Below, one piece after another: positions 1 through 64,000 of a stretch of DNA of 64,000 nucleotides; position 1 is the stretch's first letter; every line of letters begins with the position of its first letter. Origin of the DNA: Tribonema minus (lineage: Eukaryota; Sar; Xanthophyceae; Tribonematales; Tribonemataceae); the NCBI GenBank assembly GCA_017506865.1, contig JAFCMP010000021.1, positions 248,001 through 312,000 of the forward strand, given 5' to 3'. The position numbers and the translations under genes were made by a program. The notes under the pieces were generated by a model that was given only the letters and a program-made list of their open reading frames with translations, was not told where the DNA came from and made no database searches.

Positions 1-1
1 C

Positions 2-871
2 TTGGACGACCTCGTCAAGGACATCTACGCCTACTCCGTTAGAGCGGATCTCCACACGGTCCCTGTGGATGATGCGAGTGCCGATTCTGCCTGCGTGGAG
101 GAGGGCCGCCAGCCTCGCCTCTGCAGAGTGCCGCCGGATCACCGCTTCGGCCCTGCTGAGGCAGTACTTCGCAGGTGGCAGGAGAGCACGTCGCTGGAGC
201 GGCACGGCTTCTGCCTGTGCGACCTATCTGGCTCTGTGGACCACAGAAAACTGGTCGGCCAGCTCAAGGGATACGCACCTACCAAAGCTGCGAAGTGGGT
301 GAAGCTGGTCAACGGCAAGCAGGTGGCGCACGGGCGTAGCGGGTTCAGCGAAGCGGGTCGCATCATGTGCGTGGCGTTCAGGTCAGACGATGAGGGAGGC
401 CTTCCGATGGTGGAAGGCACTGAGTCTTTGCTGAGTGACCGTGAGTACTCGGCTGCATTGCATATGGTCAAGGACTGTGCTCCCACCGCTTGCAGGCAGG
501 AAATAGAGACGTACACGCTGCAGCAGATTCAGTACCTGTTAAGCATACCTGATTGTCCCCGGCAGCCCCAGCACACCGATTTTCCGACAGTGAAGGACAG
601 CAACATCAGCGGCGCAGACGGGTTGACGATACTGATCGCATTAGACACAGACGCCGCATGGTACATTCAGCCGTACGGTTTGAATTATGAAATTCGTATC
701 CAGGTGCCCCGTTTCTGGGCGATAGCGTTCAAAGGCGACGTGCCTCACGCGGGCGCTGAGTTAGTCGGCACACGTGTCAACGACATGCGCTATCACATGT
801 ACTTGACCAGAGGCAATGCTAAGGTGCCTCATGAGAAGGACGGCTCTATATACAATGTGCGGTACCTGTAA
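2..871 (+). CDS. 2OG-Fe(II) oxygenase-like protein, 5' partial
   Basis: The reading frame is open from the window edge, so the N-terminus is missing; 289 residues are visible. Seen: a C-terminal half with an HxD-like motif (QHTDFP, about residue 191), a hydrophobic strand (GLTILIALDTD), and then FKGDVPHAGAE followed by RYHMYL. This H-x-D ... H ... R layout is what Fe(II)/2-oxoglutarate dioxygenase folds use for metal and co-substrate binding, and the 'GDxxHAG...R.H.YL' ending recurs in algal and giant-virus proteins of that kind. The substrate is unknown. The N-terminal ~130 residues show no recognisable domain. The next gene is convergent, 34 bases downstream. The oxygenase call is inference from motif order and could be wrong in detail. 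Confidence 0.55.
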   Translation: MDDLVKDIYAYSVRADLHTVPVDDASADSACVEEGRQPRLCRVPPDHRFGPAEAVLRRWQESTSLERHGFCLCDLSGSVDHRKLVGQLKGYAPTKAAKWVKLVNGKQVAHGRSGFSEAGRIMCVAFRSDDEGGLPMVEGTESLLSDREYSAALHMVKDCAPTACRQEIETYTLQQIQYLLSIPDCPRQPQHTDFPTVKDSNISGADGLTILIALDTDAAWYIQPYGLNYEIRIQVPRFWAIAFKGDVPHAGAELVGTRVNDMRYHMYLTRGNAKVPHEKDGSIYNVRYL

Positions 872-905
872 CATCCTTCGGTGAGCGACTATCTCAAACT
901 TGTCC

Positions 906-1564
906 TCATCTTTGTGCCTGCTCGCGTTCTTTGCCGGAGGCCACTTGTGCATATCGAGAATCACTAGCTTTCCAGTCTGTCCACTGCTGGATTTTCTGTT
1001 GTACCTCAGTGACCTGCGTTTCCTTCTCGTCGAAGTACGATGTGTACCCCTTCTTTCCCTTCATGCGCTCGACGACCTTCTGTGCTTGCTGTTTGTGGGT
1101 GAGGAGAGCCTTCTCACGGAACTGAATATCCTCAACCAACTCCTTCATGCGCTCTCCAGCAGTGTCTCCCCTGTTTATTCTCGTCTCAATCTCCTGTCTG
1201 ATGGAGTCATCAGTCATATGTTGGGCTTGCACATGCATTCCGTTGTGCAATGTCTTGTCGTGGTCGGGGCTAAGAAAGTTGGCCTCTCTTTCTGCCTGAT
1301 CCAGGTCATTGACAAAGTACTCATCCTTTCCCCACTGCGGCATTTCAGACCACTCCTGTCTGGCCGCTGCCCATCTCTTCTTCTTATTGGTGAACAGAAT
1401 GTCACCGAGGAACCTCTCAAACAGACTCGTCTGGCATCAGCAGGCACTGTCAAGTAGGTTTGCATGAGGTAGTCCTCCCACGCGTACTGATCAACGAGCT
1501 CACCATTCACCCAAATTCTGCCGTCATTGCGAAAGTCAACTGGAGGCTCCCACGCGTCATTCAT
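906..1564 (-). CDS. hypothetical charged helical protein, interrupted by a frameshift
   Basis: Two overlapping frames on the minus strand read as one protein. The N-terminal part starts at ATG 1564 (MNDAWEPPVDF) and runs to about 1435. The rest continues in another frame to the stop at 906, reading smoothly upstream of MPQWGKDEYF through a Lys/Trp-rich stretch until a stop near 1437. The join therefore lies around 1430-1440. The C-terminal ~110 residues are rich in Glu, Lys and Gln and probably form coiled coil. A TATA-like TTTATAG lies just upstream of the start. No family is recognised. The frameshift may be a real lesion, programmed shifting or a sequence error; no homopolymer is present at the join. 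Confidence 0.5.
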
Positions 1565-1804
1565 GAACACTATAAACCCCGGGGGCGCAACCTACGCAGT
1601 ACTTTCAAACTCAAGAACCGCCCTTTTGGCACGCTTATGGTTTGCAAGCTCGTGCTGATTCTGATCGGAGCGCTGAGCTGGCGACAAGGTCTCACCATGT
1701 TTACCACCACGCGGCGAATCCATCACACTTGTATCTGCTTGGAACTGACATTATATTTCAAGAATCGGAACCTTTACATGTGAACACTAACGGCATTTTA
1801 CGAC

Positions 1805-1813
1805 TTATAAATA
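1805..1813 (+). promoter_or_regulatory. TATA-like AT-rich box upstream of the histidine kinase
   Basis: TTATAAATA lies 25 bases before the ATG at 1838, in a 270-base spacer with no convincing gene. It fits an AT-rich viral promoter element, judged by position and composition only. Confidence 0.35.
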
Positions 1814-1837
1814 TCATAATGTAGTAGTGTATAGGAA

Positions 1838-3325
1838 ATGGATGACTCGACGCTACGTGCAGTTATCAATGCTGCTCCAGACGGTATACTGTTGGTCGAT
1901 GACAGAGGTACCATAGTAATGGCAAACAGACAGGTGGAGGTGCTTTTCGGATACAGCAACACTGAAATGCTTTCTGAAAGGGTGGAGATGTTGATTCCTA
2001 TGCGCATGCGAGAGCAGCACGTTGAGCATAGATGTTCATACGGAGAAGCTCCTACCACCCGCAGCATGGGAAAACGAGGTACTGATTTGATTGCACAGTG
2101 CAAAGATGGATCTGAAATACACGTAGAAGTATCTCTGAGCCCGTTATGTGTAGGCGATGTCATGCATACGATAGCGATCGTACGTGATGTTACGAAGCAG
2201 AAGATGTTTGAGATGCAGCTACAGGAGGCACAAAAAACGGCGCTCGCAGCCTCAGTCGCAAAGAGTACATTCCTGTCGGCCATGTCGCATGAGATACGCA
2301 CACCGCTGCATGGTGTCATCGGGTGGGCAGACATTTTAGACAACATGGCACTGGAGAAGGAACAGAGTGCGTGCTTGAAGGGCTTGAAGCGGTGCGCAGA
2401 TTCGTTGATGCACATTGTGAACGACGTTCTGGACCTGTCTAAAATAAGTGCGGGGAAGATGATGCTACAGAACCAAGCTATTGACATCCACGAGTTGGCA
2501 CAGGACATCCACTCCACCATGGCCGTCATGGCAGCAGAAAAGAGTCTGAGTCTCACTACAGTCACTAAATCACTCACGTCACCGTTCATGGTCGCCATCG
2601 ATGCGCCCCGCCTTCAACAGGTGATAGTAAACCTCGTGAACAACTCAATCAAGTACACTCTGAAAGGTGGAGTAGTTATAACCTACACTGTTCATGAAGG
2701 CAGTCAACTTGTAGTTGTGGTGAAGGACACCGGCACCGGAATTACTGCCGATAAGATGTCAGTTCTGTTTGAGCCATTTGAATTGTCGACAGGCACAGGT
2801 CTCGGGTTGAGCATTTGCAAGTCGCTGGTGAACTTGATGCGAGGTACTCTGGCCTGTGCTACCGAGGCAGGAATGGGAACGACATTCACTGTCAGCGTTC
2901 CTGTAGAAAGCGCCGCCGCCGTCGTGCCACCATCACCCCCACTTGTGGCCGCACCCACAGCATTTCATGATGAGACTGTTTTGATCGTCGATGACTCGAC
3001 AATAAATCGGTCGATCATGCAGCACATGTTGAAGCCATTGGCTGTGCATACAGAAGAGGCGACTAACGGCCTTGAAGCGATTCAGTACTTTGTTGACGGG
3101 CATGAGGCATCGATTATATTGATGGACGTCCATATGCCACAGCTGGGCGGGTGCGCTGCTACCCTCCGACTGCGTGAAATGGGCATCGCTATACCTATCG
3201 TGGCGGTGAGTGCCAGCGCACTCGCCCAAGAGGTAGAAGAATGCCTGGCGTCTGGAATGAGTGATCACCTCAGCAAGCCTTTCAGCACCAAACTACTTTC
3301 AGATATGCTGCGCAAGTGGATTTAG
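1838..3325 (+). CDS. hybrid sensor histidine kinase (PAS-HisKA-HATPase-receiver)
   Basis: A 495-residue protein with a complete two-component layout. Residues ~1-125 form a PAS sensor domain (AAPDGILLVDDRGTIVMAN). The HisKA H-box (FLSAMSHEIRTPLHGVIG) has the predicted phospho-acceptor His151. The ATPase domain shows an N-box (QVIVNLVNNSIKYT), a G1 box (VKDTGTGI) and a G2 box (GTGLGLSI). A receiver domain follows from ~residue 382, with acidic DD, phospho-acceptor Asp430 (LMDVHMP) and Lys480 (SKPF). All catalytic residues expected for autophosphorylation and internal phosphotransfer are present. No membrane segment is seen, so it should be cytosolic. Hybrid kinases are uncommon in viruses but known in phaeoviruses such as EsV-1. 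It probably rewires host His-Asp signalling; the signal sensed is unknown. Confidence 0.93.
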   Translation: MDDSTLRAVINAAPDGILLVDDRGTIVMANRQVEVLFGYSNTEMLSERVEMLIPMRMREQHVEHRCSYGEAPTTRSMGKRGTDLIAQCKDGSEIHVEVSLSPLCVGDVMHTIAIVRDVTKQKMFEMQLQEAQKTALAASVAKSTFLSAMSHEIRTPLHGVIGWADILDNMALEKEQSACLKGLKRCADSLMHIVNDVLDLSKISAGKMMLQNQAIDIHELAQDIHSTMAVMAAEKSLSLTTVTKSLTSPFMVAIDAPRLQQVIVNLVNNSIKYTLKGGVVITYTVHEGSQLVVVVKDTGTGITADKMSVLFEPFELSTGTGLGLSICKSLVNLMRGTLACATEAGMGTTFTVSVPVESAAAVVPPSPPLVAAPTAFHDETVLIVDDSTINRSIMQHMLKPLAVHTEEATNGLEAIQYFVDGHEASIILMDVHMPQLGGCAATLRLREMGIAIPIVAVSASALAQEVEECLASGMSDHLSKPFSTKLLSDMLRKWI

Positions 3326-3349
3326 GCAGCACCAGCACCCTTGCCGGTG

Positions 3350-3631
3350 ATGGTGCTCGTGTGCGAGTGCGTGAATTTTTTCCGTGCAACAGATGCTGTG
3401 AGCATGGTGACCTACGTCATCTCCGCGCCACTTTTTTGGGGCTTCAGTGTCGACCTCGATCCGCGTACATTCGAGGGTGAAGGCGAAATTGTGACCATCA
3501 TCAAGCTGATGCTGCGGGCCGAGCTGCAGGAACTGAATCTGCAGCTGCTATGTGAACAGCTAGACGAGCTCACCCTGCACATTCACGACAGCGATGCGCC
3601 AGTGGTGTACTTGTGCAGCTGCGAGCACTGA
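3350..3631 (+). CDS. hypothetical protein
   Basis: A 93-residue frame from ATG 3350, 24 bases after the histidine kinase stop and on the same strand. A TTG at 3341 is also in frame, but ATG is preferred. It has an N-terminal hydrophobic stretch (TYVISAPLFWGFSVDL) and a Leu/Glu-rich helix, and ends in a Cys-containing tail (VYLCSCEH). No family is recognised. Clean codon composition and tight packing between neighbours support a real gene. Confidence 0.5.
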   Translation: MVLVCECVNFFRATDAVSMVTYVISAPLFWGFSVDLDPRTFEGEGEIVTIIKLMLRAELQELNLQLLCEQLDELTLHIHDSDAPVVYLCSCEH

Positions 3632-3656
3632 CTCACGCGACGACGAGGCGCAGCCT

Positions 3657-4409
3657 CTATCGCGTACCGAGCAACGTACGATATGCGGCGTAGAGGCTCT
3701 CGCGTTTGATGTACAGCACCGTGACGAGCGCCATCATCACACCACCACTCACCCCCAGTGCGGCGTACATCAGTGTGCGCGACTTATCATTGACGGCGAA
3801 CCGCATCCGTGTGCTGACCTTCGACAAGAGCACGACAGGAATCGTCTCGAGATCGCGCACGACGCGCCGTGACAGAGGCAGGATCGAGCCGAACCCTGCC
3901 GCCTTCATGACAGCACTGCTCGCCTGCAGCGCCTTCATGTCGAACTTGACTGGTTTCAGACACTCGTCTCCGGCCAGGAGGTATCTAGCGACGTGCGTCA
4001 CCGGATAGCTCGCGTGCTTACCGTATGAGATGTAAACGAGTGGACGCCCGTCCTTCAAGACCTTCTCTACGTCATTGCCGGTGACAGCGAAGGACTCTAC
4101 CGATGAATGCGGATAGAAGTACACGGCATTAACTACTCCATCTTCAGTCACTCTGACAGTGACCTGCTCAATATCGAACGGGTGCGCATCGAACACCTTG
4201 CCGTCAACTATAGTGCCGCCGTCACGCTCAACAAACAGAAAGTAGTGCAACGCTGTGTCGCCGTTAGCAGCCGCCTTCACCACTCCCGTCACTACGTCTG
4301 ACCTCAAGAAGTTCTTGGTCGCTACGTACTCCTCTAACGACATCGGGAGGTCAGCCTCGCGGTAATCAAAGTTGTATATCGGGCAGTGCTCGGCTAGCAG
4401 CGCGCTCAT
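3657..4409 (-). CDS. VPS62-like protein with C-terminal membrane anchor
   Basis: A 250-residue protein. The central part carries HYFLFVE, then HPFDIEQVTVRV, then YFYPHSS, and the motif RPLVYISYGKHASYP at about residues 124-138. This succession resembles the VPS62 / DUF946 family, in which a short acidic segment precedes a 'pvvYva.GsHAsYp' motif. Near the C-terminus a hydrophobic segment (YAALGVSGGVMMALVTVLYI) predicts one transmembrane helix with a short basic tail inside. The molecular role of the family is poorly defined. The motif match is seen directly; the family assignment is inference without a profile search. The gene is convergent with the upstream small gene. Confidence 0.5.
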   Translation of the reverse strand: MSALLAEHCPIYNFDYREADLPMSLEEYVATKNFLRSDVVTGVVKAAANGDTALHYFLFVERDGGTIVDGKVFDAHPFDIEQVTVRVTEDGVVNAVYFYPHSSVESFAVTGNDVEKVLKDGRPLVYISYGKHASYPVTHVARYLLAGDECLKPVKFDMKALQASSAVMKAAGFGSILPLSRRVVRDLETIPVVLLSKVSTRMRFAVNDKSRTLMYAALGVSGGVMMALVTVLYIKRESLYAAYRTLLGTR

Positions 4410-4592
4410 ACTTGCTGTAAGTTCAATCCAACATTTGTTTTCCTTGACACGTCAAACGACGCAAGTGCCATGTTGACACATGTAGACGATGCGTGCGATC
4501 TATCCTATGACACAAGGTGATGACATGAGTAGAGCATAGTCCTCTATTTTTTTATGTATTGATCAGTACATACACGGGCACACGGCGCGACC

Positions 4593-5426
4593 ATGACGTT
4601 GACCATTGTCCCTAGCACCAGCATTGTGAACGTAAACATCTATGGCGGTAGCACCGGTTCCATAGGCGCGACGACCGTCAGCGGAGGTGCGAGTCCTTAC
4701 ATTTTTGCATGGACTTCCAGCACAGGCGCGACCGCAATCAGTGATACCACTGCCGGCGCCAAGACCTCGCTCAAGGCTGGTACGTATCGCATCACAGTGA
4801 CTGACAATGTGGCGGCTACGGCATACTACATCTACACCATCACCCAGTCTGCTCAACTGGTGCTGACCCCCGGGACTATCACACACGCTACAGCGGAAGG
4901 CACCGCTACTGGCGCGATCGGCAGCACCACAGTTACAGGAGGTGTGACACCTTATGTCGTGGCCTGGTCGACCACCACAGGTGGAACCACCATCAGCAGT
5001 GCTAGTGCTATCGCCCATGTCAGCCTTCTTCCAGCCACTTACCGTATCACCGTGACGGACAGTCTCGGCGCCAGTGCGTACCATGACTACGTCGTAGTAG
5101 TGCAGTCATACACGGGTCTCACTATCGTTCCAGGTGATGTGACTGAATACGTGCATGACGGCAAAAACCTTGCAGACATTGCTGCCAGCACTGTCACCGG
5201 AGGTGACGGGGCATACATTGTGAAATGGACTTCTCCTGTGCACGGCACTGCAATCACCACAGCTACTCTGGGCGCTAAGACCAAGTTGCGTGCCAGTGGA
5301 AACTACACGCTGACCGTCATTGACGGTTCTGGCCTAGGTGCTACGCACAAGTTCATCATAGACCTTGAGCCCAAGCTGTACCACCACTCGACAGGATGGT
5401 CTGAGCACAGCCCCTTGCGTGGCTAG
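4593..5426 (+). CDS. SprB-repeat (Ig-like beta) surface protein, short form
   Basis: A 277-residue protein from ATG 4593, built of three tandem ~85-90 residue repeats. Each reads roughly 'TG.IG.TTV.GG..PY...W.S..G.T.I......A..SL..GTYRITVTD', followed by a linker into the next. This is the SprB-repeat pattern seen in bacterial adhesin-like proteins. No signal peptide or anchor is visible. The same repeat type makes up parts of the giant protein at 12.3-21.2 kb, so this is a small paralogue. It probably contributes to virion surface or host attachment (inference). Just after the stop, a GGATGGT(C)...CACAGCCCC phrase is repeated twice (about 5395 and 5450). Confidence 0.75.
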   Translation: MTLTIVPSTSIVNVNIYGGSTGSIGATTVSGGASPYIFAWTSSTGATAISDTTAGAKTSLKAGTYRITVTDNVAATAYYIYTITQSAQLVLTPGTITHATAEGTATGAIGSTTVTGGVTPYVVAWSTTTGGTTISSASAIAHVSLLPATYRITVTDSLGASAYHDYVVVVQSYTGLTIVPGDVTEYVHDGKNLADIAASTVTGGDGAYIVKWTSPVHGTAITTATLGAKTKLRASGNYTLTVIDGSGLGATHKFIIDLEPKLYHHSTGWSEHSPLRG

Positions 5427-5617
5427 CAACGATATGTCAAAACACGGGATGGTCCTCACACAGCCCCCTGCGCGAGTAATCCCAACTTGCTGAGAGCGGA
5501 GCGCGACTGAACAATGTGATGTATAAACGCTGTAAAAAGAGACTCACCACACATGACGGCAGCAGGCATGCGCTCACAATGTTGCGGTACGCAACAGTAA
5601 CATTATCCCTCAGCTGT

Positions 5618-6484
5618 TTACACGAGCCCCAGTAGCCAGTTCTCGTCCGCCTGGCGCTGTCGGTCGCGCATATCAGCAGCCATGCCGACGTCGACCCTGA
5701 TGTGACACGCTGCTTCTGGGGGGACGGCTATGTCTGCAATCCCGTAAAGGGCGGTGCCGGGAATCGTGGATGGTCGTGTGCACCCCTCTCCATGAGCAGT
5801 TCCGTATTTCAATATGATTAGAGTTCCATAGGACACCCCGTGCAGGAAGCTGCGGGTCGCGACTGCGATGCTGCTCCCCTTCGGCACGAACATGAGCTTG
5901 CGTCTACCCGGTTCGACGACGCAGTACACATGGTACCTCCCTCTGGTCTGAGGGCAGATGCGAGCGCGCGACAGAGGCTGCAGGCGCGACGAATCCGCTA
6001 GGAGACCCACCTGTATCTGCTGGCTGGTGGTCACATGTACAGTTGCATGACTCGGTAATTTGTCATAACATAGCCTGCGGATGCATTCCTGTGTCTGCTG
6101 CGGCAACAAGTCATGTATGGTCGCAATCGCCTTGGGGACGGGATTCGTTCCCTTCACAGGTTCAAAATTACCTGATGTGCCTGTACGGAGAGCATCACGC
6201 GGGTAGTGTGCTGGTGGCACGATCTCCCCATCTTCGGCAACATACGGTATGGCCGAGTGAAGCGCCGTGCTCAGGCTGACGTCTTGACCGAACATGGCTT
6301 CTACTGAACGCCGAATACACCAGTCTGTTGCCTTCACCATCTTCTCATGGTGCTCTTCACCAAAGGCATTTTCTATGACCAGGCAACCCAAGTGCTGCAG
6401 AACGATACGTGCCTGGTCAAAGTCGTCCTCTATGACAGAGCGCAGGTGGTCGAACACGAGCATGCTCAGCTCATCTGCGTCCAT
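5618..6484 (-). CDS. possible 2OG-oxygenase-like protein
   Basis: The start is placed at ATG 6484 (MDADELSM), giving 288 residues. The frame is open 64 codons further upstream, but that part overlaps an AT-rich promoter-like stretch (TTAAATATT at about 6526-6535). The N-terminal part (VLQHLGCLVIENAFGEEHHEKMV) resembles the opening of phytanoyl-type dioxygenases. A later segment, FLHGVSYGTLIILKYGTAHG, could be the metal-binding strand region. A clear HxD is not obvious, so catalytic competence is uncertain. It is weakly reminiscent of the oxygenase-like proteins at 2-871 and 39,881-40,951. Function otherwise unknown. Confidence 0.45.
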   Translation of the reverse strand: MDADELSMLVFDHLRSVIEDDFDQARIVLQHLGCLVIENAFGEEHHEKMVKATDWCIRRSVEAMFGQDVSLSTALHSAIPYVAEDGEIVPPAHYPRDALRTGTSGNFEPVKGTNPVPKAIATIHDLLPQQTQECIRRLCYDKLPSHATVHVTTSQQIQVGLLADSSRLQPLSRARICPQTRGRYHVYCVVEPGRRKLMFVPKGSSIAVATRSFLHGVSYGTLIILKYGTAHGEGCTRPSTIPGTALYGIADIAVPPEAACHIRVDVGMAADMRDRQRQADENWLLGLV

Positions 6485-6861
6485 GTTCGCAGCGTGTGTG
6501 AAGATGCCATGCGCATGCCTGTGTACAATATTTAATGTGCACACAAATGCAGAGCAATTCAAAGAAAACAAAACAAAGAATTCTGAAGCTATACTGTCTC
6601 GCTGAGTTTCCGGTTGTGTATCGAGAAAATAATGCCCAATCAGATGCATTAAGGAGGTGAAAGGACAAAAGAACAACAGAAATGAGCATTTAAAACCCGG
6701 AAAATTAGAGAGACAGTATGTATATTCCTAAACTGCATCCCCTATACTCCCCACTTCTTGACCGAATCACCCCCCATGTTCCCACTGCGCCTACACATTA
6801 CATGCTGCCGTTCACTTATGAAAATCCTGGCTGGCCCCATCCCTTTACTGAAATCCGTCCC

Positions 6862-7263
6862 CTACTCTCCACCATCCACGGACTCATTATCCTCTGCTGT
6901 GCCCCCCGTTGGCTTACTCCAGACTGTATTGACATGTTTAGCGGCAAAGTTGTGCCCCCACTGAATCATCTCAACAGCGATATTGAAATTGCCTCCGTCG
7001 GCCGAAGAGAGTACTGGCGTGTTCCCATTGCCTACACCGTCAACCACTATCCCTTTACCTGATGGGTGCTCAGGCAGTCTTGACAGTCGCCCAGACCAGT
7101 TCTTGTAGTTGTGACATGCGAAATCTGGAGTCCTGATGCCAGCCACCTCGAGGATAGCTCTGAGACCTGCAGGTCCAATGTCGGGGTCGCCATTTCCCAC
7201 CAACAGGGATAACTGGCACTTCACCCGATCCTGTGAATTCACAGAATTAAACAGTACATTCAA
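6862..7263 (-). pseudogene. ORF without a start codon, probable gene remnant
   Basis: A 133-codon frame with good coding character (LSLLVGNGDPDIGPAGLRAI and GKGIVVDGVGNGNTP are typical), ending at TAG 6862. No in-frame ATG lies before the middle of the frame, and an in-frame TGA lies just upstream of 7263. The visible part is therefore a 5'-truncated copy, or starts from a non-ATG codon (TTG 7263). No family is recognised. Confidence 0.35.
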
Positions 7264-7430
7264 GTAGGCACATTTGCGACTTGATCAAGTTGATTGCTCT
7301 CACTACAACCCGAGACTAGGCTCCGGCACAAAACCTGCAGGACTTTATTCAGGAATGAGGGGCATCTTTGAAGCAAAACAGGAAATCAGGAATTCTCTGG
7401 TCTGCTGTTCTGTACTTGCATTTGACTTTG

Positions 7431-7721
7431 ATGGAAGGTGGGTGAGAGGGAGAATTGGATGTGTTATGGTATCAGCAGCAGGCTCTGGATGCACATCGGC
7501 AGCAGCCTTTGGAAACAGTACGTCCGACTATTTATAAGCAAGCATTACATAGTGGCCTGCGAGTGGTGGCTTTTACTGGCCAGATAAATAAGGAACTTTT
7601 CAGACAACAGAACAGGAATTGGGCAAAAGATGATGTTGTGCCAGAGACCACCCGAGACACTGACGACGGTCACGACACTGACACTCGACAAATAGTCAAT
7701 ACACTGACACTCATAACATGA
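7431..7721 (+). pseudogene. weak coding candidate with an in-frame TGA near its start
   Basis: From ATG 7431 the frame meets TGA at 7443-7445, then stays open to 7721 with protein-like composition (QQALDAHRQQPLETV, SGLRVVAFTGQINKELF). No family is recognised. It is listed because the same pattern, a nonsense codon inside an otherwise good frame, occurs in other genes here. It could also be a chance frame. The rest of 7264-7859 shows nothing else convincing. Confidence 0.2.
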
Positions 7722-7859
7722 GTGTACATCAAGTATACTAGATTGGCATATGTGTGATGGATCTCTTTACAAGTCGCATAGCAAGAACAAAATGGTCACA
7801 AATACTTATCACATTATCGCACCCAAACACAAAAGGTTGTGGTTCGAAATGTCATCGGC

Positions 7860-9116
7860 CTACACTGTACTAGGTCGTACATGATGACACAAGGGTGGTA
7901 AGGGAGGGAGGTGTACAGAGTGTGATGCAGTATAACTCACCTGTTTGGTTTGTGAAGAGTCATAAGATCCTCCTACCAACACGTCGATCTGTTCCTGTGA
8001 GAGCTCCATGCGCTGCTGTTGCGCCGCATCATCCTGCTCATGACCTGTTGGACGAGGCTGTTGTACTGGAGTCTGCTGATGCGGGACTTGGGCCTGTTGT
8101 TGCTGGGCGGGTTTGTGGAGAGGTGGATCAACAGGCGGTGTCCACTGCTCGCGAGGTCGAGGCGGATTAGTATGCAGTGGAGTGAAAGGCTGCTGCTGGT
8201 GAGGGAGCTGCAATAGGCGAGCTCGGGGCACACGAAGGGGCTGCTGCTCGCGATTGAGAGGCTGATGCGGGGTTGGAGTGAGAGGCTGCTGCTGCTCCTG
8301 ATTGAGAGGCTCCTGAGGCTGCTGGGGCTTCTGAGGCTGCCGCTGCTCCTCATTGAGAGGCTGCTGAGGCTGCTGAGGCTGCTGCTGCTCCTCATCGAGA
8401 GGCTGCTGAGGCTGCTGCTGCTCCTCATTGAGAGGCTGCTGAGGCTGCTGCTGCTCCTGGTTGTTGGGCTGCTGAGGCTGCTGCTGCTCCTCGTCGAGAG
8501 GCTTCTGCGGCTGCTGCTGCGCCTCATTGAGAGGCTGCTGAGGCTGCTGCTGCTCCTCATTGAGAGGCTGTTCATGCTCATGCTGCTCCTGATTGAGAGG
8601 CTGCTGCTGGGGAGGTGGATCGGCTTCCGGTGAGTACTCCCCACCGTTCAATTCCTGCGGCTGCTGCGTCTGCTGGGGGGGAGTTTCTTGCTGGCGTGGG
8701 ATTGAGATCGGTCCATTCTGCTGTTGCCTCCGCTTTTCGTCCTCCTCAACGAGCTGTCTAGCTTGCTCCAAAGTCTTGAACAGCTGTTCTGAAGGCGCAG
8801 CGTCCTCCATCTGCTTCTTCATCTGAGACTCAAGCTCCAGCTGCTCTGTATCGAGCCGAGCTCTGACTTTGCGGAGCTGTTCTTCATCGTCCTCCAGCTT
8901 CTTTCTCTTCAGCTTCAATTGCGCACTCAGAGCGCCTAACCTCTGGCGTGACTCAACAACTGGCCTGTCCAGTTTCTCGAACCTCTTGGTCGCTATCTCT
9001 AACACGCGATGCCCGGGAGAAATACCATGCCTTACATACGCTGGCAGCTCACGGATAAGCCTCTCCTCAAACTCCGAGTCATCGCTCAACTCTGCCGCCT
9101 TCTGCTCCTCGGCCAT
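7860..9116 (-). CDS. coiled-coil protein with long Gln/Pro repeat region
   Basis: The start at ATG 9116 (MAEEQKAAEL) gives 418 residues. Residues ~1-50 are a charged head. Residues ~50-120 are a heptad-rich coiled coil (KLKRKKLEDDEEQLRKVRARL). Residues ~150-290 consist of about ten units of the type PLNEEQQQPQQ. A Pro/Gln-rich tail follows, and then a Cys-free C-terminus. No enzyme motif is visible. The architecture suggests a structural or scaffold protein, for example virion matrix or factory scaffold (inference). The repeat units are nearly identical at the DNA level, so the copy number is likely to vary between strains. Confidence 0.7.
   Translation of the reverse strand: MAEEQKAAELSDDSEFEERLIRELPAYVRHGISPGHRVLEIATKRFEKLDRPVVESRQRLGALSAQLKLKRKKLEDDEEQLRKVRARLDTEQLELESQMKKQMEDAAPSEQLFKTLEQARQLVEEDEKRRQQQNGPISIPRQQETPPQQTQQPQELNGGEYSPEADPPPQQQPLNQEQHEHEQPLNEEQQQPQQPLNEAQQQPQKPLDEEQQQPQQPNNQEQQQPQQPLNEEQQQPQQPLDEEQQQPQQPQQPLNEEQRQPQKPQQPQEPLNQEQQQPLTPTPHQPLNREQQPLRVPRARLLQLPHQQQPFTPLHTNPPRPREQWTPPVDPPLHKPAQQQQAQVPHQQTPVQQPRPTGHEQDDAAQQQRMELSQEQIDVLVGGSYDSSQTKQVSYTASHSVHLPPLPPLCHHVRPSTV
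8235..8640 (-). repeat. tandem 30-36-bp repeats coding for PLNEEQQQPQQ units
   Basis: Within the preceding gene. The plus strand shows GAGAGGCTGCTGAGGCTGCT-type units of 30-39 bp, about ten times, with small substitutions (LNEEQ, LDEEQ, LNQEQ). The codons for Gln and Pro are almost uniform, indicating recent expansion. Confidence 0.8.
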
Positions 9117-9381
9117 GACTCCGATCACTTCTCCGCAACTTTGTGACTAAAGTGACGCGTGTGTCGTGCACGTCATCTTCAAGTTCTTGATGTGCGATGC
9201 TAATAACCCGCGTGTAGTGACCTCATGTGAGCATTATCTTGTGTAACGCACATCACTAGGTAACTGCAATGTATAACTGCAATGTACAATTCACCAATAA
9301 GTGTATTTGCTGCAAAACAGCGATGGTGCGGTCACTGCTCAGAATTAAAAATGTTGACGCCGTGTGTACGATGCTCATAAG

Positions 9382-10194
9382 ATGAGCAGCAGCACTGAGA
9401 GCAGCAGCACTGAGCCGAATGTGCAAGAACTCAAGCAACGACCCGAAATTCTGATTGCGACACCTGCATATAATGGAGCTGTGACCACACATTACTTCGA
9501 AAGCATGATTCAGCTCGCGAGAGTCGCGGAAAAAGAGCACAACATCGGCATTACTGTTACGACCATCTCAACAGAGTCCCTCATCACACGAGCGCGCAAC
9601 ATGATGGTCGCGCAATTCGTGGACAACCCCAAATTCACCCATTTGCTCTTTGTGGACGCGGACATAGGCTTTCCGCCAGAGGCAGTAGTGGATCTGATAA
9701 AAGCCGACTTTCCAGTTTCAGCATGCCCATATCCCAGGAAGAGCTACAATTTCAAAAAGTATAAGGAATCGCCAGATGATGATATGGCAAACTGCATGAG
9801 CTACATAATCAACATCACTCAGCCCACAGAAGATTCAGCAAAAGGAGTTGACATCCCAGTCTTCAAGGATCACTTCATCAAAGTCCTTGAAGCGGGCACA
9901 GGGTTCATGTGTGTAAAACGTCAAGTACTTGAAGCTATGATCGAAGCGTACCCCGAGCTCCGCCACAAGTTGGAGATGGCAAGCTACGGGCGAGATGGGT
10001 GGCTGTACGGCCTGTTCGATACAATGGTGGAGCCGATCACCAGACGTTTCCTCAGTGAAGATTTCGCATTCTGCAGACGCTGGAGAGATCTGGGGGGGTC
10101 AGTATTCCTCAATACGAGGTGCAACCTCATGCATTCCGGGCAGCATGTCTACTTTGCTAACTTCATCAAGTCAATCAGCCACAAACCTAGTTAA
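9382..10194 (+). CDS. GT-A type glycosyltransferase
   Basis: A 270-residue protein from ATG 9382. A Ser/Thr/Glu-rich head of ~20 residues is followed by ILIATPAYNGAVTTHYFESM, the nucleotide-binding opening of a GT-A fold. Next come RARNMMVAQF and the DxD-type motif LLFVDADIGFPPEAV (Asp-Ala-Asp at about residues 92-94), which binds the metal and nucleotide sugar. Later FLSEDFAFCRRW matches the 'sED..fc.R' acceptor region of GT2-like enzymes. All core motifs are present, so it is likely active in glycosylating viral or host glycans. Donor and acceptor are unknown. It overlaps the convergent next gene by 4 bases. Confidence 0.8.
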   Translation: MSSSTESSSTEPNVQELKQRPEILIATPAYNGAVTTHYFESMIQLARVAEKEHNIGITVTTISTESLITRARNMMVAQFVDNPKFTHLLFVDADIGFPPEAVVDLIKADFPVSACPYPRKSYNFKKYKESPDDDMANCMSYIINITQPTEDSAKGVDIPVFKDHFIKVLEAGTGFMCVKRQVLEAMIEAYPELRHKLEMASYGRDGWLYGLFDTMVEPITRRFLSEDFAFCRRWRDLGGSVFLNTRCNLMHSGQHVYFANFIKSISHKPS

Positions 10195-10739
10195 ATGTCA
10201 TCGGCATCGTTGAGCACCTTGATATCCGAATTTTTCCAACTGACATGCTGCTGCTTCCAAATAGTAACCCTGTTGTTTGAGTACGCGATTTGACACGAAA
10301 GCTTATTTCCATACACAAAATTATTGCCCACTTTGTTTGCGAAACCCATCTTGACATGCATGGCAGGAGTATAGTTTATGGCAACAAATCCTGCCTTACG
10401 AGTGCCACCGAACACGGCCCTGAGTGCACTTGCAGTCAATGTCGTGTGAGGCGCCACTGGGTCGACCACGAATATGACGTTTACAGGAGTGCCGTGTACT
10501 GCAGCGACGGGCATGCACACGTACGGCATGTCTTTGCCTGCACCGAGCTTACCTACGACAGGCCATGGGTTCTCTTTTCCTGCATCGTCTGAGAGAGCCA
10601 AGTACGAGACGCCAAGATCATCTGCCACGTGAAACTCATCGTCATCATGAAAGTAACAACAAGCAGTCTCTAGGGGGGGCTGGCGCATGCCGAGAGATAT
10701 CAGCAAATCTCCCCACCAAGAACAGTCTCCTTGACACAT
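10191..10739 (-). CDS. hypothetical protein
   Basis: 182 residues from ATG 10739 (MCQGDCSWWG). It is a mixed alpha/beta-like sequence with segments such as GVSYLALSDDAG and VNVIFVVDPVAPHTTLTASA, and no repeats or membrane segments. No family is recognised. AT-rich sequence (about 10745-10775, AATATTATTTTGC region) lies upstream as a possible promoter. The C-terminal codons overlap the glycosyltransferase stop on the other strand. Confidence 0.55.
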   Translation of the reverse strand: MCQGDCSWWGDLLISLGMRQPPLETACCYFHDDDEFHVADDLGVSYLALSDDAGKENPWPVVGKLGAGKDMPYVCMPVAAVHGTPVNVIFVVDPVAPHTTLTASALRAVFGGTRKAGFVAINYTPAMHVKMGFANKVGNNFVYGNKLSCQIAYSNNRVTIWKQQHVSWKNSDIKVLNDADDI

Positions 10740-10775
10740 GACCACTTAAATTACACAGATGTTGATATTATTTTG

Positions 10776-11132
10776 CTACAACAGAAAGCACTGCTCGGTC
10801 TCGGTCCGTTGATGTCAACTCAGGCAAATGAACTGGCCTCATCGCCCCCCTTTGTGTGTGCCTCCTTCAGGACAAACGGCTGAGCAAATCAGAGTAGATG
10901 TGAAAGCAAGTTGGAGCGCAAGGCTATCAAGTGTGCGGGTAAGTGAAAAGCGAAAGTGCAAGTGTAAGCACGATTTGTAAGAGCAGGAGAGTGAGTGAAT
11001 GTAAGGGAGAGTAAACGTAAGAGGAAGTAGTTGCAAAGTGTGTTACATGAACAAAGAGTAACAAAAAAGAGTAAGAGTATAGTCCATGTATAGAAACTTA
11101 ACAACTTGGAATGGTGCACTGCCCCCCGGCTG
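10776..11132. other. intergenic stretch with GTAAG-rich low-complexity sequence
   Basis: No gene is supported here. Between about 10,910 and 11,060 the plus strand is purine-rich, with scattered GTAAG and GTGAG words (for example GTGCAAGTGTAAGC). Minus-strand open frames across it lack coding character. Confidence 0.4.
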
Positions 11133-11411
11133 CTACTCCTCCTCTGAATTGGTTTTGATGTTCTCGTCGAGGATGACCGCCGCTGCGGCAGCCCTCCGAT
11201 GAAACCCAGTAACGCAGTGGTGGATGCTACAACACGCACATACTGCGCGCACACCAATGGTCACATCCGCGCCCTTGTTCCTATCAAAAGCGTTCTGAGA
11301 TATAGCGACCAGAGGGCAGTCCTCAGGGGTATGTGTTCTGTAGTCCTGCCCTTTGATTGTCCTCACCCCACAAGCCGGGCAGCGGCATGAAGACCCCGAC
11401 TCCGGGGTCAT
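11133..11411 (-). CDS. small Cys-rich, probable zinc-binding protein
   Basis: 92 residues from ATG 11411. Cysteines occur as CRCPACGV near the N-terminus and CACCSIHHC in the middle, which together could form a zinc ribbon. The tail is Ala-rich then acidic. No family is recognised. Part of its 5' region (about 11,374-11,411) resembles DNA at about 61,390-61,440, suggesting a decayed second copy there. Reality of the gene is moderately supported. Confidence 0.4.
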   Translation of the reverse strand: MTPESGSSCRCPACGVRTIKGQDYRTHTPEDCPLVAISQNAFDRNKGADVTIGVRAVCACCSIHHCVTGFHRRAAAAAVILDENIKTNSEEE

Positions 11412-11510
11412 GCCTACCACTACACGACACTACCTTACCAGATTCTTGCGAGGGCCAGAAGCACGCCCCTTCCGCGCCTTAAAGCTCCTGTCGCCGAAGA
11501 ACACGATACG

Positions 11511-11957
11511 CTAAGCCTTGCGTCCAGATGCCGAGCGTTGAGGGCACACGCGCCCGCCGATGAGCTCCACCGTGCTCTGCACCTTGGAGTACGGATGAAA
11601 GGTGTACTTGAGGCGCAGCGTTTGGAGCAGCTCGCTCCACATGTCTTCCTGCTTGCGCGCCCACTCGGCGCCATATGCGACCAGCTCCGTTGAGCTACAG
11701 GTTTGCTTGCGCCGCTGGCAAAGCGCTTCGACTGCTGCTCCGTACGCAGCGTTCGAGCTGCGCCTCACGGTCTCTCGATCCTGCCCGACGGTCCGAAGGC
11801 ATCCTTCGCTGTATTCCTCGCCGGTATAGATGAGGTGCTCTGAATTGTTGAAGAGATTGATGATGCTGTCGGGGCGGAAGTATGAACCACAGAGGGTGAG
11901 TGCAACACGCAGGTTGAAGCATGGCAGACCCGTTCACATGTTAATGTACAGGTGCAT
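11511..11957 (-). CDS. hypothetical protein interrupted by an in-frame TGA at codon 8
   Basis: ATG 11957 opens a frame (MHLYINM) that meets TGA at 11,934-11,936. It then runs without stops for about 140 codons to TAG 11511. The downstream part reads as real protein (LRVALTLCGSYFRPDSIINL, LIYTGEEYSEGCLR, ELLQTLRLKYTFHPYSK). There is no ATG early in the open part, so the gene is either disabled, read through, or started at a non-ATG codon. CGA (Arg) to TGA by one C-to-T change would explain it. No family is recognised. Confidence 0.45.
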
Positions 11958-12278
11958 GTCGGAAGCCGAAATTTTTGTGACGACCCGCTAGTTCATGACT
12001 GGCTCATACACTTCGTCAGTGAGGGGGTCTAGTGTGACTGGGACTTTGCATGTGCGATGACACAGGATAGACCATCTTTTGATGCAGCTCGCATGTTCTC
12101 CTTCGGGATCAGTGTCGTCACCGGCCCCAGCGGCAGAGCCGTTGGTGGGCACTCCAGTAGGCCCTCTAACAGGAACGCATCATCTTGCGATTGTCACTAC
12201 CCTGCACGAGTCATGCATTCTCTATGAAAGCACATCTAAGCAGTGTGCAAATTTGGTCAAATCAGCGTCAAATTATCA
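11958..12278. other. intergenic stretch before the giant repeat protein
   Basis: About 320 bases with no supported gene. It presumably holds the promoter of the large gene downstream, but no clear TATA-type box stands out. Confidence 0.4.
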
Positions 12279-15200
12279 ATGACAGATGAGACCATTACTC
12301 AAGGCCATAAAAATATTTGGCTGTGGATAGAACCGATCACAATGGCACCGATAGTGATCGCCCCCGGGCTGATCACGCACGCGACAGCAATTGCAACGGC
12401 CAACGGCGCCATCGCGCTGACAGCAGTCAGCGGAGGCACAGGTTCTTATTCATCATATGTGTGGTCGTCGAGCTCCGGCGCGACGACGGGACTCGCCGCC
12501 ACGCTTGCCGCAAAATCATCACTGCTGCCGGGACAGTACACGCTCACCGTGACCGATACGGCGGCGGCGACCGCGACATACGTGTACGACGTGAGTTATA
12601 CGATCGCAATCAGCACGCCAGTAGTTGCGTCCGATCCTGCGAGTTCTGATTTCCTCGGGACATCGTGCGCGGTATACGGTCAGTACATGATAGCAGGCGC
12701 ATGGAACAAGACCGTGTCATCACAAATTTCAGCTGGCGCAGCGTATGTATACGTCCGCTCCGATACGACAATGACAGGCACGTGGTCGTTCTCCGTCAAG
12801 TTGACGGCGTCGACGCCGACATCAAATGAATGCTTTGGCGGTTATGTCGCCATCAGCGGCGACACGGTAGTCGTTGGCACCAGCTTCACAGGCATCGCCA
12901 AGATATATGTGTGGTATCGATCGACGGGGGCGACGTGGACACAGCAAGGGCCCCTGACGGCATCCGACGGCAGCAGCGGCGACTCGTTCGGTAGCAGCGT
13001 CGCAATCGACGGCGACTACATTGTCGCCGGAGCGCGACTCTGGGACCGCAAGACTCCGTCAGCAATGACAGACTGTGGGTGCGCTTATGTCTTTGTGAGG
13101 AGCGGATCAACATGGTCGCAGCAAGCCCAGCTCATCGCGTCCGACGTGTCTGCCAGCGCCAGCATGGGGACCTCTGTTGCGATCAGCGGTTCGTCATTGT
13201 TTGCAGGTGCGTCCAATTGGTCGAGTACAGCCCCTGCTGTTGCAGGGTGCGGGTGTGCCTATGCATTCTCCAGAAGTGGTGTGTCATGGTCGCAGATTTC
13301 GCAACTCATTGCGTCTGATTGTCAGGTAAACGCAAACTTCGCTGCTACTGTATCGATAAGCGGGGCGTACGCGATTGTCGTGTCATACATGTGGGATCAG
13401 ACATCGCCGTCCATCACTGACTGCGGGTGCGCGTACATATTCTATTGGACTGGCAGTTCGTGGACGCAGCAGGCACAGCTGGTGAGCGGAAACCCTGCCG
13501 CTTCTAACCAGTTCGGCAGCGCTGTCTCCATTAGCGGACGTTATGCACTCGTTGGCGCCCAAAAAAGAACGAACTATACAGGTGTATCATATCTCTTTGC
13601 TAGGAACGGCACACAGTGGCTCAAGGCACGTGTGCTCGTCGCTGCCGATGCCGCTACTCTTCGTCAATTTGGATACAGTGTTTCCGTGACCGACGCATAC
13701 ATTGCAATCGGGGCCTGCAGTTGGGGCGGAATCGCAAGCCACGGCGCTGTGTATGCCTCGACAGTATCTCTCATGGCAATCACGCCTGGCGCGGTCACCA
13801 ACTTGAGATACGGTGAGACGAATACAGGTGCTATCGGTGCTGCAACAGTCAGTGGCACCATTAGTGGCACAGCGACGTACTCGTGGACCTCAACGGGCTC
13901 GAGTGTTTCAGGGGTCACGACGGCGGGTCCGCTCTCCGGTCTGGCACCTGGCACCTACACGCTCTCCGCGACTGACGCGACTGGCATTCCCGTATCCTAC
14001 ACGTACACAGTGACGCAGAACGGTCTGCCGGTCGTGGCACCGGATCTGATCACGCACGCGACAGGCGCGACCACGGCCAACGGAGCAATAGGTGCATCGA
14101 CCGTGAGCGGAGGATCGGGTTCCTTCACGTACGCGTGGACGTCCAGCAGCGGCGCTTCCACCATAGCGACGCCGACTACGCTCGCTACCAAATCCTCCTT
14201 ACTACCAGGCCAGTACACGTTGACGGTGACCGACACAAACGCAGCAACCACATGCATCGGCACGTACGTCTACGACGTCAGCTACACGAGCGCCATCAGC
14301 ACGGTGGTTGTCGCGTCTGACCCCGCCGTGAGCGATGTCCTCGGATATTCGTGTGCGGTGGACGGGCAGTACATGATCGCGGGTGCATACAACAAGACTG
14401 TGGGTGTCGCAAGTGCGGGTGCTGCGTACATTTATGTGCGCCCCGACATGACGGCGACGGGCACATGGTCGTTCACCACGAAACTGACGGCGACGACGCC
14501 CACCATAAATGAGCAATTTGGTAATACCGTCGCCATCAGCGGCGATACGGTGGTCGTCGGCACAATGTATTCATCTGGCATTGCCAAGGTATACGTGTGG
14601 TATCGTTCGACAGGGACGACGTGGGTACAGCAGGGGCCCCTGACGGCATCCGACGGAAGCAGCGGCGACCGATTTGGATACAGTGTCGCAATTGACGGCA
14701 ACTACATTGTAGCCGGAGCGTACGTATGGAGTAGGAAAACGCCATCGGCAATCACAAACTGCGGCACTGCCTATGTGTTCATGAGGAGTGGATCGACGTG
14801 GGCGCAGCAGGCGCAGCTATTTGCATCCGACCTCATGGCATCTGCCTATTTTGGATTATCAGTTGCCGTCAGCGGATCTTCGATTATCATAGGTGCGTAC
14901 TCGTGGTCCAGCACGACTCCCGCTGTCGTGTTCTGCGGGTGTGCATACTTGTATGTAAGAAGCGGCACGTAGTGGTCACAGACGTCGCAACTCATCGCCT
15001 CCGACCCTCAGGCCAACGCAAGTTTCGGAACATCGGTGGCGATCAGTGGATCATATGCGATCGTCGGGGCGCTCCAGTGGGACCAGACATTGCCGTCAAT
15101 CACAAACTGTGGGTGCGCGTACGTCTTCTACTACAACGGCAGCACGTGGACGCAGCAGGCGCAGCTGGTGAGCGGCGACCCTACCGCTTCCAGCGACCTA

Positions 15201-18200
15201 TTTGGCAGCGCTGTCTCCATCAGAGGATCGTACGCGATCGTTGGTGCGCCCACGAAAGGATCCACAGGTACCTCGTACCTCTTTGTCAGGAACGGCACTC
15301 AGTGGCTCAAGTCGCGCGTCATCGTGGCCTCCGACGCCGCCACGGACGACTACTTTGGCTGGAGCGTTTCCATTAACGACAGGTACATTGCAATAGCTGC
15401 ATGCTTTTGGGAAGGTGCGCTGACGAACCAGGGCGCAGTGTACCCCGACATGATATCAGCCATGGTAATCACGCCGGGCGCGGTGGTCAACGTGAGGTAC
15501 GGCGAGACCAACACGGGATCTGTGGGAACGGCTACCGTCGCTGGCGGTATAGGAACGGTCACGTACGCGTGGACGTCGACGGGAACGAGTGTCTCGGGGA
15601 TCACGACGCCGGGCCCGCTCTCCAACCTTGCTAAGGGCGTGTACACGCTGACGGCGACAGACTCGACAGGTCAAAGTGCAACGTACGCGTACACGGTCGT
15701 CCAGTACGGTGTGCCGGTGATCGCGCCGGGTCTGATCACTCACGCCACGGGTATCGCGACTGCCAATGGAGCCATTGCCGCTTCATCCGTAACAAACGGG
15801 AGCGGGTCCTACACGTACGCGTGGACGTCGAGCAGCGGTGCTTCCACCATAGCGACGCCGACTACGCTCGCCGCCAAATCCTCCTTACTGCCAGGTCAGT
15901 ACACGCTCACCGTCACGGACACGAACGCCGCGACCACATCGGTGGGCGTGTACGTGTACGATGTGAGTTTTGTGGCATCGCTGAGCACGACGCTCATTGC
16001 ATCAGATCCCGCGACTACGGATTACTTTGGAAACTCCTGCGCCGTTGACGGCCAGTACATGATTGCAGGTGCATACTACAAGACAGTGTCGGCTCTCGCC
16101 AATGCAGGAGCTGCGTACATTTATGTGCGCTCTGACTTTACCGCAACGGGTACGTGGGTGTTTACCACAAAGCTGACGGCGACGACGCCTACAGCTTCAG
16201 AATATTTTGGACAGTCTGTTGCCATCAGCGGCGACACTATCGTGGTCGGAACGCTGTTGTCAGGCATCCGCAAAGCGTATGTGTGGTATCGATCGACGGG
16301 AATGACATGGGTGCAGCAGGGGCCCCTGACGGCATCGGACGGCAGCAGCGGCGACTCTTTTGGGGACACGGTCGCAGTCAACGACAACTTTATTGTTGTC
16401 GGAGCGCCCAACTGGTCACGCAAGACGCCATCGGCGATCGCCGGTTGCGGCGCTGCATATGTATTCATCAGAAGCGGATCAACGTGGTCGCAGCAAGCGC
16501 AACTTGTCACATCTGACCCAGCGCCCAGCGTCCACATGGGGGCGTCTGTCTCCATCAGTGGGTTGTCGATAGTTGCAGGTGCGAGCATGTGGTCCAATGT
16601 GTCGCCGGCAGTGTCGCAATGCGGGTGCGCATACGTCTTCACGAGAAGCGGCACGACGTGGTCGCAGACCGCACAAATCATCGCATCCGATCCTCAGGCT
16701 AGCGCGCTTTTCGGAACATCGGTGTCGATCAGTGGATCATATGCGATCGTTGGGGCGCCCCAGTGGGACCAGACATTGCCGTCAATCACAAACTGCGGAT
16801 GTGCATATGTGTTCTACTGGGATGGCAGCACGTGGGCGCAGCAGGCGCAGCTGGTGAGCGGTAATCCTGCCACTTCCGATTTTTACGGAGGGAGTGTCTG
16901 CATCAGGGGATCGTACGCTCTCGTCGGCGCGTACAACAAGTCTTCTGGTGCTGGCTCGTCATATCTCTTTGTCAGGAACAGCACGCAGTGGCTCAAGTCG
17001 CGCGTCATTGTGGCCTCCGACGCAGCTGCAAGTGACCAGTTTGGCTTCAGCGCTGCAATCAGCGACAAGTACATGGCGATCGGCGCCTACGCGTGGGATG
17101 GCACTCTGACCGACCAGGGCGCGGTATACCCAGGCATGCTTTCAGCTATGGCCATCACGCCGGGTGTGATCACGCCCCTCAGGTATGGCAAGACATACAC
17201 GGGGTCTGTGGGACCAGCGACAGTCAGTGGCAACGTCGGTGCGGTGACGTACTCGTGGACGTCGACGGGGACCGATGTGTCAGGAATCACGACGGCGGGG
17301 CCGCTCTCCAGCCTGGCTCCCGGCACCTACACGCTCACGGCGACAGACACGACCGGCACGCCCATGTCCTATGCATACACTGTCATCCAGTACGGCCTCC
17401 CCCAAATCGCGCCGGGCCTGATCACGCACGCTTCATACGCGCACCCTGACGACGTGGACGCAGCAGGCGCAGTTGATCGCATCCGACCGTCAAGCCTCTG
17501 CAAGGTTCGGTTACGCTGTGTCGGTCAGTGGATCGTACGCGATAGTCGGTGCGTACTCGTGGGACCAGGCGTCGCCCTCCGTCGCAGACTGCGGATGTGC
17601 TTAATAATTTATGTGTTTTTCGCAAACGGAAGCACATGGACCCAGCAGGCACAGCTGACAAGCGACACCCCCACAGTCAGTGACTACATGAGTCGCAGTG
17701 TCAGTATCAGGGGCACGTGCGCAGCTATCGGGGCGTACGGCAAGAACTCATCAGCGGGTGTGTGTTACGTATTCAACAGGACCGGGACACAGTGGGTGAG
17801 GTCGATGATTACTGCGATGGATGCCGAAGCGAACGATCAATTCGGTGTGTCAGCATGCGTCGGCGATAAGTATGTTGTTGTGGGAGCGCAACAGTGGGAT
17901 GGCACCGCGACAGACCAGGGAGCCGTGTATGTCGCGCCGGTCTACGCACCGTTCACGCTGACGACAGCGGGTACGGTGCTGAACGTGACGTACGGCACGA
18001 CGAACACCGGTTATATCGGCGCAGCGGTCATCGACGGGGGAGCGGGGACGGTGACGTACGCGTGGACGTCGACAGGCACCAGCGTTGCGGGCGTCACGAC
18101 GACGGGCCCTCTTTCAGCGCTCGCGGTGGGCACCTACACACTGACTGCCACCGACTCTGCGGGCCAGACGCTGCCAAAGGTATACACTGTGACGACGGCC

Positions 18201-21200
18201 GCGCAGCTCACCATCGTGACTGCAGCGGTGACGTACGCAACGGGCGCGACAACGACTGACGGTGCCATAGCGGCTTCCTCTGCAACGGGTGGGAATGCAC
18301 CGTATACGTACGTGTGGACGTCCAGCACCGGCGCTTCCACCATCACAACACCGACGACGGTTGCCGCAAAGACTTCACTCAAACCAGGCCAGTACACGCT
18401 CACCGTGACGGATGCGTCTGCCATATCCACCACGTGGGTGTATGAGGTGGGATACGCTTCGACCATCACGTCGGCGATCGTGTCGAGCGATCCAGCAGCA
18501 TCCCAATTCTTCGGGTTCTCTGTGGCGTGCGACGGCCAGTACCAGATCGTCGGCGCATACGGCGTCAACGCCAGCGCCGGCGCGGCGTACGTCTACACCA
18601 GGTCAACATTGACGGGCACATGGGTGTTTGCAACCAAACTCGTATCGCCGTCGCCCGCGGCGGGATACAAGTTCGGCGAATCGGTCGCGATCAGCGGCGC
18701 TACGGTTGTCGTGTCACAGCCGAGGTCGGGCACGAGCGGCACGTCGTTCGCCTTCCTCCGTAACAACACGACGTGGACCGAACAGACTGGCGGAACTGCT
18801 ATCCAGTCGGTCACGTCCGACGGGTTCGCGAGTTCCATCGCGATCGACGGCGATTACGTCGTCGTCGGCGCACCCTCGTCCACCAATGGTTTGGCGTTCG
18901 TGTACCTTCGCAGCGGATCGACGTGGGCGCAGCAGGGAAGCGCGCTGGTCGCGTCGGACGCGCAGAGCGGTGCCAAATTCGGGTACTCGGTTTCGATAGC
19001 GGGCACGACGATCGCCGTCGGGGCAAGCAACTGGTCGCGCACGACGCCGTCGGCGATCGCCAACTGTGGGTGCGCGTACGTCTTTGGGAGAGTGTCAACC
19101 ACGTGGACGCAACAGGCTCAGATCAAGGCTACCGACATCCAGGCGTCGGCGGCGTTCGGCGCAGCCATTGCTACCGACGGATCATCAGTAGTTGTGGGGT
19201 CCAACACGTGGAGCCAGTCGTCACCGCCGGTCACGGGATGCGGGTGCGCGTATGTCTTCGGCGGAGGCTCATGGACTCAGCAGGCGCAGCTGAGGTCGGG
19301 AGCACCCGTCGCCAACGCGAATATGGGTGCTTGCGTATCCGTGAAAGCATCGTGTGCACTGGTAGGTGCCGCTTCGGGCGCGTACATGTTCTGTAAGAAT
19401 GCGGCAGCTGCATGGCCGTTGGATCGCTTCACCTACGGTGCGTATAGCGATGCGACGCGCAATTCCGTCGCCATCACCGACACCTACGTCGTCTTCGGCG
19501 ACCCCAAGTGGGACTCTACCACAAACACCGACCAGGGCCAAGCGTATTCGGCGCTCGTCAACCCGCTGCTGCTCACACCGGGGACGATCGGGGCCGGTGG
19601 GAGGATCGGTGCAACCTTCGTCACTGGTGGGTCCAACACGTTCACGTACGCCTGGACGAGCACCGCGACAGCCATCACGTCGACGTCCGCCTCGACGCAG
19701 ACGAAGCTCTCACCGGGGACATACACAATCACCGCGACCGACGTCATGACGGGCGATACCATCGCAAACGCCTACGTCATCACCGCTGGGTACGTCCCGA
19801 TCGTCTACAGCGGTGGGGCTTTGACAAAGAGTCACGGGTCTGACGGAGTGATTGCAGCCTTGACAGTGAGCGGAGGCAGCGGCACGTACACCAACTATGT
19901 CTGGTCATGGAGTGCAGGAGCAACAGCGGTGTCGTCATCCCCGACACCACTTGCAGCGAAAACGGGCCTCGCCATCGGCACCTACACGCTGACAGTGACA
20001 GACTCCAACACGGATGCTGAGACATTCACATTCGTCGTGCTGCCCGCCAACATCAATATCGACCTGGGCACCGTCACAAATGTCGTCACTTACGGAGCGG
20101 CGACTGGCAGTATATCGCTTTCCGGCATCAGCGGCGGCACGGGCGTCTTCACGTATGTGTGGACGTCCACCGGCGTCGGCGCGACCACCGGCTTAGCGGG
20201 AGTCAACGACCTAAAGACTGCCCTTAAAGCGGGAGTGTATACGTTGACTGTCACAGACGACATCGGAACGCGTGCCGTATACGCATTCACAGTGTACCAG
20301 CCGCTTTTCCTAGGTCTGCAACCGTCCGCATGCACAGCATTCGATGCTCTAGACGGTGCGGTCGTGGCAACGGTTGACGGAGGTCACACACCCTTTTCGC
20401 ACTTTTGGAATGAGGGGACGAGCGCGACTTCGTACTCCACACTCGCAAATGCGACTGGACAGAACCTGAGCAATGTCGGCGCAGGAGACTACACCGTCAC
20501 CGTAAAGGACGCGATCGGTGCGACGCTCACAGCGTCGGCGCTGGTCGACGAGCCGCAGCAGACGGCCACGGTATCAAGCGTCACGCCGATCAGCGCGACC
20601 ATTTCATGGCCTGTCGCGCGCGATGTGGGATCATCTCTGTACTCGGTCTTGGCCACCTTCGATGGCGTCGTCACATCTACATCGAAGATAACGGCGTCGG
20701 GATCTGCGACGCTCACAGGCCTTCAGCCGCTGACGACGTACGAGGTCACCGTTCAGAAGTTCATCAGCAGGGCGCGCGCGACCGTCAGGCGCATTTCATC
20801 GACATCGGTGACAACGCTGGCCGACGCCGTTGTTAACTTTGATAAGGCATCGCTGCCAACATCAACGGACGCAGCAACCGGTGCTCCATCTTACGACATA
20901 GGCGAGGCGCTGAAGACTATCACTGCACCCCTCGACACTGTGTTCGCCACTGGCGATGTCGTGAACGTCAAGCCGCCCGCGCGTCGGACGACATCTGCAA
21001 CGTTTGTGCGCCAGCGCGACACCTACTCGACCGCGAAATTCACCAGTGTGATGCTCCCGTTCGCGCCTACCGAAGGCACAGATCAGTCCATCGTATTGCA
21101 AGAGAAGACAAAGAGCATATCCGCCACCGTCGCGTACGACAATGTCACGGACACGATCGCCATCGACGGCGCCACGTACTCGACCGGCGACATGCTGAGG

Positions 21201-21230
21201 ATAGGCAACTATCGCGTCAGCGTAGTATAG
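12279..21230 (+). CDS. giant SprB / FG-GAP repeat surface protein, interrupted by TAG
   Basis: One frame of about 2,980 codons from ATG 12279 to the stop at 21,228-21,230, broken only by TAG at 14,970-14,972; both sides are in the same frame. It alternates SprB-type beta repeats (GAI..STVSGGSGSFTYAWTS, LLPGQYTLTVTD) with FG-GAP-like beta-propeller blades (SFGSSVAIDGDYIVAGA, GCGCAYVF.RSGSTW.QQAQL). At least four large SprB-plus-propeller modules are visible. The last ~500 residues have further SprB repeats, then a fibronectin-like segment (SATISWPVARDVGSSLYSVL). There is no obvious signal peptide or membrane anchor. It is probably a fibre or surface adhesion protein (inference). From 17,438 to about 17,615 the frame is wrong while another frame encodes a perfect propeller blade; two indels compensate. 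Confidence 0.8.
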
Positions 21231-21286
21231 TATGAGTTTGTAGGACAATAATTAAAATATTTGATATATGAAAACGAGGTAGGAGA

Positions 21287-21631
21287 ATGAACATGCTTCT
21301 GCTTTTGCCTACAGATGAACAAGCTACGTATGCCACTGATGAATTTCAACACTTTTGCGAGAACGCACAGTTCAGTGAACAGAGCTTGCACAAAATGATG
21401 CACAAGAAGGGAGATCCTCGGCAGGAGGACCCTACGGCGTGGACGTCGATGGAGCTCGGTAACAAGGCCTACGCCTCTCTGCATGCGCCTGAACGGTAAA
21501 GGTCGATGTGGCGGCATGTTCTGGAGAGGTTCATCGAAGACAAGTTACTGAGAGGAAGAGGAGAGATCGCGGCGTACTCACTGATGGGTAAGTCCTCCTC
21601 GGCGCCTCCACCAGGGTCCGAGCCCGAGTGA
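21287..21631 (+). CDS. small conserved protein, paralogue of 50,742-51,086, with in-frame TAA
   Basis: From ATG 21287 (MNMLLLLPTDEQATY) the frame runs to TAA at 21,497-21,499, then continues for 44 codons to TGA 21,629. The continuation (HVLERFIEDKLLRGRGEIAA) aligns residue by residue with the second half of the intact paralogue at 50,742 (ALDRFVEDKLIRGKAEIAM), with no gap across the stop. The TAA is therefore inside the ancestral gene. The protein is a ~114-residue, highly charged helical type with FCEN and LHAP motifs; its function is unknown. Confidence 0.6.
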
Positions 21632-21902
21632 GAGCGTCCCCCGTAGCAGGCAATTTGAAAGGGTGGCACATTGGCGCCCGCCCTCACGCGCACATCGCAG
21701 CGTACATTGCAAAATATGGCGGCAGCTTGCTAGACATGCCAACCCTGTGACACATGATTCGGGAAAAGTGCGCCGGGATTTCGCACAATGGTTTTTTTGC
21801 GACGGCGTTTTGTGTGTGTGCAATTCTCAAGAAATCGATTTACCCGTAAACCACTGAACGTGAACTTTTCAGAAACACAACGTGGCGGTCTTCACAGCAA
21901 CC

Positions 21903-23876
21903 ATGGCGACGCTCTACAAGGTGCTCGGCTTCGTTCTGACCGAAAACAAGTACTACATCACTACCACGCCCTTACAGCAGGTGAAACCTTTCCTAGCTCA
22001 CTTCTTTGATGGGGGCAAGCGCGCCCACTGCCCTTGGACTCAGAGATACACGCCAGTAGGCAGGCTGATGGTCGACAAGGAGACGGATAACCCGTTTCAA
22101 TTGGAGGCGGAAGTCCGGCTTCTCATGCACCAGCGAGGTATGAACAACGTGCGCGGCGGCACCGCTGGCGGAGAACTTCATCTCACACACGACTTCCTCG
22201 ACGCCTTCAACCAGAGCTGCGATGAAGTGGGGCTGCCACGCCAGCACGTGGAGATCCCTCGAGACGGCGTCGAGCAGCAGCCTGTGCCACCTCGTGTGGA
22301 GAGGGGCAGGCGCGACGTGGTCAGGGCCAGACCCCCCCCGGCTAGGGGCACCCGCCGCCGCTCTAGCAGCAGATCCGATGGCTCCGACAGTAGCATATCC
22401 GATAGCTCCGACAGCAGCAGCAGCAGCAGCAGCAACTGCAGCGCCCCTCTAGACAGATTCAGGAGGCACGTCAGTCCCAGGGGCAAGGGCAAGGGCGTCG
22501 ACCGAGGCAGCAAGCGTCGCCGCAGCACCAGCCGCGACAGGAGCCGCAGCGCCTTCCCCCTTCACAGACGTCGCAGCCCCGGCAGCAGAGGGCGTGAGAG
22601 CAGCCCCGGCAGCAGAGGGCGTGAGGCACCACCGGTCGACACGAGGCTATCAGCTGTCCGCAAGCGCACAGGGAGCAGCAATGCCACCGTTGATGATATG
22701 GCGCGTGGAGGCAAGGAACGAGCGACGAGCCCCAGCAGCAGCACATACAGGAGCGGCGCCGCTGCCCAAGGTGCCAACCCCACCCCGCTCGACATTCCCG
22801 ATGCCGTCGACGCTCATCAGGCCGACGGTGGCGACTCTGCGCGCAGCCAGGAGGTGCCCCCCGCTGCTGCGGAGGAACATGACGCACGAGGTCCAGCAAG
22901 CAACGGCACAGCGAGCTCCCCAGAAGATGGTGAGGTGGTGAACGACCGCAGCCGCCGCAACCGTCGCACAGATGAGACTCAGCAGGTAACGGACGACCAC
23001 TCTCAGCACGACGATGATCAGCAGGACGATGAACAGCAGGACGGCAATCAGCAGGACGGCGACCAGCAGGACGAGGATCAGCATGACGAACAGGACGGGC
23101 ATCAGCAGGACGGCGATCGGCAGGACGGCGATCAGCAGTACGGCAACCAGCAGGACGGCGATCAGCAGGACGGGAACCGGCACAATGCGCACTACAACGT
23201 CAGCATCGGTCGGGATGGCCATGCCAGTCCCCGCAACCACCGAGACGTAGGGAGGGACATCAGAGGGCGAGATACACAAAGGCGCAACAACAGCCGCAAC
23301 AGGGGGAGAGGCACACAGAGGCGCAACAATAGCCGTGACAGGGGGGAAAACACGCAGAGACGCTACAATAGTCGTGACAGAGGGGGGGACAGCACGCGGA
23401 GGTGCAACAACAGCCGAGGGAGAGGGGGGGACAGCGGGCAGAGGCGCGGCAACAGTCGCGACGCGGGCAGAGACATCAGGCAGAGACGCGACAACAGCCG
23501 CGACGCGGGCAGAGACAGCAGGCAGAGGCGCGTCAGCCGCGACAGGGAGCAGGACAACAGGGCGAGGCGCGACAACAGCCGCAATGAGGTGCGGGGCAGC
23601 AGGGGGGAGAGCAGCAGGGGGCAGCTCAGCACGACCCGCAACATGGGGGGAGGCGGGTGGGCGGGGCTGGCTGAGGAGCAGCGTAACGAAATGCGGCAGG
23701 GTGCGCGCACGGCGCCGTATCCGCGTCACGACGCCGCGTGCGGCATCTGTGGCTGGCACAATCACCTCGAGCACGAATGCACATTTTGCACGAGGTGTGC
23801 GCAGAGAAACCACAGGGAGCCGGACTGCCGCGCAAGATTTCACTCGGGCACGCACAGACCCCTCTCACCTAGGTGA
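21903..23876 (+). CDS. GIY-YIG-like protein with Arg/Ser-rich repeats and C-terminal zinc knuckle
   Basis: 657 residues from ATG 21903. Residues ~1-95 read like a divergent GIY-YIG domain: YKVLGFVLTENKYYITTTPL, then WTQRYTPVGRL, then E.....LLMHQRGMNNVRGG, the typical 'GI..VRGG' ending of eukaryotic-virus family members. Tyr-Ile-Thr replaces YVG, so activity is uncertain. The middle (~150-560) is low complexity: SR-rich, then 15-nt units giving QQDGD repeats (about 23,010-23,180), then ~42-nt units giving RRNNSRDRG repeats (about 23,270-23,600). The C-terminus has CGICGWHNHLEHECTFCTRC, a Cys/His cluster like a zinc knuckle. RNA or DNA binding through the RS region is inference. Confidence 0.65.
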   Translation: MATLYKVLGFVLTENKYYITTTPLQQVKPFLAHFFDGGKRAHCPWTQRYTPVGRLMVDKETDNPFQLEAEVRLLMHQRGMNNVRGGTAGGELHLTHDFLDAFNQSCDEVGLPRQHVEIPRDGVEQQPVPPRVERGRRDVVRARPPPARGTRRRSSSRSDGSDSSISDSSDSSSSSSSNCSAPLDRFRRHVSPRGKGKGVDRGSKRRRSTSRDRSRSAFPLHRRRSPGSRGRESSPGSRGREAPPVDTRLSAVRKRTGSSNATVDDMARGGKERATSPSSSTYRSGAAAQGANPTPLDIPDAVDAHQADGGDSARSQEVPPAAAEEHDARGPASNGTASSPEDGEVVNDRSRRNRRTDETQQVTDDHSQHDDDQQDDEQQDGNQQDGDQQDEDQHDEQDGHQQDGDRQDGDQQYGNQQDGDQQDGNRHNAHYNVSIGRDGHASPRNHRDVGRDIRGRDTQRRNNSRNRGRGTQRRNNSRDRGENTQRRYNSRDRGGDSTRRCNNSRGRGGDSGQRRGNSRDAGRDIRQRRDNSRDAGRDSRQRRVSRDREQDNRARRDNSRNEVRGSRGESSRGQLSTTRNMGGGGWAGLAEEQRNEMRQGARTAPYPRHDAACGICGWHNHLEHECTFCTRCAQRNHREPDCRARFHSGTHRPLSPR

Positions 23877-24201
23877 TCCAGCCACACACAAGAACTGTCA
23901 CATAGGATTTGAGTGGAAGGCCTTGTTGTGTGTGAGCAGTCGACACGGGGCTAATAAGATCTTGTCTTTGATTGTTTTCTTTCATTGACATGTGTTTTGT
24001 GCTCGCCGTGACACGCGCACTCCTGCTCTGCTAAGCTCCTCCAGTTTTTGGCAATGCTGATTGAAGACGGTCCAGGTTGCGCAGTTGACGATGCTGCAAA
24101 GGTCATCACAAGCGTATAAGGTATTGCGCAGTCGCATGCAATGGTGACGGTAAGTTTATGGCGAAATATATTATGGCATCTAGCTATGCGGAGTTTGTCA
24201 T
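23877..24201. other. intergenic stretch, nothing recognised
   Basis: About 325 bases between two convergent genes. T-rich tracts occur near 23,970-23,990 (TTGTTTTCTTTC). No ORF, RNA gene or repeat is supported. Confidence 0.4.
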
Positions 24202-24891
24202 CTAGAAGTACAATTTACCGATTTCGCTCTGCATCTGCCTGGCTACCCCTTGCCAGTCTACCTTCCTGCCTTTTGACCACATGCTGGCACCCCCTTTCAC
24301 AGCTGAAAGCAGGAATGCTAAACCAGCTACGAGCATGAAAATTTCGGCGCGGAGTATAGTCTTACGTGCGACCACCAGGTGACCGATTCCTGAGGATAGC
24401 TTGCTGACGTCCGCATCAGTCTTGCCCTGCACATCCTCAAGTGTGTCCTTCGAGCTCATCATGAACGGCACTGCAATGAAGAAGGTACTGATGTCCTGAA
24501 TGGCCTTGAACAATATCATAGCATACAACGGCGCGACTATGGTGCCGACCGCTGTAGTGATCATGCCTTGCACCTCCTTAGGCACTACTCTCATGGCGAC
24601 TTGAGCAGGTCCCATGGCTTTCTTGATTACGGTATTGACAATTACAGGCATGGCTTTGAACATTGGGAAGACGATGTAAGCACTAACGAAAACTGTCGTC
24701 AGCACAGATCTGAGGCTCGACTTCTCAATCTTTGGCTTTACTGGGGCTGGAGATGGAGATGGAGCTTGTGCTGGAGCTGGAGCTTTCGCTGGAGCTGGAG
24801 CTGGAGCTTTTGCTGGAGCTGGAGCTTTCGCTGGAACAGGGGGCTTGGGAACTGTGGCTCCTTGGGATCTGTCATAGGTCACATTGCACAT
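24202..24891 (-). CDS. membrane protein with Ala-Pro-Lys-rich N-terminus
   Basis: 229 residues from ATG 24891 (MCNVTYDRSQ). Residues ~15-55 are (Ala-Pro-Ala-Lys) repeats, matching a GGAGCT-rich DNA tract at 24,735-24,845. Three hydrophobic helices follow: SVLTTVFVSAYIVFPMF, TIVAPLYAMILFKAIQ (leading into FFIAVPFMM), and IFMLVAGLAFLLSAV. A multi-pass membrane protein with an extended Pro-rich arm is predicted, possibly for the inner virion membrane (inference). No family is recognised. Confidence 0.65.
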   Translation of the reverse strand: MCNVTYDRSQGATVPKPPVPAKAPAPAKAPAPAPAKAPAPAQAPSPSPAPVKPKIEKSSLRSVLTTVFVSAYIVFPMFKAMPVIVNTVIKKAMGPAQVAMRVVPKEVQGMITTAVGTIVAPLYAMILFKAIQDISTFFIAVPFMMSSKDTLEDVQGKTDADVSKLSSGIGHLVVARKTILRAEIFMLVAGLAFLLSAVKGGASMWSKGRKVDWQGVARQMQSEIGKLYF

Positions 24892-25010
24892 AATTATCAA
24901 TGGCGTCAATCAACTTGAGATCACTTGAGATCACTAAAAAAAAACAAAGGCGCGACGGTTTGCGCTTTCCCAAACTTGACTGCACAAAATACACTCAAAG
25001 ACAACAGATA

Positions 25011-25108
25011 CAGCAGCAAGCAGCAAGCAGCAAGCAGCAAGCAGCAAGCAGCAAGCATCAAGCATCAAGCATCAAGCAGCAACCAGCAAGCAGCTGCTGC
25101 AAGCAGCA
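25011..25108 (+). repeat. CAGCAAG microsatellite
   Basis: About a dozen 7-bp CAGCAAG units with variants CATCAAG and CAACCAG. It lies in a 510-base spacer (24,892-25,401) that otherwise contains no convincing gene. Confidence 0.85.
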
Positions 25109-25401
25109 TATGCACTGCACGTCGCCTTGAATGGGAGCACACTATGGAGGGGCGGGACTGTTATTATCGTTCTCCTGATAGCGTTACATGCAACGCGCTG
25201 ATTGACGGTGATGACATCAGCAAAATGCGCTGTACCTTGCAGTATCGCTTGCACATGGCATGTAGAGAGTAAATGCAAACTTACGTCTGTTGACAGTGAC
25301 AGTGACCTCGTGAGACAGTGCGTACTCATGGCCATACAGAAACTGTGCCCATCAAGAGCAAAACATTGATATAATCTGCACTCTTAGATAACAGAGTGAA
25401 C

Positions 25402-25962
25402 ATGTCAAAATTACCAGATTGGGCAAAGTGGATTGCGGCAGCGTGTCTGGCGGCGCTTATCATTGGAGGTGTCATTGTGACAGCAGACAGACTAGGTGCG
25501 CTAGGAGTAGCAGGGCCTGATGAACTTTTGCAACATGACACACCGCAATCACGTGATCTGTCCTCTGATATGATTCATGTTGCAGGCAACATTGTTCAGA
25601 AACGAGATGTCGTACTGCTCCCAGTGATGCGGGGGTTTCAGAACGTTAATGACGGTGTCAAGCAGATGATCCTACTTGAAGCGCATTTATATGATAGCGA
25701 GCGTGCTTGTGTTGAGTGTGCAAACAAACACTTCTGCTGCATACAAGCACTTCTTGAGGAGGCAATTAGCCTCGTTGAGAATGGAGACAAGTCTTTGCCA
25801 GTTCCGACTGATTTACAGGGTCTGGAACAAAAAATCAGAGGTTTGCACATTGAGTATTTTGACTCTGACAGGGGCCCAGCAACACGCCACAGAATTGCAT
25901 GTCAACTCAGGCAGATACGAAAATCACTCATGCCTGTGTATGCACGGCCAATGGTGGCATGA
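25402..25962 (+). CDS. single-pass membrane protein
   Basis: 186 residues from ATG 25402 (MSKLPDWAKW). An N-terminal transmembrane helix (IAAACLAALIIGGVIVTA) is followed by a helical soluble domain with a short Cys cluster (CVECANKHFCC) around residues 107-117. The orientation suggests a type II or signal-anchor protein. An AT-rich element (TTGATATAATC, about 25,367-25,377) lies upstream. No family is recognised. Confidence 0.6.
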   Translation: MSKLPDWAKWIAAACLAALIIGGVIVTADRLGALGVAGPDELLQHDTPQSRDLSSDMIHVAGNIVQKRDVVLLPVMRGFQNVNDGVKQMILLEAHLYDSERACVECANKHFCCIQALLEEAISLVENGDKSLPVPTDLQGLEQKIRGLHIEYFDSDRGPATRHRIACQLRQIRKSLMPVYARPMVA

Positions 25963-26012
25963 AATATGTATTTAGTCAGAGTCGCCGGAATCATCTGCAG
26001 TCAATCCGCCGC

Positions 26013-26172
26013 CATCACTGTGACCTCCAAATAGTGCAGTGGATGCACGCGGAAGGGTGTCTGTGCAGCGATCAGGCGTGCATTGCCGCAGCCTGCTGTG
26101 GGCACCTTGAGGTGCTGCAGTGGCTGCATAGTTGGGGTTGCCCCTGGGGTGCACGCTTCATGACGGACATGT
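26013..26172 (+). pseudogene. ankyrin-type repeat remnant
   Basis: About 50 codons read LQIVQWMHAEGCLCSDQAC and AACCGHLEVLQWLHSWGCPW, the 'W.....GC....' repeat form common in giant-virus ankyrin-like proteins (compare 29,901-31,589). There is no start or extended frame, and it overlaps the 3' end of the HNH gene on the other strand. It is a fragment of a lost gene. Confidence 0.55.
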
Positions 26173-27246
26173 TCGCTCTTCCTTACGCCAAGCCTTGGAG
26201 TCGTCCTCGTTCGCATACGCCCATTTGTATCCGTATGCATGATTCACGCGCCGTCTGCAACAGGCGCTAATGCTACTTGCTGTTGCCTTGCGGTTGCAAC
26301 GCCTAACATATATGATAGCTTCAGCTATCGATGTGAATGTCCAGATCTTAACTCCCTCCTGCGAAAACATACATACCGGCTTGTAAGGAATCAGCCCGGT
26401 GTTGTTGGCATGCTGTGTATTTTCAGCTGCTGAACACCACTCCAAGTTGGTATAATCACTGTTGGAAGGATCTCCATCGATGTGATTGATGAACTTCTTA
26501 TTAGAATTGGTGGGAGGATCTAAATGAGTGAATCCAACCAGACGATAGACGAGATACTGACGTTTTCCAATATCAACAAGACGGCGCCCATCCCACCTCC
26601 TGGACCCATTTGTAAAACGTCCACTCGGTAGTTTGACCCACCCCCCAAATTGACTCACGCTATGTCCCTCCGCTCCTCTGATGCACTCTGGAGGTATGAC
26701 ACCAAAATTCCCAGCGTTGCTGGGAGTCCACCATGCCACTGTGGCTCCAAACAAGGTGTCACCGCTATTGATCGCGATGCGTACCTTAGCTGTGTTGTAA
26801 TCACTGGATGGTTTGCCAATTGAAGCTAACCATGCGGTGGAAGAGCTGTACTTTACTGGCTGCTCATTATCCAACACGCTGATGGCACGCTGCGCCCCAA
26901 TGTGTTGAGCTGGGCGAACTTGGTTTTGACGTTGCTGTTTCTTATCAGCCCAGCGCAAGTTCACAAGGCGGTGGTCGTTAGGACACCGAGGGTCACTATG
27001 GTCAACAGTGTACCCGTGGCCAGGCCAAGGGCAGAATGCAGTGAGTAGCTGAATTTGTGCAAGAACTGCATGCCGCTTGCCTTCAACGCAGAGAGTTATG
27101 CCTCCCTTCTTTCTATGTTTGATTTGTTTGCCGCTTTTGATACTAAAGAGGCACCCTTCATTTGCATCGGCGTAGTAGCCCGGGAAGTCTCTCAGGATTG
27201 CCTTGTTCGGGTCATTATTGTAAAGCTCGGGATATGGCCGTTCCAT
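26158..27246 (-). CDS. HNH endonuclease with two HNH-type motifs
   Basis: 362 residues from ATG 27246 (MERPYPELYNND). Two HNH-type zones are visible. The first is YTVDHSDPRCPNDHRLVNLRW (about residues 95-115). The second, better one is FINHIDGDPSNSDYTNLEW followed by CSAAENTQHA (about residues 252-281), which matches HNH_3-type homing endonucleases. The C-terminus (VKIWTFTSIAEAIIYV...) resembles a NUMOD-type helix-turn-helix DNA-binding module. It is free-standing, not inside an intron. It is probably a mobile, site-specific nuclease. Whether it has any link to the introns in the capsid gene is unknown. Confidence 0.85.
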   Translation of the reverse strand: MERPYPELYNNDPNKAILRDFPGYYADANEGCLFSIKSGKQIKHRKKGGITLCVEGKRHAVLAQIQLLTAFCPWPGHGYTVDHSDPRCPNDHRLVNLRWADKKQQRQNQVRPAQHIGAQRAISVLDNEQPVKYSSSTAWLASIGKPSSDYNTAKVRIAINSGDTLFGATVAWWTPSNAGNFGVIPPECIRGAEGHSVSQFGGWVKLPSGRFTNGSRRWDGRRLVDIGKRQYLVYRLVGFTHLDPPTNSNKKFINHIDGDPSNSDYTNLEWCSAAENTQHANNTGLIPYKPVCMFSQEGVKIWTFTSIAEAIIYVRRCNRKATASSISACCRRRVNHAYGYKWAYANEDDSKAWRKEERTCPS

Positions 27247-27576
27247 TTTGAGTGCGCAGACGTGTGGCACACGTTGTGAGGGAAGTGAACTGTGCACTCT
27301 GTCTTGTGCAAGGTATACATTTATTTGCAGCACCTGTGAACGCACAAAAACTCGGACCCAGATTCACGATTAAATTACGCAATGCATACCGGAATCCGAA
27401 TTCTTGTTGTACATCTGTTTTTGCTGCTGCAGCCTTTTTCCACACTCAAATGATCTTGCCATGCAGTTTCATAACATATTCGTGCACAATCAGCTATTAT
27501 CATACGAGAAAATGGCAGGGAGGTAGCGCGTTCCCCGAGACGCTTTTTCTTTCTATAATTGAAGTAAACAGTGGAG

Positions 27577-28125
27577 ATGGCTTGCACCTACGATTTGCTC
27601 ATCACCGATGAACGCCCGTGCATCGGGGCGGTAGCCAGTGACTTGAGGCGAATATCGGCGGAGCACGCAGCCGCCCTCGACATAGGCGTGGCGACGCCGC
27701 GCCAGAACGTCCTGGCCTTCTGTCTGCTTCTGCTGTCTGCCTTCGACCACTGCTTTTTTGCGATGGCGGCCAGATCGCGTCTCTGGACCCCGGAAGAGAT
27801 AGAGAAGTCAGGATCCAACTTTTTTCACAACGGAGCGTTTGCAAAGCTGAAGGCCACACCGTTGAGGGGGGTTTTGATCCCGCTAGGATTTGATGCAGCC
27901 GGCGAGCGCTTGCCGTGGGTGAAGGCTCTGAAGGGATTGAGGAGGTGTGTCGTGCACCGCACAGCTGTCTGGACCAACAGCGACATCGACCAGAAGGAAG
28001 CTCACATTGGTGCTTTTACTCTGCCTCCTGGGGTGAACAAACGGACGATGGTGGTGACTTTGTTCATGAGCGACATGGCAGAGAGGCTGTGCAAATTGTC
28101 AGCTGTTGTCGCGGTCATGAACTAG
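27577..28125 (+). CDS. hypothetical protein
   Basis: 182 residues from ATG 27577 (MACTYDLLIT). It has one hydrophobic segment (VLAFCLLLLSAFDHCFFAMA, about residues 46-65) and a C-terminal soluble part (LRRCVVHRTAVWTNSDI). No family is recognised. A TATA-like TATAATTG lies upstream (27,554). Confidence 0.55.
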   Translation: MACTYDLLITDERPCIGAVASDLRRISAEHAAALDIGVATPRQNVLAFCLLLLSAFDHCFFAMAARSRLWTPEEIEKSGSNFFHNGAFAKLKATPLRGVLIPLGFDAAGERLPWVKALKGLRRCVVHRTAVWTNSDIDQKEAHIGAFTLPPGVNKRTMVVTLFMSDMAERLCKLSAVVAVMN

Positions 28126-28204
28126 TTCAATCAATGGACGGTAGATTCAAAATAAACAAGTAGCGCACAGAATTCATGATTATAAAATTTGCACTCTTGG
28201 CTTT

Positions 28205-29788
28205 TCAGGTCGCTTTTGCAGGCAACGCATACATGTTGGCCCCGACCCCGTATTGAATAACATACAACTCTCTGTCTCTGTCTTCCGCCAAAGATGAAAT
28301 TGACCATCCTGTTGTCGCTACCAGCGGTTCCGCATTCCATGCTCCGGTGCCAGGCTCTTTGAATGCCCTCAATATGCTCTCTTGCATGTAATCCGCAAAT
28401 ATGTAGCTCACTCCGTAAGTATCTGAATGCAGGCTGCCTCTGTAGACGTACCCACCTATGATGCACTCACCCACGACACTTGCACATGCCGCCGTGTCAG
28501 AATGGCAGTACTCATAGACTGGATTGTACAGAATTGCATCAGGTCCGTTGAGGAGGTGAGTCCCTTCGTAATTCGACCACCCGTAGTTCTGCCCTATGTA
28601 AATGATGTCAAATTCCTCAACTGCCTCTTGCCCTACATCTCCGCAGTAGAGCAAGTCGGTGGTCGCATCGAAAGTGCACTTCCACGGGTTGCGCATCCCC
28701 AAGGCGTAAATGAGGGTCAACTTGCCATCATTCGACCTCATGTTGTCTGCTGGGATTGAAAAACCGGACTCTGAAACGTCGGAGGAGATGCGAAGTCTCA
28801 GGATCTTCCCAAGATTTGTGGTGAGACTCTGGCCATTTCTATGCGGGTCGTCATCCCCACCGCCATCGCCTGTGGAGATGTAGAGATCGTAGTGATCTTT
28901 TCCCTCAGGATGCTCAATGTCAGAAGGCTTGAAGAGCAAAGTCCCGCCGTTGTGGTTTTCAGAAGGTTGATGAAATTGCAGCAGCCTCGCCTCGACGTTG
29001 CCAGTTCCACGCATGTGGCCATTGTGTACATGCCTCGCAATGACAGTCTCCATTTCGTTGTCGACGTAGTTGATGTAAAAGCGTTTGGTGGTGCTGAAAT
29101 CAGGGCTGAACGCCAGGCCGAGCAATCCCAGTTCTCCTCCGCCCTGATTCACACGAGACGTAATGTCAAGCACCAACCTCATGGACGTAGCAAGAGGGTC
29201 GTGTGGTACCTCGAATATCTTGCCGCTCTGATCAAGAAACCACCATACTCTCAAGTCTGGACGCATGAAAGCCCCTACGAGCTTTGAAGGAAGCGTCAGA
29301 TTCTTGAAAAAGGGCTCGAGCGTTGTGCTGGGCGTCGCATCAGACTCGACGTAAGGATAGCAATACATTGAGTCCGACGAGTGCAGCGCACAAAAGTCTT
29401 CAGGAAGTTGCATATCTTTAGCACATGCTTTCACGTACTTGTTGCAGAAACCTTTGCAGTAGCCGACTTCGCCGTTCACACCTGCAGCATATGCATGCGA
29501 CGCAAACGGGTTGCATGCGGCGCAAGCCACCTTGGCCTGGTATGGGGCACATGCTGCTGAAAGAGTGTGATGATCGTACAAAAAGAGCCTCTGCTGCAAT
29601 GCTTGTGCAGAATGGCAGCACGATCCGTAGGTTTCGGACGTGCTGTCCGTACAGAAGCTTGAGCCTCCCTTTACCGGGAAAGTGTCGTCCAGACAGAGCG
29701 GGTGTGCAAACACTGCGGTCGTCATCGCCATGGCGCACGCCACCGTGACGGAGGTCCTCATGGCACTGCTGATATCCTTGAATAACAT
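28205..29788 (-). CDS. secreted HHIP-like protein: folate-receptor-like domain plus sugar-dehydrogenase propeller
   Basis: 527 residues. The start is at ATG 29788, or ATG 29761 (MRTSVTVACAMAMTTAVFA), which would place a signal peptide directly at the N-terminus. Residues ~30-150 are Cys-rich (CLDDTF, GSCCHSAQ, AACNPFASHA, GFCNKYVKAC), matching the folate-receptor-like domain of hedgehog-interacting-protein-like proteins. Residues ~165-520 form a glucose/sorbosone-dehydrogenase-type beta-propeller: GLLGLAFSPDF, FYINYVD, HNGGTLLF, DLYISTGDGGGDDDP, LGKILRLRI, ALGMRNPWKCTFD, and YGWSNYEG. This eukaryote-like architecture suggests acquisition from a host. The enzymatic or binding role in a virus is unknown. 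Secretion or virion lumen location is inferred. Confidence 0.88.
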   Translation of the reverse strand: MLFKDISSAMRTSVTVACAMAMTTAVFAHPLCLDDTFPVKGGSSFCTDSTSETYGSCCHSAQALQQRLFLYDHHTLSAACAPYQAKVACAACNPFASHAYAAGVNGEVGYCKGFCNKYVKACAKDMQLPEDFCALHSSDSMYCYPYVESDATPSTTLEPFFKNLTLPSKLVGAFMRPDLRVWWFLDQSGKIFEVPHDPLATSMRLVLDITSRVNQGGGELGLLGLAFSPDFSTTKRFYINYVDNEMETVIARHVHNGHMRGTGNVEARLLQFHQPSENHNGGTLLFKPSDIEHPEGKDHYDLYISTGDGGGDDDPHRNGQSLTTNLGKILRLRISSDVSESGFSIPADNMRSNDGKLTLIYALGMRNPWKCTFDATTDLLYCGDVGQEAVEEFDIIYIGQNYGWSNYEGTHLLNGPDAILYNPVYEYCHSDTAACASVVGECIIGGYVYRGSLHSDTYGVSYIFADYMQESILRAFKEPGTGAWNAEPLVATTGWSISSLAEDRDRELYVIQYGVGANMYALPAKAT

Positions 29789-29900
29789 TTATTTTGCACA
29801 GCAGCAGACGCGCTGTTCACATTGCGGAGCGACGCAACGAGAAGGTCACCACATGAATAATAGAAGTGTATTGACCTTGTCTGAAGAAGGCTGTTGCTAT

Positions 29901-31589
29901 CTACTCTGTCACCCCCTTGCCCCTGCGAACCGCCTTCGCAGTGCGGCGTCCTCTGCTGTTGTTGCGAACCAGCCACTTGCGGACCGCGTCCCGCGTATAG
30001 GCGTTCGCCATCGCGGGCAAATTGCCGTCCCACCCGGGGCACTTGCGTGCGTGCAGCCACTTGATGATGTTGATCTTGTTGGTGTCAATAGCGAGACGCA
30101 GCATTTTCTCTGAAAACGGCACACGTGCTCTGTGTGCCCACTTGAGTACTGGACATTGTCCTTCTGCGGCCGCTGCTTCTACGGCCCTCTTTACGCGGAG
30201 GCCGCGTGCATGAGCCCATGCGACTACCCGTACGTGCCCTGCTTCCCCTGCCTTAGCGAGTACACATGGGGTGATGACTACACCTCCCGTCTCGTGCAGC
30301 CACATGAGGACGTCAGTGCGTCCCTCCTTGGCTGCATTGTATGCTACCGCCTGCGGTATATGGATGCTGTTGTTGATGGAGAACTCGACGAAGCCGATGT
30401 CGAGAGTCTCATCGACGTAAGACATGAAGAAATTCATCCTATCATCAATATCACTGAAGGTGAGCGCACTGACGTCTGTGCCTCTCTGCTGAACAAGCAG
30501 CAACACGGGCAACTGCACGTGCTCCCAAGCTGATCGCGCTACCTCTGCCCAAGGGACAGTGTTTAACTGCTGCGATGCGAACCATTTAAGCACCCCCACC
30601 TGCCCTCCTCTGGCCGCCGCTATCGCCCAATCGTGCATGCTGGAAGGAGTCCGCCTGTGGGTGTCTCTGGCCCATCGCAGAATGTTGACGTGACGTTTTC
30701 GGCCGCCAGGACGAATTCCCAGGATATATCGGATGAATTGGAGGGGATGAGGTCAGGGGTCGCCACCGCGTTCGCCATAGCCCACTTGATGGCGTCGAGC
30801 CGCCCGGCCGCGATGGCCATCTTGACGAAGCTGTTGAGGCAGATGGCGGTGCGAGTTTGACGCGAGCGCAAGATGGCGACCGCCGCCTTGATGAAGGGCA
30901 TCGGAGCGCGCAGGAGCTCTGCCATGTCGACAGCGGACGTCGTGGCGAGTCAGCGCTCTGAAAGTGTCTAGGTCGCGGCGGCGGATGCAGACGGAGTATG
31001 CTTCGGTCATAAGGAGCCGGCACGTGGACTTGGACAGGGCGCGGGAAATGAGATTGACCTTCCCTGCACGCGCGGCCGCCATGATGACGCTCGCGTCTGG
31101 CTCCACGTCGTGGTCGAGGGCCCACTCCACGATGTCCCAGTTTCCCTCGGCAGCGGCTGCCGCGCACACTCCGTCCCAGCCTCTGCGGCCGATCCACTCC
31201 AGGATGTGCACGTGCCCCCCTCTAGCTGCTGCTGCGCCAACCGACGATGCGCACATGTGGCACGTGGGGGGAAACAGCTTTCGAAGCAATTGAAGGTGCC
31301 CGCCGTACGCCGCCACTCGTGCCAGCATCTGAGGAGGGCAACCGCTGTCTTGTGCCCACCTCAGCAAGGATAGGGGGCCCTCTATATCTCTGCACGTCGT
31401 CATGACTTCCCTGTTCTCCTCAGCTCGCTCGAGGAACTGCTTGGAAACGAGTGCGACTAAAAGCGTAGGCTCGCAGAACGAGGCGATGATGGCGAGGGTG
31501 GCGGGCAAAAGAGTGATGGCGACTGCGCCTGCAGCCTTGTTCTTCTTGGCGCGCGCCATGTCACCCTTGCTCTTCGCCTTCTTGGCCAT
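29901..31589 (-). CDS. ankyrin-type repeat protein with F-box-like head, two compensating frameshifts
   Basis: ATG 31589 (MAKKAKSKGDM) begins a basic head, then an F-box-like helix pair (LLPATLAIIASF), then repeats of the 'LLRWAQDSGCPP' / 'LEWIGRRGWDG' type. Near 30,935 the frame shifts; repeats continue in the next frame (FIKAAVAILRSRQTRTAICL, LDAIKWAMANAV). Near 30,695 it shifts back into HVNILRWARDTHRRTPSS and runs to the stop at 29,901 (VLKWFASQQ, VLMWLHETGGV, IIKWLHARKCPGW). The full product would be about 560 residues. Giant-virus proteins of this type often recruit host ubiquitin ligases. The two shifts cancel each other, so they may be errors or paired mutations. Confidence 0.65.
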
Positions 31590-31801
31590 GGTGGTGTACA
31601 GTGAAATTAGTGCTGTGGCCGCTCTCGTCACCGGTGATGAAGTCCTGTCACCGATGATGCGTTTTGTCTCGGGTTTCCCCGTTTGGTTTGTTCTGGTTGA
31701 CTATGCTGAATCACCGTCTGGAGATTTATTTATTTGATGTGAAGCTAGATTCAAGCGGCAGGTGACCAACCGACCATCAGTCATCTCTCATCAGTGCCTT
31801 C

Positions 31802-32599
31802 ATGCCGGACGAGGACCTGGCTCGCGTGGAGCTGCAGGGGCTGGAGGACTCTCCGGTCTGGCAGATGCTCTGGCCGACCAACGGTTTCCAGATGAGCACT
31901 TGGCAGCAGCGTTATGCATCTGTGTTTGAAAATGATGAAGTTTACGCATTCGCTCGCGCATACGCGAGAGGAGAGCGATTTGGGCGCGTGGACGACAATG
32001 TTGCCGAGTTTTTTCGCTTCGCCATGTGCGACTGGAGGGACCAGGCATCATTCGTTCGATCTCTCCAAGTCAAAAACTACATTGAGGCTTTCGTAGAGGA
32101 TCAGGAGTATTACCACCCGGCAGTGGAACTCTTGGAGCACCTCGACGACATTGCGAGTAACAACACCGACTTCCCGTGGGTGAATGTTTATGACAAAGCT
32201 TCAGAGTTCATGGCCGCTCCACCAGGAGCCGACGCAGTCCTCTCGCTTGCGTGGAGGCACACAGATTTTGGCTGCGACTATGATGACCTGGATACTCAAG
32301 ACATCGTTGGCGAGCTCGTGAAGTGCTGCAACATTTGTCCAGGTTATGATCCGTGCTCGAAGAACATTGTAGATTGCACAAAATTAGTGGCAATGTTGTT
32401 CGGATGCTCGACAAGCGATAATGTGGAGAGGGTCATGCAAATGAGACCATGGACAAAAGACGCAATACGCGGTGCCCGCGTGCACATTCAGGCCTTGGAG
32501 GTTCAGCTATCAGAGATGGACCTTGACCGGCGCGATTACCGAGATTACGCAAACCACATGGCCAGAGTCCAAAAGGTGCTTTTGAAAAATTGTAAATAA
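31802..32599 (+). CDS. hypothetical protein
   Basis: 265 residues from ATG 31802 (MPDEDLARVELQ). Acidic and mostly helical, with Cys residues clustered at about residues 178-194 (KCCNICPGYDPCSK). The C-terminal ~40 residues are a charged helix. No family is recognised. It ends 60 bases before the first repeat cluster. Confidence 0.6.
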   Translation: MPDEDLARVELQGLEDSPVWQMLWPTNGFQMSTWQQRYASVFENDEVYAFARAYARGERFGRVDDNVAEFFRFAMCDWRDQASFVRSLQVKNYIEAFVEDQEYYHPAVELLEHLDDIASNNTDFPWVNVYDKASEFMAAPPGADAVLSLAWRHTDFGCDYDDLDTQDIVGELVKCCNICPGYDPCSKNIVDCTKLVAMLFGCSTSDNVERVMQMRPWTKDAIRGARVHIQALEVQLSEMDLDRRDYRDYANHMARVQKVLLKNCK

Positions 32600-32654
32600 A
32601 TCATTTCACATGCTCTGATGCTTATTCTGCAACTGTCTTATCTCGTTTATCGCA

Positions 32655-33540
32655 TTTATTGCATATTATGCAGCATCATGAACCAGTAGGGTACGTGGTG
32701 ACGATGGGAGGTTCAAGGCTCACCTACATGGTCATTCACCCTAAAGGGTTTGAATTATGTACTACAAGTTTACTTCTTACTTCAACAGTCTGTACTTTGC
32801 AATCCGGTACTGCCAGGAATACTTTTCAGAGCGGCTGACCCAAAATCGGACAGGTACGACCCTTAGCAGATTTTAGTAAATCACGCAAATATTATGTAGC
32901 ATCATGTACCGGCAGGGTGAGTGGTGACTATCGGAGGTTCAAGGCGTTCCTACATGGTGACTGACCCTAAAGGGTATGTATTCTGTTACTAAATATAATT
33001 TGAAGTTTACTTCTTACTTCAACTGTCTGTACTTTGCAATCCGGTACTGCCAGAAATACTTTTCAGAGCGGCTGACCCAAAATCGGACAGGTACGACCCT
33101 TAGCAGATTTTCGTAAATCACGCAAATATTATGGAGCATCATGTACCGGTAGGGTGAGTGGTGACTATCGGAGGTTCAAGGCTCCCCTACATGGTTACTG
33201 ACCCTAAAGGGTATGTATTCTGTACTAAATATGATTTGAAGTTTACTTCTTACTTCAACAGTCTGTACTTTGCAATCCGGTACTGCCAGAAATACTTTTC
33301 AGAGAGGCTGACCCAAAATCGGACAGGTGCGACCCTTAGCAGATTTTCGTAAATCACTCAAATATTATGTAGCATCATACACCGGTAGGGTGAGTGGTGA
33401 CTATCGGAGGTCCAAGGCTCCCCTACATGGTTACTGACCCTAAAGGGTATGTATCTTGAAAATAGTATAATTTGAAGTTTACTTCTTACTTCAACAGTCT
33501 TTACTTTGCAATCCGGTACCAGAAATACTTTTCAGAGCCC
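32655..33540 (+). repeat. repeat cluster A: four copies of a ~235-bp repeat
   Basis: Four direct copies, with GCAATCCGGTAC landmarks at about 32,800, 33,040, 33,275 and 33,510. Each contains a tRNA T-arm-like core (GGAGGTTCAAGGCTCC or a variant) followed by CCTACATGGT, TGACCCTAAAGGGT, AAGTTTACTTCTTACTTCAA and CTGACCCAAAATCGGACAGG. The same unit occurs eleven times in opposite orientation at 51.2-53.9 kb. From 33,541 to 33,947 the DNA is non-coding, with a degenerate unit fragment at 33,800-33,870 and a CGGGGTCCCAGCTCC phrase at 33,540 also found near 61,330. Confidence 0.9.
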
Positions 33541-33947
33541 GGGGTCCCAGCTCCGTATATAGTGGACCCTCCTCCGCGACGCCCTAAACCCATTACACCC
33601 CCGACTCCTATTAAGACCTATCACCAACACCCCGACCTACTTCAGTACATTTTGCACAGATTGGTCGCTTTGTACACTAGTGCACTGCAGGGTTGATGTA
33701 AGGGGCCAAACAGGTTTTGGGGTTTCCATTCACAAAGTACACACCCACCATCGTCGCGGAGGCAGCGGTCAAGGGGTTGGAGCTGAGACCCCGAGTTTCA
33801 GAGCGGCTGACTCAAAATTTCCTTGAAGGGTTTGAATCTGTACTAAATAAATTTGAAGTTTGCTGTTGACAAGCACAGAAGCACTGTAGGATAAAACCAC
33901 CATTTGGAACGTGGGCCACAATATGTCAATGACATGTAACGAGAAAC

Positions 33948-34214
33948 ATGCTTTTAGAGGCCGAAATTGGACTGCTGGTCTTCATCATCGTGATTATCAC
34001 CTCCACCAGTGTTATTGCAGTGGTGGCGGCGCTTAGTGTTGTATTCGCGTGGAATGCTTATGCGGGCGCTATTCTCATTCTCTTTATATGCAAAAAACGG
34101 CGTCAGCACTGCAGTTGCCCAGCTGCCAGAACAGGCCAGGCGGGTGCAATTCTCCGTCCAGCCACAGCCCTGATTCTGCGCGTGAATTGCTGTAACCTCG
34201 TCAGCCCCGGATAG
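33948..34214 (+). CDS. small membrane protein, tentative
   Basis: 88 residues from ATG 33948. The first half is almost wholly hydrophobic (IGLLVFIIVIITSTSVIAVV, then an AYAGAILILFI helix), giving two predicted membrane helices. The tail is basic and Cys-containing. No family is recognised. It follows the repeat cluster and could be a chance hydrophobic frame. Confidence 0.35.
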   Translation: MLLEAEIGLLVFIIVIITSTSVIAVVAALSVVFAWNAYAGAILILFICKKRRQHCSCPAARTGQAGAILRPATALILRVNCCNLVSPG

Positions 34215-34423
34215 GCGAGAGGCGGTGGGGGTGGGGGATGATGGAGGTTGGTACAGTGAGTTAACGCTGGTTATCGCTTTGTTGTTATGGTGCATTACAC
34301 CCATGGCCTAGAGCATGGTAATCAAATGGAAACCTGCCACTCATATCGGCTCGTTGATACGCAATGGCAAACAACAGCAGACAGACCAGAATAGAGGAGG
34401 GCTAAATTTTTGTATTGATGGCT

Positions 34424-34840
34424 TCAGAACACAATGTCATTGTAGCAATCCTCAGGGTGCGCCTGGTAGACCTCACTGAATTTCTTGCGCCCTCCGAGCG
34501 ACATGTAGTGGGTGTGCGAGGCCCGGGCATACTGTTTAGCCGTTGAGATGCGGCCGCGATATACACGAGGATCTCTGCACCCCCACGATGGGCGACCCAG
34601 CTTGTTGCCGATGAGCTGCACATATGTGGTGCTGTAGCCACCGATCTGCCACGCGTATGGGCCTCTCGGGATCTTTGTCGTCAACTCCTTGAGGCAGTAT
34701 ATTGTGACCCCGACACCGTCAATGGTCACATTCCATTCTGCACGGCAGTCAAGGCAGGGGCTATTCTGCTCGCCAAATGCGGCAACAAGGTCGGCATACG
34801 TAGCCAGCACATAACCCTGTGGAAGTCGGGATGACATCAT
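34424..34840 (-). CDS. hypothetical protein
   Basis: 139 residues from ATG 34840 (MMSSRLPQGYVLATYADLVA). It is a mixed alpha/beta sequence with CLDCRAEWNV and an aromatic-rich C-terminal half (GYSTTYVQLIGNKL). No family is recognised. A GGGATTCG minisatellite lies directly upstream and may belong to its promoter region. Confidence 0.55.
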   Translation of the reverse strand: MMSSRLPQGYVLATYADLVAAFGEQNSPCLDCRAEWNVTIDGVGVTIYCLKELTTKIPRGPYAWQIGGYSTTYVQLIGNKLGRPSWGCRDPRVYRGRISTAKQYARASHTHYMSLGGRKKFSEVYQAHPEDCYNDIVF

Positions 34841-34876
34841 CTTGCTGTAGACGTGTGTGTGACAGGGCAGCTGATT

Positions 34877-34968
34877 ATGGGGATTTGGGGATTTGGGGAT
34901 TCGGAGATTCCGGGATTCGGGGATTCAGGATTCGGGGGATTCGGGGATTCGGGGATGCGGAGATTTGG
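34877..34968 (-). repeat. GGGATTCG / GGGATTTG minisatellite
   Basis: About eleven 8-9-bp units (GGGGATTTG, GGGATTCG, AGATTCCG) upstream of the divergent gene starting at 34,840. On that gene's strand the word is CGAATCCC, close to the AGATTC/CGAATCT repeats upstream of other genes in the window. Confidence 0.8.
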
Positions 34969-35159
34969 TGCAGGTCATGTGGACTCGGCAACGGTGGAGA
35001 TTCGCGCAAAAGAACTGGTTATAGGATTTGCGAATGGGGGATTCACACCAGCATCTCTTCTGGCGCCAGGGAGTCATGCTGTCTGTGCTATGACCGCTTC
35101 ACATACCCACCCGCCTGTCGGAAACAATGCGCAGCATAACAACTTCCATGTGGTGGAGA

Positions 35160-35350
35160 CTTGAATCTCCAGTATCCGGCACTCTGGTTCACATGTCACA
35201 TGCATGTGTAAACACCACATTCATGATCTTCTTCTGACCATGACTTGAACCTCCAATATCCACCACTCACCCTACTGGTTCAGGTTCATCATACAGAGAT
35301 GTCAAATGTATGTGTAATCACCATATTCATGATCTTTTTCTGACCATAAT
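35160..35350 (-). repeat. two tandem tRNA-T-arm-like elements
   Basis: Two imperfect ~125-bp copies share ATTCATGATCTTCTTCTGACC and contain, on the minus strand, GGAGATTCAAGTCTCC (about 35,163-35,178) and GGAGGTTCAAGTCATGG (about 35,239-35,255). The second is preceded by AGTAGGGTGAGTGGTGG, the same core as in the 235-bp repeats. A T-arm-like hairpin is clear in the first and degenerate in the second. Confidence 0.55.
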
Positions 35351-35371
35351 AACTGCCATTAGGTGCTGCGC

Positions 35372-35685
35372 ATGAACTCGGACTCTCGATTTTCGTACAA
35401 TGACATTGACATCAGCGAGGTGACCCCCATTTTTTCGCAGCTGGGATATACGTCTACAATATGTCGGGGTGAGAATGGAACACACGGGCCGCACTGAAGG
35501 TACTTCTTGAAATATCTATGGGGCAGTACAATAACCCACTTTCAGCACCTGAGGGAGCCAGACGGTTCATAAACAGGTTCAGTCTAGACTATGTTGCGAA
35601 AACGGTCGCTACAGAAGACGTCTTCCGATCCCTGGACGACAGTCAAGGGAACAGCAGGCCTGAGCCCCGTACAGATCTGCTGTGA
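35372..35685 (+). pseudogene. short broken coding sequence
   Basis: ATG 35372 opens a 41-codon frame (MNSDSRFSYNDIDISEV) to a stop. A second frame then reads as real protein (KVLLEISMGQYNNPLSAP, FINRFSLDYVAKTVATEDVF) to TGA 35,683-35,685. A frameshift at about 35,470-35,490 would join them. No family is recognised. Sequence from 35,686 to 35,893 shows no further supported gene. Confidence 0.35.
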
Positions 35686-35893
35686 CAACTTATAGTGACA
35701 ATTCCCTTTTCTTTTGTGTGACCGTGGTATCACTTTCATAGCAGCCGTGGCGTTGACCGTAGGAGCCAGCGCTGCAATATTTGGGGGGTGGCAGTACAGG
35801 TTTCCGAATAGTATATGTGATTTGCACAGCGAGATTCGTGCCCGATTTCGGGATATACTGTTGATATACATTAAAGTATATAAATCTCACAAG

Positions 35894-35930
35894 AGATTCA
35901 AGTTCAAGTTCAGATTCAGATTCAGATTCG
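35894..35930 (+). promoter_or_regulatory. AGATTCA repeats upstream of the cyclin gene
   Basis: Consecutive 6-bp AGATTC/AAGTTC units directly before ATG 35933, themselves preceded by TATA-rich sequence (GTATATAAATC at about 35,876-35,886). Similar repeats occur upstream of other genes in the window. Confidence 0.5.
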
Positions 35931-35932
35931 GC

Positions 35933-36916
35933 ATGAATAAACTCAGTATATCATTACCTTCCGTACTGACCTCATTGAGATCACTTCACTCATACAAACT
36001 ACACACGACGATGCGAGTCATCAGCAAGGCCGGACATCTGGCATGCTTTTCAAGCCTGCATTCGCGGAATCATGCAGAGTGTACCGGCGCCAAGAGCGTC
36101 CGCAAGAATACCCCTCGACAGGTAGCTCCGAGATCCGATCGGCATCAAGAGAAACAGCCTGAGCACGCGGACGCTTTTTCGGAATATGAACATGACACAT
36201 ACAGCAGACACAAGGAGCTGGAGGTGATGTACGCTCCTCGAAAGGGTACTGGCATATCACCCAGCAGGCGCTGCGGACTGTTCGACTGGATCATGGCAGC
36301 ACGCAAACGCCTGATGCTTGAGCCATCTACGCTCCATATGGCTTTCAGCATAGCCGACCGCTTCTGCGCAGTAGATCGTGTCGACGACACAGAGCTCAGG
36401 TTGTTCGGTGCAGCGGCCTTGATGATAGCCTGCAAGTACGAGGAGACGGTGGTGCACTCGGTTCGTACGTATGTGTACATATGCGACATGTCATACCACA
36501 AACTGGAATTGATCGATATGGAGAGGCGAATATTGGAGCGGCTGGAGTACCGTCTCACAGTGCCGACGACGTACACGTTCATGGCATATGCCATGAGGGA
36601 CACGAGCGGCACGCCTGCGCAGCTCAAGAGAGCCAGACGATATGCTGAATCAGCTCTGCGAGACCATCGCACCTTGGCTCACTTGCCCTCTGAGATAGCA
36701 GCTGCCGCCATTTACCTCTCCAGGGCTCAAGACGTTGGACACGTGCAGGCACAGAAGACCGCACTGAACGGGATGTGCTCCGTGTCACACGTAGCCCTCG
36801 CTCGGTCTGTGAACCACATGATCAAAGTGCTCGCCGGCGCGAAGGTGGATAGAGACAGTCAGTGCGCGCCGGTGACGAGTGACCACTTCCATCCCCTGCT
36901 TGTAGCAGCTTGCTAA
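35933..36916 (+). CDS. cyclin-like protein
   Basis: 327 residues from ATG 35933; ATG 36011 is an alternative start. After a basic head, the cyclin box begins around residue 110: LFDWIMAARKRLMLEPSTLH corresponds to the 'R.iLvDWl..v...f.l...Tl' opening of A/B-type cyclins. It continues with FSIADRFCA, then LRLFGAAALMIACKYEET, then MERRILERLEYRLTVPTTYTF. A second, less conserved fold half (LPSEIAAAAIYLSRAQ) follows. The expected Lys/Glu pair that contacts the kinase is visible in CKYEE. It presumably binds a host cyclin-dependent kinase to push the cell cycle (inference). AGATTC repeats and a TATA-like box lie directly upstream. Confidence 0.85.
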   Translation: MNKLSISLPSVLTSLRSLHSYKLHTTMRVISKAGHLACFSSLHSRNHAECTGAKSVRKNTPRQVAPRSDRHQEKQPEHADAFSEYEHDTYSRHKELEVMYAPRKGTGISPSRRCGLFDWIMAARKRLMLEPSTLHMAFSIADRFCAVDRVDDTELRLFGAAALMIACKYEETVVHSVRTYVYICDMSYHKLELIDMERRILERLEYRLTVPTTYTFMAYAMRDTSGTPAQLKRARRYAESALRDHRTLAHLPSEIAAAAIYLSRAQDVGHVQAQKTALNGMCSVSHVALARSVNHMIKVLAGAKVDRDSQCAPVTSDHFHPLLVAAC

Positions 36917-36923
36917 TACACTT

Positions 36924-37676
36924 TCAGTGACCGATGACCTGGTTGAATGTATCGAATGCCCTGCCTCCATGCCCAGCCCTCACATAGCTCTCCTTCGCTG
37001 GCATGATCGCAAATGTGATTTCCTTGAAGACGCCGTGCACGCGCTCGACTTCAGTCTTGAAAATGGCTGCCACATCCTCCACCGGCATGCCCCAGGCTCC
37101 AGTCCCCCACGCTCCCAACACCAAGCTGTCATGGCCGTACGTGTATGCTACTTGCAGCACCAGACGCACCTTGTCCGTGAAGATGAGCGCATCACCATCG
37201 CTGAGATGTCCGTCGGGACACTCAGGTCGCTTGATAGCAGGGCACGCTACCAACGCTACTGTGAAAGGCGCACACGGTGCCCAATCACTATTTTCAGACT
37301 CCTTGAAGACCGTGACCGACGGTGAGTAGATCGCTTCAGAATTGCCCAAGGGGTAGAAACTTTGGGAGAGTGTGTTACAGTAGGCACTGCGTCTTGCGAT
37401 GCTCTCCTCCTGCGCCCCGGATCCCTGCGCCACGTACCCTAGTGAGAAATTATCGTCAGAAAAGTTGAGTAGCAAAGGGTTTAGGCCGTACTGCTGCATC
37501 CTGAGTCCCGCATCGAGTGTATCTGCTTGACACACCACCACACGAGTGTTATCGAATCGTGTTCCGAGTGTCACGGACGGATCATAGTGCACCTTCACAC
37601 TAGGAGGACTCTTCAGACCCTTGGCGAACCTCTTGGTGTCATGCCAAACTTCAACACGTCTCTGGAAGATGTTCAT
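36924..37676 (-). CDS. PARG-like poly(ADP-ribose) glycohydrolase (macrodomain, TIGR02452/DUF2263 type)
   Basis: 250 residues from ATG 37676 (MNIFQRRVEVWHDTKRFA). Key segments appear in family order: a strand LLLNFSDDN, the loop SGAQEESIARRSAYC (the family's 'GA.AQEEsLaRrS' catalytic Glu-Glu motif), YSPSVTVFKE, a strand VALVACPAIKRPE, and LVLGAWGTGAWG with VAAIFKTEVERVHGVF. The Gly-Gly-Gly that usually precedes the loop is replaced by SLGYVAQG, which is unusual. It should remove ADP-ribose chains and so could counter host ADP-ribosylation responses (inference). It ends 7 bases from the convergent cyclin gene. Confidence 0.85.
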   Translation of the reverse strand: MNIFQRRVEVWHDTKRFAKGLKSPPSVKVHYDPSVTLGTRFDNTRVVVCQADTLDAGLRMQQYGLNPLLLNFSDDNFSLGYVAQGSGAQEESIARRSAYCNTLSQSFYPLGNSEAIYSPSVTVFKESENSDWAPCAPFTVALVACPAIKRPECPDGHLSDGDALIFTDKVRLVLQVAYTYGHDSLVLGAWGTGAWGMPVEDVAAIFKTEVERVHGVFKEITFAIMPAKESYVRAGHGGRAFDTFNQVIGH

Positions 37677-37735
37677 TGTTATATTGTGAATGTGTGCTCC
37701 TAAAATTAATGCACGCTCAGTAACGTGCTAGTTGC

Positions 37736-37939
37736 ATGTCACATACAAACGTTTCAGTAAGAGTGCTCATGGAAAAAGACGAGACAGAGCTCACCGCATT
37801 CATACTGCTATGCAGAACCGAGATGAGAAAGAACATGTCGCACAAGGATGCCCTACGCGAGGAGGCGCTGGCCCTCATGCAAGCCAACATGCGAGCGCAG
37901 AATGCACACGCGCAAACGTGTCCTTGCAACTATGAGTAA
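37736..37939 (+). CDS. small charged protein
   Basis: 67 residues from ATG 37736 (MSHTNVSVRVLMEKDETE). Helical and Ala/Met/Glu-rich, ending in CPCNYE. Tightly spaced: its stop is 21 bases before the asparagine synthetase start. No family is recognised. Confidence 0.55.
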   Translation: MSHTNVSVRVLMEKDETELTAFILLCRTEMRKNMSHKDALREEALALMQANMRAQNAHAQTCPCNYE

Positions 37940-37960
37940 AATATTTGCGGTATTCCAAAC

Positions 37961-39643
37961 ATGTGCGGCATTCTGTTCCACTCGTGCGCCGCCGGCGACA
38001 CCCTGCGTGCTGACGCTGTCCGAGATGCAGCTGAGCTCATACAGCACCGCGGACCCGACGGGATGAGTACTCAGTACTACACCATAGGCGCCGGTGGTAA
38101 GAATGCGCGCAAGTGCGTCATGAGCTTCTGCCGTCTGGCCATCATTAACTTAAGTGTGTCGGGCATGCAACCATTCACACTCGGCCCCAGGAGGCTGATA
38201 TGCAACGGCGAAATCTACAATTACAAGGAGCTGCAGCGGGAGCTGGGTGTGAAGAACCTCAAGTCAGATGTTGATATCATCCTGCACATGCTGGTCAATG
38301 ACCGGCACGGAGAATGTCTCGCCGACATGATGCGCTCGGCGTGTCAAAAACTGGACGGGGACTTTGCCTTTGTGACGACAGAAGACGTGACAGGTGAGGT
38401 GATGGCCGCACGCGACTGCGTGGGAGTGAGACCGCTGTTCTACGGCACGGTGAATGGCGCCATCGTCAGCTTCGCATCCGAGGCCAAGGCCCTGGTGGAT
38501 CTGTGCGACTCTGTAGCTGTCTTCCCGCCGGGCCACTTCTGGACTAGCAGCACAGGCTTCTGTAGGTACATGGACGTATATCTCGCCCCCACCTCGGTAG
38601 CAGCTCTAGACACAGGCGCAGACTCCACGGATCGCTCCGTCATCGCTGCACTTCTCACAGATGCAGTGCGCAAACGCGTAGAGCACACCGACCGCCCCCT
38701 AGCCTTCCTGTGCAGCGGAGGGCTGGACAGCGCTCTGGTGGAGTCCATCGCGGAGCGCATGTACCCCGACCGCGACCTGCACGCGTTCAGCATTGAGTAT
38801 TGCGACCAGTCCATCAGCGAGGACGCGCTGTACGCGACAGAGCTGTTGAAGCGACTGCCGCATGTGCAGCACACACGCGTTCAGCTCACGAAGGCAGATA
38901 TAGCGGAGTCGCTAGAGGAGATCGTAAGAGTTTGCGAGACGCCGGACACGACGACGCTGCGAGCGGCAATGCCCATGTACCATTTGGCGCGCTACATCAG
39001 CGACAACACAGACTACAAGGTCATATTATCTGGTGAGGGCGCCGATGAGCTCTTCGCGGGCTACTACTACTTTTCCCGAGCTCCGCACGGGCATGCAGTC
39101 ACTCAGGAGACACGGCGGCTAGTGAAGAACACGCACATGTTCGATCTCCTCCGAGCTGACCGTTGCTTCGCAGCTCACGGCCTGGAGATCAGAGTACCGT
39201 TTTTGGATGTCCATCTCCTGAGGCACGTGCTGGCGACCCCCGGTGAGTGGCGCATGCACGAACACGGGTTGGAAAAGGCGTTGTTGCGCGACTCGTTCTA
39301 TGACGTCGAGCCATTAGAGGCGAGCGGCGTACTGCGCCGCGGCAAGATGCGGATGACTGACGGAGTAGGCAGCGGGATGGCGTCTTACATCGTCGACGTG
39401 CTGAATGATGTCCATCTGCCACAGAGTGACAGCGGTGCGGCGCACATCTCAGCAGAAGAAAAGCTGAGAGTGGAGAAGGAGAAGATGGCGCGCTGGTTCT
39501 TTGAATTCTATGAGGAAGGCAAGGGATCCCGGAACTGGGTCATCTCCCGGGACATGCCGGACTGGGCATCCGAAGAGCGAGAGTCACTACATCAGAAGGC
39601 GCCACCGATTTCTGTGGGGGGGTGCGCTGCTTTGTGGTGGTAG
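37961..39643 (+). CDS. asnB: glutamine-hydrolysing asparagine synthetase
   Basis: 560 residues, the family's usual length. MCGILFHS provides the N-terminal catalytic Cys2 of the class II glutamine amidotransferase domain; IQHRGPDG, RLAIINLS, and ICNGEIYNY are its other signature strings. The synthetase domain carries the ATP-pyrophosphatase loop FLCSGGLDSALV (about residues 249-260), then SEYCDQ-like and DELFAGYYYFSRAP (about residues 365-378), and LEIRVPFLDVHLL. All motifs needed to make asparagine from aspartate, glutamine and ATP are present. Giant viruses including mimiviruses carry such genes, probably to adjust amino-acid or sugar/nitrogen supply during infection. Confidence 0.95.
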   Translation: MCGILFHSCAAGDTLRADAVRDAAELIQHRGPDGMSTQYYTIGAGGKNARKCVMSFCRLAIINLSVSGMQPFTLGPRRLICNGEIYNYKELQRELGVKNLKSDVDIILHMLVNDRHGECLADMMRSACQKLDGDFAFVTTEDVTGEVMAARDCVGVRPLFYGTVNGAIVSFASEAKALVDLCDSVAVFPPGHFWTSSTGFCRYMDVYLAPTSVAALDTGADSTDRSVIAALLTDAVRKRVEHTDRPLAFLCSGGLDSALVESIAERMYPDRDLHAFSIEYCDQSISEDALYATELLKRLPHVQHTRVQLTKADIAESLEEIVRVCETPDTTTLRAAMPMYHLARYISDNTDYKVILSGEGADELFAGYYYFSRAPHGHAVTQETRRLVKNTHMFDLLRADRCFAAHGLEIRVPFLDVHLLRHVLATPGEWRMHEHGLEKALLRDSFYDVEPLEASGVLRRGKMRMTDGVGSGMASYIVDVLNDVHLPQSDSGAAHISAEEKLRVEKEKMARWFFEFYEEGKGSRNWVISRDMPDWASEERESLHQKAPPISVGGCAALWW

Positions 39644-39648
39644 TGCAA

Positions 39649-39876
39649 TCACACCATATCGAACTCGCGTCCGCAAGTGATGCATCTGGGGGCCACATAT
39701 GCTGGAGTCGTGCAAGAGCAGCACACCCCTCTGGCGTAAACATCGTCGCCGTGGCACTCGTTGACGCAGTCTAATGACGGTATGAAAGCGCTGTCATTTC
39801 CTCTTACCTTCTGACCACAGACATCACAGTATGTACCCATCTCGTATACGAGGAGAAAATAATGGTAATCACACAT
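39649..39876 (-). CDS. small zinc-binding protein
   Basis: 75 residues from ATG 39876. Four Cys pairs are visible: YCDVCGQ, CVNEC, CCSCTTP and CITCGRE, which should bind two zinc ions. It lies 4 bases downstream of the oxygenase-like gene on the same strand, suggesting co-transcription, and converges on the asparagine synthetase. No family is recognised. Confidence 0.6.
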   Translation of the reverse strand: MCDYHYFLLVYEMGTYCDVCGQKVRGNDSAFIPSLDCVNECHGDDVYARGVCCSCTTPAYVAPRCITCGREFDMV

Positions 39877-39880
39877 GACA

Positions 39881-40951
39881 TCATGCAGGTGGATTGTTTT
39901 TGAGGCTCAGCAACACCTTTTTGGAATCGTCGGTCAGTAAGTGCTGCTTCTGGCTGAGAACCATGCCGTGCGCATCATGCGACTTTGTAGTGCAGAGCGT
40001 GCCGTGTGCGACTTCTCCAGCCACCATGATGCTCACCACCCTGTCCGCATTGAGAGACAATATGACGCGGCAGTCATACAAGCTGAAGCCGTAACCTGTC
40101 TGCGCGCTCGTTGAATTCCAACATATGTTCTCCACATCACCCTTGTCTCTGTGAGGCGGGGACGAGTACCCCCGCGACACTCCTGACATGAACGCGTAGC
40201 ACTTGTCAACCGGGAAACCAGGGAAGATGCCGGGGTGCACATCCTCAGCATTTCTAAGCTTGAAGCTTGCAACGGACGGGCTGAGTTGTCTCTCAATGTC
40301 AGTTAATAGCACTGCTGCATCTTCTATCGTCATGTGATCTGGAGGTTTCAGAGACAACGTAGACTTGTAGTATCGGGGAACATACGGCGGACGCGTCCTG
40401 ATTTTTTCAATGCCCAACACTTTTATGCCTTTACGAGACGCGAAACTCATGTCAGTACAGGCTTTATAAACAGAGGGTAAGGCTGATGCCATGTCTCGCA
40501 CAGAACTCATGTCGTTTCCGAGTGTGTACACGGCGAGTATGTGCAGTGAGCCTTCCTCTACTACCACGCTGCTGCAGCTTATCTCCACATGCCCCATAGC
40601 TGTCAGGGTCTTCATGTTCCACGTCTCCGGATTAGCCACATAGAAGTTGTACCCATCTGGCTTGTACATGTATTGCGGCAGGGATCTGTGGTAGTTGGTG
40701 TCCTGGTCACGGATATCAATCGCATCACGGTGTACCACGAGCAGTTGGTGGTTGTCGCGTACGAGCTCGGACAAAGCCGGGATTTGTGTACCTCCCTCTG
40801 AGCATGACCAGCTGAGATGGTTGAATATCTGAGAGTGAGTTGGAGTGCCCGCATCAATTTTGATGCCTATGTTCTGTGATGCTAAGAGTCTGGCCTCAGC
40901 AAAGTCACAATGTGTGGGTTCTGTAGCACTGTCAGGTTTACATGAATTCAT
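39881..40951 (-). CDS. 2OG-Fe(II) oxygenase-like protein
   Basis: The start is set at ATG 40951 (MNSCKPDSATEPTH), because a TATATATA box lies 15 bases upstream; the frame is open 39 codons further. This gives 356 residues. The C-terminal third has GYSSPPHRDKGDVENICW (HxD-like), FSLYDCRVILSLNADRVVSI and GEVAHGTLC, matching a dioxygenase H-x-D ... H order. The N-terminal ~200 residues have no recognised domain. The substrate is unknown. The assignment rests on motif order only. Confidence 0.5.
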   Translation of the reverse strand: MNSCKPDSATEPTHCDFAEARLLASQNIGIKIDAGTPTHSQIFNHLSWSCSEGGTQIPALSELVRDNHQLLVVHRDAIDIRDQDTNYHRSLPQYMYKPDGYNFYVANPETWNMKTLTAMGHVEISCSSVVVEEGSLHILAVYTLGNDMSSVRDMASALPSVYKACTDMSFASRKGIKVLGIEKIRTRPPYVPRYYKSTLSLKPPDHMTIEDAAVLLTDIERQLSPSVASFKLRNAEDVHPGIFPGFPVDKCYAFMSGVSRGYSSPPHRDKGDVENICWNSTSAQTGYGFSLYDCRVILSLNADRVVSIMVAGEVAHGTLCTTKSHDAHGMVLSQKQHLLTDDSKKVLLSLKNNPPA

Positions 40952-40965
40952 GAAAGCGTCGTCAC

Positions 40966-40975
40966 GTATATATAC
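40966..40975 (-). promoter_or_regulatory. TATATATA box of the oxygenase-like gene
   Basis: GTATATATAC (palindromic) is 15 bases upstream of the chosen ATG at 40,951 on the minus strand and supports that start over the longer open frame. Confidence 0.45.
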
Positions 40976-41024
40976 ACTAATGTGCATAATACTGAGCACA
41001 CAGCAGACGCGACCTGATCGTTGT

Positions 41025-41116
41025 AAGATTTCAAGATTCGCAGTGGATAAAGATTCGCAGTTGACCAAAAATCACAGTATATGAAGATTCGCGCTTCACA
41101 AAGATTCGCAGTTGAC
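41025..41116 (+). promoter_or_regulatory. AGATTCGC repeats upstream of the 41,186 gene
   Basis: Five spaced AGATTCGC-type words (one degenerate AGATTTC), three of them followed by AGTTGAC or AGTGGA. They lie between two divergent genes. The word is identical, in reverse complement, to the CGAATCT repeats at 49,240-49,333. Confidence 0.5.
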
Positions 41117-41185
41117 AGAGATACAAAGGATTTGTGTTTCAGTGAGCATCACACACGGAAAGGCCATCTGCGGAGTCAAGCGATA

Positions 41186-41719
41186 ATGCGGATGCTCATC
41201 GGCTACGTGATGCCGGGCGAGCTACCCTACCGAACGATAAACGTTTTATCTGGATTGGACCTGGACCAGGTGTGCGCACTGCGGCAGGCACTGAGACTCT
41301 GCTGGCACATGCATAGCACGGGTACCGATGAGTTTGACGATATGGCTCTGAGCCTCCTCTTCAAATCGAATGATGGCCTGCATACAGCCTTCGATCTGTG
41401 GTTCGACCGTCGGCAGCTAGACGTGCTGATAGGGTGCTGGTCGTGTAGGTTTGATGAGGGCGAGGGGGCGGTGAGACTTCCGTGGCCAGTGTTCGGGAGG
41501 CGGAGAGACGACTACCGAGCATGGTTCCCCTTCACTGTAGAGTGGGAGTGCCTTGATCAGTTCGAGCGATGCGCTCTCAGTCAATTGCTCGGGGGCGGCA
41601 GACTCCGAGGGTGGGAGCTCCAGCACATTGCCATCGAAGTGGGCAAACAGACTGCAGCGCACGCATGGCGTAAGCCTCATGAGGTGCCTGACGATGGCAA
41701 TGTGACGGATGAATACTGA
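41186..41719 (+). CDS. hypothetical protein
   Basis: 177 residues from ATG 41186 (MRMLIGYVMPGELPYRTINV). The frame is open from ATG 41081, but those extra 35 codons largely consist of the AGATTCGC repeat region, so the later start is preferred. It is Trp-rich (LCWHMH, LIGCWSC, VEWECL) and otherwise featureless. No family is recognised. Confidence 0.55.
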   Translation: MRMLIGYVMPGELPYRTINVLSGLDLDQVCALRQALRLCWHMHSTGTDEFDDMALSLLFKSNDGLHTAFDLWFDRRQLDVLIGCWSCRFDEGEGAVRLPWPVFGRRRDDYRAWFPFTVEWECLDQFERCALSQLLGGGRLRGWELQHIAIEVGKQTAAHAWRKPHEVPDDGNVTDEY

Positions 41720-41738
41720 ATTCCGTCATGTCTTTTTC

Positions 41739-42128
41739 TCAACTGCTTTTTCCACTTATATCAAGGTGTCCAATGCATAGCTGAGACTGCATCAACATGT
41801 ACGCTGCACAGCAGAGCAGTACGATGAGTACGGCGGCGGCGTTCAGAGCCAGCAGCATGTCGTCCTCGAATAGCCCCACTGCGACCGGCAATGTTTTCAC
41901 TCTAACCGGCTTCTGGAGGAGCTCCTCAAGAACCGATTCATGCAGTTCCCGTTGATGTGCGTCCGGCGACATAGGCTCCTTCAGATGTTCGTCAACCTGC
42001 GCTTGTGACTCGTCACTTGTGTAACTGAGGGATGTCGCACTCTCTTCCTTGTGGTGCGCGGCTGAATCAAGTTCCCAAAACGATGGAGACGAGCACGTCG
42101 TAAACATGGTCTCATGCGTCAGCGGCAT
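41739..42128 (-). CDS. tail-anchored membrane protein
   Basis: 129 residues from ATG 42128. An acidic, Ser-rich soluble head is followed by one C-terminal transmembrane helix (LNAAAVLIVLLCCAAYMLM, about residues 94-112) and a short tail. This suggests a type II-like anchor in the viral or host membrane. A TATATACT box lies upstream (about 42,140). No family is recognised. Confidence 0.6.
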   Translation of the reverse strand: MPLTHETMFTTCSSPSFWELDSAAHHKEESATSLSYTSDESQAQVDEHLKEPMSPDAHQRELHESVLEELLQKPVRVKTLPVAVGLFEDDMLLALNAAAVLIVLLCCAAYMLMQSQLCIGHLDISGKSS

Positions 42129-42295
42129 CTTTTGTTTGATATATACTGCCAGCTACATTATTTTTTAATGAGAATGAAACCGGTACGCATCGGCGAATCT
42201 AAATCTTTATAAAATTAAAAAGTCCACCTGAATCATGATTCGGACTTGCATATATCAGAAAGTCAACAAGAGAGAACCATCACTACCTCTGTGCA

Positions 42296-42556
42296 ATGCT
42301 GTTCATGATGGCAGCTCACAAGACCCCCCTCCCCATGCCGACGGACATCTTCTCTTCATTGTGGCTAAAGCTACAATTTCTTGGCGTCGACCAGAACCAA
42401 CCTGTTAAACTGCAACAGACACTGCCCACACAAGAACAAGAGGAAACGAAGCTAAAGATACAAGAAGAGGCGGAGACACGGACCATGCTCCATGAATATG
42501 TCATTATCGAGCCTGACTGCGACTGCGTCATAGTTGAAGTAGACTGCACGTTTTGA
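42296..42556 (+). CDS. small acidic protein
   Basis: 86 residues from ATG 42296. It has a Gln/Glu-rich helix (PTQEQEETKLKIQEEAETR) and ends in CDCVIVEVDCTF with paired Cys residues. No family is recognised. Promoter-like TTTATAAAATTAAAA lies at about 42,205-42,220. Confidence 0.5.
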   Translation: MLFMMAAHKTPLPMPTDIFSSLWLKLQFLGVDQNQPVKLQQTLPTQEQEETKLKIQEEAETRTMLHEYVIIEPDCDCVIVEVDCTF

Positions 42557-42597
42557 AATAATACACAGATATCTTCACATGGTAGACACGCCAGAGC

Positions 42598-43158
42598 TCA
42601 GGAGCTGAGCAGCTGGGTGATGCGCAGCGCAATGTCATGTGCCACTGTCGTCTGCAAGTGCTCTACCGTGCTGTTGTTGCTCACTGCCAAATCGCACGAG
42701 ATCGTGTGCTGCTCACTCTCTGTTGTGTGTGCATCGACTCGCGCGCCGTCATCTCACTCTACGCGCACAACGAGACTGTGCCCATACGAGCGCACGAATG
42801 CTGCTTCATTGGCAAACCGCACATCAGTCACCAGCACGACCTCGGCGTCACACACCTCTAGTCTATGCTTCAAGTGCTTGATCCAGTGGTCGTCACCGAA
42901 GTGAGTGCGCACGCACTCCGTGCCGAGAACTTGCATCATCTCCCTTCTCGTCACCCCCCATCTGTCATCATACGCCTCTTTGAACTTCCTTTCCTCCAGC
43001 AGTGCGGGGTCGAACTGAAATATGATGCCGCACGCTTTCTTCAATGGCTGTGCGAAGCTCATCTTGTGACCTCCGCATATAGCGATAATGGCATCCGCTA
43101 GGGTGTCCTTGCCGGCTGCTTTTTGGCCGCATAGCCCAACGATTACGCAGGGTGCCAT
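42598..43158 (-). CDS. deoxynucleoside monophosphate kinase-like, with in-frame TGA
   Basis: From ATG 43158 the protein opens with the P-loop IVGLCGQKAAGKDTLADAI (Lys at about residue 17), then FAQPLKKA, TRREMMQVLGTECVR, HWIKHL and VTDVRFANEAAFVRS. These match the dNMP-kinase family that phosphorylates DNA precursors. The frame hits TGA at 42,754-42,756 just after VVRVE, exactly where this family normally has Arg ('RV.R'). The same frame then reads on as a plausible C-terminal part (DLAVSNNSTVEHLQTTVAH) for 51 codons to TGA 42,598. One CGA-to-TGA change explains the break. The truncated product keeps the P-loop but lacks the C-terminal strand and helix. Confidence 0.75.
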
Positions 43159-43543
43159 GTCGTCGTGCTGTGACTGATTTGGCGTGCTGTGACGGCTTGT
43201 CGGGAAGATGCATACAATTTTTAATATAATCCGTTGGCATAAACCAATTCTATTCTGTTGTTTGCATTTTTTGCCAAGCCTATCTCACATCTTGAGTCAA
43301 AAACTCAAACGGATCAAAGAGGGGGAGTGCGCGGAGGAAGCAGGGACAAAAAGCAAAGAAGGTGAACAGTGTCTTTAATGGTAAGTCAGCATGTAGGAAA
43401 CGATTGACCTCCACCTGCCTCCCTCACCTTACTTGTGCAGCTTGTGAAAATCTAGCGAGCGTTGTACGGGCCCGATTTGAGGTCAGCCATGTGGGGAGGC
43501 TCGAACCTCCATCACCCACCACGCACCCTACTGGTCTATGATG
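43159..43543. other. intergenic stretch with one tRNA-T-arm-like element
   Basis: No gene is supported. The notable content is a single copy of the T-arm-like core at 43,486-43,545, described separately. A GGGGGAGTG purine tract lies near 43,320. Confidence 0.45.
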
Positions 43544-43545
43544 CT
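43486..43545 (-). repeat. solitary tRNA-T-arm-like element with B-box match
   Basis: On the minus strand the order is CAGTAGGGTGCGTGG, a short spacer, then GGAGGTTCGAGCCTCC, then CCACATGG. The hairpin GGAGG-TTCGAG-CCTCC is a perfect T-arm, and GGTTCGAGCC matches the RNA polymerase III B-box GGTTCGANNCC. It is the best-conserved member of the element found in the 235-bp repeats. No full cloverleaf can be drawn. Confidence 0.55.
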
Positions 43546-43999
43546 ATGTAAAAGACGTCTTTTTCCCGCCATCGTATGCATGACATAACTCCGGGAGATT
43601 GAGCATCACCTGCGACAGCGTAACGTCGGACCCCACAACAGTCAGGTCAGCCAAGAGCCTACCGTACTTCTCCAGCGATACGTTTGACAATGTCACGAGC
43701 TTGTTGTCGCAAGCTCCAGCCAGCACCGACTTTGCCCTCTCCGCTAAATCTTTCTCGTCCGAATCCTTTGATCGCATTTCTGCAGTGTCGATTCCCTGTA
43801 ATCTACACGAAAGTCTGACAAAATTTCCGTTATTCTTTAGAGCCAGATGCACCGTATCGCCATCAATTACGCGAATGACCTTTGCAATGTCGCCGTCATG
43901 AGCAGGTAGGTACTTTTCACAACTATCATACGTTACGTCCTGCCAGTCGATGCCGTTATGCGACCCGCATACTAGCGCACTCAGCTTACGCAGAAGCAT
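43544..43999 (-). CDS. thermonuclease-like (SNase) nuclease
   Basis: 151 residues from ATG 43999, typical length for a single-domain staphylococcal-nuclease fold. Signature strings in order: VIRVIDGDTVHLAL (Ca-binding Asp), RLQGIDTAEMRS (active-site Arg), ERAKSVLAGACDNKLVTL and KYGRLLADL (second Arg region). There is no signal peptide. It should cleave DNA or RNA, and could degrade host nucleic acid or act in repair (inference). Confidence 0.88.
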   Translation of the reverse strand: MLLRKLSALVCGSHNGIDWQDVTYDSCEKYLPAHDGDIAKVIRVIDGDTVHLALKNNGNFVRLSCRLQGIDTAEMRSKDSDEKDLAERAKSVLAGACDNKLVTLSNVSLEKYGRLLADLTVVGSDVTLSQVMLNLPELCHAYDGGKKTSFT

Positions 44000-44125
44000 A
44001 GTGGGTGTGAGTATCAGGCAATACTTTTTTTGTCACGACAGGTACGTTGATGTATGTGGTGGCCCAAGATTAGTGGTGGCGGCTGCTCTGGTCGTTTAAA
44101 TATACGCCTCACTGATAAAGGCTGA

Positions 44126-47023
44126 ATGGGCACCAGTGGTGGAGATGACGGAGGAGTGCAAACAGGCACAAGTTCTTCCTATGCTTCACAGTCTGACGAT
44201 GACGACATTGCAGTGGACGATATCGACTTGAAGCGGTCCATGACCGGCAGGGCTCAGTCGAACACATCGAGAGGGACTACAGCCACAGCTGCCAATGCAG
44301 GTAACAAGATCGCCAGAGATGTGTTCAAGAGCGTGGACCAGATGACGCATCGCATGCTGAAGGACATTGAAACCATGTTCAAGGCTCGAGAGGCAGCTCT
44401 GGAAAATGTCTATCAACAAGGTCGTTTCTACAATATTGAGCACTTCCTGGCGATCGAGTTCGAGCAGCAGCGTGATGAGCTCAATGCCGCAAGCCTGTCC
44501 GCCATCATGACACTGTCGCGCTCAGATATGAGTGCAACGGGCGTTGGCAACGACATCATCCTGACGTGGTATGAGAAGGCCCTCACGAAATATGAAAACT
44601 TTTTTAGAAAAGAGAGGGTCATACGTGGCGCCTTCCTCCGCACGTTCGAATTTTTCAAGTTGATCAGCGAGTCAAACCTTGCTCACATACAAGACAAGCA
44701 CGCTAGGGAAGTCACAATGCTGAAGGCAGCTCATACTATGAAAGTGTCCGATGAGAAGTCGGAGGCCACATCTCAACACCTCGAATTTGCGCAGATGAGA
44801 GAACGGCAGGCACTGGACGTGTCGAACATGAGGGAGATGAACGAGGGTACTGCCGCATGGGAGATGTCACTACTTGAATTTCACCTGAAGTGCAACGAAG
44901 ATATTGCAATGGCAGACATCAACATGTGGCGCTTGCTGCAAGAACGAAAGGTGAGAGACAATAACACGTTGAGCTCCCTGGATTTGAAGCAGCAGCACCG
45001 AGCGAAAGCTTAAGAGGATCACCTGAGCATAGAGCACAGGAGCGCCCTGGAGGAGATGGGCAAGAAGCTGGACACACACAACAGAGAAGTGAAGGCCCAA
45101 GAGAGAGAGCAATCTCGCAAGAAGAGGCACCAGGAATTCTATGCTCACGGCACCAGCATTGCGAGCGATGCGCTCTAGAAGCTCACTTTTACATCTCACG
45201 ACGTCACGTATGCATCAGACTCTAACGTCGATTCGTGTGACTCGGACGACGAGGACTTTGACCATGTGCACAACGACCCTTATGTCGAGATTGTCATGAT
45301 GCGGCGGCAGCAGAGACGGCTTCTGCACGACAGGAGGTCGTCGACACGAAAGTCCAACGACGCACAGCTCGCAGTGCTGCGCAAGGCGCAGCACATTGAG
45401 TGAAAGAAGATGATGGACTCCATGAGAGTGGAAATCGACAGGATGCACAGCGTGCAGGTCGAAAAGCACGATGAACTGAAGCGGAGTCGCGACAGGCTGC
45501 AGATGCTTCTCAGCACTGCGCATCGTTCCGCAGCGCACACGCTGAGGGAGAAGCAGAGACTGGAGCTGTTCAAACTCGCAGAGGAGGAGAAACAGAGAAC
45601 AGTCAATTCCAACGTCATCAGCAATGCGAAGGCTCAGGAGGCCATGTCCAACCACATGTTTCATGAGATGCGCAACGTCCTGTCCTCCATGTTGGCAATA
45701 TCGGATACAATGGCTGATGATCCTTCCCTGCGAGACATGGCGCTCCGACAGCGGTCGATGTGCCAATATGCGGTTGAGACCATGGACACGATGCTCGACG
45801 TGACACTGTACCAGGGGGGTATGTACAAAGTGCGCAAGTCAAGCAAGAAGTTGACAGATCTCTTCGACAGTGCGATCATGCTGCAAGGAGACAGAGTTGC
45901 GCACGGAGTCGCCTTGACCAGGGTAGCCCCCGACTCTGTGTATGATGTAGACACGCACGTGCTCACGCAGCTCCTCGTCAACCTTCTGTCCAACTCGTCC
46001 AAGGCCACCAAAAGCGGGCAGATCCGTTTAGTGGCGCGTGAAGTCCTGCCTCACAGTATAGAGCTCGGCGTTTCAGACACTGGACCAGGAATGGTAGGAG
46101 CTGTGAACGCTCTCACCTTCCCTGCCGATCCCGACGAGTACAAACGTAGGAGTTGCGGCTATGGTCTGTACTTGGTTCAGCTCATTGCTAAAGCCATGGG
46201 AGCCAGTCTTGCCGTACTCACACCGGTGCCTGCGGAGCACTGGACGCGACAGACCTCTGTGGGCGGACCAGGCTCATATGTATCTCTCAAGTTTGAGTGC
46301 CGACGCAGTGTTGAGTGCGACACGAAGGATAAGCTTGACACCGGCAGTGCTTCAGGTGCCTGCAAGGATGGATTCAGGTTCAGGCCTTCGGGCCAGTGGA
46401 GAGTCATAGTTGCCGACGATCAGCGACTGGTACGTGTTTTCTCGCTGCAGCTTCTGGCACGGCTGGTCCAGGCCAACCCTGACCTTCACCTGGACGTGAT
46501 CACCGTTCAGAGTTGTGAGGAGGCCCAGAGAGCTGCCGGGAGCTGGAAACCGGACATTATTTTTTTGGACGCTCACTTTGATCAAACCTTGATGCAGTGT
46601 CAAGAAGCTCGTGGGCGAGGCATATTCGAGCACACTCTCACGATGGACTCATCTCTAGATACTGGTAAGTTGATCCGTGACTTCAGCAAGAGAGAACTCT
46701 TCGACATGAGGCCGGGCGACGGTGTAGGGTTGGGCACGGATTTCGTTTTCGGCTATGAGGGACCAGCTCTGTGCGTTCTAGCAACAGGTTCACCTATTGA
46801 TGACGTAGGAAAGCGAGCAGTCATACTGAAGCCTTACAGCTTGGACAGTTTGTGTCGGGAGATGGAGCGCGCATACAGTGAATGTGATCAATTCAAGCAA
46901 AGAGTGGTAAGGGATGAGAACGGCAATGTAGTTTTGAGAGACAGAGGAAGCGGCATGGTGGTGCTCACTCGCGAAAGCGAAACGCCGACTGCGACAGTCG
47001 CAGCGCCAGCCACCGGACACTAG
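44126..47023 (+). CDS. hybrid histidine kinase interrupted by three in-frame stops (TAA, TAG, TGA)
   Basis: ATG 44126 starts a Ser/Asp-rich head and a long coiled-coil region. The frame meets TAA 45,011, TAG 45,176 and TGA 45,401, yet stays in one frame throughout and keeps coding character between the stops (HRSALEEMGKKLDTHNREVK; VEIVMMRRQQRRLLHDRR). After the last stop comes the kinase: H-box HMFHEMRNVLSSM (His at codon 513 of the full frame), N-box LVNLLSNSSKA, DTGPGM, CGYGLYLVQLIAKAMGA. A receiver follows with Asp (IIFLDAHF, codon 815) and Lys (VILKPYS, codon 902). As written, translation would stop after 295 residues, or could restart near ATG 45410 to give a kinase without its coiled coil. 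Nothing else in the sequence suggests introns here. Confidence 0.8.
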
Positions 47024-47179
47024 GCGTGTGCCAGTGACTCTGCGATGTGTCAATCAGATCGATGAGAGCTCGTACACGACGTCCGCTCGCAGTGCACAGC
47101 GCAGCAGGAGGGGAGAGAGATAAGCAGGCATATGTGGTCTGTACGAGTCCATTCAACACATGCAGTCGCGTCTACACGT

Positions 47180-48786
47180 TCACAGCGCCGAGTGGCGCGC
47201 GCATTTGTCCTTAGGGCAGCAGCGCCCGCACATCCCATATGCACAGTCCTTCGCTGCACTGCTTTCGCACACGCACCTCCCGTGATTTCTCACGCCTAGC
47301 GCCGGGAGCCCGGTGGCCAGGAAAGCGCCTATGTCGGCGACCGAGCAGCAGTGGGACGGGAGCCTCTGTATGCAATCACGCCCCCACACTGCGAGAGGCT
47401 CGCAGCAACTGACTCGGCACGCCTTCATGTACTGGCTGCAAAAATGCATGTCCTGCGCCATCTCCCGCATGAACTCGGGTGTGGAGAGAGCGATGTTGCA
47501 CTCCCTCACGCTGCGGAACTTTTCCGTCCAGAATTCGTACCGCGACACGTGCAGCCGCAGCTGAAAGTCCTCATCACGTGGGAAAACCTCTCGCATGTAG
47601 GACAGATCCAGGACCTGCTGAGTGCGGAGAAATGATATGGAGCCGAGCTCCACGAGATCCCTCGCCGCCTCCGGGTGATTCACGAGAGCGTCCAGCAGGG
47701 GGTCAATGTCCCAGCAGTCATTGGGACTCGACAACACCTCCTGCCATAATTTTCGCGGGATGATATCCTTGTATTGACCAATCTTCGCGCGCGTCGCGTC
47801 CGACCAGTACGCCTCCATGGCCGCCCTCACTTTGAAGTGAGTGTCGACGCATCCAGCAACGGGGAGAACACTCAGCAGCGCGTACAGATTGTACACGTGC
47901 TGAGCTTTGAGGGTGGCGGACTCGTCGATGTGCTGTGCGAAGTGCACTGCGATGTCAGGATGCTCAGTCAGGGCGTGCATCGTCGCCCGCACCCAGTGTT
48001 CCGGCATGTTCCCCCTGATTGCGAACTGCCATATTCGCAGCGGCACTCTATGCGCGTACGTCACGTAGATATCGGCGTACTGCACGGCCAGCTGCACGTC
48101 GTCCATCACGAGCGCCGTCAAGCACTGCGGGAAGTAGTTGAGCGCCTCGTCCCAGTCGTCCACGCAGGCCGAGGCCGCGATGAACTCATTCTGCTTGCTT
48201 CAGAAGCCAGGCTGGCTGAGAACAGCAGCCTCAACATCTGTTTGCCATCATCGTCGGTGTCTGCTGTGCCCATCCTGGCATTGAAGTCCTGGTTTTTCAA
48301 GTATACGTCAAGGGTCTGAATGAGGACCAAGAAGTGCGCGACGGAGAGGGTTGCCAGGTCCATGCGCCCAGTGTCGATCAGGGCCTGCACCTTAGCCACC
48401 TGGCCTTTCAGCACGAGAGCGGTCAGCACGGGGAGGTACTCCATTGAGTAGACAGGGTACGTGTACAGCAGCAGCTGTTCATACACCTCGAAACACTCTG
48501 TGAGAACTGCCTGCGTCAGCGGTGAGACCCTGTCAGGCCACTCTCGTGCAGCCCGCTCAGGGACGTCACCGTGCGCTGTTGGATTGAACATACGTACAAT
48601 GAAATCGCTCCGCAGTTTTCGTGTGAGTGTTACAAACCGCTTGTTTATGAGTTCCACCCTCGATCGTTGCACTGCTTTGATGATATCGTACCGTGTGGGC
48701 ACACGAGTCATCCTGTTTACCACAGTTGTCCAGTGCATGTTCTGCCTGATGAAGCCTAAGCTGCGTCCGATAGTCGTCCCCGACAT
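47180..48786 (-). CDS. large helical repeat-like protein with one frameshift
   Basis: ATG 48786 (MSGTTIGRSLGFIRQNMHW) starts a frame that reads well to about 48,200 (FLVLIQTLDVYLKNQDFN, DTDDDGKQMLRLLF). Coding then moves to another frame (EFIAASACVDDWDEALNY) and continues to 47,180, with a Cys-rich end (CVCESSAAKDCAYGMCGRCC). The join is around 48,185-48,200, with no homopolymer. The full product would be about 535 residues, all helical, with ankyrin-like spacing but without clear consensus. A truncated paralogue of its middle part lies at 54,556-54,810. Function unknown. Confidence 0.65.
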
Positions 48787-48828
48787 TAAACTGTTGCGGG
48801 TTAAACCATGAGGACTTCGGTTGAGAAT

Positions 48829-48838
48829 TAATATATAT
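48829..48838 (+). promoter_or_regulatory. TATATA box of the 48,866 gene
   Basis: TAATATATAT lies 28 bases upstream of ATG 48866, between two divergent genes. Confidence 0.4.
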
Positions 48839-48865
48839 GCGCTGCAGTGTGAAGTGCGCAGCAAC

Positions 48866-49234
48866 ATGGAGTCAACTTCACCGCTCGACAAGTACACGAT
48901 GCCCAAACAAGAATGGAACTTCCAAAACATGGACGATCTAGTGCAAAACATCTTTGACGGCTCACTGGTGCAAAGGTTGGCAACATACGGAGAAGGTGAT
49001 TGCCAGGGCAAGGTGTACTGTCTGTTTGAGATACGAGACGGTTCTGGCTTCTTCGTGCTGACGTCAAAATATGGGAGTTGTGGCGGATGCGACAGCTGGG
49101 CGGATGGAAATGGCACTGATTTCACTGTCAGAAGACTGCTGCGGGGTGTTCAGATCTACCGTGAGCTGAAAGATGTCCCGATCGGAAGGTACGACCCGCC
49201 AAAATGGTCCGATGCGGTGCGTGCACTGATGTGA
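48866..49234 (+). CDS. small protein with GSCGGCD motif
   Basis: 122 residues from ATG 48866 (MESTSPLDKYTMPKQEW). The centre reads VLTSKYGSCGGCDSWADG, a Cys-x-x-Cys turn in a beta-rich context, after a strand GKVYCLFEIRDGSGFF. A YGSC.GCD phrase recurs in small viral and microbial proteins of unknown role. No catalytic residues are recognised. Confidence 0.55.
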   Translation: MESTSPLDKYTMPKQEWNFQNMDDLVQNIFDGSLVQRLATYGEGDCQGKVYCLFEIRDGSGFFVLTSKYGSCGGCDSWADGNGTDFTVRRLLRGVQIYRELKDVPIGRYDPPKWSDAVRALM

Positions 49235-49239
49235 CAAGT

Positions 49240-49333
49240 ATATATCTTGCGAATCTGTACATTGGCGAATCTGTACATATATCTTGCGAATCTTGCAAAT
49301 CAATTGCGAATCTGTACTTTGGGCGAATCTGCG
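49240..49333 (+). promoter_or_regulatory. GCGAATCT repeats upstream of the 49,393 gene
   Basis: Four GCGAATCTG words and one TGCGAATCTT, interspersed with TACATATAT and TTGCAAATC. The word is the reverse complement of the AGATTCGC found at 41,025-41,116. Confidence 0.5.
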
Positions 49334-49392
49334 AGGGACATCCGAACTGCTATGACTTTCACAACCTCAGCCTCAGCAGCAGCGGCGCCAAC

Positions 49393-49854
49393 ATGGCTCT
49401 CTCGACAAAGGATGCCCATCGTACCATGCTCAAAAATGCCGTGGCGTTCATCATGGATGCCGAACCATGCGGACTGAATGTGATGATGGCGTACTCCAGG
49501 GATGGTGCCGTCAACTTTTACGAGATCATGTACACCGGTTCTCACGGCCTTGTGGGCGCGTGGAGGACGCGCTGCGAAGGCGATTTCATCACTCAGCAGA
49601 ACTGGAAGCATGACGATCCATTCCCTTTTCTCGTCCGAGGGCACGCAACTTGTGATCCGTACCCTTGTTATGTAGGCTGGGGCAGTGACAAGGACTTTTG
49701 TTTGGTCGCCATCCCGATGCTTCTCGGTGCGGCATCATCATTTAAACTGGAGTGCATAGGCTTCTCTCCACAGTTCGGCTACGATGGTGCGGCGTTAGTG
49801 TCGTCGTACTTGTACAGGGCGGACGGGTTTGTGTCACCGGTGCACAGATTCTAG
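49393..49854 (+). CDS. hypothetical protein
   Basis: 153 residues from ATG 49393 (MALSTKDAHRTMLKNAVAFI); upstream open sequence is repeat. It shows alternating beta-like segments (AVNFYEIMYTGSHGLVGAW, FCLVAIPMLLGAASSFKLE) and no obvious motif. No family is recognised. Confidence 0.55.
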   Translation: MALSTKDAHRTMLKNAVAFIMDAEPCGLNVMMAYSRDGAVNFYEIMYTGSHGLVGAWRTRCEGDFITQQNWKHDDPFPFLVRGHATCDPYPCYVGWGSDKDFCLVAIPMLLGAASSFKLECIGFSPQFGYDGAALVSSYLYRADGFVSPVHRF

Positions 49855-50030
49855 GCCGAGGTCGTTCATTGAGCAGGACAATATACGTGAAGATATCGGG
49901 CCCTGCGGGTGCTATTCATTGCCGAGCGCTGCTTGCTGCCATAGCTGAGTGCTGCTTGCAGATTATGAGCAGGTCAGTCAGTGTCCTGCTGCATTTGCTG
50001 TGATCTTCGTAGGGTAACGATTGCATGCGC

Positions 50031-50513
50031 TCATGGCCGCCGCCGCACAGCACCCTTAGGTTCTGCGTTGTCCTCTTCAAACCGTTTCGAGTCCTCTAGA
50101 TGCTCCGCCTCGACCCGAGCGTCCGACAGCTTGGCGTCCGCCTCTGCGAGCGACAGCCGCTCCGCAGTCTGTGCCACCCATTCGTCGGCGCGGGCTGCCG
50201 CCAAAGCATCCTCCATATCGCGTGACAGTTCCCGTGACTTGACTAGCGCTGCAACAGTTGTGTGAGATGTAACCGCTCTATCGGCTCTCCACTTGAGCAA
50301 CACGAGGCGCCTTCTCGCCGTTTCGGTCTCTCTGGCACGGGCCGATGCGGCACGCGCTGCGCCCTCCGCAGCGATCGCGTGCTGCCCCGCTTCATTAGCT
50401 AGGAGACGTCGAGCCGCACAGAAGTACCAGCGGCGCAGCGACTCGTGAGCTCTCATGGTCATATACACTGTGATCATTAAAAAAATGCGTGCAGCTGTCA
50501 GCGGCACATGCAT
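50031..50513 (-). CDS. membrane-anchored coiled-coil protein
   Basis: Up to 160 residues from ATG 50513; ATG 50462 (MTMRAHESLRRWYF) is an alternative start preceded by an AT-rich box. The longer form has a short hydrophobic N-terminus (ARIFLMITVYM). The rest is an Ala/Glu/Arg-rich continuous coiled coil (SRDMEDALAAARADEWVAQT) ending in a basic tail. Structural role inferred; no family is recognised. Confidence 0.5.
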   Translation of the reverse strand: MHVPLTAARIFLMITVYMTMRAHESLRRWYFCAARRLLANEAGQHAIAAEGAARAASARARETETARRRLVLLKWRADRAVTSHTTVAALVKSRELSRDMEDALAAARADEWVAQTAERLSLAEADAKLSDARVEAEHLEDSKRFEEDNAEPKGAVRRRP

Positions 50514-50741
50514 CGTCGCAGGTTTATGGCGTCCGCCTCCTGAAACTACTTATGCTATGAGTGTACATGTCAACTGACTAGTCAACTTCAGACGCCAAGT
50601 TTGTTACTCTAGTTTATGGGTGCTGGAGTAGGCAAAGACAGTATGTATGACCAACAATACATTTTGCAATGTATATGCAATTCACGTCATAGTTGTTCAC
50701 AATATAAAGTTGCGCACAAGATTAATCAATACCTCTCTGCC

Positions 50742-51086
50742 ATGAATATGCTCTTGTATCTGCCGCCTGAAGAGCTAGCTCGCTACTCGCACCATGAGTA
50801 CCGCCACTTTTGTGAAAATGATGCGTTCAATGAATCAAAGTTGTGCCTGTATGAGAATCGAGGAGAGGATAAACGCCTCGAGGACCCCACATCTTGGACC
50901 CCAGAGCGCCTGGGCAACATGGCGTACATGTACCTCCATGCTCCTTCACAGTTTACGAAACGATGGAAGCGAGCGCTGGATAGATTCGTGGAAGACAAAC
51001 TGATCAGAGGCAAAGCTGAGATAGCCATGTACTCACTTGCAGGAAACGCGTCATCCATGGCAAGCGCAGACGACATCTCAGATTAA
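50742..51086 (+). CDS. small conserved protein, intact paralogue of 21,287-21,631
   Basis: 114 residues from ATG 50742 (MNMLLYLPPEELARYSHHEY). The start is chosen by alignment with the paralogue, although the frame is open from ATG 50616. Shared strings: FCEN, EDPT.WT, LGN.AY..LHAP and EDKLIRGKAEIA. The body is helical and charged. Function unknown. It lies just before repeat cluster B. Confidence 0.65.
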   Translation: MNMLLYLPPEELARYSHHEYRHFCENDAFNESKLCLYENRGEDKRLEDPTSWTPERLGNMAYMYLHAPSQFTKRWKRALDRFVEDKLIRGKAEIAMYSLAGNASSMASADDISD

Positions 51087-51244
51087 CTGACCAGTTGACT
51101 TCGGAGGCCTGGGCTCCTCCGTGACGCCTCGGACAATTCGAATAAGGTCTCTGAGCGACATCATGCCTTCCCAATATTTGTTCATCATCAAGCACACTTT
51201 GACTCAGTGAAGAAGATGAAATGCATGAGTGAACACGATCAGTA

Positions 51245-53905
51245 GAAGTAAACTTCAAATTATATTTCAGAATACATACCCTTTAGGGTCAGTAACCATG
51301 TAGGGGAGCCTTGAACCTCCGATAGTCACCACTCACCCTACCGGTCTATGATGCTACATAATATTTGCGTGATTTACAAAAATCTGCTAAGGGTCGTACC
51401 TGTCCGATTTTGGGTCAGCCGCTCTGAAAAGTATTTCTGGCAGTACCGGATTGCAAAGTACAGACTGTTGAAGTAAGAAGTAAACTTCAAATTATACTAT
51501 TTTCAAGATACATACCCTGTAGGGTCAGTAACCATGTAGAGAACCTTGAACCTCCGATAGTCACCACTCACCCTACCGGTATAGGATGCTACATAATATT
51601 TGCGTGATTTACGAAAATCTGCTAAGGGTCGTACCTGTCCGATTTTGGGTCAGGCGCTCTGAAAAGTATTTCTGGCAGTACCGGATTGCAAAGTACAGAC
51701 TGTTGAAGTAAGAAGTAAACTTCAAATTATACAATTTCAAGATACATACCCTTTAGGGTCAGTAACCATGTAGGGGACCCTTGGGTTTAGGGTTAGGGTC
51801 AGTAACCATGTAGGGGACCCTTGAACCTCCGATAGTCACCACTCACCCTACCGGTATATGATGCTACATCATATTTGCGTGATTTACGAAAATCTGCTAA
51901 GGGTCGTACCTGTCCGATTTTGGGTCAGCCGCTCTGAAAAGTATTTCTGGCAGTACCGGATTGCAAAGTACAGACTGTTGAAGTAAGAAGTAAACTTCAA
52001 ATTATACTATTTTCAAAATACATACCCTTTAGGGTCAGTAACCATGTAGGGGACCCTTGCACCTCCGATAGTCACCACTCACCCTACCGGTATATGATGC
52101 TACATAATATTAGCGTGATTTACGAAAATCTGCTAAGGGTCGTACCTGTCCGATTTTGGGACAGCCGCTCTGAAAAGTATTTCTGGCAGTACCGGATTGC
52201 AAATTACAGACTGTTGAAGTAAGAAGTAAACTTCAAAATATACTATTTCAAGATACATACCCTTTAGAGTCAGTAACCATGTAGGGGACCCTTGAACCTC
52301 CGATAGTCACCACTCACCCTACCGGTATATGATGCTACATAATATTTGCGTGATTTACGAAAATCTGCTAAGGGTCGTACCTGTCCGATTTTGGGTCAGC
52401 CGCTCTGAAAAGTATTTCTGGCAGTACCGGACTGCAAAGTACAGACTGTTGAAGTAAGAAGTAAACTTCAAATTATAATATTTTCAAGATACATACCCTT
52501 TAGGGTCAGTAACCATGTAGGGGACCCTTGGGTTTAGGGTTAGGGTCAGTAACCATGTAGGGGACCCTTGAACCTCCGATAGTCATCACTCACCCTACCG
52601 GTATATGATGCTACATAATATTTGCGTGATTTACGAAAATCTGCTAAGGGTCGTACCTGTCCGATTTTGGGTCAGCCGCTCTGAAAAGTATTTCTGGCAG
52701 TACCGGATTGCAAAGTACAGACTGTTGAAGTAAAAAGTAAACTTCAAATTATACTGTTTTCAAGATACATACCCTTTAGGGTCAGTAGCCATGTAGGGGA
52801 GCTTTGAACCTCCGATAGTCACCACTCACCCTACCGGTATATGATGCTCCATAATATTTGCGTGATTTACGAAAATCTGCTAAGGGTCGTACCTGTCCGA
52901 TTTTGGGTCAGCCGCTCTGAAAAGTATTTCTGGCAGTACCGGATTGCAAAGTACAGACTGTTGAAGTAAGAAGTAAACTTCAAATTATACTATTTTCAAG
53001 ATACATACCCTTTAGGGTCAGTAACCATGTAGGGGAGCCTTGAACCTCAGATAGTCACTACTCACCCTACCGGTACATGATGCTAGTTAGGGGAAATACG
53101 AAAATCTGCTAAGGGTCGTACCTGTCCGATTTTGGGTCAGCCGCTCTGAAAAGTATTTCTGGCAGTACCGGATTGCAAATTACAGACTGTTGAAGTAAGA
53201 AGTAAACTTAAAATTATACTTTTTTCAAGATACATACCCTTTAGGGTCAGTAGCCATGTAGGGTAGCCTTGAACCTCCGATAGTCACCACTCACCCTACC
53301 GGTATATGATGCTAGTTAGGGGAAATACGAAAATCTGCTAAGGGTCGTACCTGTCCGATTTTGGGTCAGCCGCTCTGAAAAGTATTTCTGGCAGTACCGG
53401 ATTGCAAAGTACAGACTGTTGAAGTAAGAAGTAAACTTCAAATTATACTATTTTCAAGATACATACCCTTAGGGTCAGTAACCATTTAGGGGAGCCTTGA
53501 ACCTCCGATAGTCACCACTCACCCTACCGGTATATGATGCTACATAATATTAGCGTGATTTACGAAAATCTGCTAAGGGTCGTACCTGTCCGATTTTGGG
53601 ACAGCCGCTCTGAAAAGTATTTATGGCAGTACCGGATTGCAAATTACAGACTGTTGAAGTAAGAAGTAAACTTCAAAATATACTATTTTCAAGATACATT
53701 ACCCTTTAGGGTCAGTAATCATGCAGGGGAGCCTTGGACCTCCGATAGTCACCACTCACCCTACCGGTATATGATGCTACATAATATTTGCGTGATTTAC
53801 GAAAATCTGCTAAGGGTCGTACCTGTCCGATTTTGGGTCAGCCGCTCTGAAAAGTATTTCTGGCAGTACCGGATTGCAAAGTACAGACTGTTGAAGAAAG
53901 TAAAC
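51245..53905 (-). repeat. repeat cluster B: eleven copies of the ~235-bp repeat
   Basis: Eleven tandem units counted by the landmark CAGTACCGGATTGCAAA, at intervals of about 230-275 bp, in reverse orientation to cluster A. Units contain the T-arm-like core, the palindrome-like CCCTTTAGGGTCAG, and AAGTAAGAAGTAAACTTCAA. At about 51,780 and 52,525 the units carry an insert CCCTTGGGTTTAGGGTTAGG that duplicates the GTCAGTAACCATG segment. The ~235-bp cores differ by few substitutions, so the array is young or homogenised. No coding capacity. Confidence 0.92.
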
Positions 53906-54003
53906 GACACCACAAATAGTCAAGCCACAGGTCTTTGTGAGAACCAGCATAGCATGCACAAATGCCATGAGAATTACATGTTTGGATGGTTCACATCAAT
54001 GCA

Positions 54004-54414
54004 TTAAGAAGGCAACCAGTTCTTGTGACTCGACAACACGAGAACCGGCGCAGATGCCGTGCATGGCCTGCAGCGACAGCGGCACCCCAGCGCCCATGCG
54101 CCGATGTACAGCTTCTTGCAGAAGAGTGCACTCCTGCCAGCCCCCCCCACCTTTGGCCCGTGCTCACATGCCGCATCGATCACTGCTCCACGTCGTTCCG
54201 ATGTGCTGAGCGCGTTCATCACTATCTGAGAGCACACCGGCGTTGGCGGCGGGCACACTATGGGGGCTGGGCACACTGTGGCTGGGCACACAGCGGGGGC
54301 CGAGGGCACATTCGGTGGCGGGCATACGGGTTGCTGCGGGCATCACTTGCTTTTCGGACAGGCACCAACACATGCAACGCAGAAGGCAGCCAGCAGTAGA
54401 TGCGCAATATTCAT
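54004..54414 (-). CDS. secreted Cys/Pro-rich protein with in-frame TGA after the signal peptide
   Basis: ATG 54414 opens MNIAHLLLAAFCVACVGACP, a clear signal peptide, and meets TGA at 54,343-54,345 (codon 24). The same frame then reads CPQQPVCPPPNV, then CPATVCPAPIVCPPPTPVC, then a soluble part with further Cys, to the stop at 54,004. The signal peptide and Cys/Pro repeats fit one secreted protein, so the TGA lies inside the gene. CGA-to-TGA is one possible cause. No family is recognised. Confidence 0.45.
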
Positions 54415-54555
54415 GAACTTAGTTACACATGACGTACATATATTTTCTGACGCTGCGCACGCACCCCCCTCATGGTATGCGACTCTGTTGCAGGAGCGAA
54501 AAACAGGGCGTGAATATGCCACAGAGATCTGGTCCGTCGCAGAACTGGTGACGCT

Positions 54556-54810
54556 CTACAGCTGCGGTGTCGGTGTCGGCGCTCTGAGCTCGTCCATCTC
54601 GTCTCGCATCTGCATGAGTCCCGTCAGAGCAGGATATATATCTGGCCTGGATGTAAACAGCAGCCGCAGCATCTGTTTGCCATCATCGTCGGTGTCTGCC
54701 GCGCCCATCCTCGAATTGAAGTCCTGCTCCTTCAAAATCACGTCGAGGGTCTGAACGAGGGTCAAGAACTGCTCGACGGAGTGAAAGCGCTTGCTTGTAT
54801 CACCTTCTTT
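54556..54810 (-). pseudogene. truncated paralogue of the 47,180-48,786 gene
   Basis: The segment FLTLVQTLDVILKEQDFNSR followed by DTDDDGKQMLRLLF is about 80 percent identical to the middle of the gene at 47,180-48,786 (FLVLIQTLDVYLKNQDFNAR). Both flanks lack homology; the frame ends soon after. It is an internal fragment left by duplication or deletion. Confidence 0.65.
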
Positions 54811-56576
54811 TACTGAAACTTCCACAGGTGCCCCCTCTCCTGCAGGCCACCATCGATCGCCTTGTACAATGTCGAATAAGAAATACGATACTTGGTCGTC
54901 ACCTCCGACAGAGAGTTATATGTTGCAACAACGTCACCGGTGGCAGGGTCGATCTTTATGAAGCGATGGTCAGTCATCCTGTTTTGCCGGGTGTGGGGGA
55001 TCTCTCCACCACTGTTGACAAACTCATCAATCATTTCCTTGGTGCACTTGCTGAGGGGAATGTACTTGCGCCCCCGTACAAGCAGGCCGGCTTTGATGTT
55101 AGCGTACAGCCTCCCACCTGTGCTGGCCATGCCCAGTTCATCGGCAATGTCTCGACGCGAGCAGTAAGCTTTGTCGATCTTCTCTTCATGGGCGTCCAGT
55201 CGGGCCAATGCTCCTACGCTGACCTCAACCTTGGGCTGTGTCTCTCCGATGTTGACAAACATTTCAGGATCGCATTCTCTGTCAATGTAGTTCCATCTGT
55301 GCCCGATGTATGCGACGTGGTCGGTGATGGCACTGTTCACGCCAAACCTTGACACCACGCCGAGGCTCTCGTCCCGAAGCATATCACTCATGCAGTTGTA
55401 TGTCTTGATCCATGTATGTCCATCGGTACTGTACTGTTGCACCCTGCGTCCACGTGATTCCTCACTGTACTGCTGGACCTTGAGTGCACGTGATGATATC
55501 TCCAGAGAGCTGCTGGCAACATTAGTGTCCTCATCCATGTCCTCAGGTTCAGATGAGTCGCTCGCAATGTGTGAATCAGCTGCTGACGTGGTGGCATCAG
55601 CCCCTTCTGGTATGGCGACATGAGTTTCAGCTGGCATGGTGGCCTGCACCGCTGCTGGTATCGCGGCGCCTGCGCCTAGCTGCTCAGTGCGCTCCAACAG
55701 TAGGGACATGTTACTCTCAATTGTCTTGAGTCGCTTCTCAACCGGATTATCGATTTTTCTGCAGTACTGATTGCGGTGGTAGTAGCGCGCTATGTGGAGG
55801 ACTCTTTGGAGCTCATCATCAGTGACCATGAAGGCCTCTGTTGATCTCGCGTCGCCAACTATGTCCCCTGTGTGCTGCAGCTTCTTGATGTCCCTATGCT
55901 TCTGCAGTATTCTCTCCATCAACACCATCTGCTTAACTTTCTCTTTGGCATCCAATGTGGGGTCACACTCATAACATTGGATGACATAAAAGTCGCCACC
56001 CTTGTACTTGTTCCTCTGCTCAACCGAACGCCGTCGTACATCATTTGATGATCCTATCTTGATAATTGTCTTGTCACCAACCCCAATAATTTTGGCAACG
56101 TAAACGACATCTTTTCCTTCGAAAGCCACAATCATGGTATCGTGACGCACAGAGTCCTGGCAGCTTTCGTACTTGAGTTTGAGAGTGGCCTCGGTGGTTG
56201 CAGTTGCCTCTGCTACAGCATCTTGCTTCATCTTCTCAATCTCATCATCGAGCACATACTGTCCAGTGTTGTTGATAGCGTCAATGACGTCACACAGCCA
56301 CTCCTGAAATGGAGCCGCCTCAGGCTTTCGAGACCGCATGAGGAGTTTGTACATGCCGCGCTCTGTCAAGTATGTGGCTTGCTGGGTCCCACCAAGAGTG
56401 GAAGTACTGCTTACGACCCTCTCTTTTTCGTTAAAGCCCTCCATAGACATGCGAAAATTGGTGAGTTTTAGCACCTTCCCCACATCAGACGCCTTGAACG
56501 TAGGCTTGCCATCGCGCATAACCACATGCACGTCGTACCTGGCATCACCGAACGCAAATGTCTTGAGCACGTCCAT
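54810..56576 (-). CDS. BRO-N protein with GIY-YIG-like middle domain
   Basis: 588 residues from ATG 56576 (MDVLKTFAFGDARYDVHVV); the frame is open to ATG 56765. Residues ~1-110 are a BRO-N DNA-binding domain: GKPTFKASDVGKVLKLTNFR, then LTERGMYKLLMRSRKPEAA and FQEWLCDVI. A coiled coil follows. Residues ~145-215 (VVYVAKIIGVGDKTIIKIGS, then R..SVEQRNKYKGGDFYVIQ) resemble the T5orf172 / GIY-YIG-like domain. The C-terminal third has NUMOD-like repeats (YNSLSEVTTKYRISYSTLYK). Such proteins are expanded families in giant viruses and may bind DNA or regulate transcription. Confidence 0.8.
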   Translation of the reverse strand: MDVLKTFAFGDARYDVHVVMRDGKPTFKASDVGKVLKLTNFRMSMEGFNEKERVVSSTSTLGGTQQATYLTERGMYKLLMRSRKPEAAPFQEWLCDVIDAINNTGQYVLDDEIEKMKQDAVAEATATTEATLKLKYESCQDSVRHDTMIVAFEGKDVVYVAKIIGVGDKTIIKIGSSNDVRRRSVEQRNKYKGGDFYVIQCYECDPTLDAKEKVKQMVLMERILQKHRDIKKLQHTGDIVGDARSTEAFMVTDDELQRVLHIARYYHRNQYCRKIDNPVEKRLKTIESNMSLLLERTEQLGAGAAIPAAVQATMPAETHVAIPEGADATTSAADSHIASDSSEPEDMDEDTNVASSSLEISSRALKVQQYSEESRGRRVQQYSTDGHTWIKTYNCMSDMLRDESLGVVSRFGVNSAITDHVAYIGHRWNYIDRECDPEMFVNIGETQPKVEVSVGALARLDAHEEKIDKAYCSRRDIADELGMASTGGRLYANIKAGLLVRGRKYIPLSKCTKEMIDEFVNSGGEIPHTRQNRMTDHRFIKIDPATGDVVATYNSLSEVTTKYRISYSTLYKAIDGGLQERGHLWKFQ

Positions 56577-56888
56577 AGTGAATGTGAGGGCCTCAATGCT
56601 GATGCGCCAATATTTTCTTCGTAGCACCTGGAACGCAGTGACGTGAGGTCTTGCTGTGTCAATCGGGATTGTGATTGTTATGCCGTACAGGATATTCAAT
56701 ATCATGGTGTCATCAATTTGTATGTGAGGACTGTATCTGTGTGCACCCAGAACCTGAATGGACATGATTTGGAGTGACGAAGTAGCTCATTCTGAATGAA
56801 CCAATGTTATGAATGAACCAACGTTTCATCAGCGCTGTTTATTTTCTGTTTGTATCTACAACCGAGCATATAGACTCTTTTTGAAACA

Positions 56889-59800
56889 ATGACGGCATAA
56901 TTCCTGAATACCGTCAACAGGGGGCGGCGGGCCCGTGAGGGTCCTTTCAACGAAGGGTGACATAACGTCCTGCCGTGGTACCCCCTAGTCGGCCTTGTGC
57001 ATCGTGCTAGCTTACGTTACAAAGTAAGCCAAGTGGTCACAGGTGGTACGCCAGCGATAGCTGACACCTAAGAGTAACCGCAAGGGTACTCAAACAGGCA
57101 AGACCCAAGAAAACGTGTCAAAATTCATGTGCAAAGTGGACAAGACCGTCGGTTCTCGTGCCCCGCGAGGGATGCAGCAGGATCGCTACAGACTGGATCC
57201 TGGATCGGTGTTCTGCCTTCCTAAAAAGGCCAGAATGCTTAATGTACAGTCGACCCGCGGCAAGTTGGCTTTCAGAGAAGTAAGTCCGCGAGCCGGTGCG
57301 CAAGTGATTGAGCTGATTGAAAATTGAAGCTCGGGAAGCTTGCGGTCTGTATCTGCAAGGTACAGATGATTTGTGATCAGGAGGTGAATATATCACGCCT
57401 TCAACAGGGGGCAGCGGGCTTGCGAGAGTCCATCTTAAGGGCGAATAAACGCTTCTGCTGTGATACCCCCTAGTCGGCCTGCACATCGTACTAGTTGCTG
57501 CAAAAGCACAACAAAGTGGTGGCAGGTGGTACAGTGGCGACAGTCAACACCTCAAAGTAGCCAAAAGTCTATTTTGACAGGCGAGCTTTGTGAAAACGGT
57601 CAACATTCATCGTGAGGTGGACAAGACCGTCGGTTCTGGTCTCTCGTGAGGGAGACAACAGGATCGCTACAGACTGCGTCACAAAGCCGTTTTCTGCTTC
57701 TTGATTGCAGAAGGCGTAATGTACAGTCGGCCCCCAGTAAGTTGGCTTCCGCAATGAAGGAGGTCCGCGAGCCGGTGCTTGTGTGATTGAGCTGATTGAA
57801 AATTGAAGCTCGGGAAGCACAAGGCCCATACCTAGGAGACTTAGATGCGCATGAAGTTGCACTGGGCCTCCTCAAGTATGGGTGACAATTGGTGATTCAG
57901 ATAGCCGCCCGTGGCAGCCAAGATGCTGTCCTTAACGATAACCCCACTCACACTCTCTTCAAAGCAGTGCACACGAGGTTCACTTCGTGCGCCTTAGACG
58001 ACGAGTTCCAGGAGCTCTCTACCAGCGGCTTTGCCTCCACCAGCACTGCTACCATATCCCGCTACGGTGATCTGGTGAGCCGCATAACCCTAGAAATTGT
58101 TCTCCCCCCCCTCTCTGCCCCAGATATCCCTGACACCAGCTCCGGTGCGGGCGCCGGCGCCCATTATGCCGACACCGCCGCCTACTACGTGAACAGCATC
58201 GACTTTGCGGCTTGGGAGGATGTGATCCTCGAGATCGGCGGGTCCACCGTCGACCAGCTGTTCAGCGACTTCTGCTTCATCTATGAGGAGCTCGCCGGGC
58301 GCGCGGGCATGCGCCTCGAGGAGGCCATCGGGCGCGTGCCGTTCAGCGCCGATGTAGATGAGGACCTCGCCGAGAAGAGCGCACGTGAGCAGACCCTATA
58401 TGTCCCCCTTCCGCTGTGGTTCAGTAAGTACCAACCCGCTACATGGGGATTAGCTTTGCCTATAGTTGCACTCAGCTTCCATGAGATCAAGCTGAAGCTG
58501 AAGACCCGTTCCATCGCCGAGTGCGTCTCCGTAGTTTACAAGGACAGCGCCGGCGACTGGCGCCTGTCCGACCTAGCCCCTATCAACGCCACCACAGGCA
58601 CCGCGCTCGTCAACAGCGACATGAAGCTGCGGCTCCTAGTGAGCTTCGTTTATTTAGATGTGACAGAGCGCAACGCTATGAGCAGTGTTGCCCATTCTTT
58701 CCTCATAAACGTAACTCAGCGCCAGGTGATGGCCGTCGCCGCCGGATCGTTCTCGAAGATTGAAAACAAGCTGTTTTTCAACCACCCGTGTTCCTCGCTC
58801 CTTTGGTACATGCGACCCCAGGACTGGAACCTGGAGGGCGGCCGCCGCCGTTTTTCGTGCGGATACAAGGACAGATTTGACTTTAGTCATCAGGAACAGG
58901 GGACGGTGGACGCCACCAAGGGCCTCGCTTGGGGCGACACCGTTGACCCTATCACGACGGCCTCGCGTTCTTTAAACGGTCACCAACGCTGGCCACAGGA
59001 CCAGAACGCAGTATATTTCCGCGTGTTGACGCCCTATACGAGCTGGCGAACGATGCCCACGACCAACATATACACGTACTCCTTTGCGCTGCAGGCTCAA
59101 GACTGGCAGCCGACAGCGCACCTCAACATGTCACGCCTAAAAAAAACTGGGCTGAAAAACGGTAGGGATGCAGGAAGTGAGATAACTGCATCAAAAAACC
59201 GATTAGTGGTCTCAATTAAAATCCACAGCCGTTAGTGATGTGTACAAACCCGTACACGTTGCGACATTGCCAAATTGCGGGAAACCCCTTAGTCTTGACT
59301 ACCACTTCATGTGAGAAATCGCATGAAGGAACACGGTTAATGGCCGTACACAAAGGTAACAATGTCAAGAATTTTGGGCAACCCGCAGCCAAGCTCCTAA
59401 CCTCGCCATGTGAGAGTACGGAGAAGGTTCAACGACTAAATGGTAATGGGTCTGAGAGGGCTCACAACCCTCTACGAAGGCTTAAGATATAGTCTAGTCC
59501 CTGATGAACAGCATTCATCACAAATATCCCGAAAGGGAGGGTATAAACGAGATCACGTGTCACTAGGACTCACATTTGCCGCTGGCATCAAGGCCAGCGA
59601 GCTCATCGCGATGGTGGAGAGCTATAATCTGTTGATAAACGATTGTCAACAACAGCAGGGCGCAGAATCGCAAGGTTCTCATGGAATCAAGAATGGACTT
59701 GATGCGCTGGTACCTGCTAGTCAGCGGCACTGTTCCCGGGCGGCTTTCGAGCCGTGGGAATGCCGTGGTACGCAAGCGACAGCTTGCACCTAATTTGCGC

Positions 59801-61118
59801 ATGTCGCAAATGAATAGGCAAGGAAAGTGAAAACGTGTCAAAATTCTGACCTGCGCTTGACGCAGTGAGGGACAAGACCGTCAGTATAAGCACACTGCGA
59901 GGTGTGTGGAAATTGCTATCGATCGGGTCACTTTTCGGTGGAGTCTCTGACTCTGCTTAATGTTCGATCAGGCCACCGTAAAATCAATTTCTACAAAAAT
60001 GGGGTGAGCGGTGCTTCCCGTGATCGGCAGTGTTGAAAAGGCACGGCCGGGAAGCGGGGAGGTCATCTGCCTCTCTCTCTTAGGGAGTGCGGATGACGAA
60101 TAAAGAATCGCGAACGGTAAACACCCCCAAGCCGTTAACAGCGGGCAGCGGTGCTGTGAGGCACCTCATCAAACCGGGATTTTACCCGGTGCTGTGTTTC
60201 CCGCTAGTCAGCGGTGTTCTCGGGCGGCTTTCGAGCCGTGGGAATGCCGTGGTACGCAGATGACAGTCTGCACCTAATTTGCATTGTGCAAATGAATAGG
60301 CAAGAAGAGTGAAAACGGTCAAAGTTCTGACCTGCGCTTGACGCAGTGAGGGAAGAGACCGTCGGATGAAGGACATCGTGAGGTGTTTGGAAATCGCTAA
60401 CGACTCGGTCACTCATCGGTGGGCTCTGATGATTCAGAGCCTGCTTAATGTAGAGTCTGGTCACCATAAAATCCGTTCCTTGGAATGGGGTGAGTGGTGC
60501 TCTCCGTGATTGGACACGTGCTGAAAAGTCACGACCGGGAAGCGGGGAGGTTGTGTGCTGATACAGCGCACAATGATATATGTTGGGAGGTGGATTTATT
60601 TCAAGCCTTCAACAGCAGGCAGTGGCATCGCGAGAAACCTTGAAAACAGCGAATAAACGCTGTGCTGTGCAACCTGCTAGTCGCTCATGTAGTACCGGGC
60701 GGTTCTTTATGAGCCGTGGTCACATGGGGGTACGTGGACGACAGTCCACACCACCATTTTGTGTCGAGCAAAATGGCCAGGCAAGGAAAGTGAAAACGGT
60801 CAAAAGTCGTCAACCCTGGCAGGGGCTGGCGGGCAAGACCGTCGGTATTAAACACAACCGCGAGGTGTGTGGAAATCGCTATCGATCGGGTCACTTTTCG
60901 GTGGAGTCAATGACTCTGCTCAATGTTCGATCAGGCCTGCATAAGTGTTTCTAAACGCGAGTGCAGCTTCCTGTGATCATCTTGCACTGAAAAGGTGCGG
61001 ATGGGAAGCAGGGAGGGCGTCTCTATCAAGGCGACGTCGGTATGGGGATATCACTGCGCGAGGTGCGCCCTGTGAATGGGAGCCTCCTATATCTCTTTCG
61101 TTAAAGTTCTCGAATTAG
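56889..61118 (+). CDS. major capsid protein (double jelly-roll), seven exons
   Basis: Predicted exons: 56,889-56,896; 57,376-57,385; 57,892-59,138; 59,550-59,636; 60,106-60,118; 60,583-60,591; 61,101-61,118 (463 residues plus stop, normal for the family). Exon 3 alone carries the double jelly roll: IAARGSQDAVLNDNPTHTLF near its start, YGDLVSRITLEIVLPPL, VILEIGGSTVDQLFSDF, LPLWFSKYQPATWGLALPIV. Exons 1-2 add M-T-A-S-G-G, giving the usual 'GG..Q' opening. Exons 4-7 supply the usual C-terminal end, 'SYNLL...G.GGL.FSN' and a stop. Every junction keeps the reading frame. A CATATAGA box lies 5' of exon 1 (about 56,867). As unspliced DNA, the 57,892-59,235 frame alone would lack both ends. Confidence 0.92.
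56897..57375 (+). ncRNA. MCP intron 1, group I-like
   Basis: 479 nt, ends in G. Exon end GACGGC pairs with guide ACCGTC (just before AACAG), giving a 6-bp P1 with C-A instead of the usual U-G at the splice site. It shares CAACAGGGGGC...ACCCCCTAGTCGG, CAAGACCGTCGG and a terminal GGGAAGC hairpin with introns 2, 4, 5 and 6. No ORF. Confidence 0.75.
57386..57891 (+). ncRNA. MCP intron 2, group I-like
   Basis: 506 nt, ends in G. Exon end GGAGGT pairs with guide GCCTTC (U-G at the splice site), followed by AACAG. A GGCCCA...TGGGCC hairpin lies near the 3' end. Close relative of intron 6, with the identical guide. No ORF. Confidence 0.8.
59139..59549 (+). ncRNA. MCP intron 3, canonical group I intron
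   Basis: 411 nt, ends in G. Exon end GCCT pairs with GGGC (U-G at the splice site). Conserved core elements are recognisable: P (AATTGCGGGAAA, 59,273-59,284), Q (CAACCCGCAGCCAAGCTCC, ~59,379), R (GTTCAACGACTAAATG, ~59,427) and S (AAGATATAGTCTA, ~59,484). This matches IC/IE-type group I introns. No ORF. Confidence 0.92.
59637..60105 (+). ncRNA. MCP intron 4, group I-like
   Basis: 469 nt, ends in G. Exon end GTTGAT pairs with guide GTCAAC (U-G at the splice site), followed by AACAG. Same five-member family as intron 1. No ORF. Confidence 0.78.
60119..60582 (+). ncRNA. MCP intron 5, group I-like
   Basis: 464 nt, ends in G. Exon end AACGGT pairs with guide GCCGTT (U-G at the splice site), followed by AACAG. 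Very similar to intron 4 across the middle (CTGACCTGCGCTTGACGCAG shared exactly). No ORF. Confidence 0.78.
60592..61100 (+). ncRNA. MCP intron 6, group I-like
   Basis: 509 nt, ends in G. Exon end GGAGGT pairs with guide GCCTTC, followed by AACAG, identical to intron 2's guide and target. Its core (GAAAACGGTCAA, CAAGACCGTCGG, GGGAAGC hairpin) is as in the other four. No ORF. Confidence 0.78.
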
Positions 61119-62092
61119 GCTTAAGTATGCTCTTTAGCATGGTGAAATGCGTTTTGGAGATCTCGAATGTTCTCCTATATTGAATAACACGCTACGCGCA
61201 CTACTAAAGCGCAAATGCCTTACACAACCTACAACTCGTATTTGTCGCACTGCGCCCCTTGCCTGCTGCTTATCCTATTGCCGAGTTGACTGCATTGGTT
61301 GCTGTTGTTGCGCCCTGCGCACTTCCCCGGGGTCCCAGCTCCACATGCAGGGGACCCCCCACTGCGACGCCTGTTTCAGAGACGTCTTGATATGTGCGCA
61401 CAGGCAGCGGCATTAAGACCCCAACTCTAACGTAATCACTACTACTTCAACACTCTTGTGAGCTTCATACAAGCGCAATAAGCACGCCCTTTCTGCAACA
61501 GTGAGGATATGTGAAGTACTGTATGATGATAACATCAAAATTACCTATCCTATGCGATCTTCAGGCAATCATACATCGCTAAGGTGCTCAAGGTAATCAA
61601 CATTTTATCATCAATGAGGAGGTGAGATGCTCTTCAAATCGGTACGCATATAGTGCTTACGAACGGGGGACCACGTGATGTCCTCGTCCTTAGGGAGGTT
61701 GAATTGTATAAACTGGTGATTAATTCAAAAGGCGTCCAAGCATGGGTGCATCTGTGGAGCACAAGATGTTCTGCTCTTCTTTCTATCCATGTCTACATAA
61801 TGCTTGCAGGTTGCTGCTGACCCACATATCGCATGCTGCTGTGGTCCCTGGAGCTACCTTGGCCCAGCTGCTCCAAAAGTGTCTCCGTTGGCCGGCAAAA
61901 TAAGGGATGACAGGATTGTGTGTTCTGAATGAGAAAGGCATCGCGTGTTCAACGGAGAAAGACATCACTCCACTACCGCAGACGTAAGTGATATATGCTA
62001 ATATTAATATTACGCGCTTGGCGACGTCAAAATATTATATTGCGATATACCTAATACAAACAACCTGTGCTCATTCACAACCATTGCAAACG
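61119..62092. other. intergenic stretch with a decayed copy of the 11.1-11.5 kb locus
   Basis: No intact gene is supported. About 61,385-61,490 resembles 11,374-11,480 (shared words GGCAGCGGCAT, AAGACCCC, AAGCACGCCC), and CGGGGTCCCAGCTCC at 61,329 recurs at 33,540. It looks like gene debris. The rest is AT-rich and featureless. Confidence 0.4.
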
Positions 62093-62278
62093 ATGGACAC
62101 CTTCTTCAAAGATTTCGTTCTGGGCGACAAGGCGCACAGTGTCACGATAATGTGGGAGGACGGAGACCCGTTGATCAAGGCAGCCGATGTGGCAGGTGTG
62201 CTTGAAATGAGCAATATACGGGAGGCGTTAAGGGGAGTGGATGATGACGATAAAGTTGTCAGGCCCTACACACCGTGA
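62093..62278 (+). pseudogene. truncated BRO-N protein
   Basis: ATG 62093 encodes 61 residues with the first half of a BRO-N domain (FVLGDKAHSVTIMWEDGDPL, AADVAGVLEMSNIREALRGV), ending early at TGA. The part normally following (the 'L.E.GLY.L...S' helix region) is absent. A 160-bp tandem duplication begins inside it. Confidence 0.7.
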
Positions 62279-62535
62279 TGCGTATAATTATGAAAACACT
62301 AGTAGTTTTCCTTGCACTGATCTTCTGCTGCGACGTGCTGATGTAATCATGTAATCACGTACGCGCTGATGTAGTATACGGGAGGCGTTAAGGGGAGTGG
62401 ATGATGACGATAAAGTTGTCAGGCCCTACACACCGTGATGCGTATAATTATGAAAACACTAGTAGCTTTCCTTGCACTGATCTTCTGCTGCGACGTGCTG
62501 ATGTAATCATGTAATCACGTACGCGCTGATGTAGT
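62216..62535 (+). repeat. 160-bp tandem duplication in BRO-N remnant
   Basis: Two near-identical copies, 62,216-62,375 and 62,376-62,535 (ATACGGGAGGCGTTAAGGGG at each start), cover the end of the BRO-N fragment and downstream DNA. A short partial third copy (TGTAATCA) follows. Confidence 0.9.
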
Positions 62536-62639
62536 CATGTAATCAGGTACGCATAGTGTCAACGCACACTGGTACTGTGAGAGTCGTTTTCACGTGTGAT
62601 GAAGGGGGGTTTTATGGTCTTCCACACTCAGCATTGCAG

Positions 62640-62760
62640 TTCAGATTTAGCTTCAGGTTCAGCTTCAACAACGATTCAGCTTCAGATTCAGGTTTAGATT
62701 CAGATTCAGATTCAGATTAAGATTCAGATTCAGGATGGCACTTGGAGAAGAGATTCAGGG
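62640..62760 (+). promoter_or_regulatory. TTCAGATTCAG repeats upstream of the 62,828 gene
   Basis: About fifteen 6-bp AGATTC / AGCTTC / AGGTTC units in a row, ending 68 bases before ATG 62828. Same word family as upstream of the cyclin gene. Confidence 0.55.
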
Positions 62761-62827
62761 AAAGTGTAAGTGAGCACTCTCACAAGTCGATATCACAACC
62801 ACCAAGCCCCAACACACTCCGTCAGCG

Positions 62828-63571
62828 ATGATGGCACTGGAAATAATTGATGAGACATATGATGATGGCGCACACACTCCCACGAAGATAGAGCTGGCCG
62901 TCATAGACAATAAGACGCTCAAGACAACGAAGATGGTCGACGGGAACAAATGCAAGGATGACGCCCCGAACTGCACTGTCAATACATTCACTTGTGAAGG
63001 TACAAGCTACCGGGTAAGATGTGCAAATGAAGGCACAAGCATGTTCTTTGATGCTGCAGACATTGGCAGTCTGCTGGGACTGAGCAATATACGTGAAAAT
63101 ATTAGGTTCTTCGGCCCGGAGGAGAGAGTGCAGAGACCAGTGATGACACGCCGCGGCCTTCAGTCCAAAACGATGTTGACCAACGATGGGGTCAGGCGAC
63201 TTGTTTGCCGCAGTCGCAAGCCAAATGCGGCAGCACTGGCCAAGTCTCTTGGTGTTGTGGTACACCGCAATCATTATGTGACGGCTGAGGCAGATACGCT
63301 GTCATTCTTGATGCAGGCTTTCGCAGGTGAAGAGTGTCATGCACAATACCCTGCCGGGCCGTACTTCATCGACTTATACTTTCCTCGCGTCAAAGTTGCC
63401 GTTGAGTGTGATGAGGTATCAAGTCATGGCAGATGCAAATTAGCAGCTGACCTGACACGCCAGAGAACCATCGAGGAGAAACTAGGATGTATATTCATTC
63501 GTTTTTGCCCTCAGCAAGATGATTTCTCAATGGCGGCGCTGGTCAATTTGGTGTGGCTCTCCCTACGCTGA
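62828..63571 (+). CDS. BRO-N domain fused to a PD-(D/E)XK-like nuclease domain
   Basis: 247 residues from ATG 62828. After a ~50-residue head, the BRO-N domain shows SYRVRCANEGTSMFFDAADI, LLGLSNIRENIRFF and LTNDGVRRLVCRSRKPNAA. From about residue 165 comes a different fold: YFIDLYFPRVKVAVECDEVS (Asp, then Glu-x-Asp-Glu), then DLTRQRTIEEKLGCIFIRFC. This is the 'iDl.fp....iE.DG..H...D..R...L...G...iR' pattern of DUF559/Vsr-type endonucleases. All acidic residues expected for metal binding are present. Role unknown; selfish nuclease or DNA-processing factor are possibilities. Confidence 0.75.
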   Translation: MMALEIIDETYDDGAHTPTKIELAVIDNKTLKTTKMVDGNKCKDDAPNCTVNTFTCEGTSYRVRCANEGTSMFFDAADIGSLLGLSNIRENIRFFGPEERVQRPVMTRRGLQSKTMLTNDGVRRLVCRSRKPNAAALAKSLGVVVHRNHYVTAEADTLSFLMQAFAGEECHAQYPAGPYFIDLYFPRVKVAVECDEVSSHGRCKLAADLTRQRTIEEKLGCIFIRFCPQQDDFSMAALVNLVWLSLR

Positions 63572-63736
63572 GGGAGATATGATAGTGATCAAGAGACATA
63601 CCTCAAGTGCACAGCCAATCATGGACTGCGTCATGCATTGCGGTATGTGTTTCCTTTGATTGAACTCATGCATTGTAATCATGTTCATTGCATGACTTCA
63701 TTATTGCGTTGTTGCAAGCTGCGCGTCACCAATGCC

Positions 63737-64000
63737 ATGTCTGACACCATTCGCGGCCAGCAGGATTGTGTTTTCCTCCGAGAAACTGGGCTTTACCAAA
63801 TTGTGATCAGGTCCAACAAGCCTGCTGCACGACCTTTCCGGAAGTGGATAGGCCATGTTGTGTCCACATTGCGCAAGGAGGGCAGCTACAATATGAAGGC
63901 AGCAATGGAAGAGATGAACGTCGACAACGACCAAGAGCTCGCCGCTCTGCGTGAGAAGTATACCGACCAGATGTACCTGGACACTCACAAATCATTGCTT
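63737..64000 (+). CDS. BRO-N protein, C-terminal half of domain; runs past window end
   Basis: From ATG 63737 the frame encodes CVFLRETGLYQIVIRSNKPA, then FRKWIGHVVSTLRKEGSYNM, the second half of a BRO-N domain, then a charged helix; no stop before the window edge. The first half of the domain is not found upstream, so the gene is 5'-truncated or rearranged. It is the complement of what the fragment at 62,093-62,278 lacks, but the two are separated by another gene. Confidence 0.7.
   Translation, partial: MSDTIRGQQDCVFLRETGLYQIVIRSNKPAARPFRKWIGHVVSTLRKEGSYNMKAAMEEMNVDNDQELAALREKYTDQMYLDTHKSLL

What the first reader, a model, noticed from the sequence alone, without database searches (positions are those of the whole stretch)
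56889..61118. Capsid gene split by six ribozyme-type introns with 8-13-nt microexons
The MCP frame at 57,892-59,138 lacks its N-terminal and C-terminal ends. Predicting group I splice sites (exon end paired with a guide, intron ending in G) yields exons of 8, 10, 1247, 87, 13, 9 and 18 nt that join in frame. Both standard MCP ends are restored, with the terminal stop after the family's usual F-S-N. Group I introns in giant-virus capsid genes are known, and Faustovirus has a multi-exon MCP, but six introns with four microexons, all in one 4.2-kb gene, is exceptional.
Basis: partly seen in the sequence, partly recalled or inferred. Interest (0 to 1): 0.92.

Follow-up and report, generated by a model that had tools for sequence, protein, structure and literature searches.

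The report
Capsid gene with six ribozyme introns
The main coat-protein gene of a giant virus lodged in an alga's chromosomes appears to be cut into seven pieces, four of them only 8 to 13 letters long, by six ribozyme-type introns, and sister copies in the same genome lack individual introns exactly where predicted, which backs the odd gene map without RNA data.

Summary
Confirmed at sequence level; no RNA was available. The gene is the major capsid protein (MCP) of an endogenous giant virus. The predicted exons (8, 10, 1247, 87, 13, 9, 18 nt) give 464 codons with the stop. Sister copies on contigs C90, C112 and C179 lack different introns; for each of the six, at least one sister shows the codons uninterrupted. 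Against C90, 13 of 13 nucleotide differences in the first 6 and last 16 codons are synonymous; long-exon dN/dS is 0.056. Rfam recognises only intron C. The other five, with eight relatives in sisters, share a group I core with covarying P3, P6 and P7 and exon-guide pairing at 76 of 78 positions. A cytochrome b intron that Rfam also misses has the same core. Group I introns in giant-virus capsid genes are known; density, microexons, chromosomal setting and plus/minus sites make this an unusual variant.

The parts
56889..56896 (+). Exon 1, 8 nt (start codon; MT and first two bases of an Ala codon)
   Evidence: C90 and C112 have the six codons MTASGG contiguous; cut may slide up to 2 nt to the right
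56897..57375 (+). Intron A, 479 nt, group I, not found by Rfam
   Evidence: P1 5/6 with C.A at the cut, P10 3/5, P3 6/8, P4 6/6, P6 6/6, P7 5/5, ends in G; same-site copy in C179, 79% identical; site empty in C90 and C112
57376..57385 (+). Exon 2, 10 nt (end of Ala codon, SGG)
   Evidence: contiguous in C90 and C112; synonymous differences only
57386..57891 (+). Intron B, 506 nt, group I, not found by Rfam
   Evidence: P1 6/6 with U.G, P10 5/5, P3 8/8, P7 5/5; same-site copies in C90 (86%) and C112 (59%); site empty in C179
57892..59138 (+). Exon 3, 1247 nt, body of the MCP
   Evidence: Pfam Capsid_N and Capsid_NCLDV; dN/dS 0.056 against C90 and C179
59139..59549 (+). Intron C, 411 nt, group I; the only one found by Rfam (RF00028, 82.6 bits, 59182-59523)
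   Evidence: P1 4/6 in a best-of search; copies in C90, C179 and, truncated, C541; site empty in C112
59550..59636 (+). Exon 4, 87 nt
   Evidence: homologous to contiguous DHVSLG...YNLL codons in C112 and C40
59637..60105 (+). Intron D, 469 nt, group I, not found by Rfam
   Evidence: P1 6/6, P10 5/5, P3 8/8, P6 5/6, P7 5/5; C179 copy 90% identical; site empty in C90 and C112
60106..60118 (+). Exon 5, 13 nt (IANG region)
   Evidence: contiguous in C90; bounded by same-site introns in C179
60119..60582 (+). Intron E, 464 nt, group I, not found by Rfam
   Evidence: P1 6/6, P10 5/5, P3 7/8, P6 4/6, P7 5/5; C179 copy 85%; site empty in C90 and C112; a translated D/E-type intron follows the same codon in protein P0002
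60583..60591 (+). Exon 6, 9 nt (LGG)
   Evidence: contiguous with the last exon in C90 and C179
60592..61100 (+). Intron F, 509 nt, group I, not found by Rfam
   Evidence: P1 6/6, P10 4/5, P3 8/8, P6 5/6, P7 5/5; C112 copy 67%; site empty in C90 and C179
61101..61118 (+). Exon 7, 18 nt (LKFSN and stop)
   Evidence: same codons contiguous in C90 and C179, synonymous differences only; C112 has I for L

Best explanation
This is the MCP gene of an endogenous giant virus (phaeovirus/xanthovirus-like) in Tribonema minus, interrupted by six group I introns from two lineages: one Rfam-recognisable intron (C) and five of an organelle-like lineage in which no homing-endonuclease domain was recognised. 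The transcript is expected to be matured by the introns themselves. Each intron's guide pairs with the last six bases of the exon before it (P1) and, in most cases, with the first bases of the next exon (P10); the P3-P7 core would cut and ligate. Shown by sequence: gene identity, exon boundaries, pairing and core covariation, intron-minus sister copies, protein-level selection on main exon and microexons. Inferred: that splicing happens in RNA, that it is autocatalytic, that it occurs today in this copy, and that the introns spread along the gene by RNA-level transposition.
For: MCP domains. Sister copies with and without each intron. Synonymous-only changes in the end codons, 13 of 13 against C90 and 6 of 6 against C179. 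dN/dS 0.056, 0.056 and 0.106 against C90, C179 and C112. Rfam match for C. For the other 13 introns (5 here, 8 in sisters): P3 99 of 104 pairs with own partner vs 60% swapped, 11 distinct strand pairs; P7 65 of 65 vs 77%; P6 71 of 78 vs 75%; P1 76 of 78 vs 69%; P10 58 of 65 vs 42%. 15 of 16 introns end in G with the cut placed as stated. The same core in an intron of a cytochrome b gene on contig L050: P3 8/8, P6 6/6, P7 5/5, unseen by Rfam. No GT-AG boundaries at any allowed slide of the six window introns. VLTF3 genes on C21, C90, C112, C179 and C223 support large endogenous viruses.
Against: No RNA evidence. Rfam misses five of six introns even at E up to 10. Intron A has a C.A pair at the cut and weaker P10 (3/5) and P3 (6/8). 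P1 of the C introns was seen only in a best-of-77 search and is uneven (window 4/6, C179 5/6, C90 6/6 but at a different place). In C112, intron B ends in A with the boundary used elsewhere; a 1-nt slide would end it in G. Swapped controls are high for P4 (92%), P7 (77%) and P6 (75%) because those strands vary little. Against C112, 4 of 14 end-codon differences are non-synonymous. Selection may date from before integration, so splicing in this copy today is not shown.
Confidence: 0.93

Rival explanations
1. Decayed relic (compatible with the gene map, not exclusive of it): the endogenous virus is dead and the introns no longer splice, so the gene makes no MCP now.
For: It is chromosomal; a truncated relic copy exists on C541; C112 intron B may lack its terminal G. 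No expression data.
Against: Open long exon; P1, P3 and P7 intact in five window introns and an Rfam match for C; dN/dS 0.056.
Confidence: 0.35
2. Spliceosomal introns with non-canonical sites, as proposed for seven Faustovirus MCP introns (PMC6247863).
For: Chromosomal genes can use the spliceosome; the C223 MCP copy has GT-AG introns of 116-130 nt (4 of 4 tested).
Against: Window introns start AT, GA, AA, AA, AA, GG and end TG, TG, CG, AG, TG, CG; no allowed slide gives GT-AG. Pseudoknot and exon-guide pairing are unexplained by a spliceosome.
Confidence: 0.03
3. Only intron C is a ribozyme; the rest is non-functional insertion, and the microexons are chance matches.
For: Only C matches Rfam.
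Against: Empty sites in sisters, synonymous-only end-codon changes against C90 and C179, covariation.
Confidence: 0.01
4. Introns A+B or D+E+F are removed together as composite units, skipping the microexons.
For: Exons 2 and 6 are so short that P10 of one intron and P1 of the next overlap by 1-2 nt; introns B and F share guide and target, so mis-splicing is possible.
Against: Microexon codons keep the same residues in C90 and C179 under synonymous change and stand uninterrupted in intron-minus sisters.
Confidence: 0.03

Closest known systems
Faustovirus E12 MCP gene (PMC6247863; abstract, part 1 of 2 of Results, and the section 'Corrected MCP Transcript' read)
   Same: Giant-virus MCP split by many introns, five called group I; smallest exon 13 bp
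   Different: 17-kb gene in a free amoeba virus; 12 introns averaging 1,273 bp, GIY-YIG frames in two; seven called spliceosome-like. Here 4.2 kb, six introns of 411-509 nt, no recognised endonuclease, exons of 8-10 nt, and natural empty sites
Mimivirus MCP introns (PMC2688009, search listing and abstract start only)
   Same: Intron-containing giant-virus MCP gene
   Different: Two introns, three exons, as cited in PMC6247863
Placozoan mitochondrial cox1 with a 1-nt exon between two group IB introns (PMC5436844, passages)
   Same: Microexon isolated by group I intron gain
   Different: Mitochondrial and with one microexon; here four in a viral gene
Cytochrome b group I intron on contig L050
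   Same: Same P3-P4-P6-P7 spacing and J8/7 motif
   Different: L050 is AT-rich, read with TGA as Trp, and its frames match LAGLIDADG and GIY-YIG endonucleases
Endogenous phaeovirus EVEc MCP in Ectocarpus (PMC13236599, passages)
   Same: Intron-bearing MCP of an endogenous virus of a related alga
   Different: Those introns are spliceosomal
Mirusvirus MCP introns (PMC12768974, passages)
   Same: Fast gain and loss of introns among related MCP genes, 4-22 per gene
   Different: Mainly spliceosomal GT-AG introns, unrelated virus phylum

Membership tests
Group I intron | P3 and P7 forming the core pseudoknot, P3 strands flanking P4-P6 and P7's first strand | tested here: met
   P3 99/104 and P7 65/65 over 13 introns, with many compensatory changes in P3; intron C by Rfam alignment
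Group I intron | Exon end pairs with internal guide, U.G (or C.A) at the cut | tested here: met
   76 of 78 pairs; 11 of 13 U.G, 2 of 13 (site A) C.A. For the three C introns only a best-of search was done: 4/6, 6/6, 5/6
Group I intron | Terminal G | tested here: met
   15 of 16 introns; C112_B ends in A unless the cut is slid by 1 nt
Group I intron | P10 between guide and 3' exon | tested here: met
   58 of 65 vs 42% swapped over 13 introns; weak at site A (3/5); C introns 3/5, 4/5, 3/5 with free offset, unclear
Group I intron | Match to Rfam RF00028 | tested here: not met
   Met by C only; A, B, D, E, F unmatched at E up to 10. The model also misses the L050 intron, and a library match is a detection test rather than a defining feature
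Group I intron | Guanosine-initiated autocatalytic splicing | not testable with these tools
   needs RNA
Spliceosomal (GT-AG) intron | GT...AG boundaries | tested here: not met
   0 of 6 window introns at any allowed slide; met by 4 of 4 tested introns of a C223 copy
Group II intron | Match to an Rfam group II family | tested here: not met
   the only hit at E up to 10 in 56700-61300 was RF00028
NCLDV major capsid protein | Capsid_N and Capsid_NCLDV domains | tested here: met
Xanthovirus (proposed sister of phaeoviruses) | Phylogenetic position beside phaeoviruses | not tested
   No tree of the MCP was made; relies on host, the FirrV-1-B50 label and papers

The most novel reading that the evidence does not exclude
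The MCP mRNA of this virus lineage is a hotspot where an organelle-type group I family without recognised endonucleases spreads by RNA-level hopping within one gene. Introns at the 3' end (D, E, F) form one clade, all seven known sites lie in the first 36 or last 127 nt of the coding sequence, and overlapping pairings in exons 2 and 6 may impose an order of splicing. Against strictly local hopping: intron G, at the 5' end, does not group with the 5' introns A and B. The same Rfam-invisible type might also account for some 'non-canonical' introns of other giant-virus MCP genes such as Faustovirus (not tested).
Probability: 0.28. Interest if true: 0.78.

Novelty: new variant of a known kind. Interest (0 to 1): 0.63.

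Why it matters
A review states that nuclear group I introns lie exclusively in ribosomal RNA genes (PMC3679873, passages); here 16 such introns were delimited in capsid genes at four chromosomal loci, though of viral origin. The plus/minus sister copies form a natural experiment on how group I introns are gained and lost, and whether they hop within a gene. Annotation fails here: the public model of this gene (P0001) includes intron sequence and lacks the true ends. Searches that rely on Rfam alone can miss such introns and mis-call viral capsid genes.

Tried and rejected
Viral contigs by MCP patterns: nothing confirmed with one protein (1 stretch matched) or with alignment A1 (90 stretches matched, none confirmed). 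Core-pattern scan of viral contigs: 7 stretches; 1 of 7 (L050) has the core and lies in a cytochrome b gene; 6 of 7 lack the P7 motif and look like chance. Homing endonucleases: 11 ORFs of 60 aa or more in the intron stretches were scanned with Pfam, 9 and 2; 0 of 11 reach a curated cut-off, one weak DUF4905 match at E 0.075. Lateral transfer of introns between copies: same-site introns of window and C90/C179 are 79-90% identical while synonymous sites differ at 56-57%, but a stretch of about 195 nt from the last exon onward is also 76% identical and synonymous sites are near saturation, so I did not claim it. Chance microexons: rejected. The first P1 script mis-set the anchor of intron F (2/6), corrected; another script stopped on an error and was rerun. 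The P1 search picks the best of 77 offsets and is not used as evidence for the 13-intron family. Intron subgroup was not assigned.

Literature searches, PMC open-licence library only: 'group I intron'+'major capsid protein'+'giant virus' 13 papers; endogenous-giant-virus and intron terms 9; 'Tribonema minus'+virus 21; xanthovirus 2; Xanthophyceae/phaeovirus/endogenous viral 12; 'group I intron'+microexon 5; 'group I intron'+phaeovirus 0; a broader search 79, 15 listed. None that I saw describes these introns, but most were seen only as titles and abstract starts; PMC12220804 was seen in passages. PMC13236599 used Tribonema minus MCP sequences to root trees (passages). No supplements were read. 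Subscription papers, Denoeud et al. 2024 included, were not seen.
Full report
What it is. The window is part of contig C21 (bases 248,001-312,000) of a 158-Mb genome in 554 contigs. Public proteins, several named Tribonema minus, carry longest-contig lengths equal to those of contigs C112, C223, C40 and C485, so the host is that xanthophyte alga. The frame at 57,889-59,235 matches Capsid_N and Capsid_NCLDV. Other products in the window include BRO-N proteins, a hybrid histidine kinase, FG-GAP proteins, an HNH endonuclease and a cyclin in long uninterrupted frames. VLTF3 matches occur on C21, C90, C112, C179, twice on C223, and on C9 and C445. Together this indicates large endogenous giant viruses; papers call the xanthophyte group xanthoviruses (PMC13236599 and PMC12993054, passages). 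I made no tree to place this virus.

The observation. A search with the long-exon translation found 18 matching places on C21, C90, C179, C112, C40, C223 (two copies), C144, C485 and C541. C90 and C179 are 92% identical in protein to the window copy, C112 83%, C40 64%. Reading these copies shows natural plus/minus alleles. Site A (MTA|SGG): present in window and C179; absent in C90, C112. Site B (SGG|VIQ): present in window, C90, C112; absent in C179. Site G (IAA|RGS, a seventh site): present in C90 and C179; absent in the window and C112. Site C (SRL|DHV): present in window, C90, C179 and, truncated, C541; absent in C112. Sites D (LLI|IANG) and E (ANG|LGG): present in window and C179; absent in C90 and C112. 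Site F (LGG|LKFSN): present in window and C112; absent in C90 and C179. C40 is intronless from MPASGG to LRFSN*. The predicted window exons sum to 1392 nt, 464 codons with the stop, that is 463 residues, the length of the C40 protein (P0008).

Are the microexons coding? Over the first 6 and last 16 codons, window and C90 differ at 13 nucleotides, all in synonymous codons; window and C179 at 6, all synonymous; window and C112 at 14, of which 10 lie in synonymous and 4 in two non-synonymous codons. In the long exon (409-415 codons per pair with the window) dN/dS is 0.056 against C90, 0.056 against C179, 0.106 against C112 and 0.26 against C40. The C223, C144, C485 and C541 copies were not included in that calculation.

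Are the introns group I? Intron C is found by Rfam. The other five are not. I delimited 16 introns (13 of this family, 3 C-type) in four copies; the truncated C541 intron was left out. In the 13, an 8-nt strand ending at the G of a GAAAAC motif pairs with a strand 3 nt after the first P7 strand (P3: 99 of 104 pairs; 60% with swapped partners; 11 distinct strand pairs). P7 pairs 65 of 65 (77% swapped), P6 71 of 78 (75% swapped), P4 78 of 78 (92% swapped, nearly invariant, so weak evidence). The guide lies directly before a conserved AACAG-type motif and pairs with its own exon end at 76 of 78 positions (69% swapped; 8 of 136 swapped pairs are full matches). The next bases upstream pair with the 3' exon at 58 of 65 (42% swapped; 5 of 148 full matches). 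Compensatory pair changes in P3 stand in the table.

Relatives of the introns. In this genome the core pattern hits 12 places, all in MCP introns on C21, C90, C112 and C179, with 0 for the reversed control; of the 13 introns only window intron E is missed, by one base. RF00028 matches four places in the genome, all C introns, but only 26 of 1072 candidates were scored there, so more could exist. In viral contigs 1 of 7 pattern hits, L050, has the whole core. Its frames, read with TGA as Trp, match cytochrome b, LAGLIDADG and GIY-YIG families, so it is probably mitochondrial; that inference is mine. Rfam reports two other group I stretches in L050, one above and one below its cut-off, but not this one. 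Protein P0002 (sources jgi and ena, 85% identical MCP) runs at site E into a translated D/E-type intron, so the introns seem to occur outside this genome.

How it may work and evolve. Exons 2, 5 and 6 must each serve as 3' exon for one ribozyme and 5' exon for the next. In exons 2 and 6 the P10 and P1 stretches overlap by 1 and 2 nt, so the two pairings compete and splicing may be ordered; this is inference. Introns B and F have the same guide and exon target, which could allow mis-splicing. A tree of the 13 introns (434 of 647 columns, unrooted) groups D, E and F (99.5/100) and pairs the same-site copies of A (92.1/76), B window with C90 (97.7/94), D (89.5/90), E (81.4/77), F (100/99) and G (99.3/100); C112_B stands apart from the other B introns, and G, though at the 5' end, falls on the D-E-F side (99.4/99). 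All seven sites fall in the first 36 or last 127 nt of the coding sequence; if sites were uniform this has a chance of about 3e-7, computed after seeing the pattern. Guide matches in the long exon number 0-5 per intron, none for B, D and F, so target availability may explain part of it. Spread by reverse splicing is a recognised idea, not fully shown experimentally (PMC3679873, passages); no endonuclease domain was recognised in the window introns.

Contrast inside the genome. A C223 copy has GT-AG introns (4 of 4 tested, 116-130 nt), a different solution in a related MCP. An endogenous Ectocarpus virus also has spliceosomal MCP introns (PMC13236599, passages).

Verdict. It is a new variant of a known kind: group I introns in giant-virus capsid genes are known, but I saw no paper with this microexon layout or with such plus/minus copies (searches in Tried and rejected). 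What is missing is RNA.

Noticed in passing
L037 3155-3695 (C90) and L038 3198-3740 (C179): A seventh group I intron site (G, IAA|RGS) absent from the window copy; the two copies are 93% identical.
   Followed up: yes
L041, L042, L043 (C223 twice, C144; C485 gives the same matches): Related MCP genes broken into pieces by short introns; GT-AG in 4 of 4 tested in L042, not tested in the others. C144 and C485 look like one locus assembled twice.
   Followed up: partly
L045 (C541): Truncated 3' MCP relic carrying a partial C-type intron.
   Followed up: partly
window 57115-57327 and P0001: The public protein model for this gene starts inside intron A, skips the start of exon 3 and runs into intron D; the annotation is wrong.
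   Followed up: yes
L050 2586-2626 (minus strand): An IMG/VR contig whose frames match cytochrome b, LAGLIDADG and GIY-YIG; one intron shares the core found here.
   Followed up: partly
window 54810-56765, 62828-63571, 63638-64000: BRO-N-type proteins flank the capsid gene; two pass the Pfam cut-off, the middle one is just below it and weakly matches MTES_1575, also below cut-off.
   Followed up: no
window 1838-3325, 12243-21230, 26158-27345, 35714-36916, 37961-39643: Hybrid histidine kinase, two large FG-GAP proteins, HNH endonuclease, cyclin and asparagine synthase in long frames, probably virus genes.
   Followed up: no
P0002 residues 452-509: MCP from a public contig whose C-terminal tail is a translated D/E-type intron at site E.
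   Followed up: partly
L039 3561: C112 intron B ends in A, not G, unless its cut is slid by one base.
   Followed up: no
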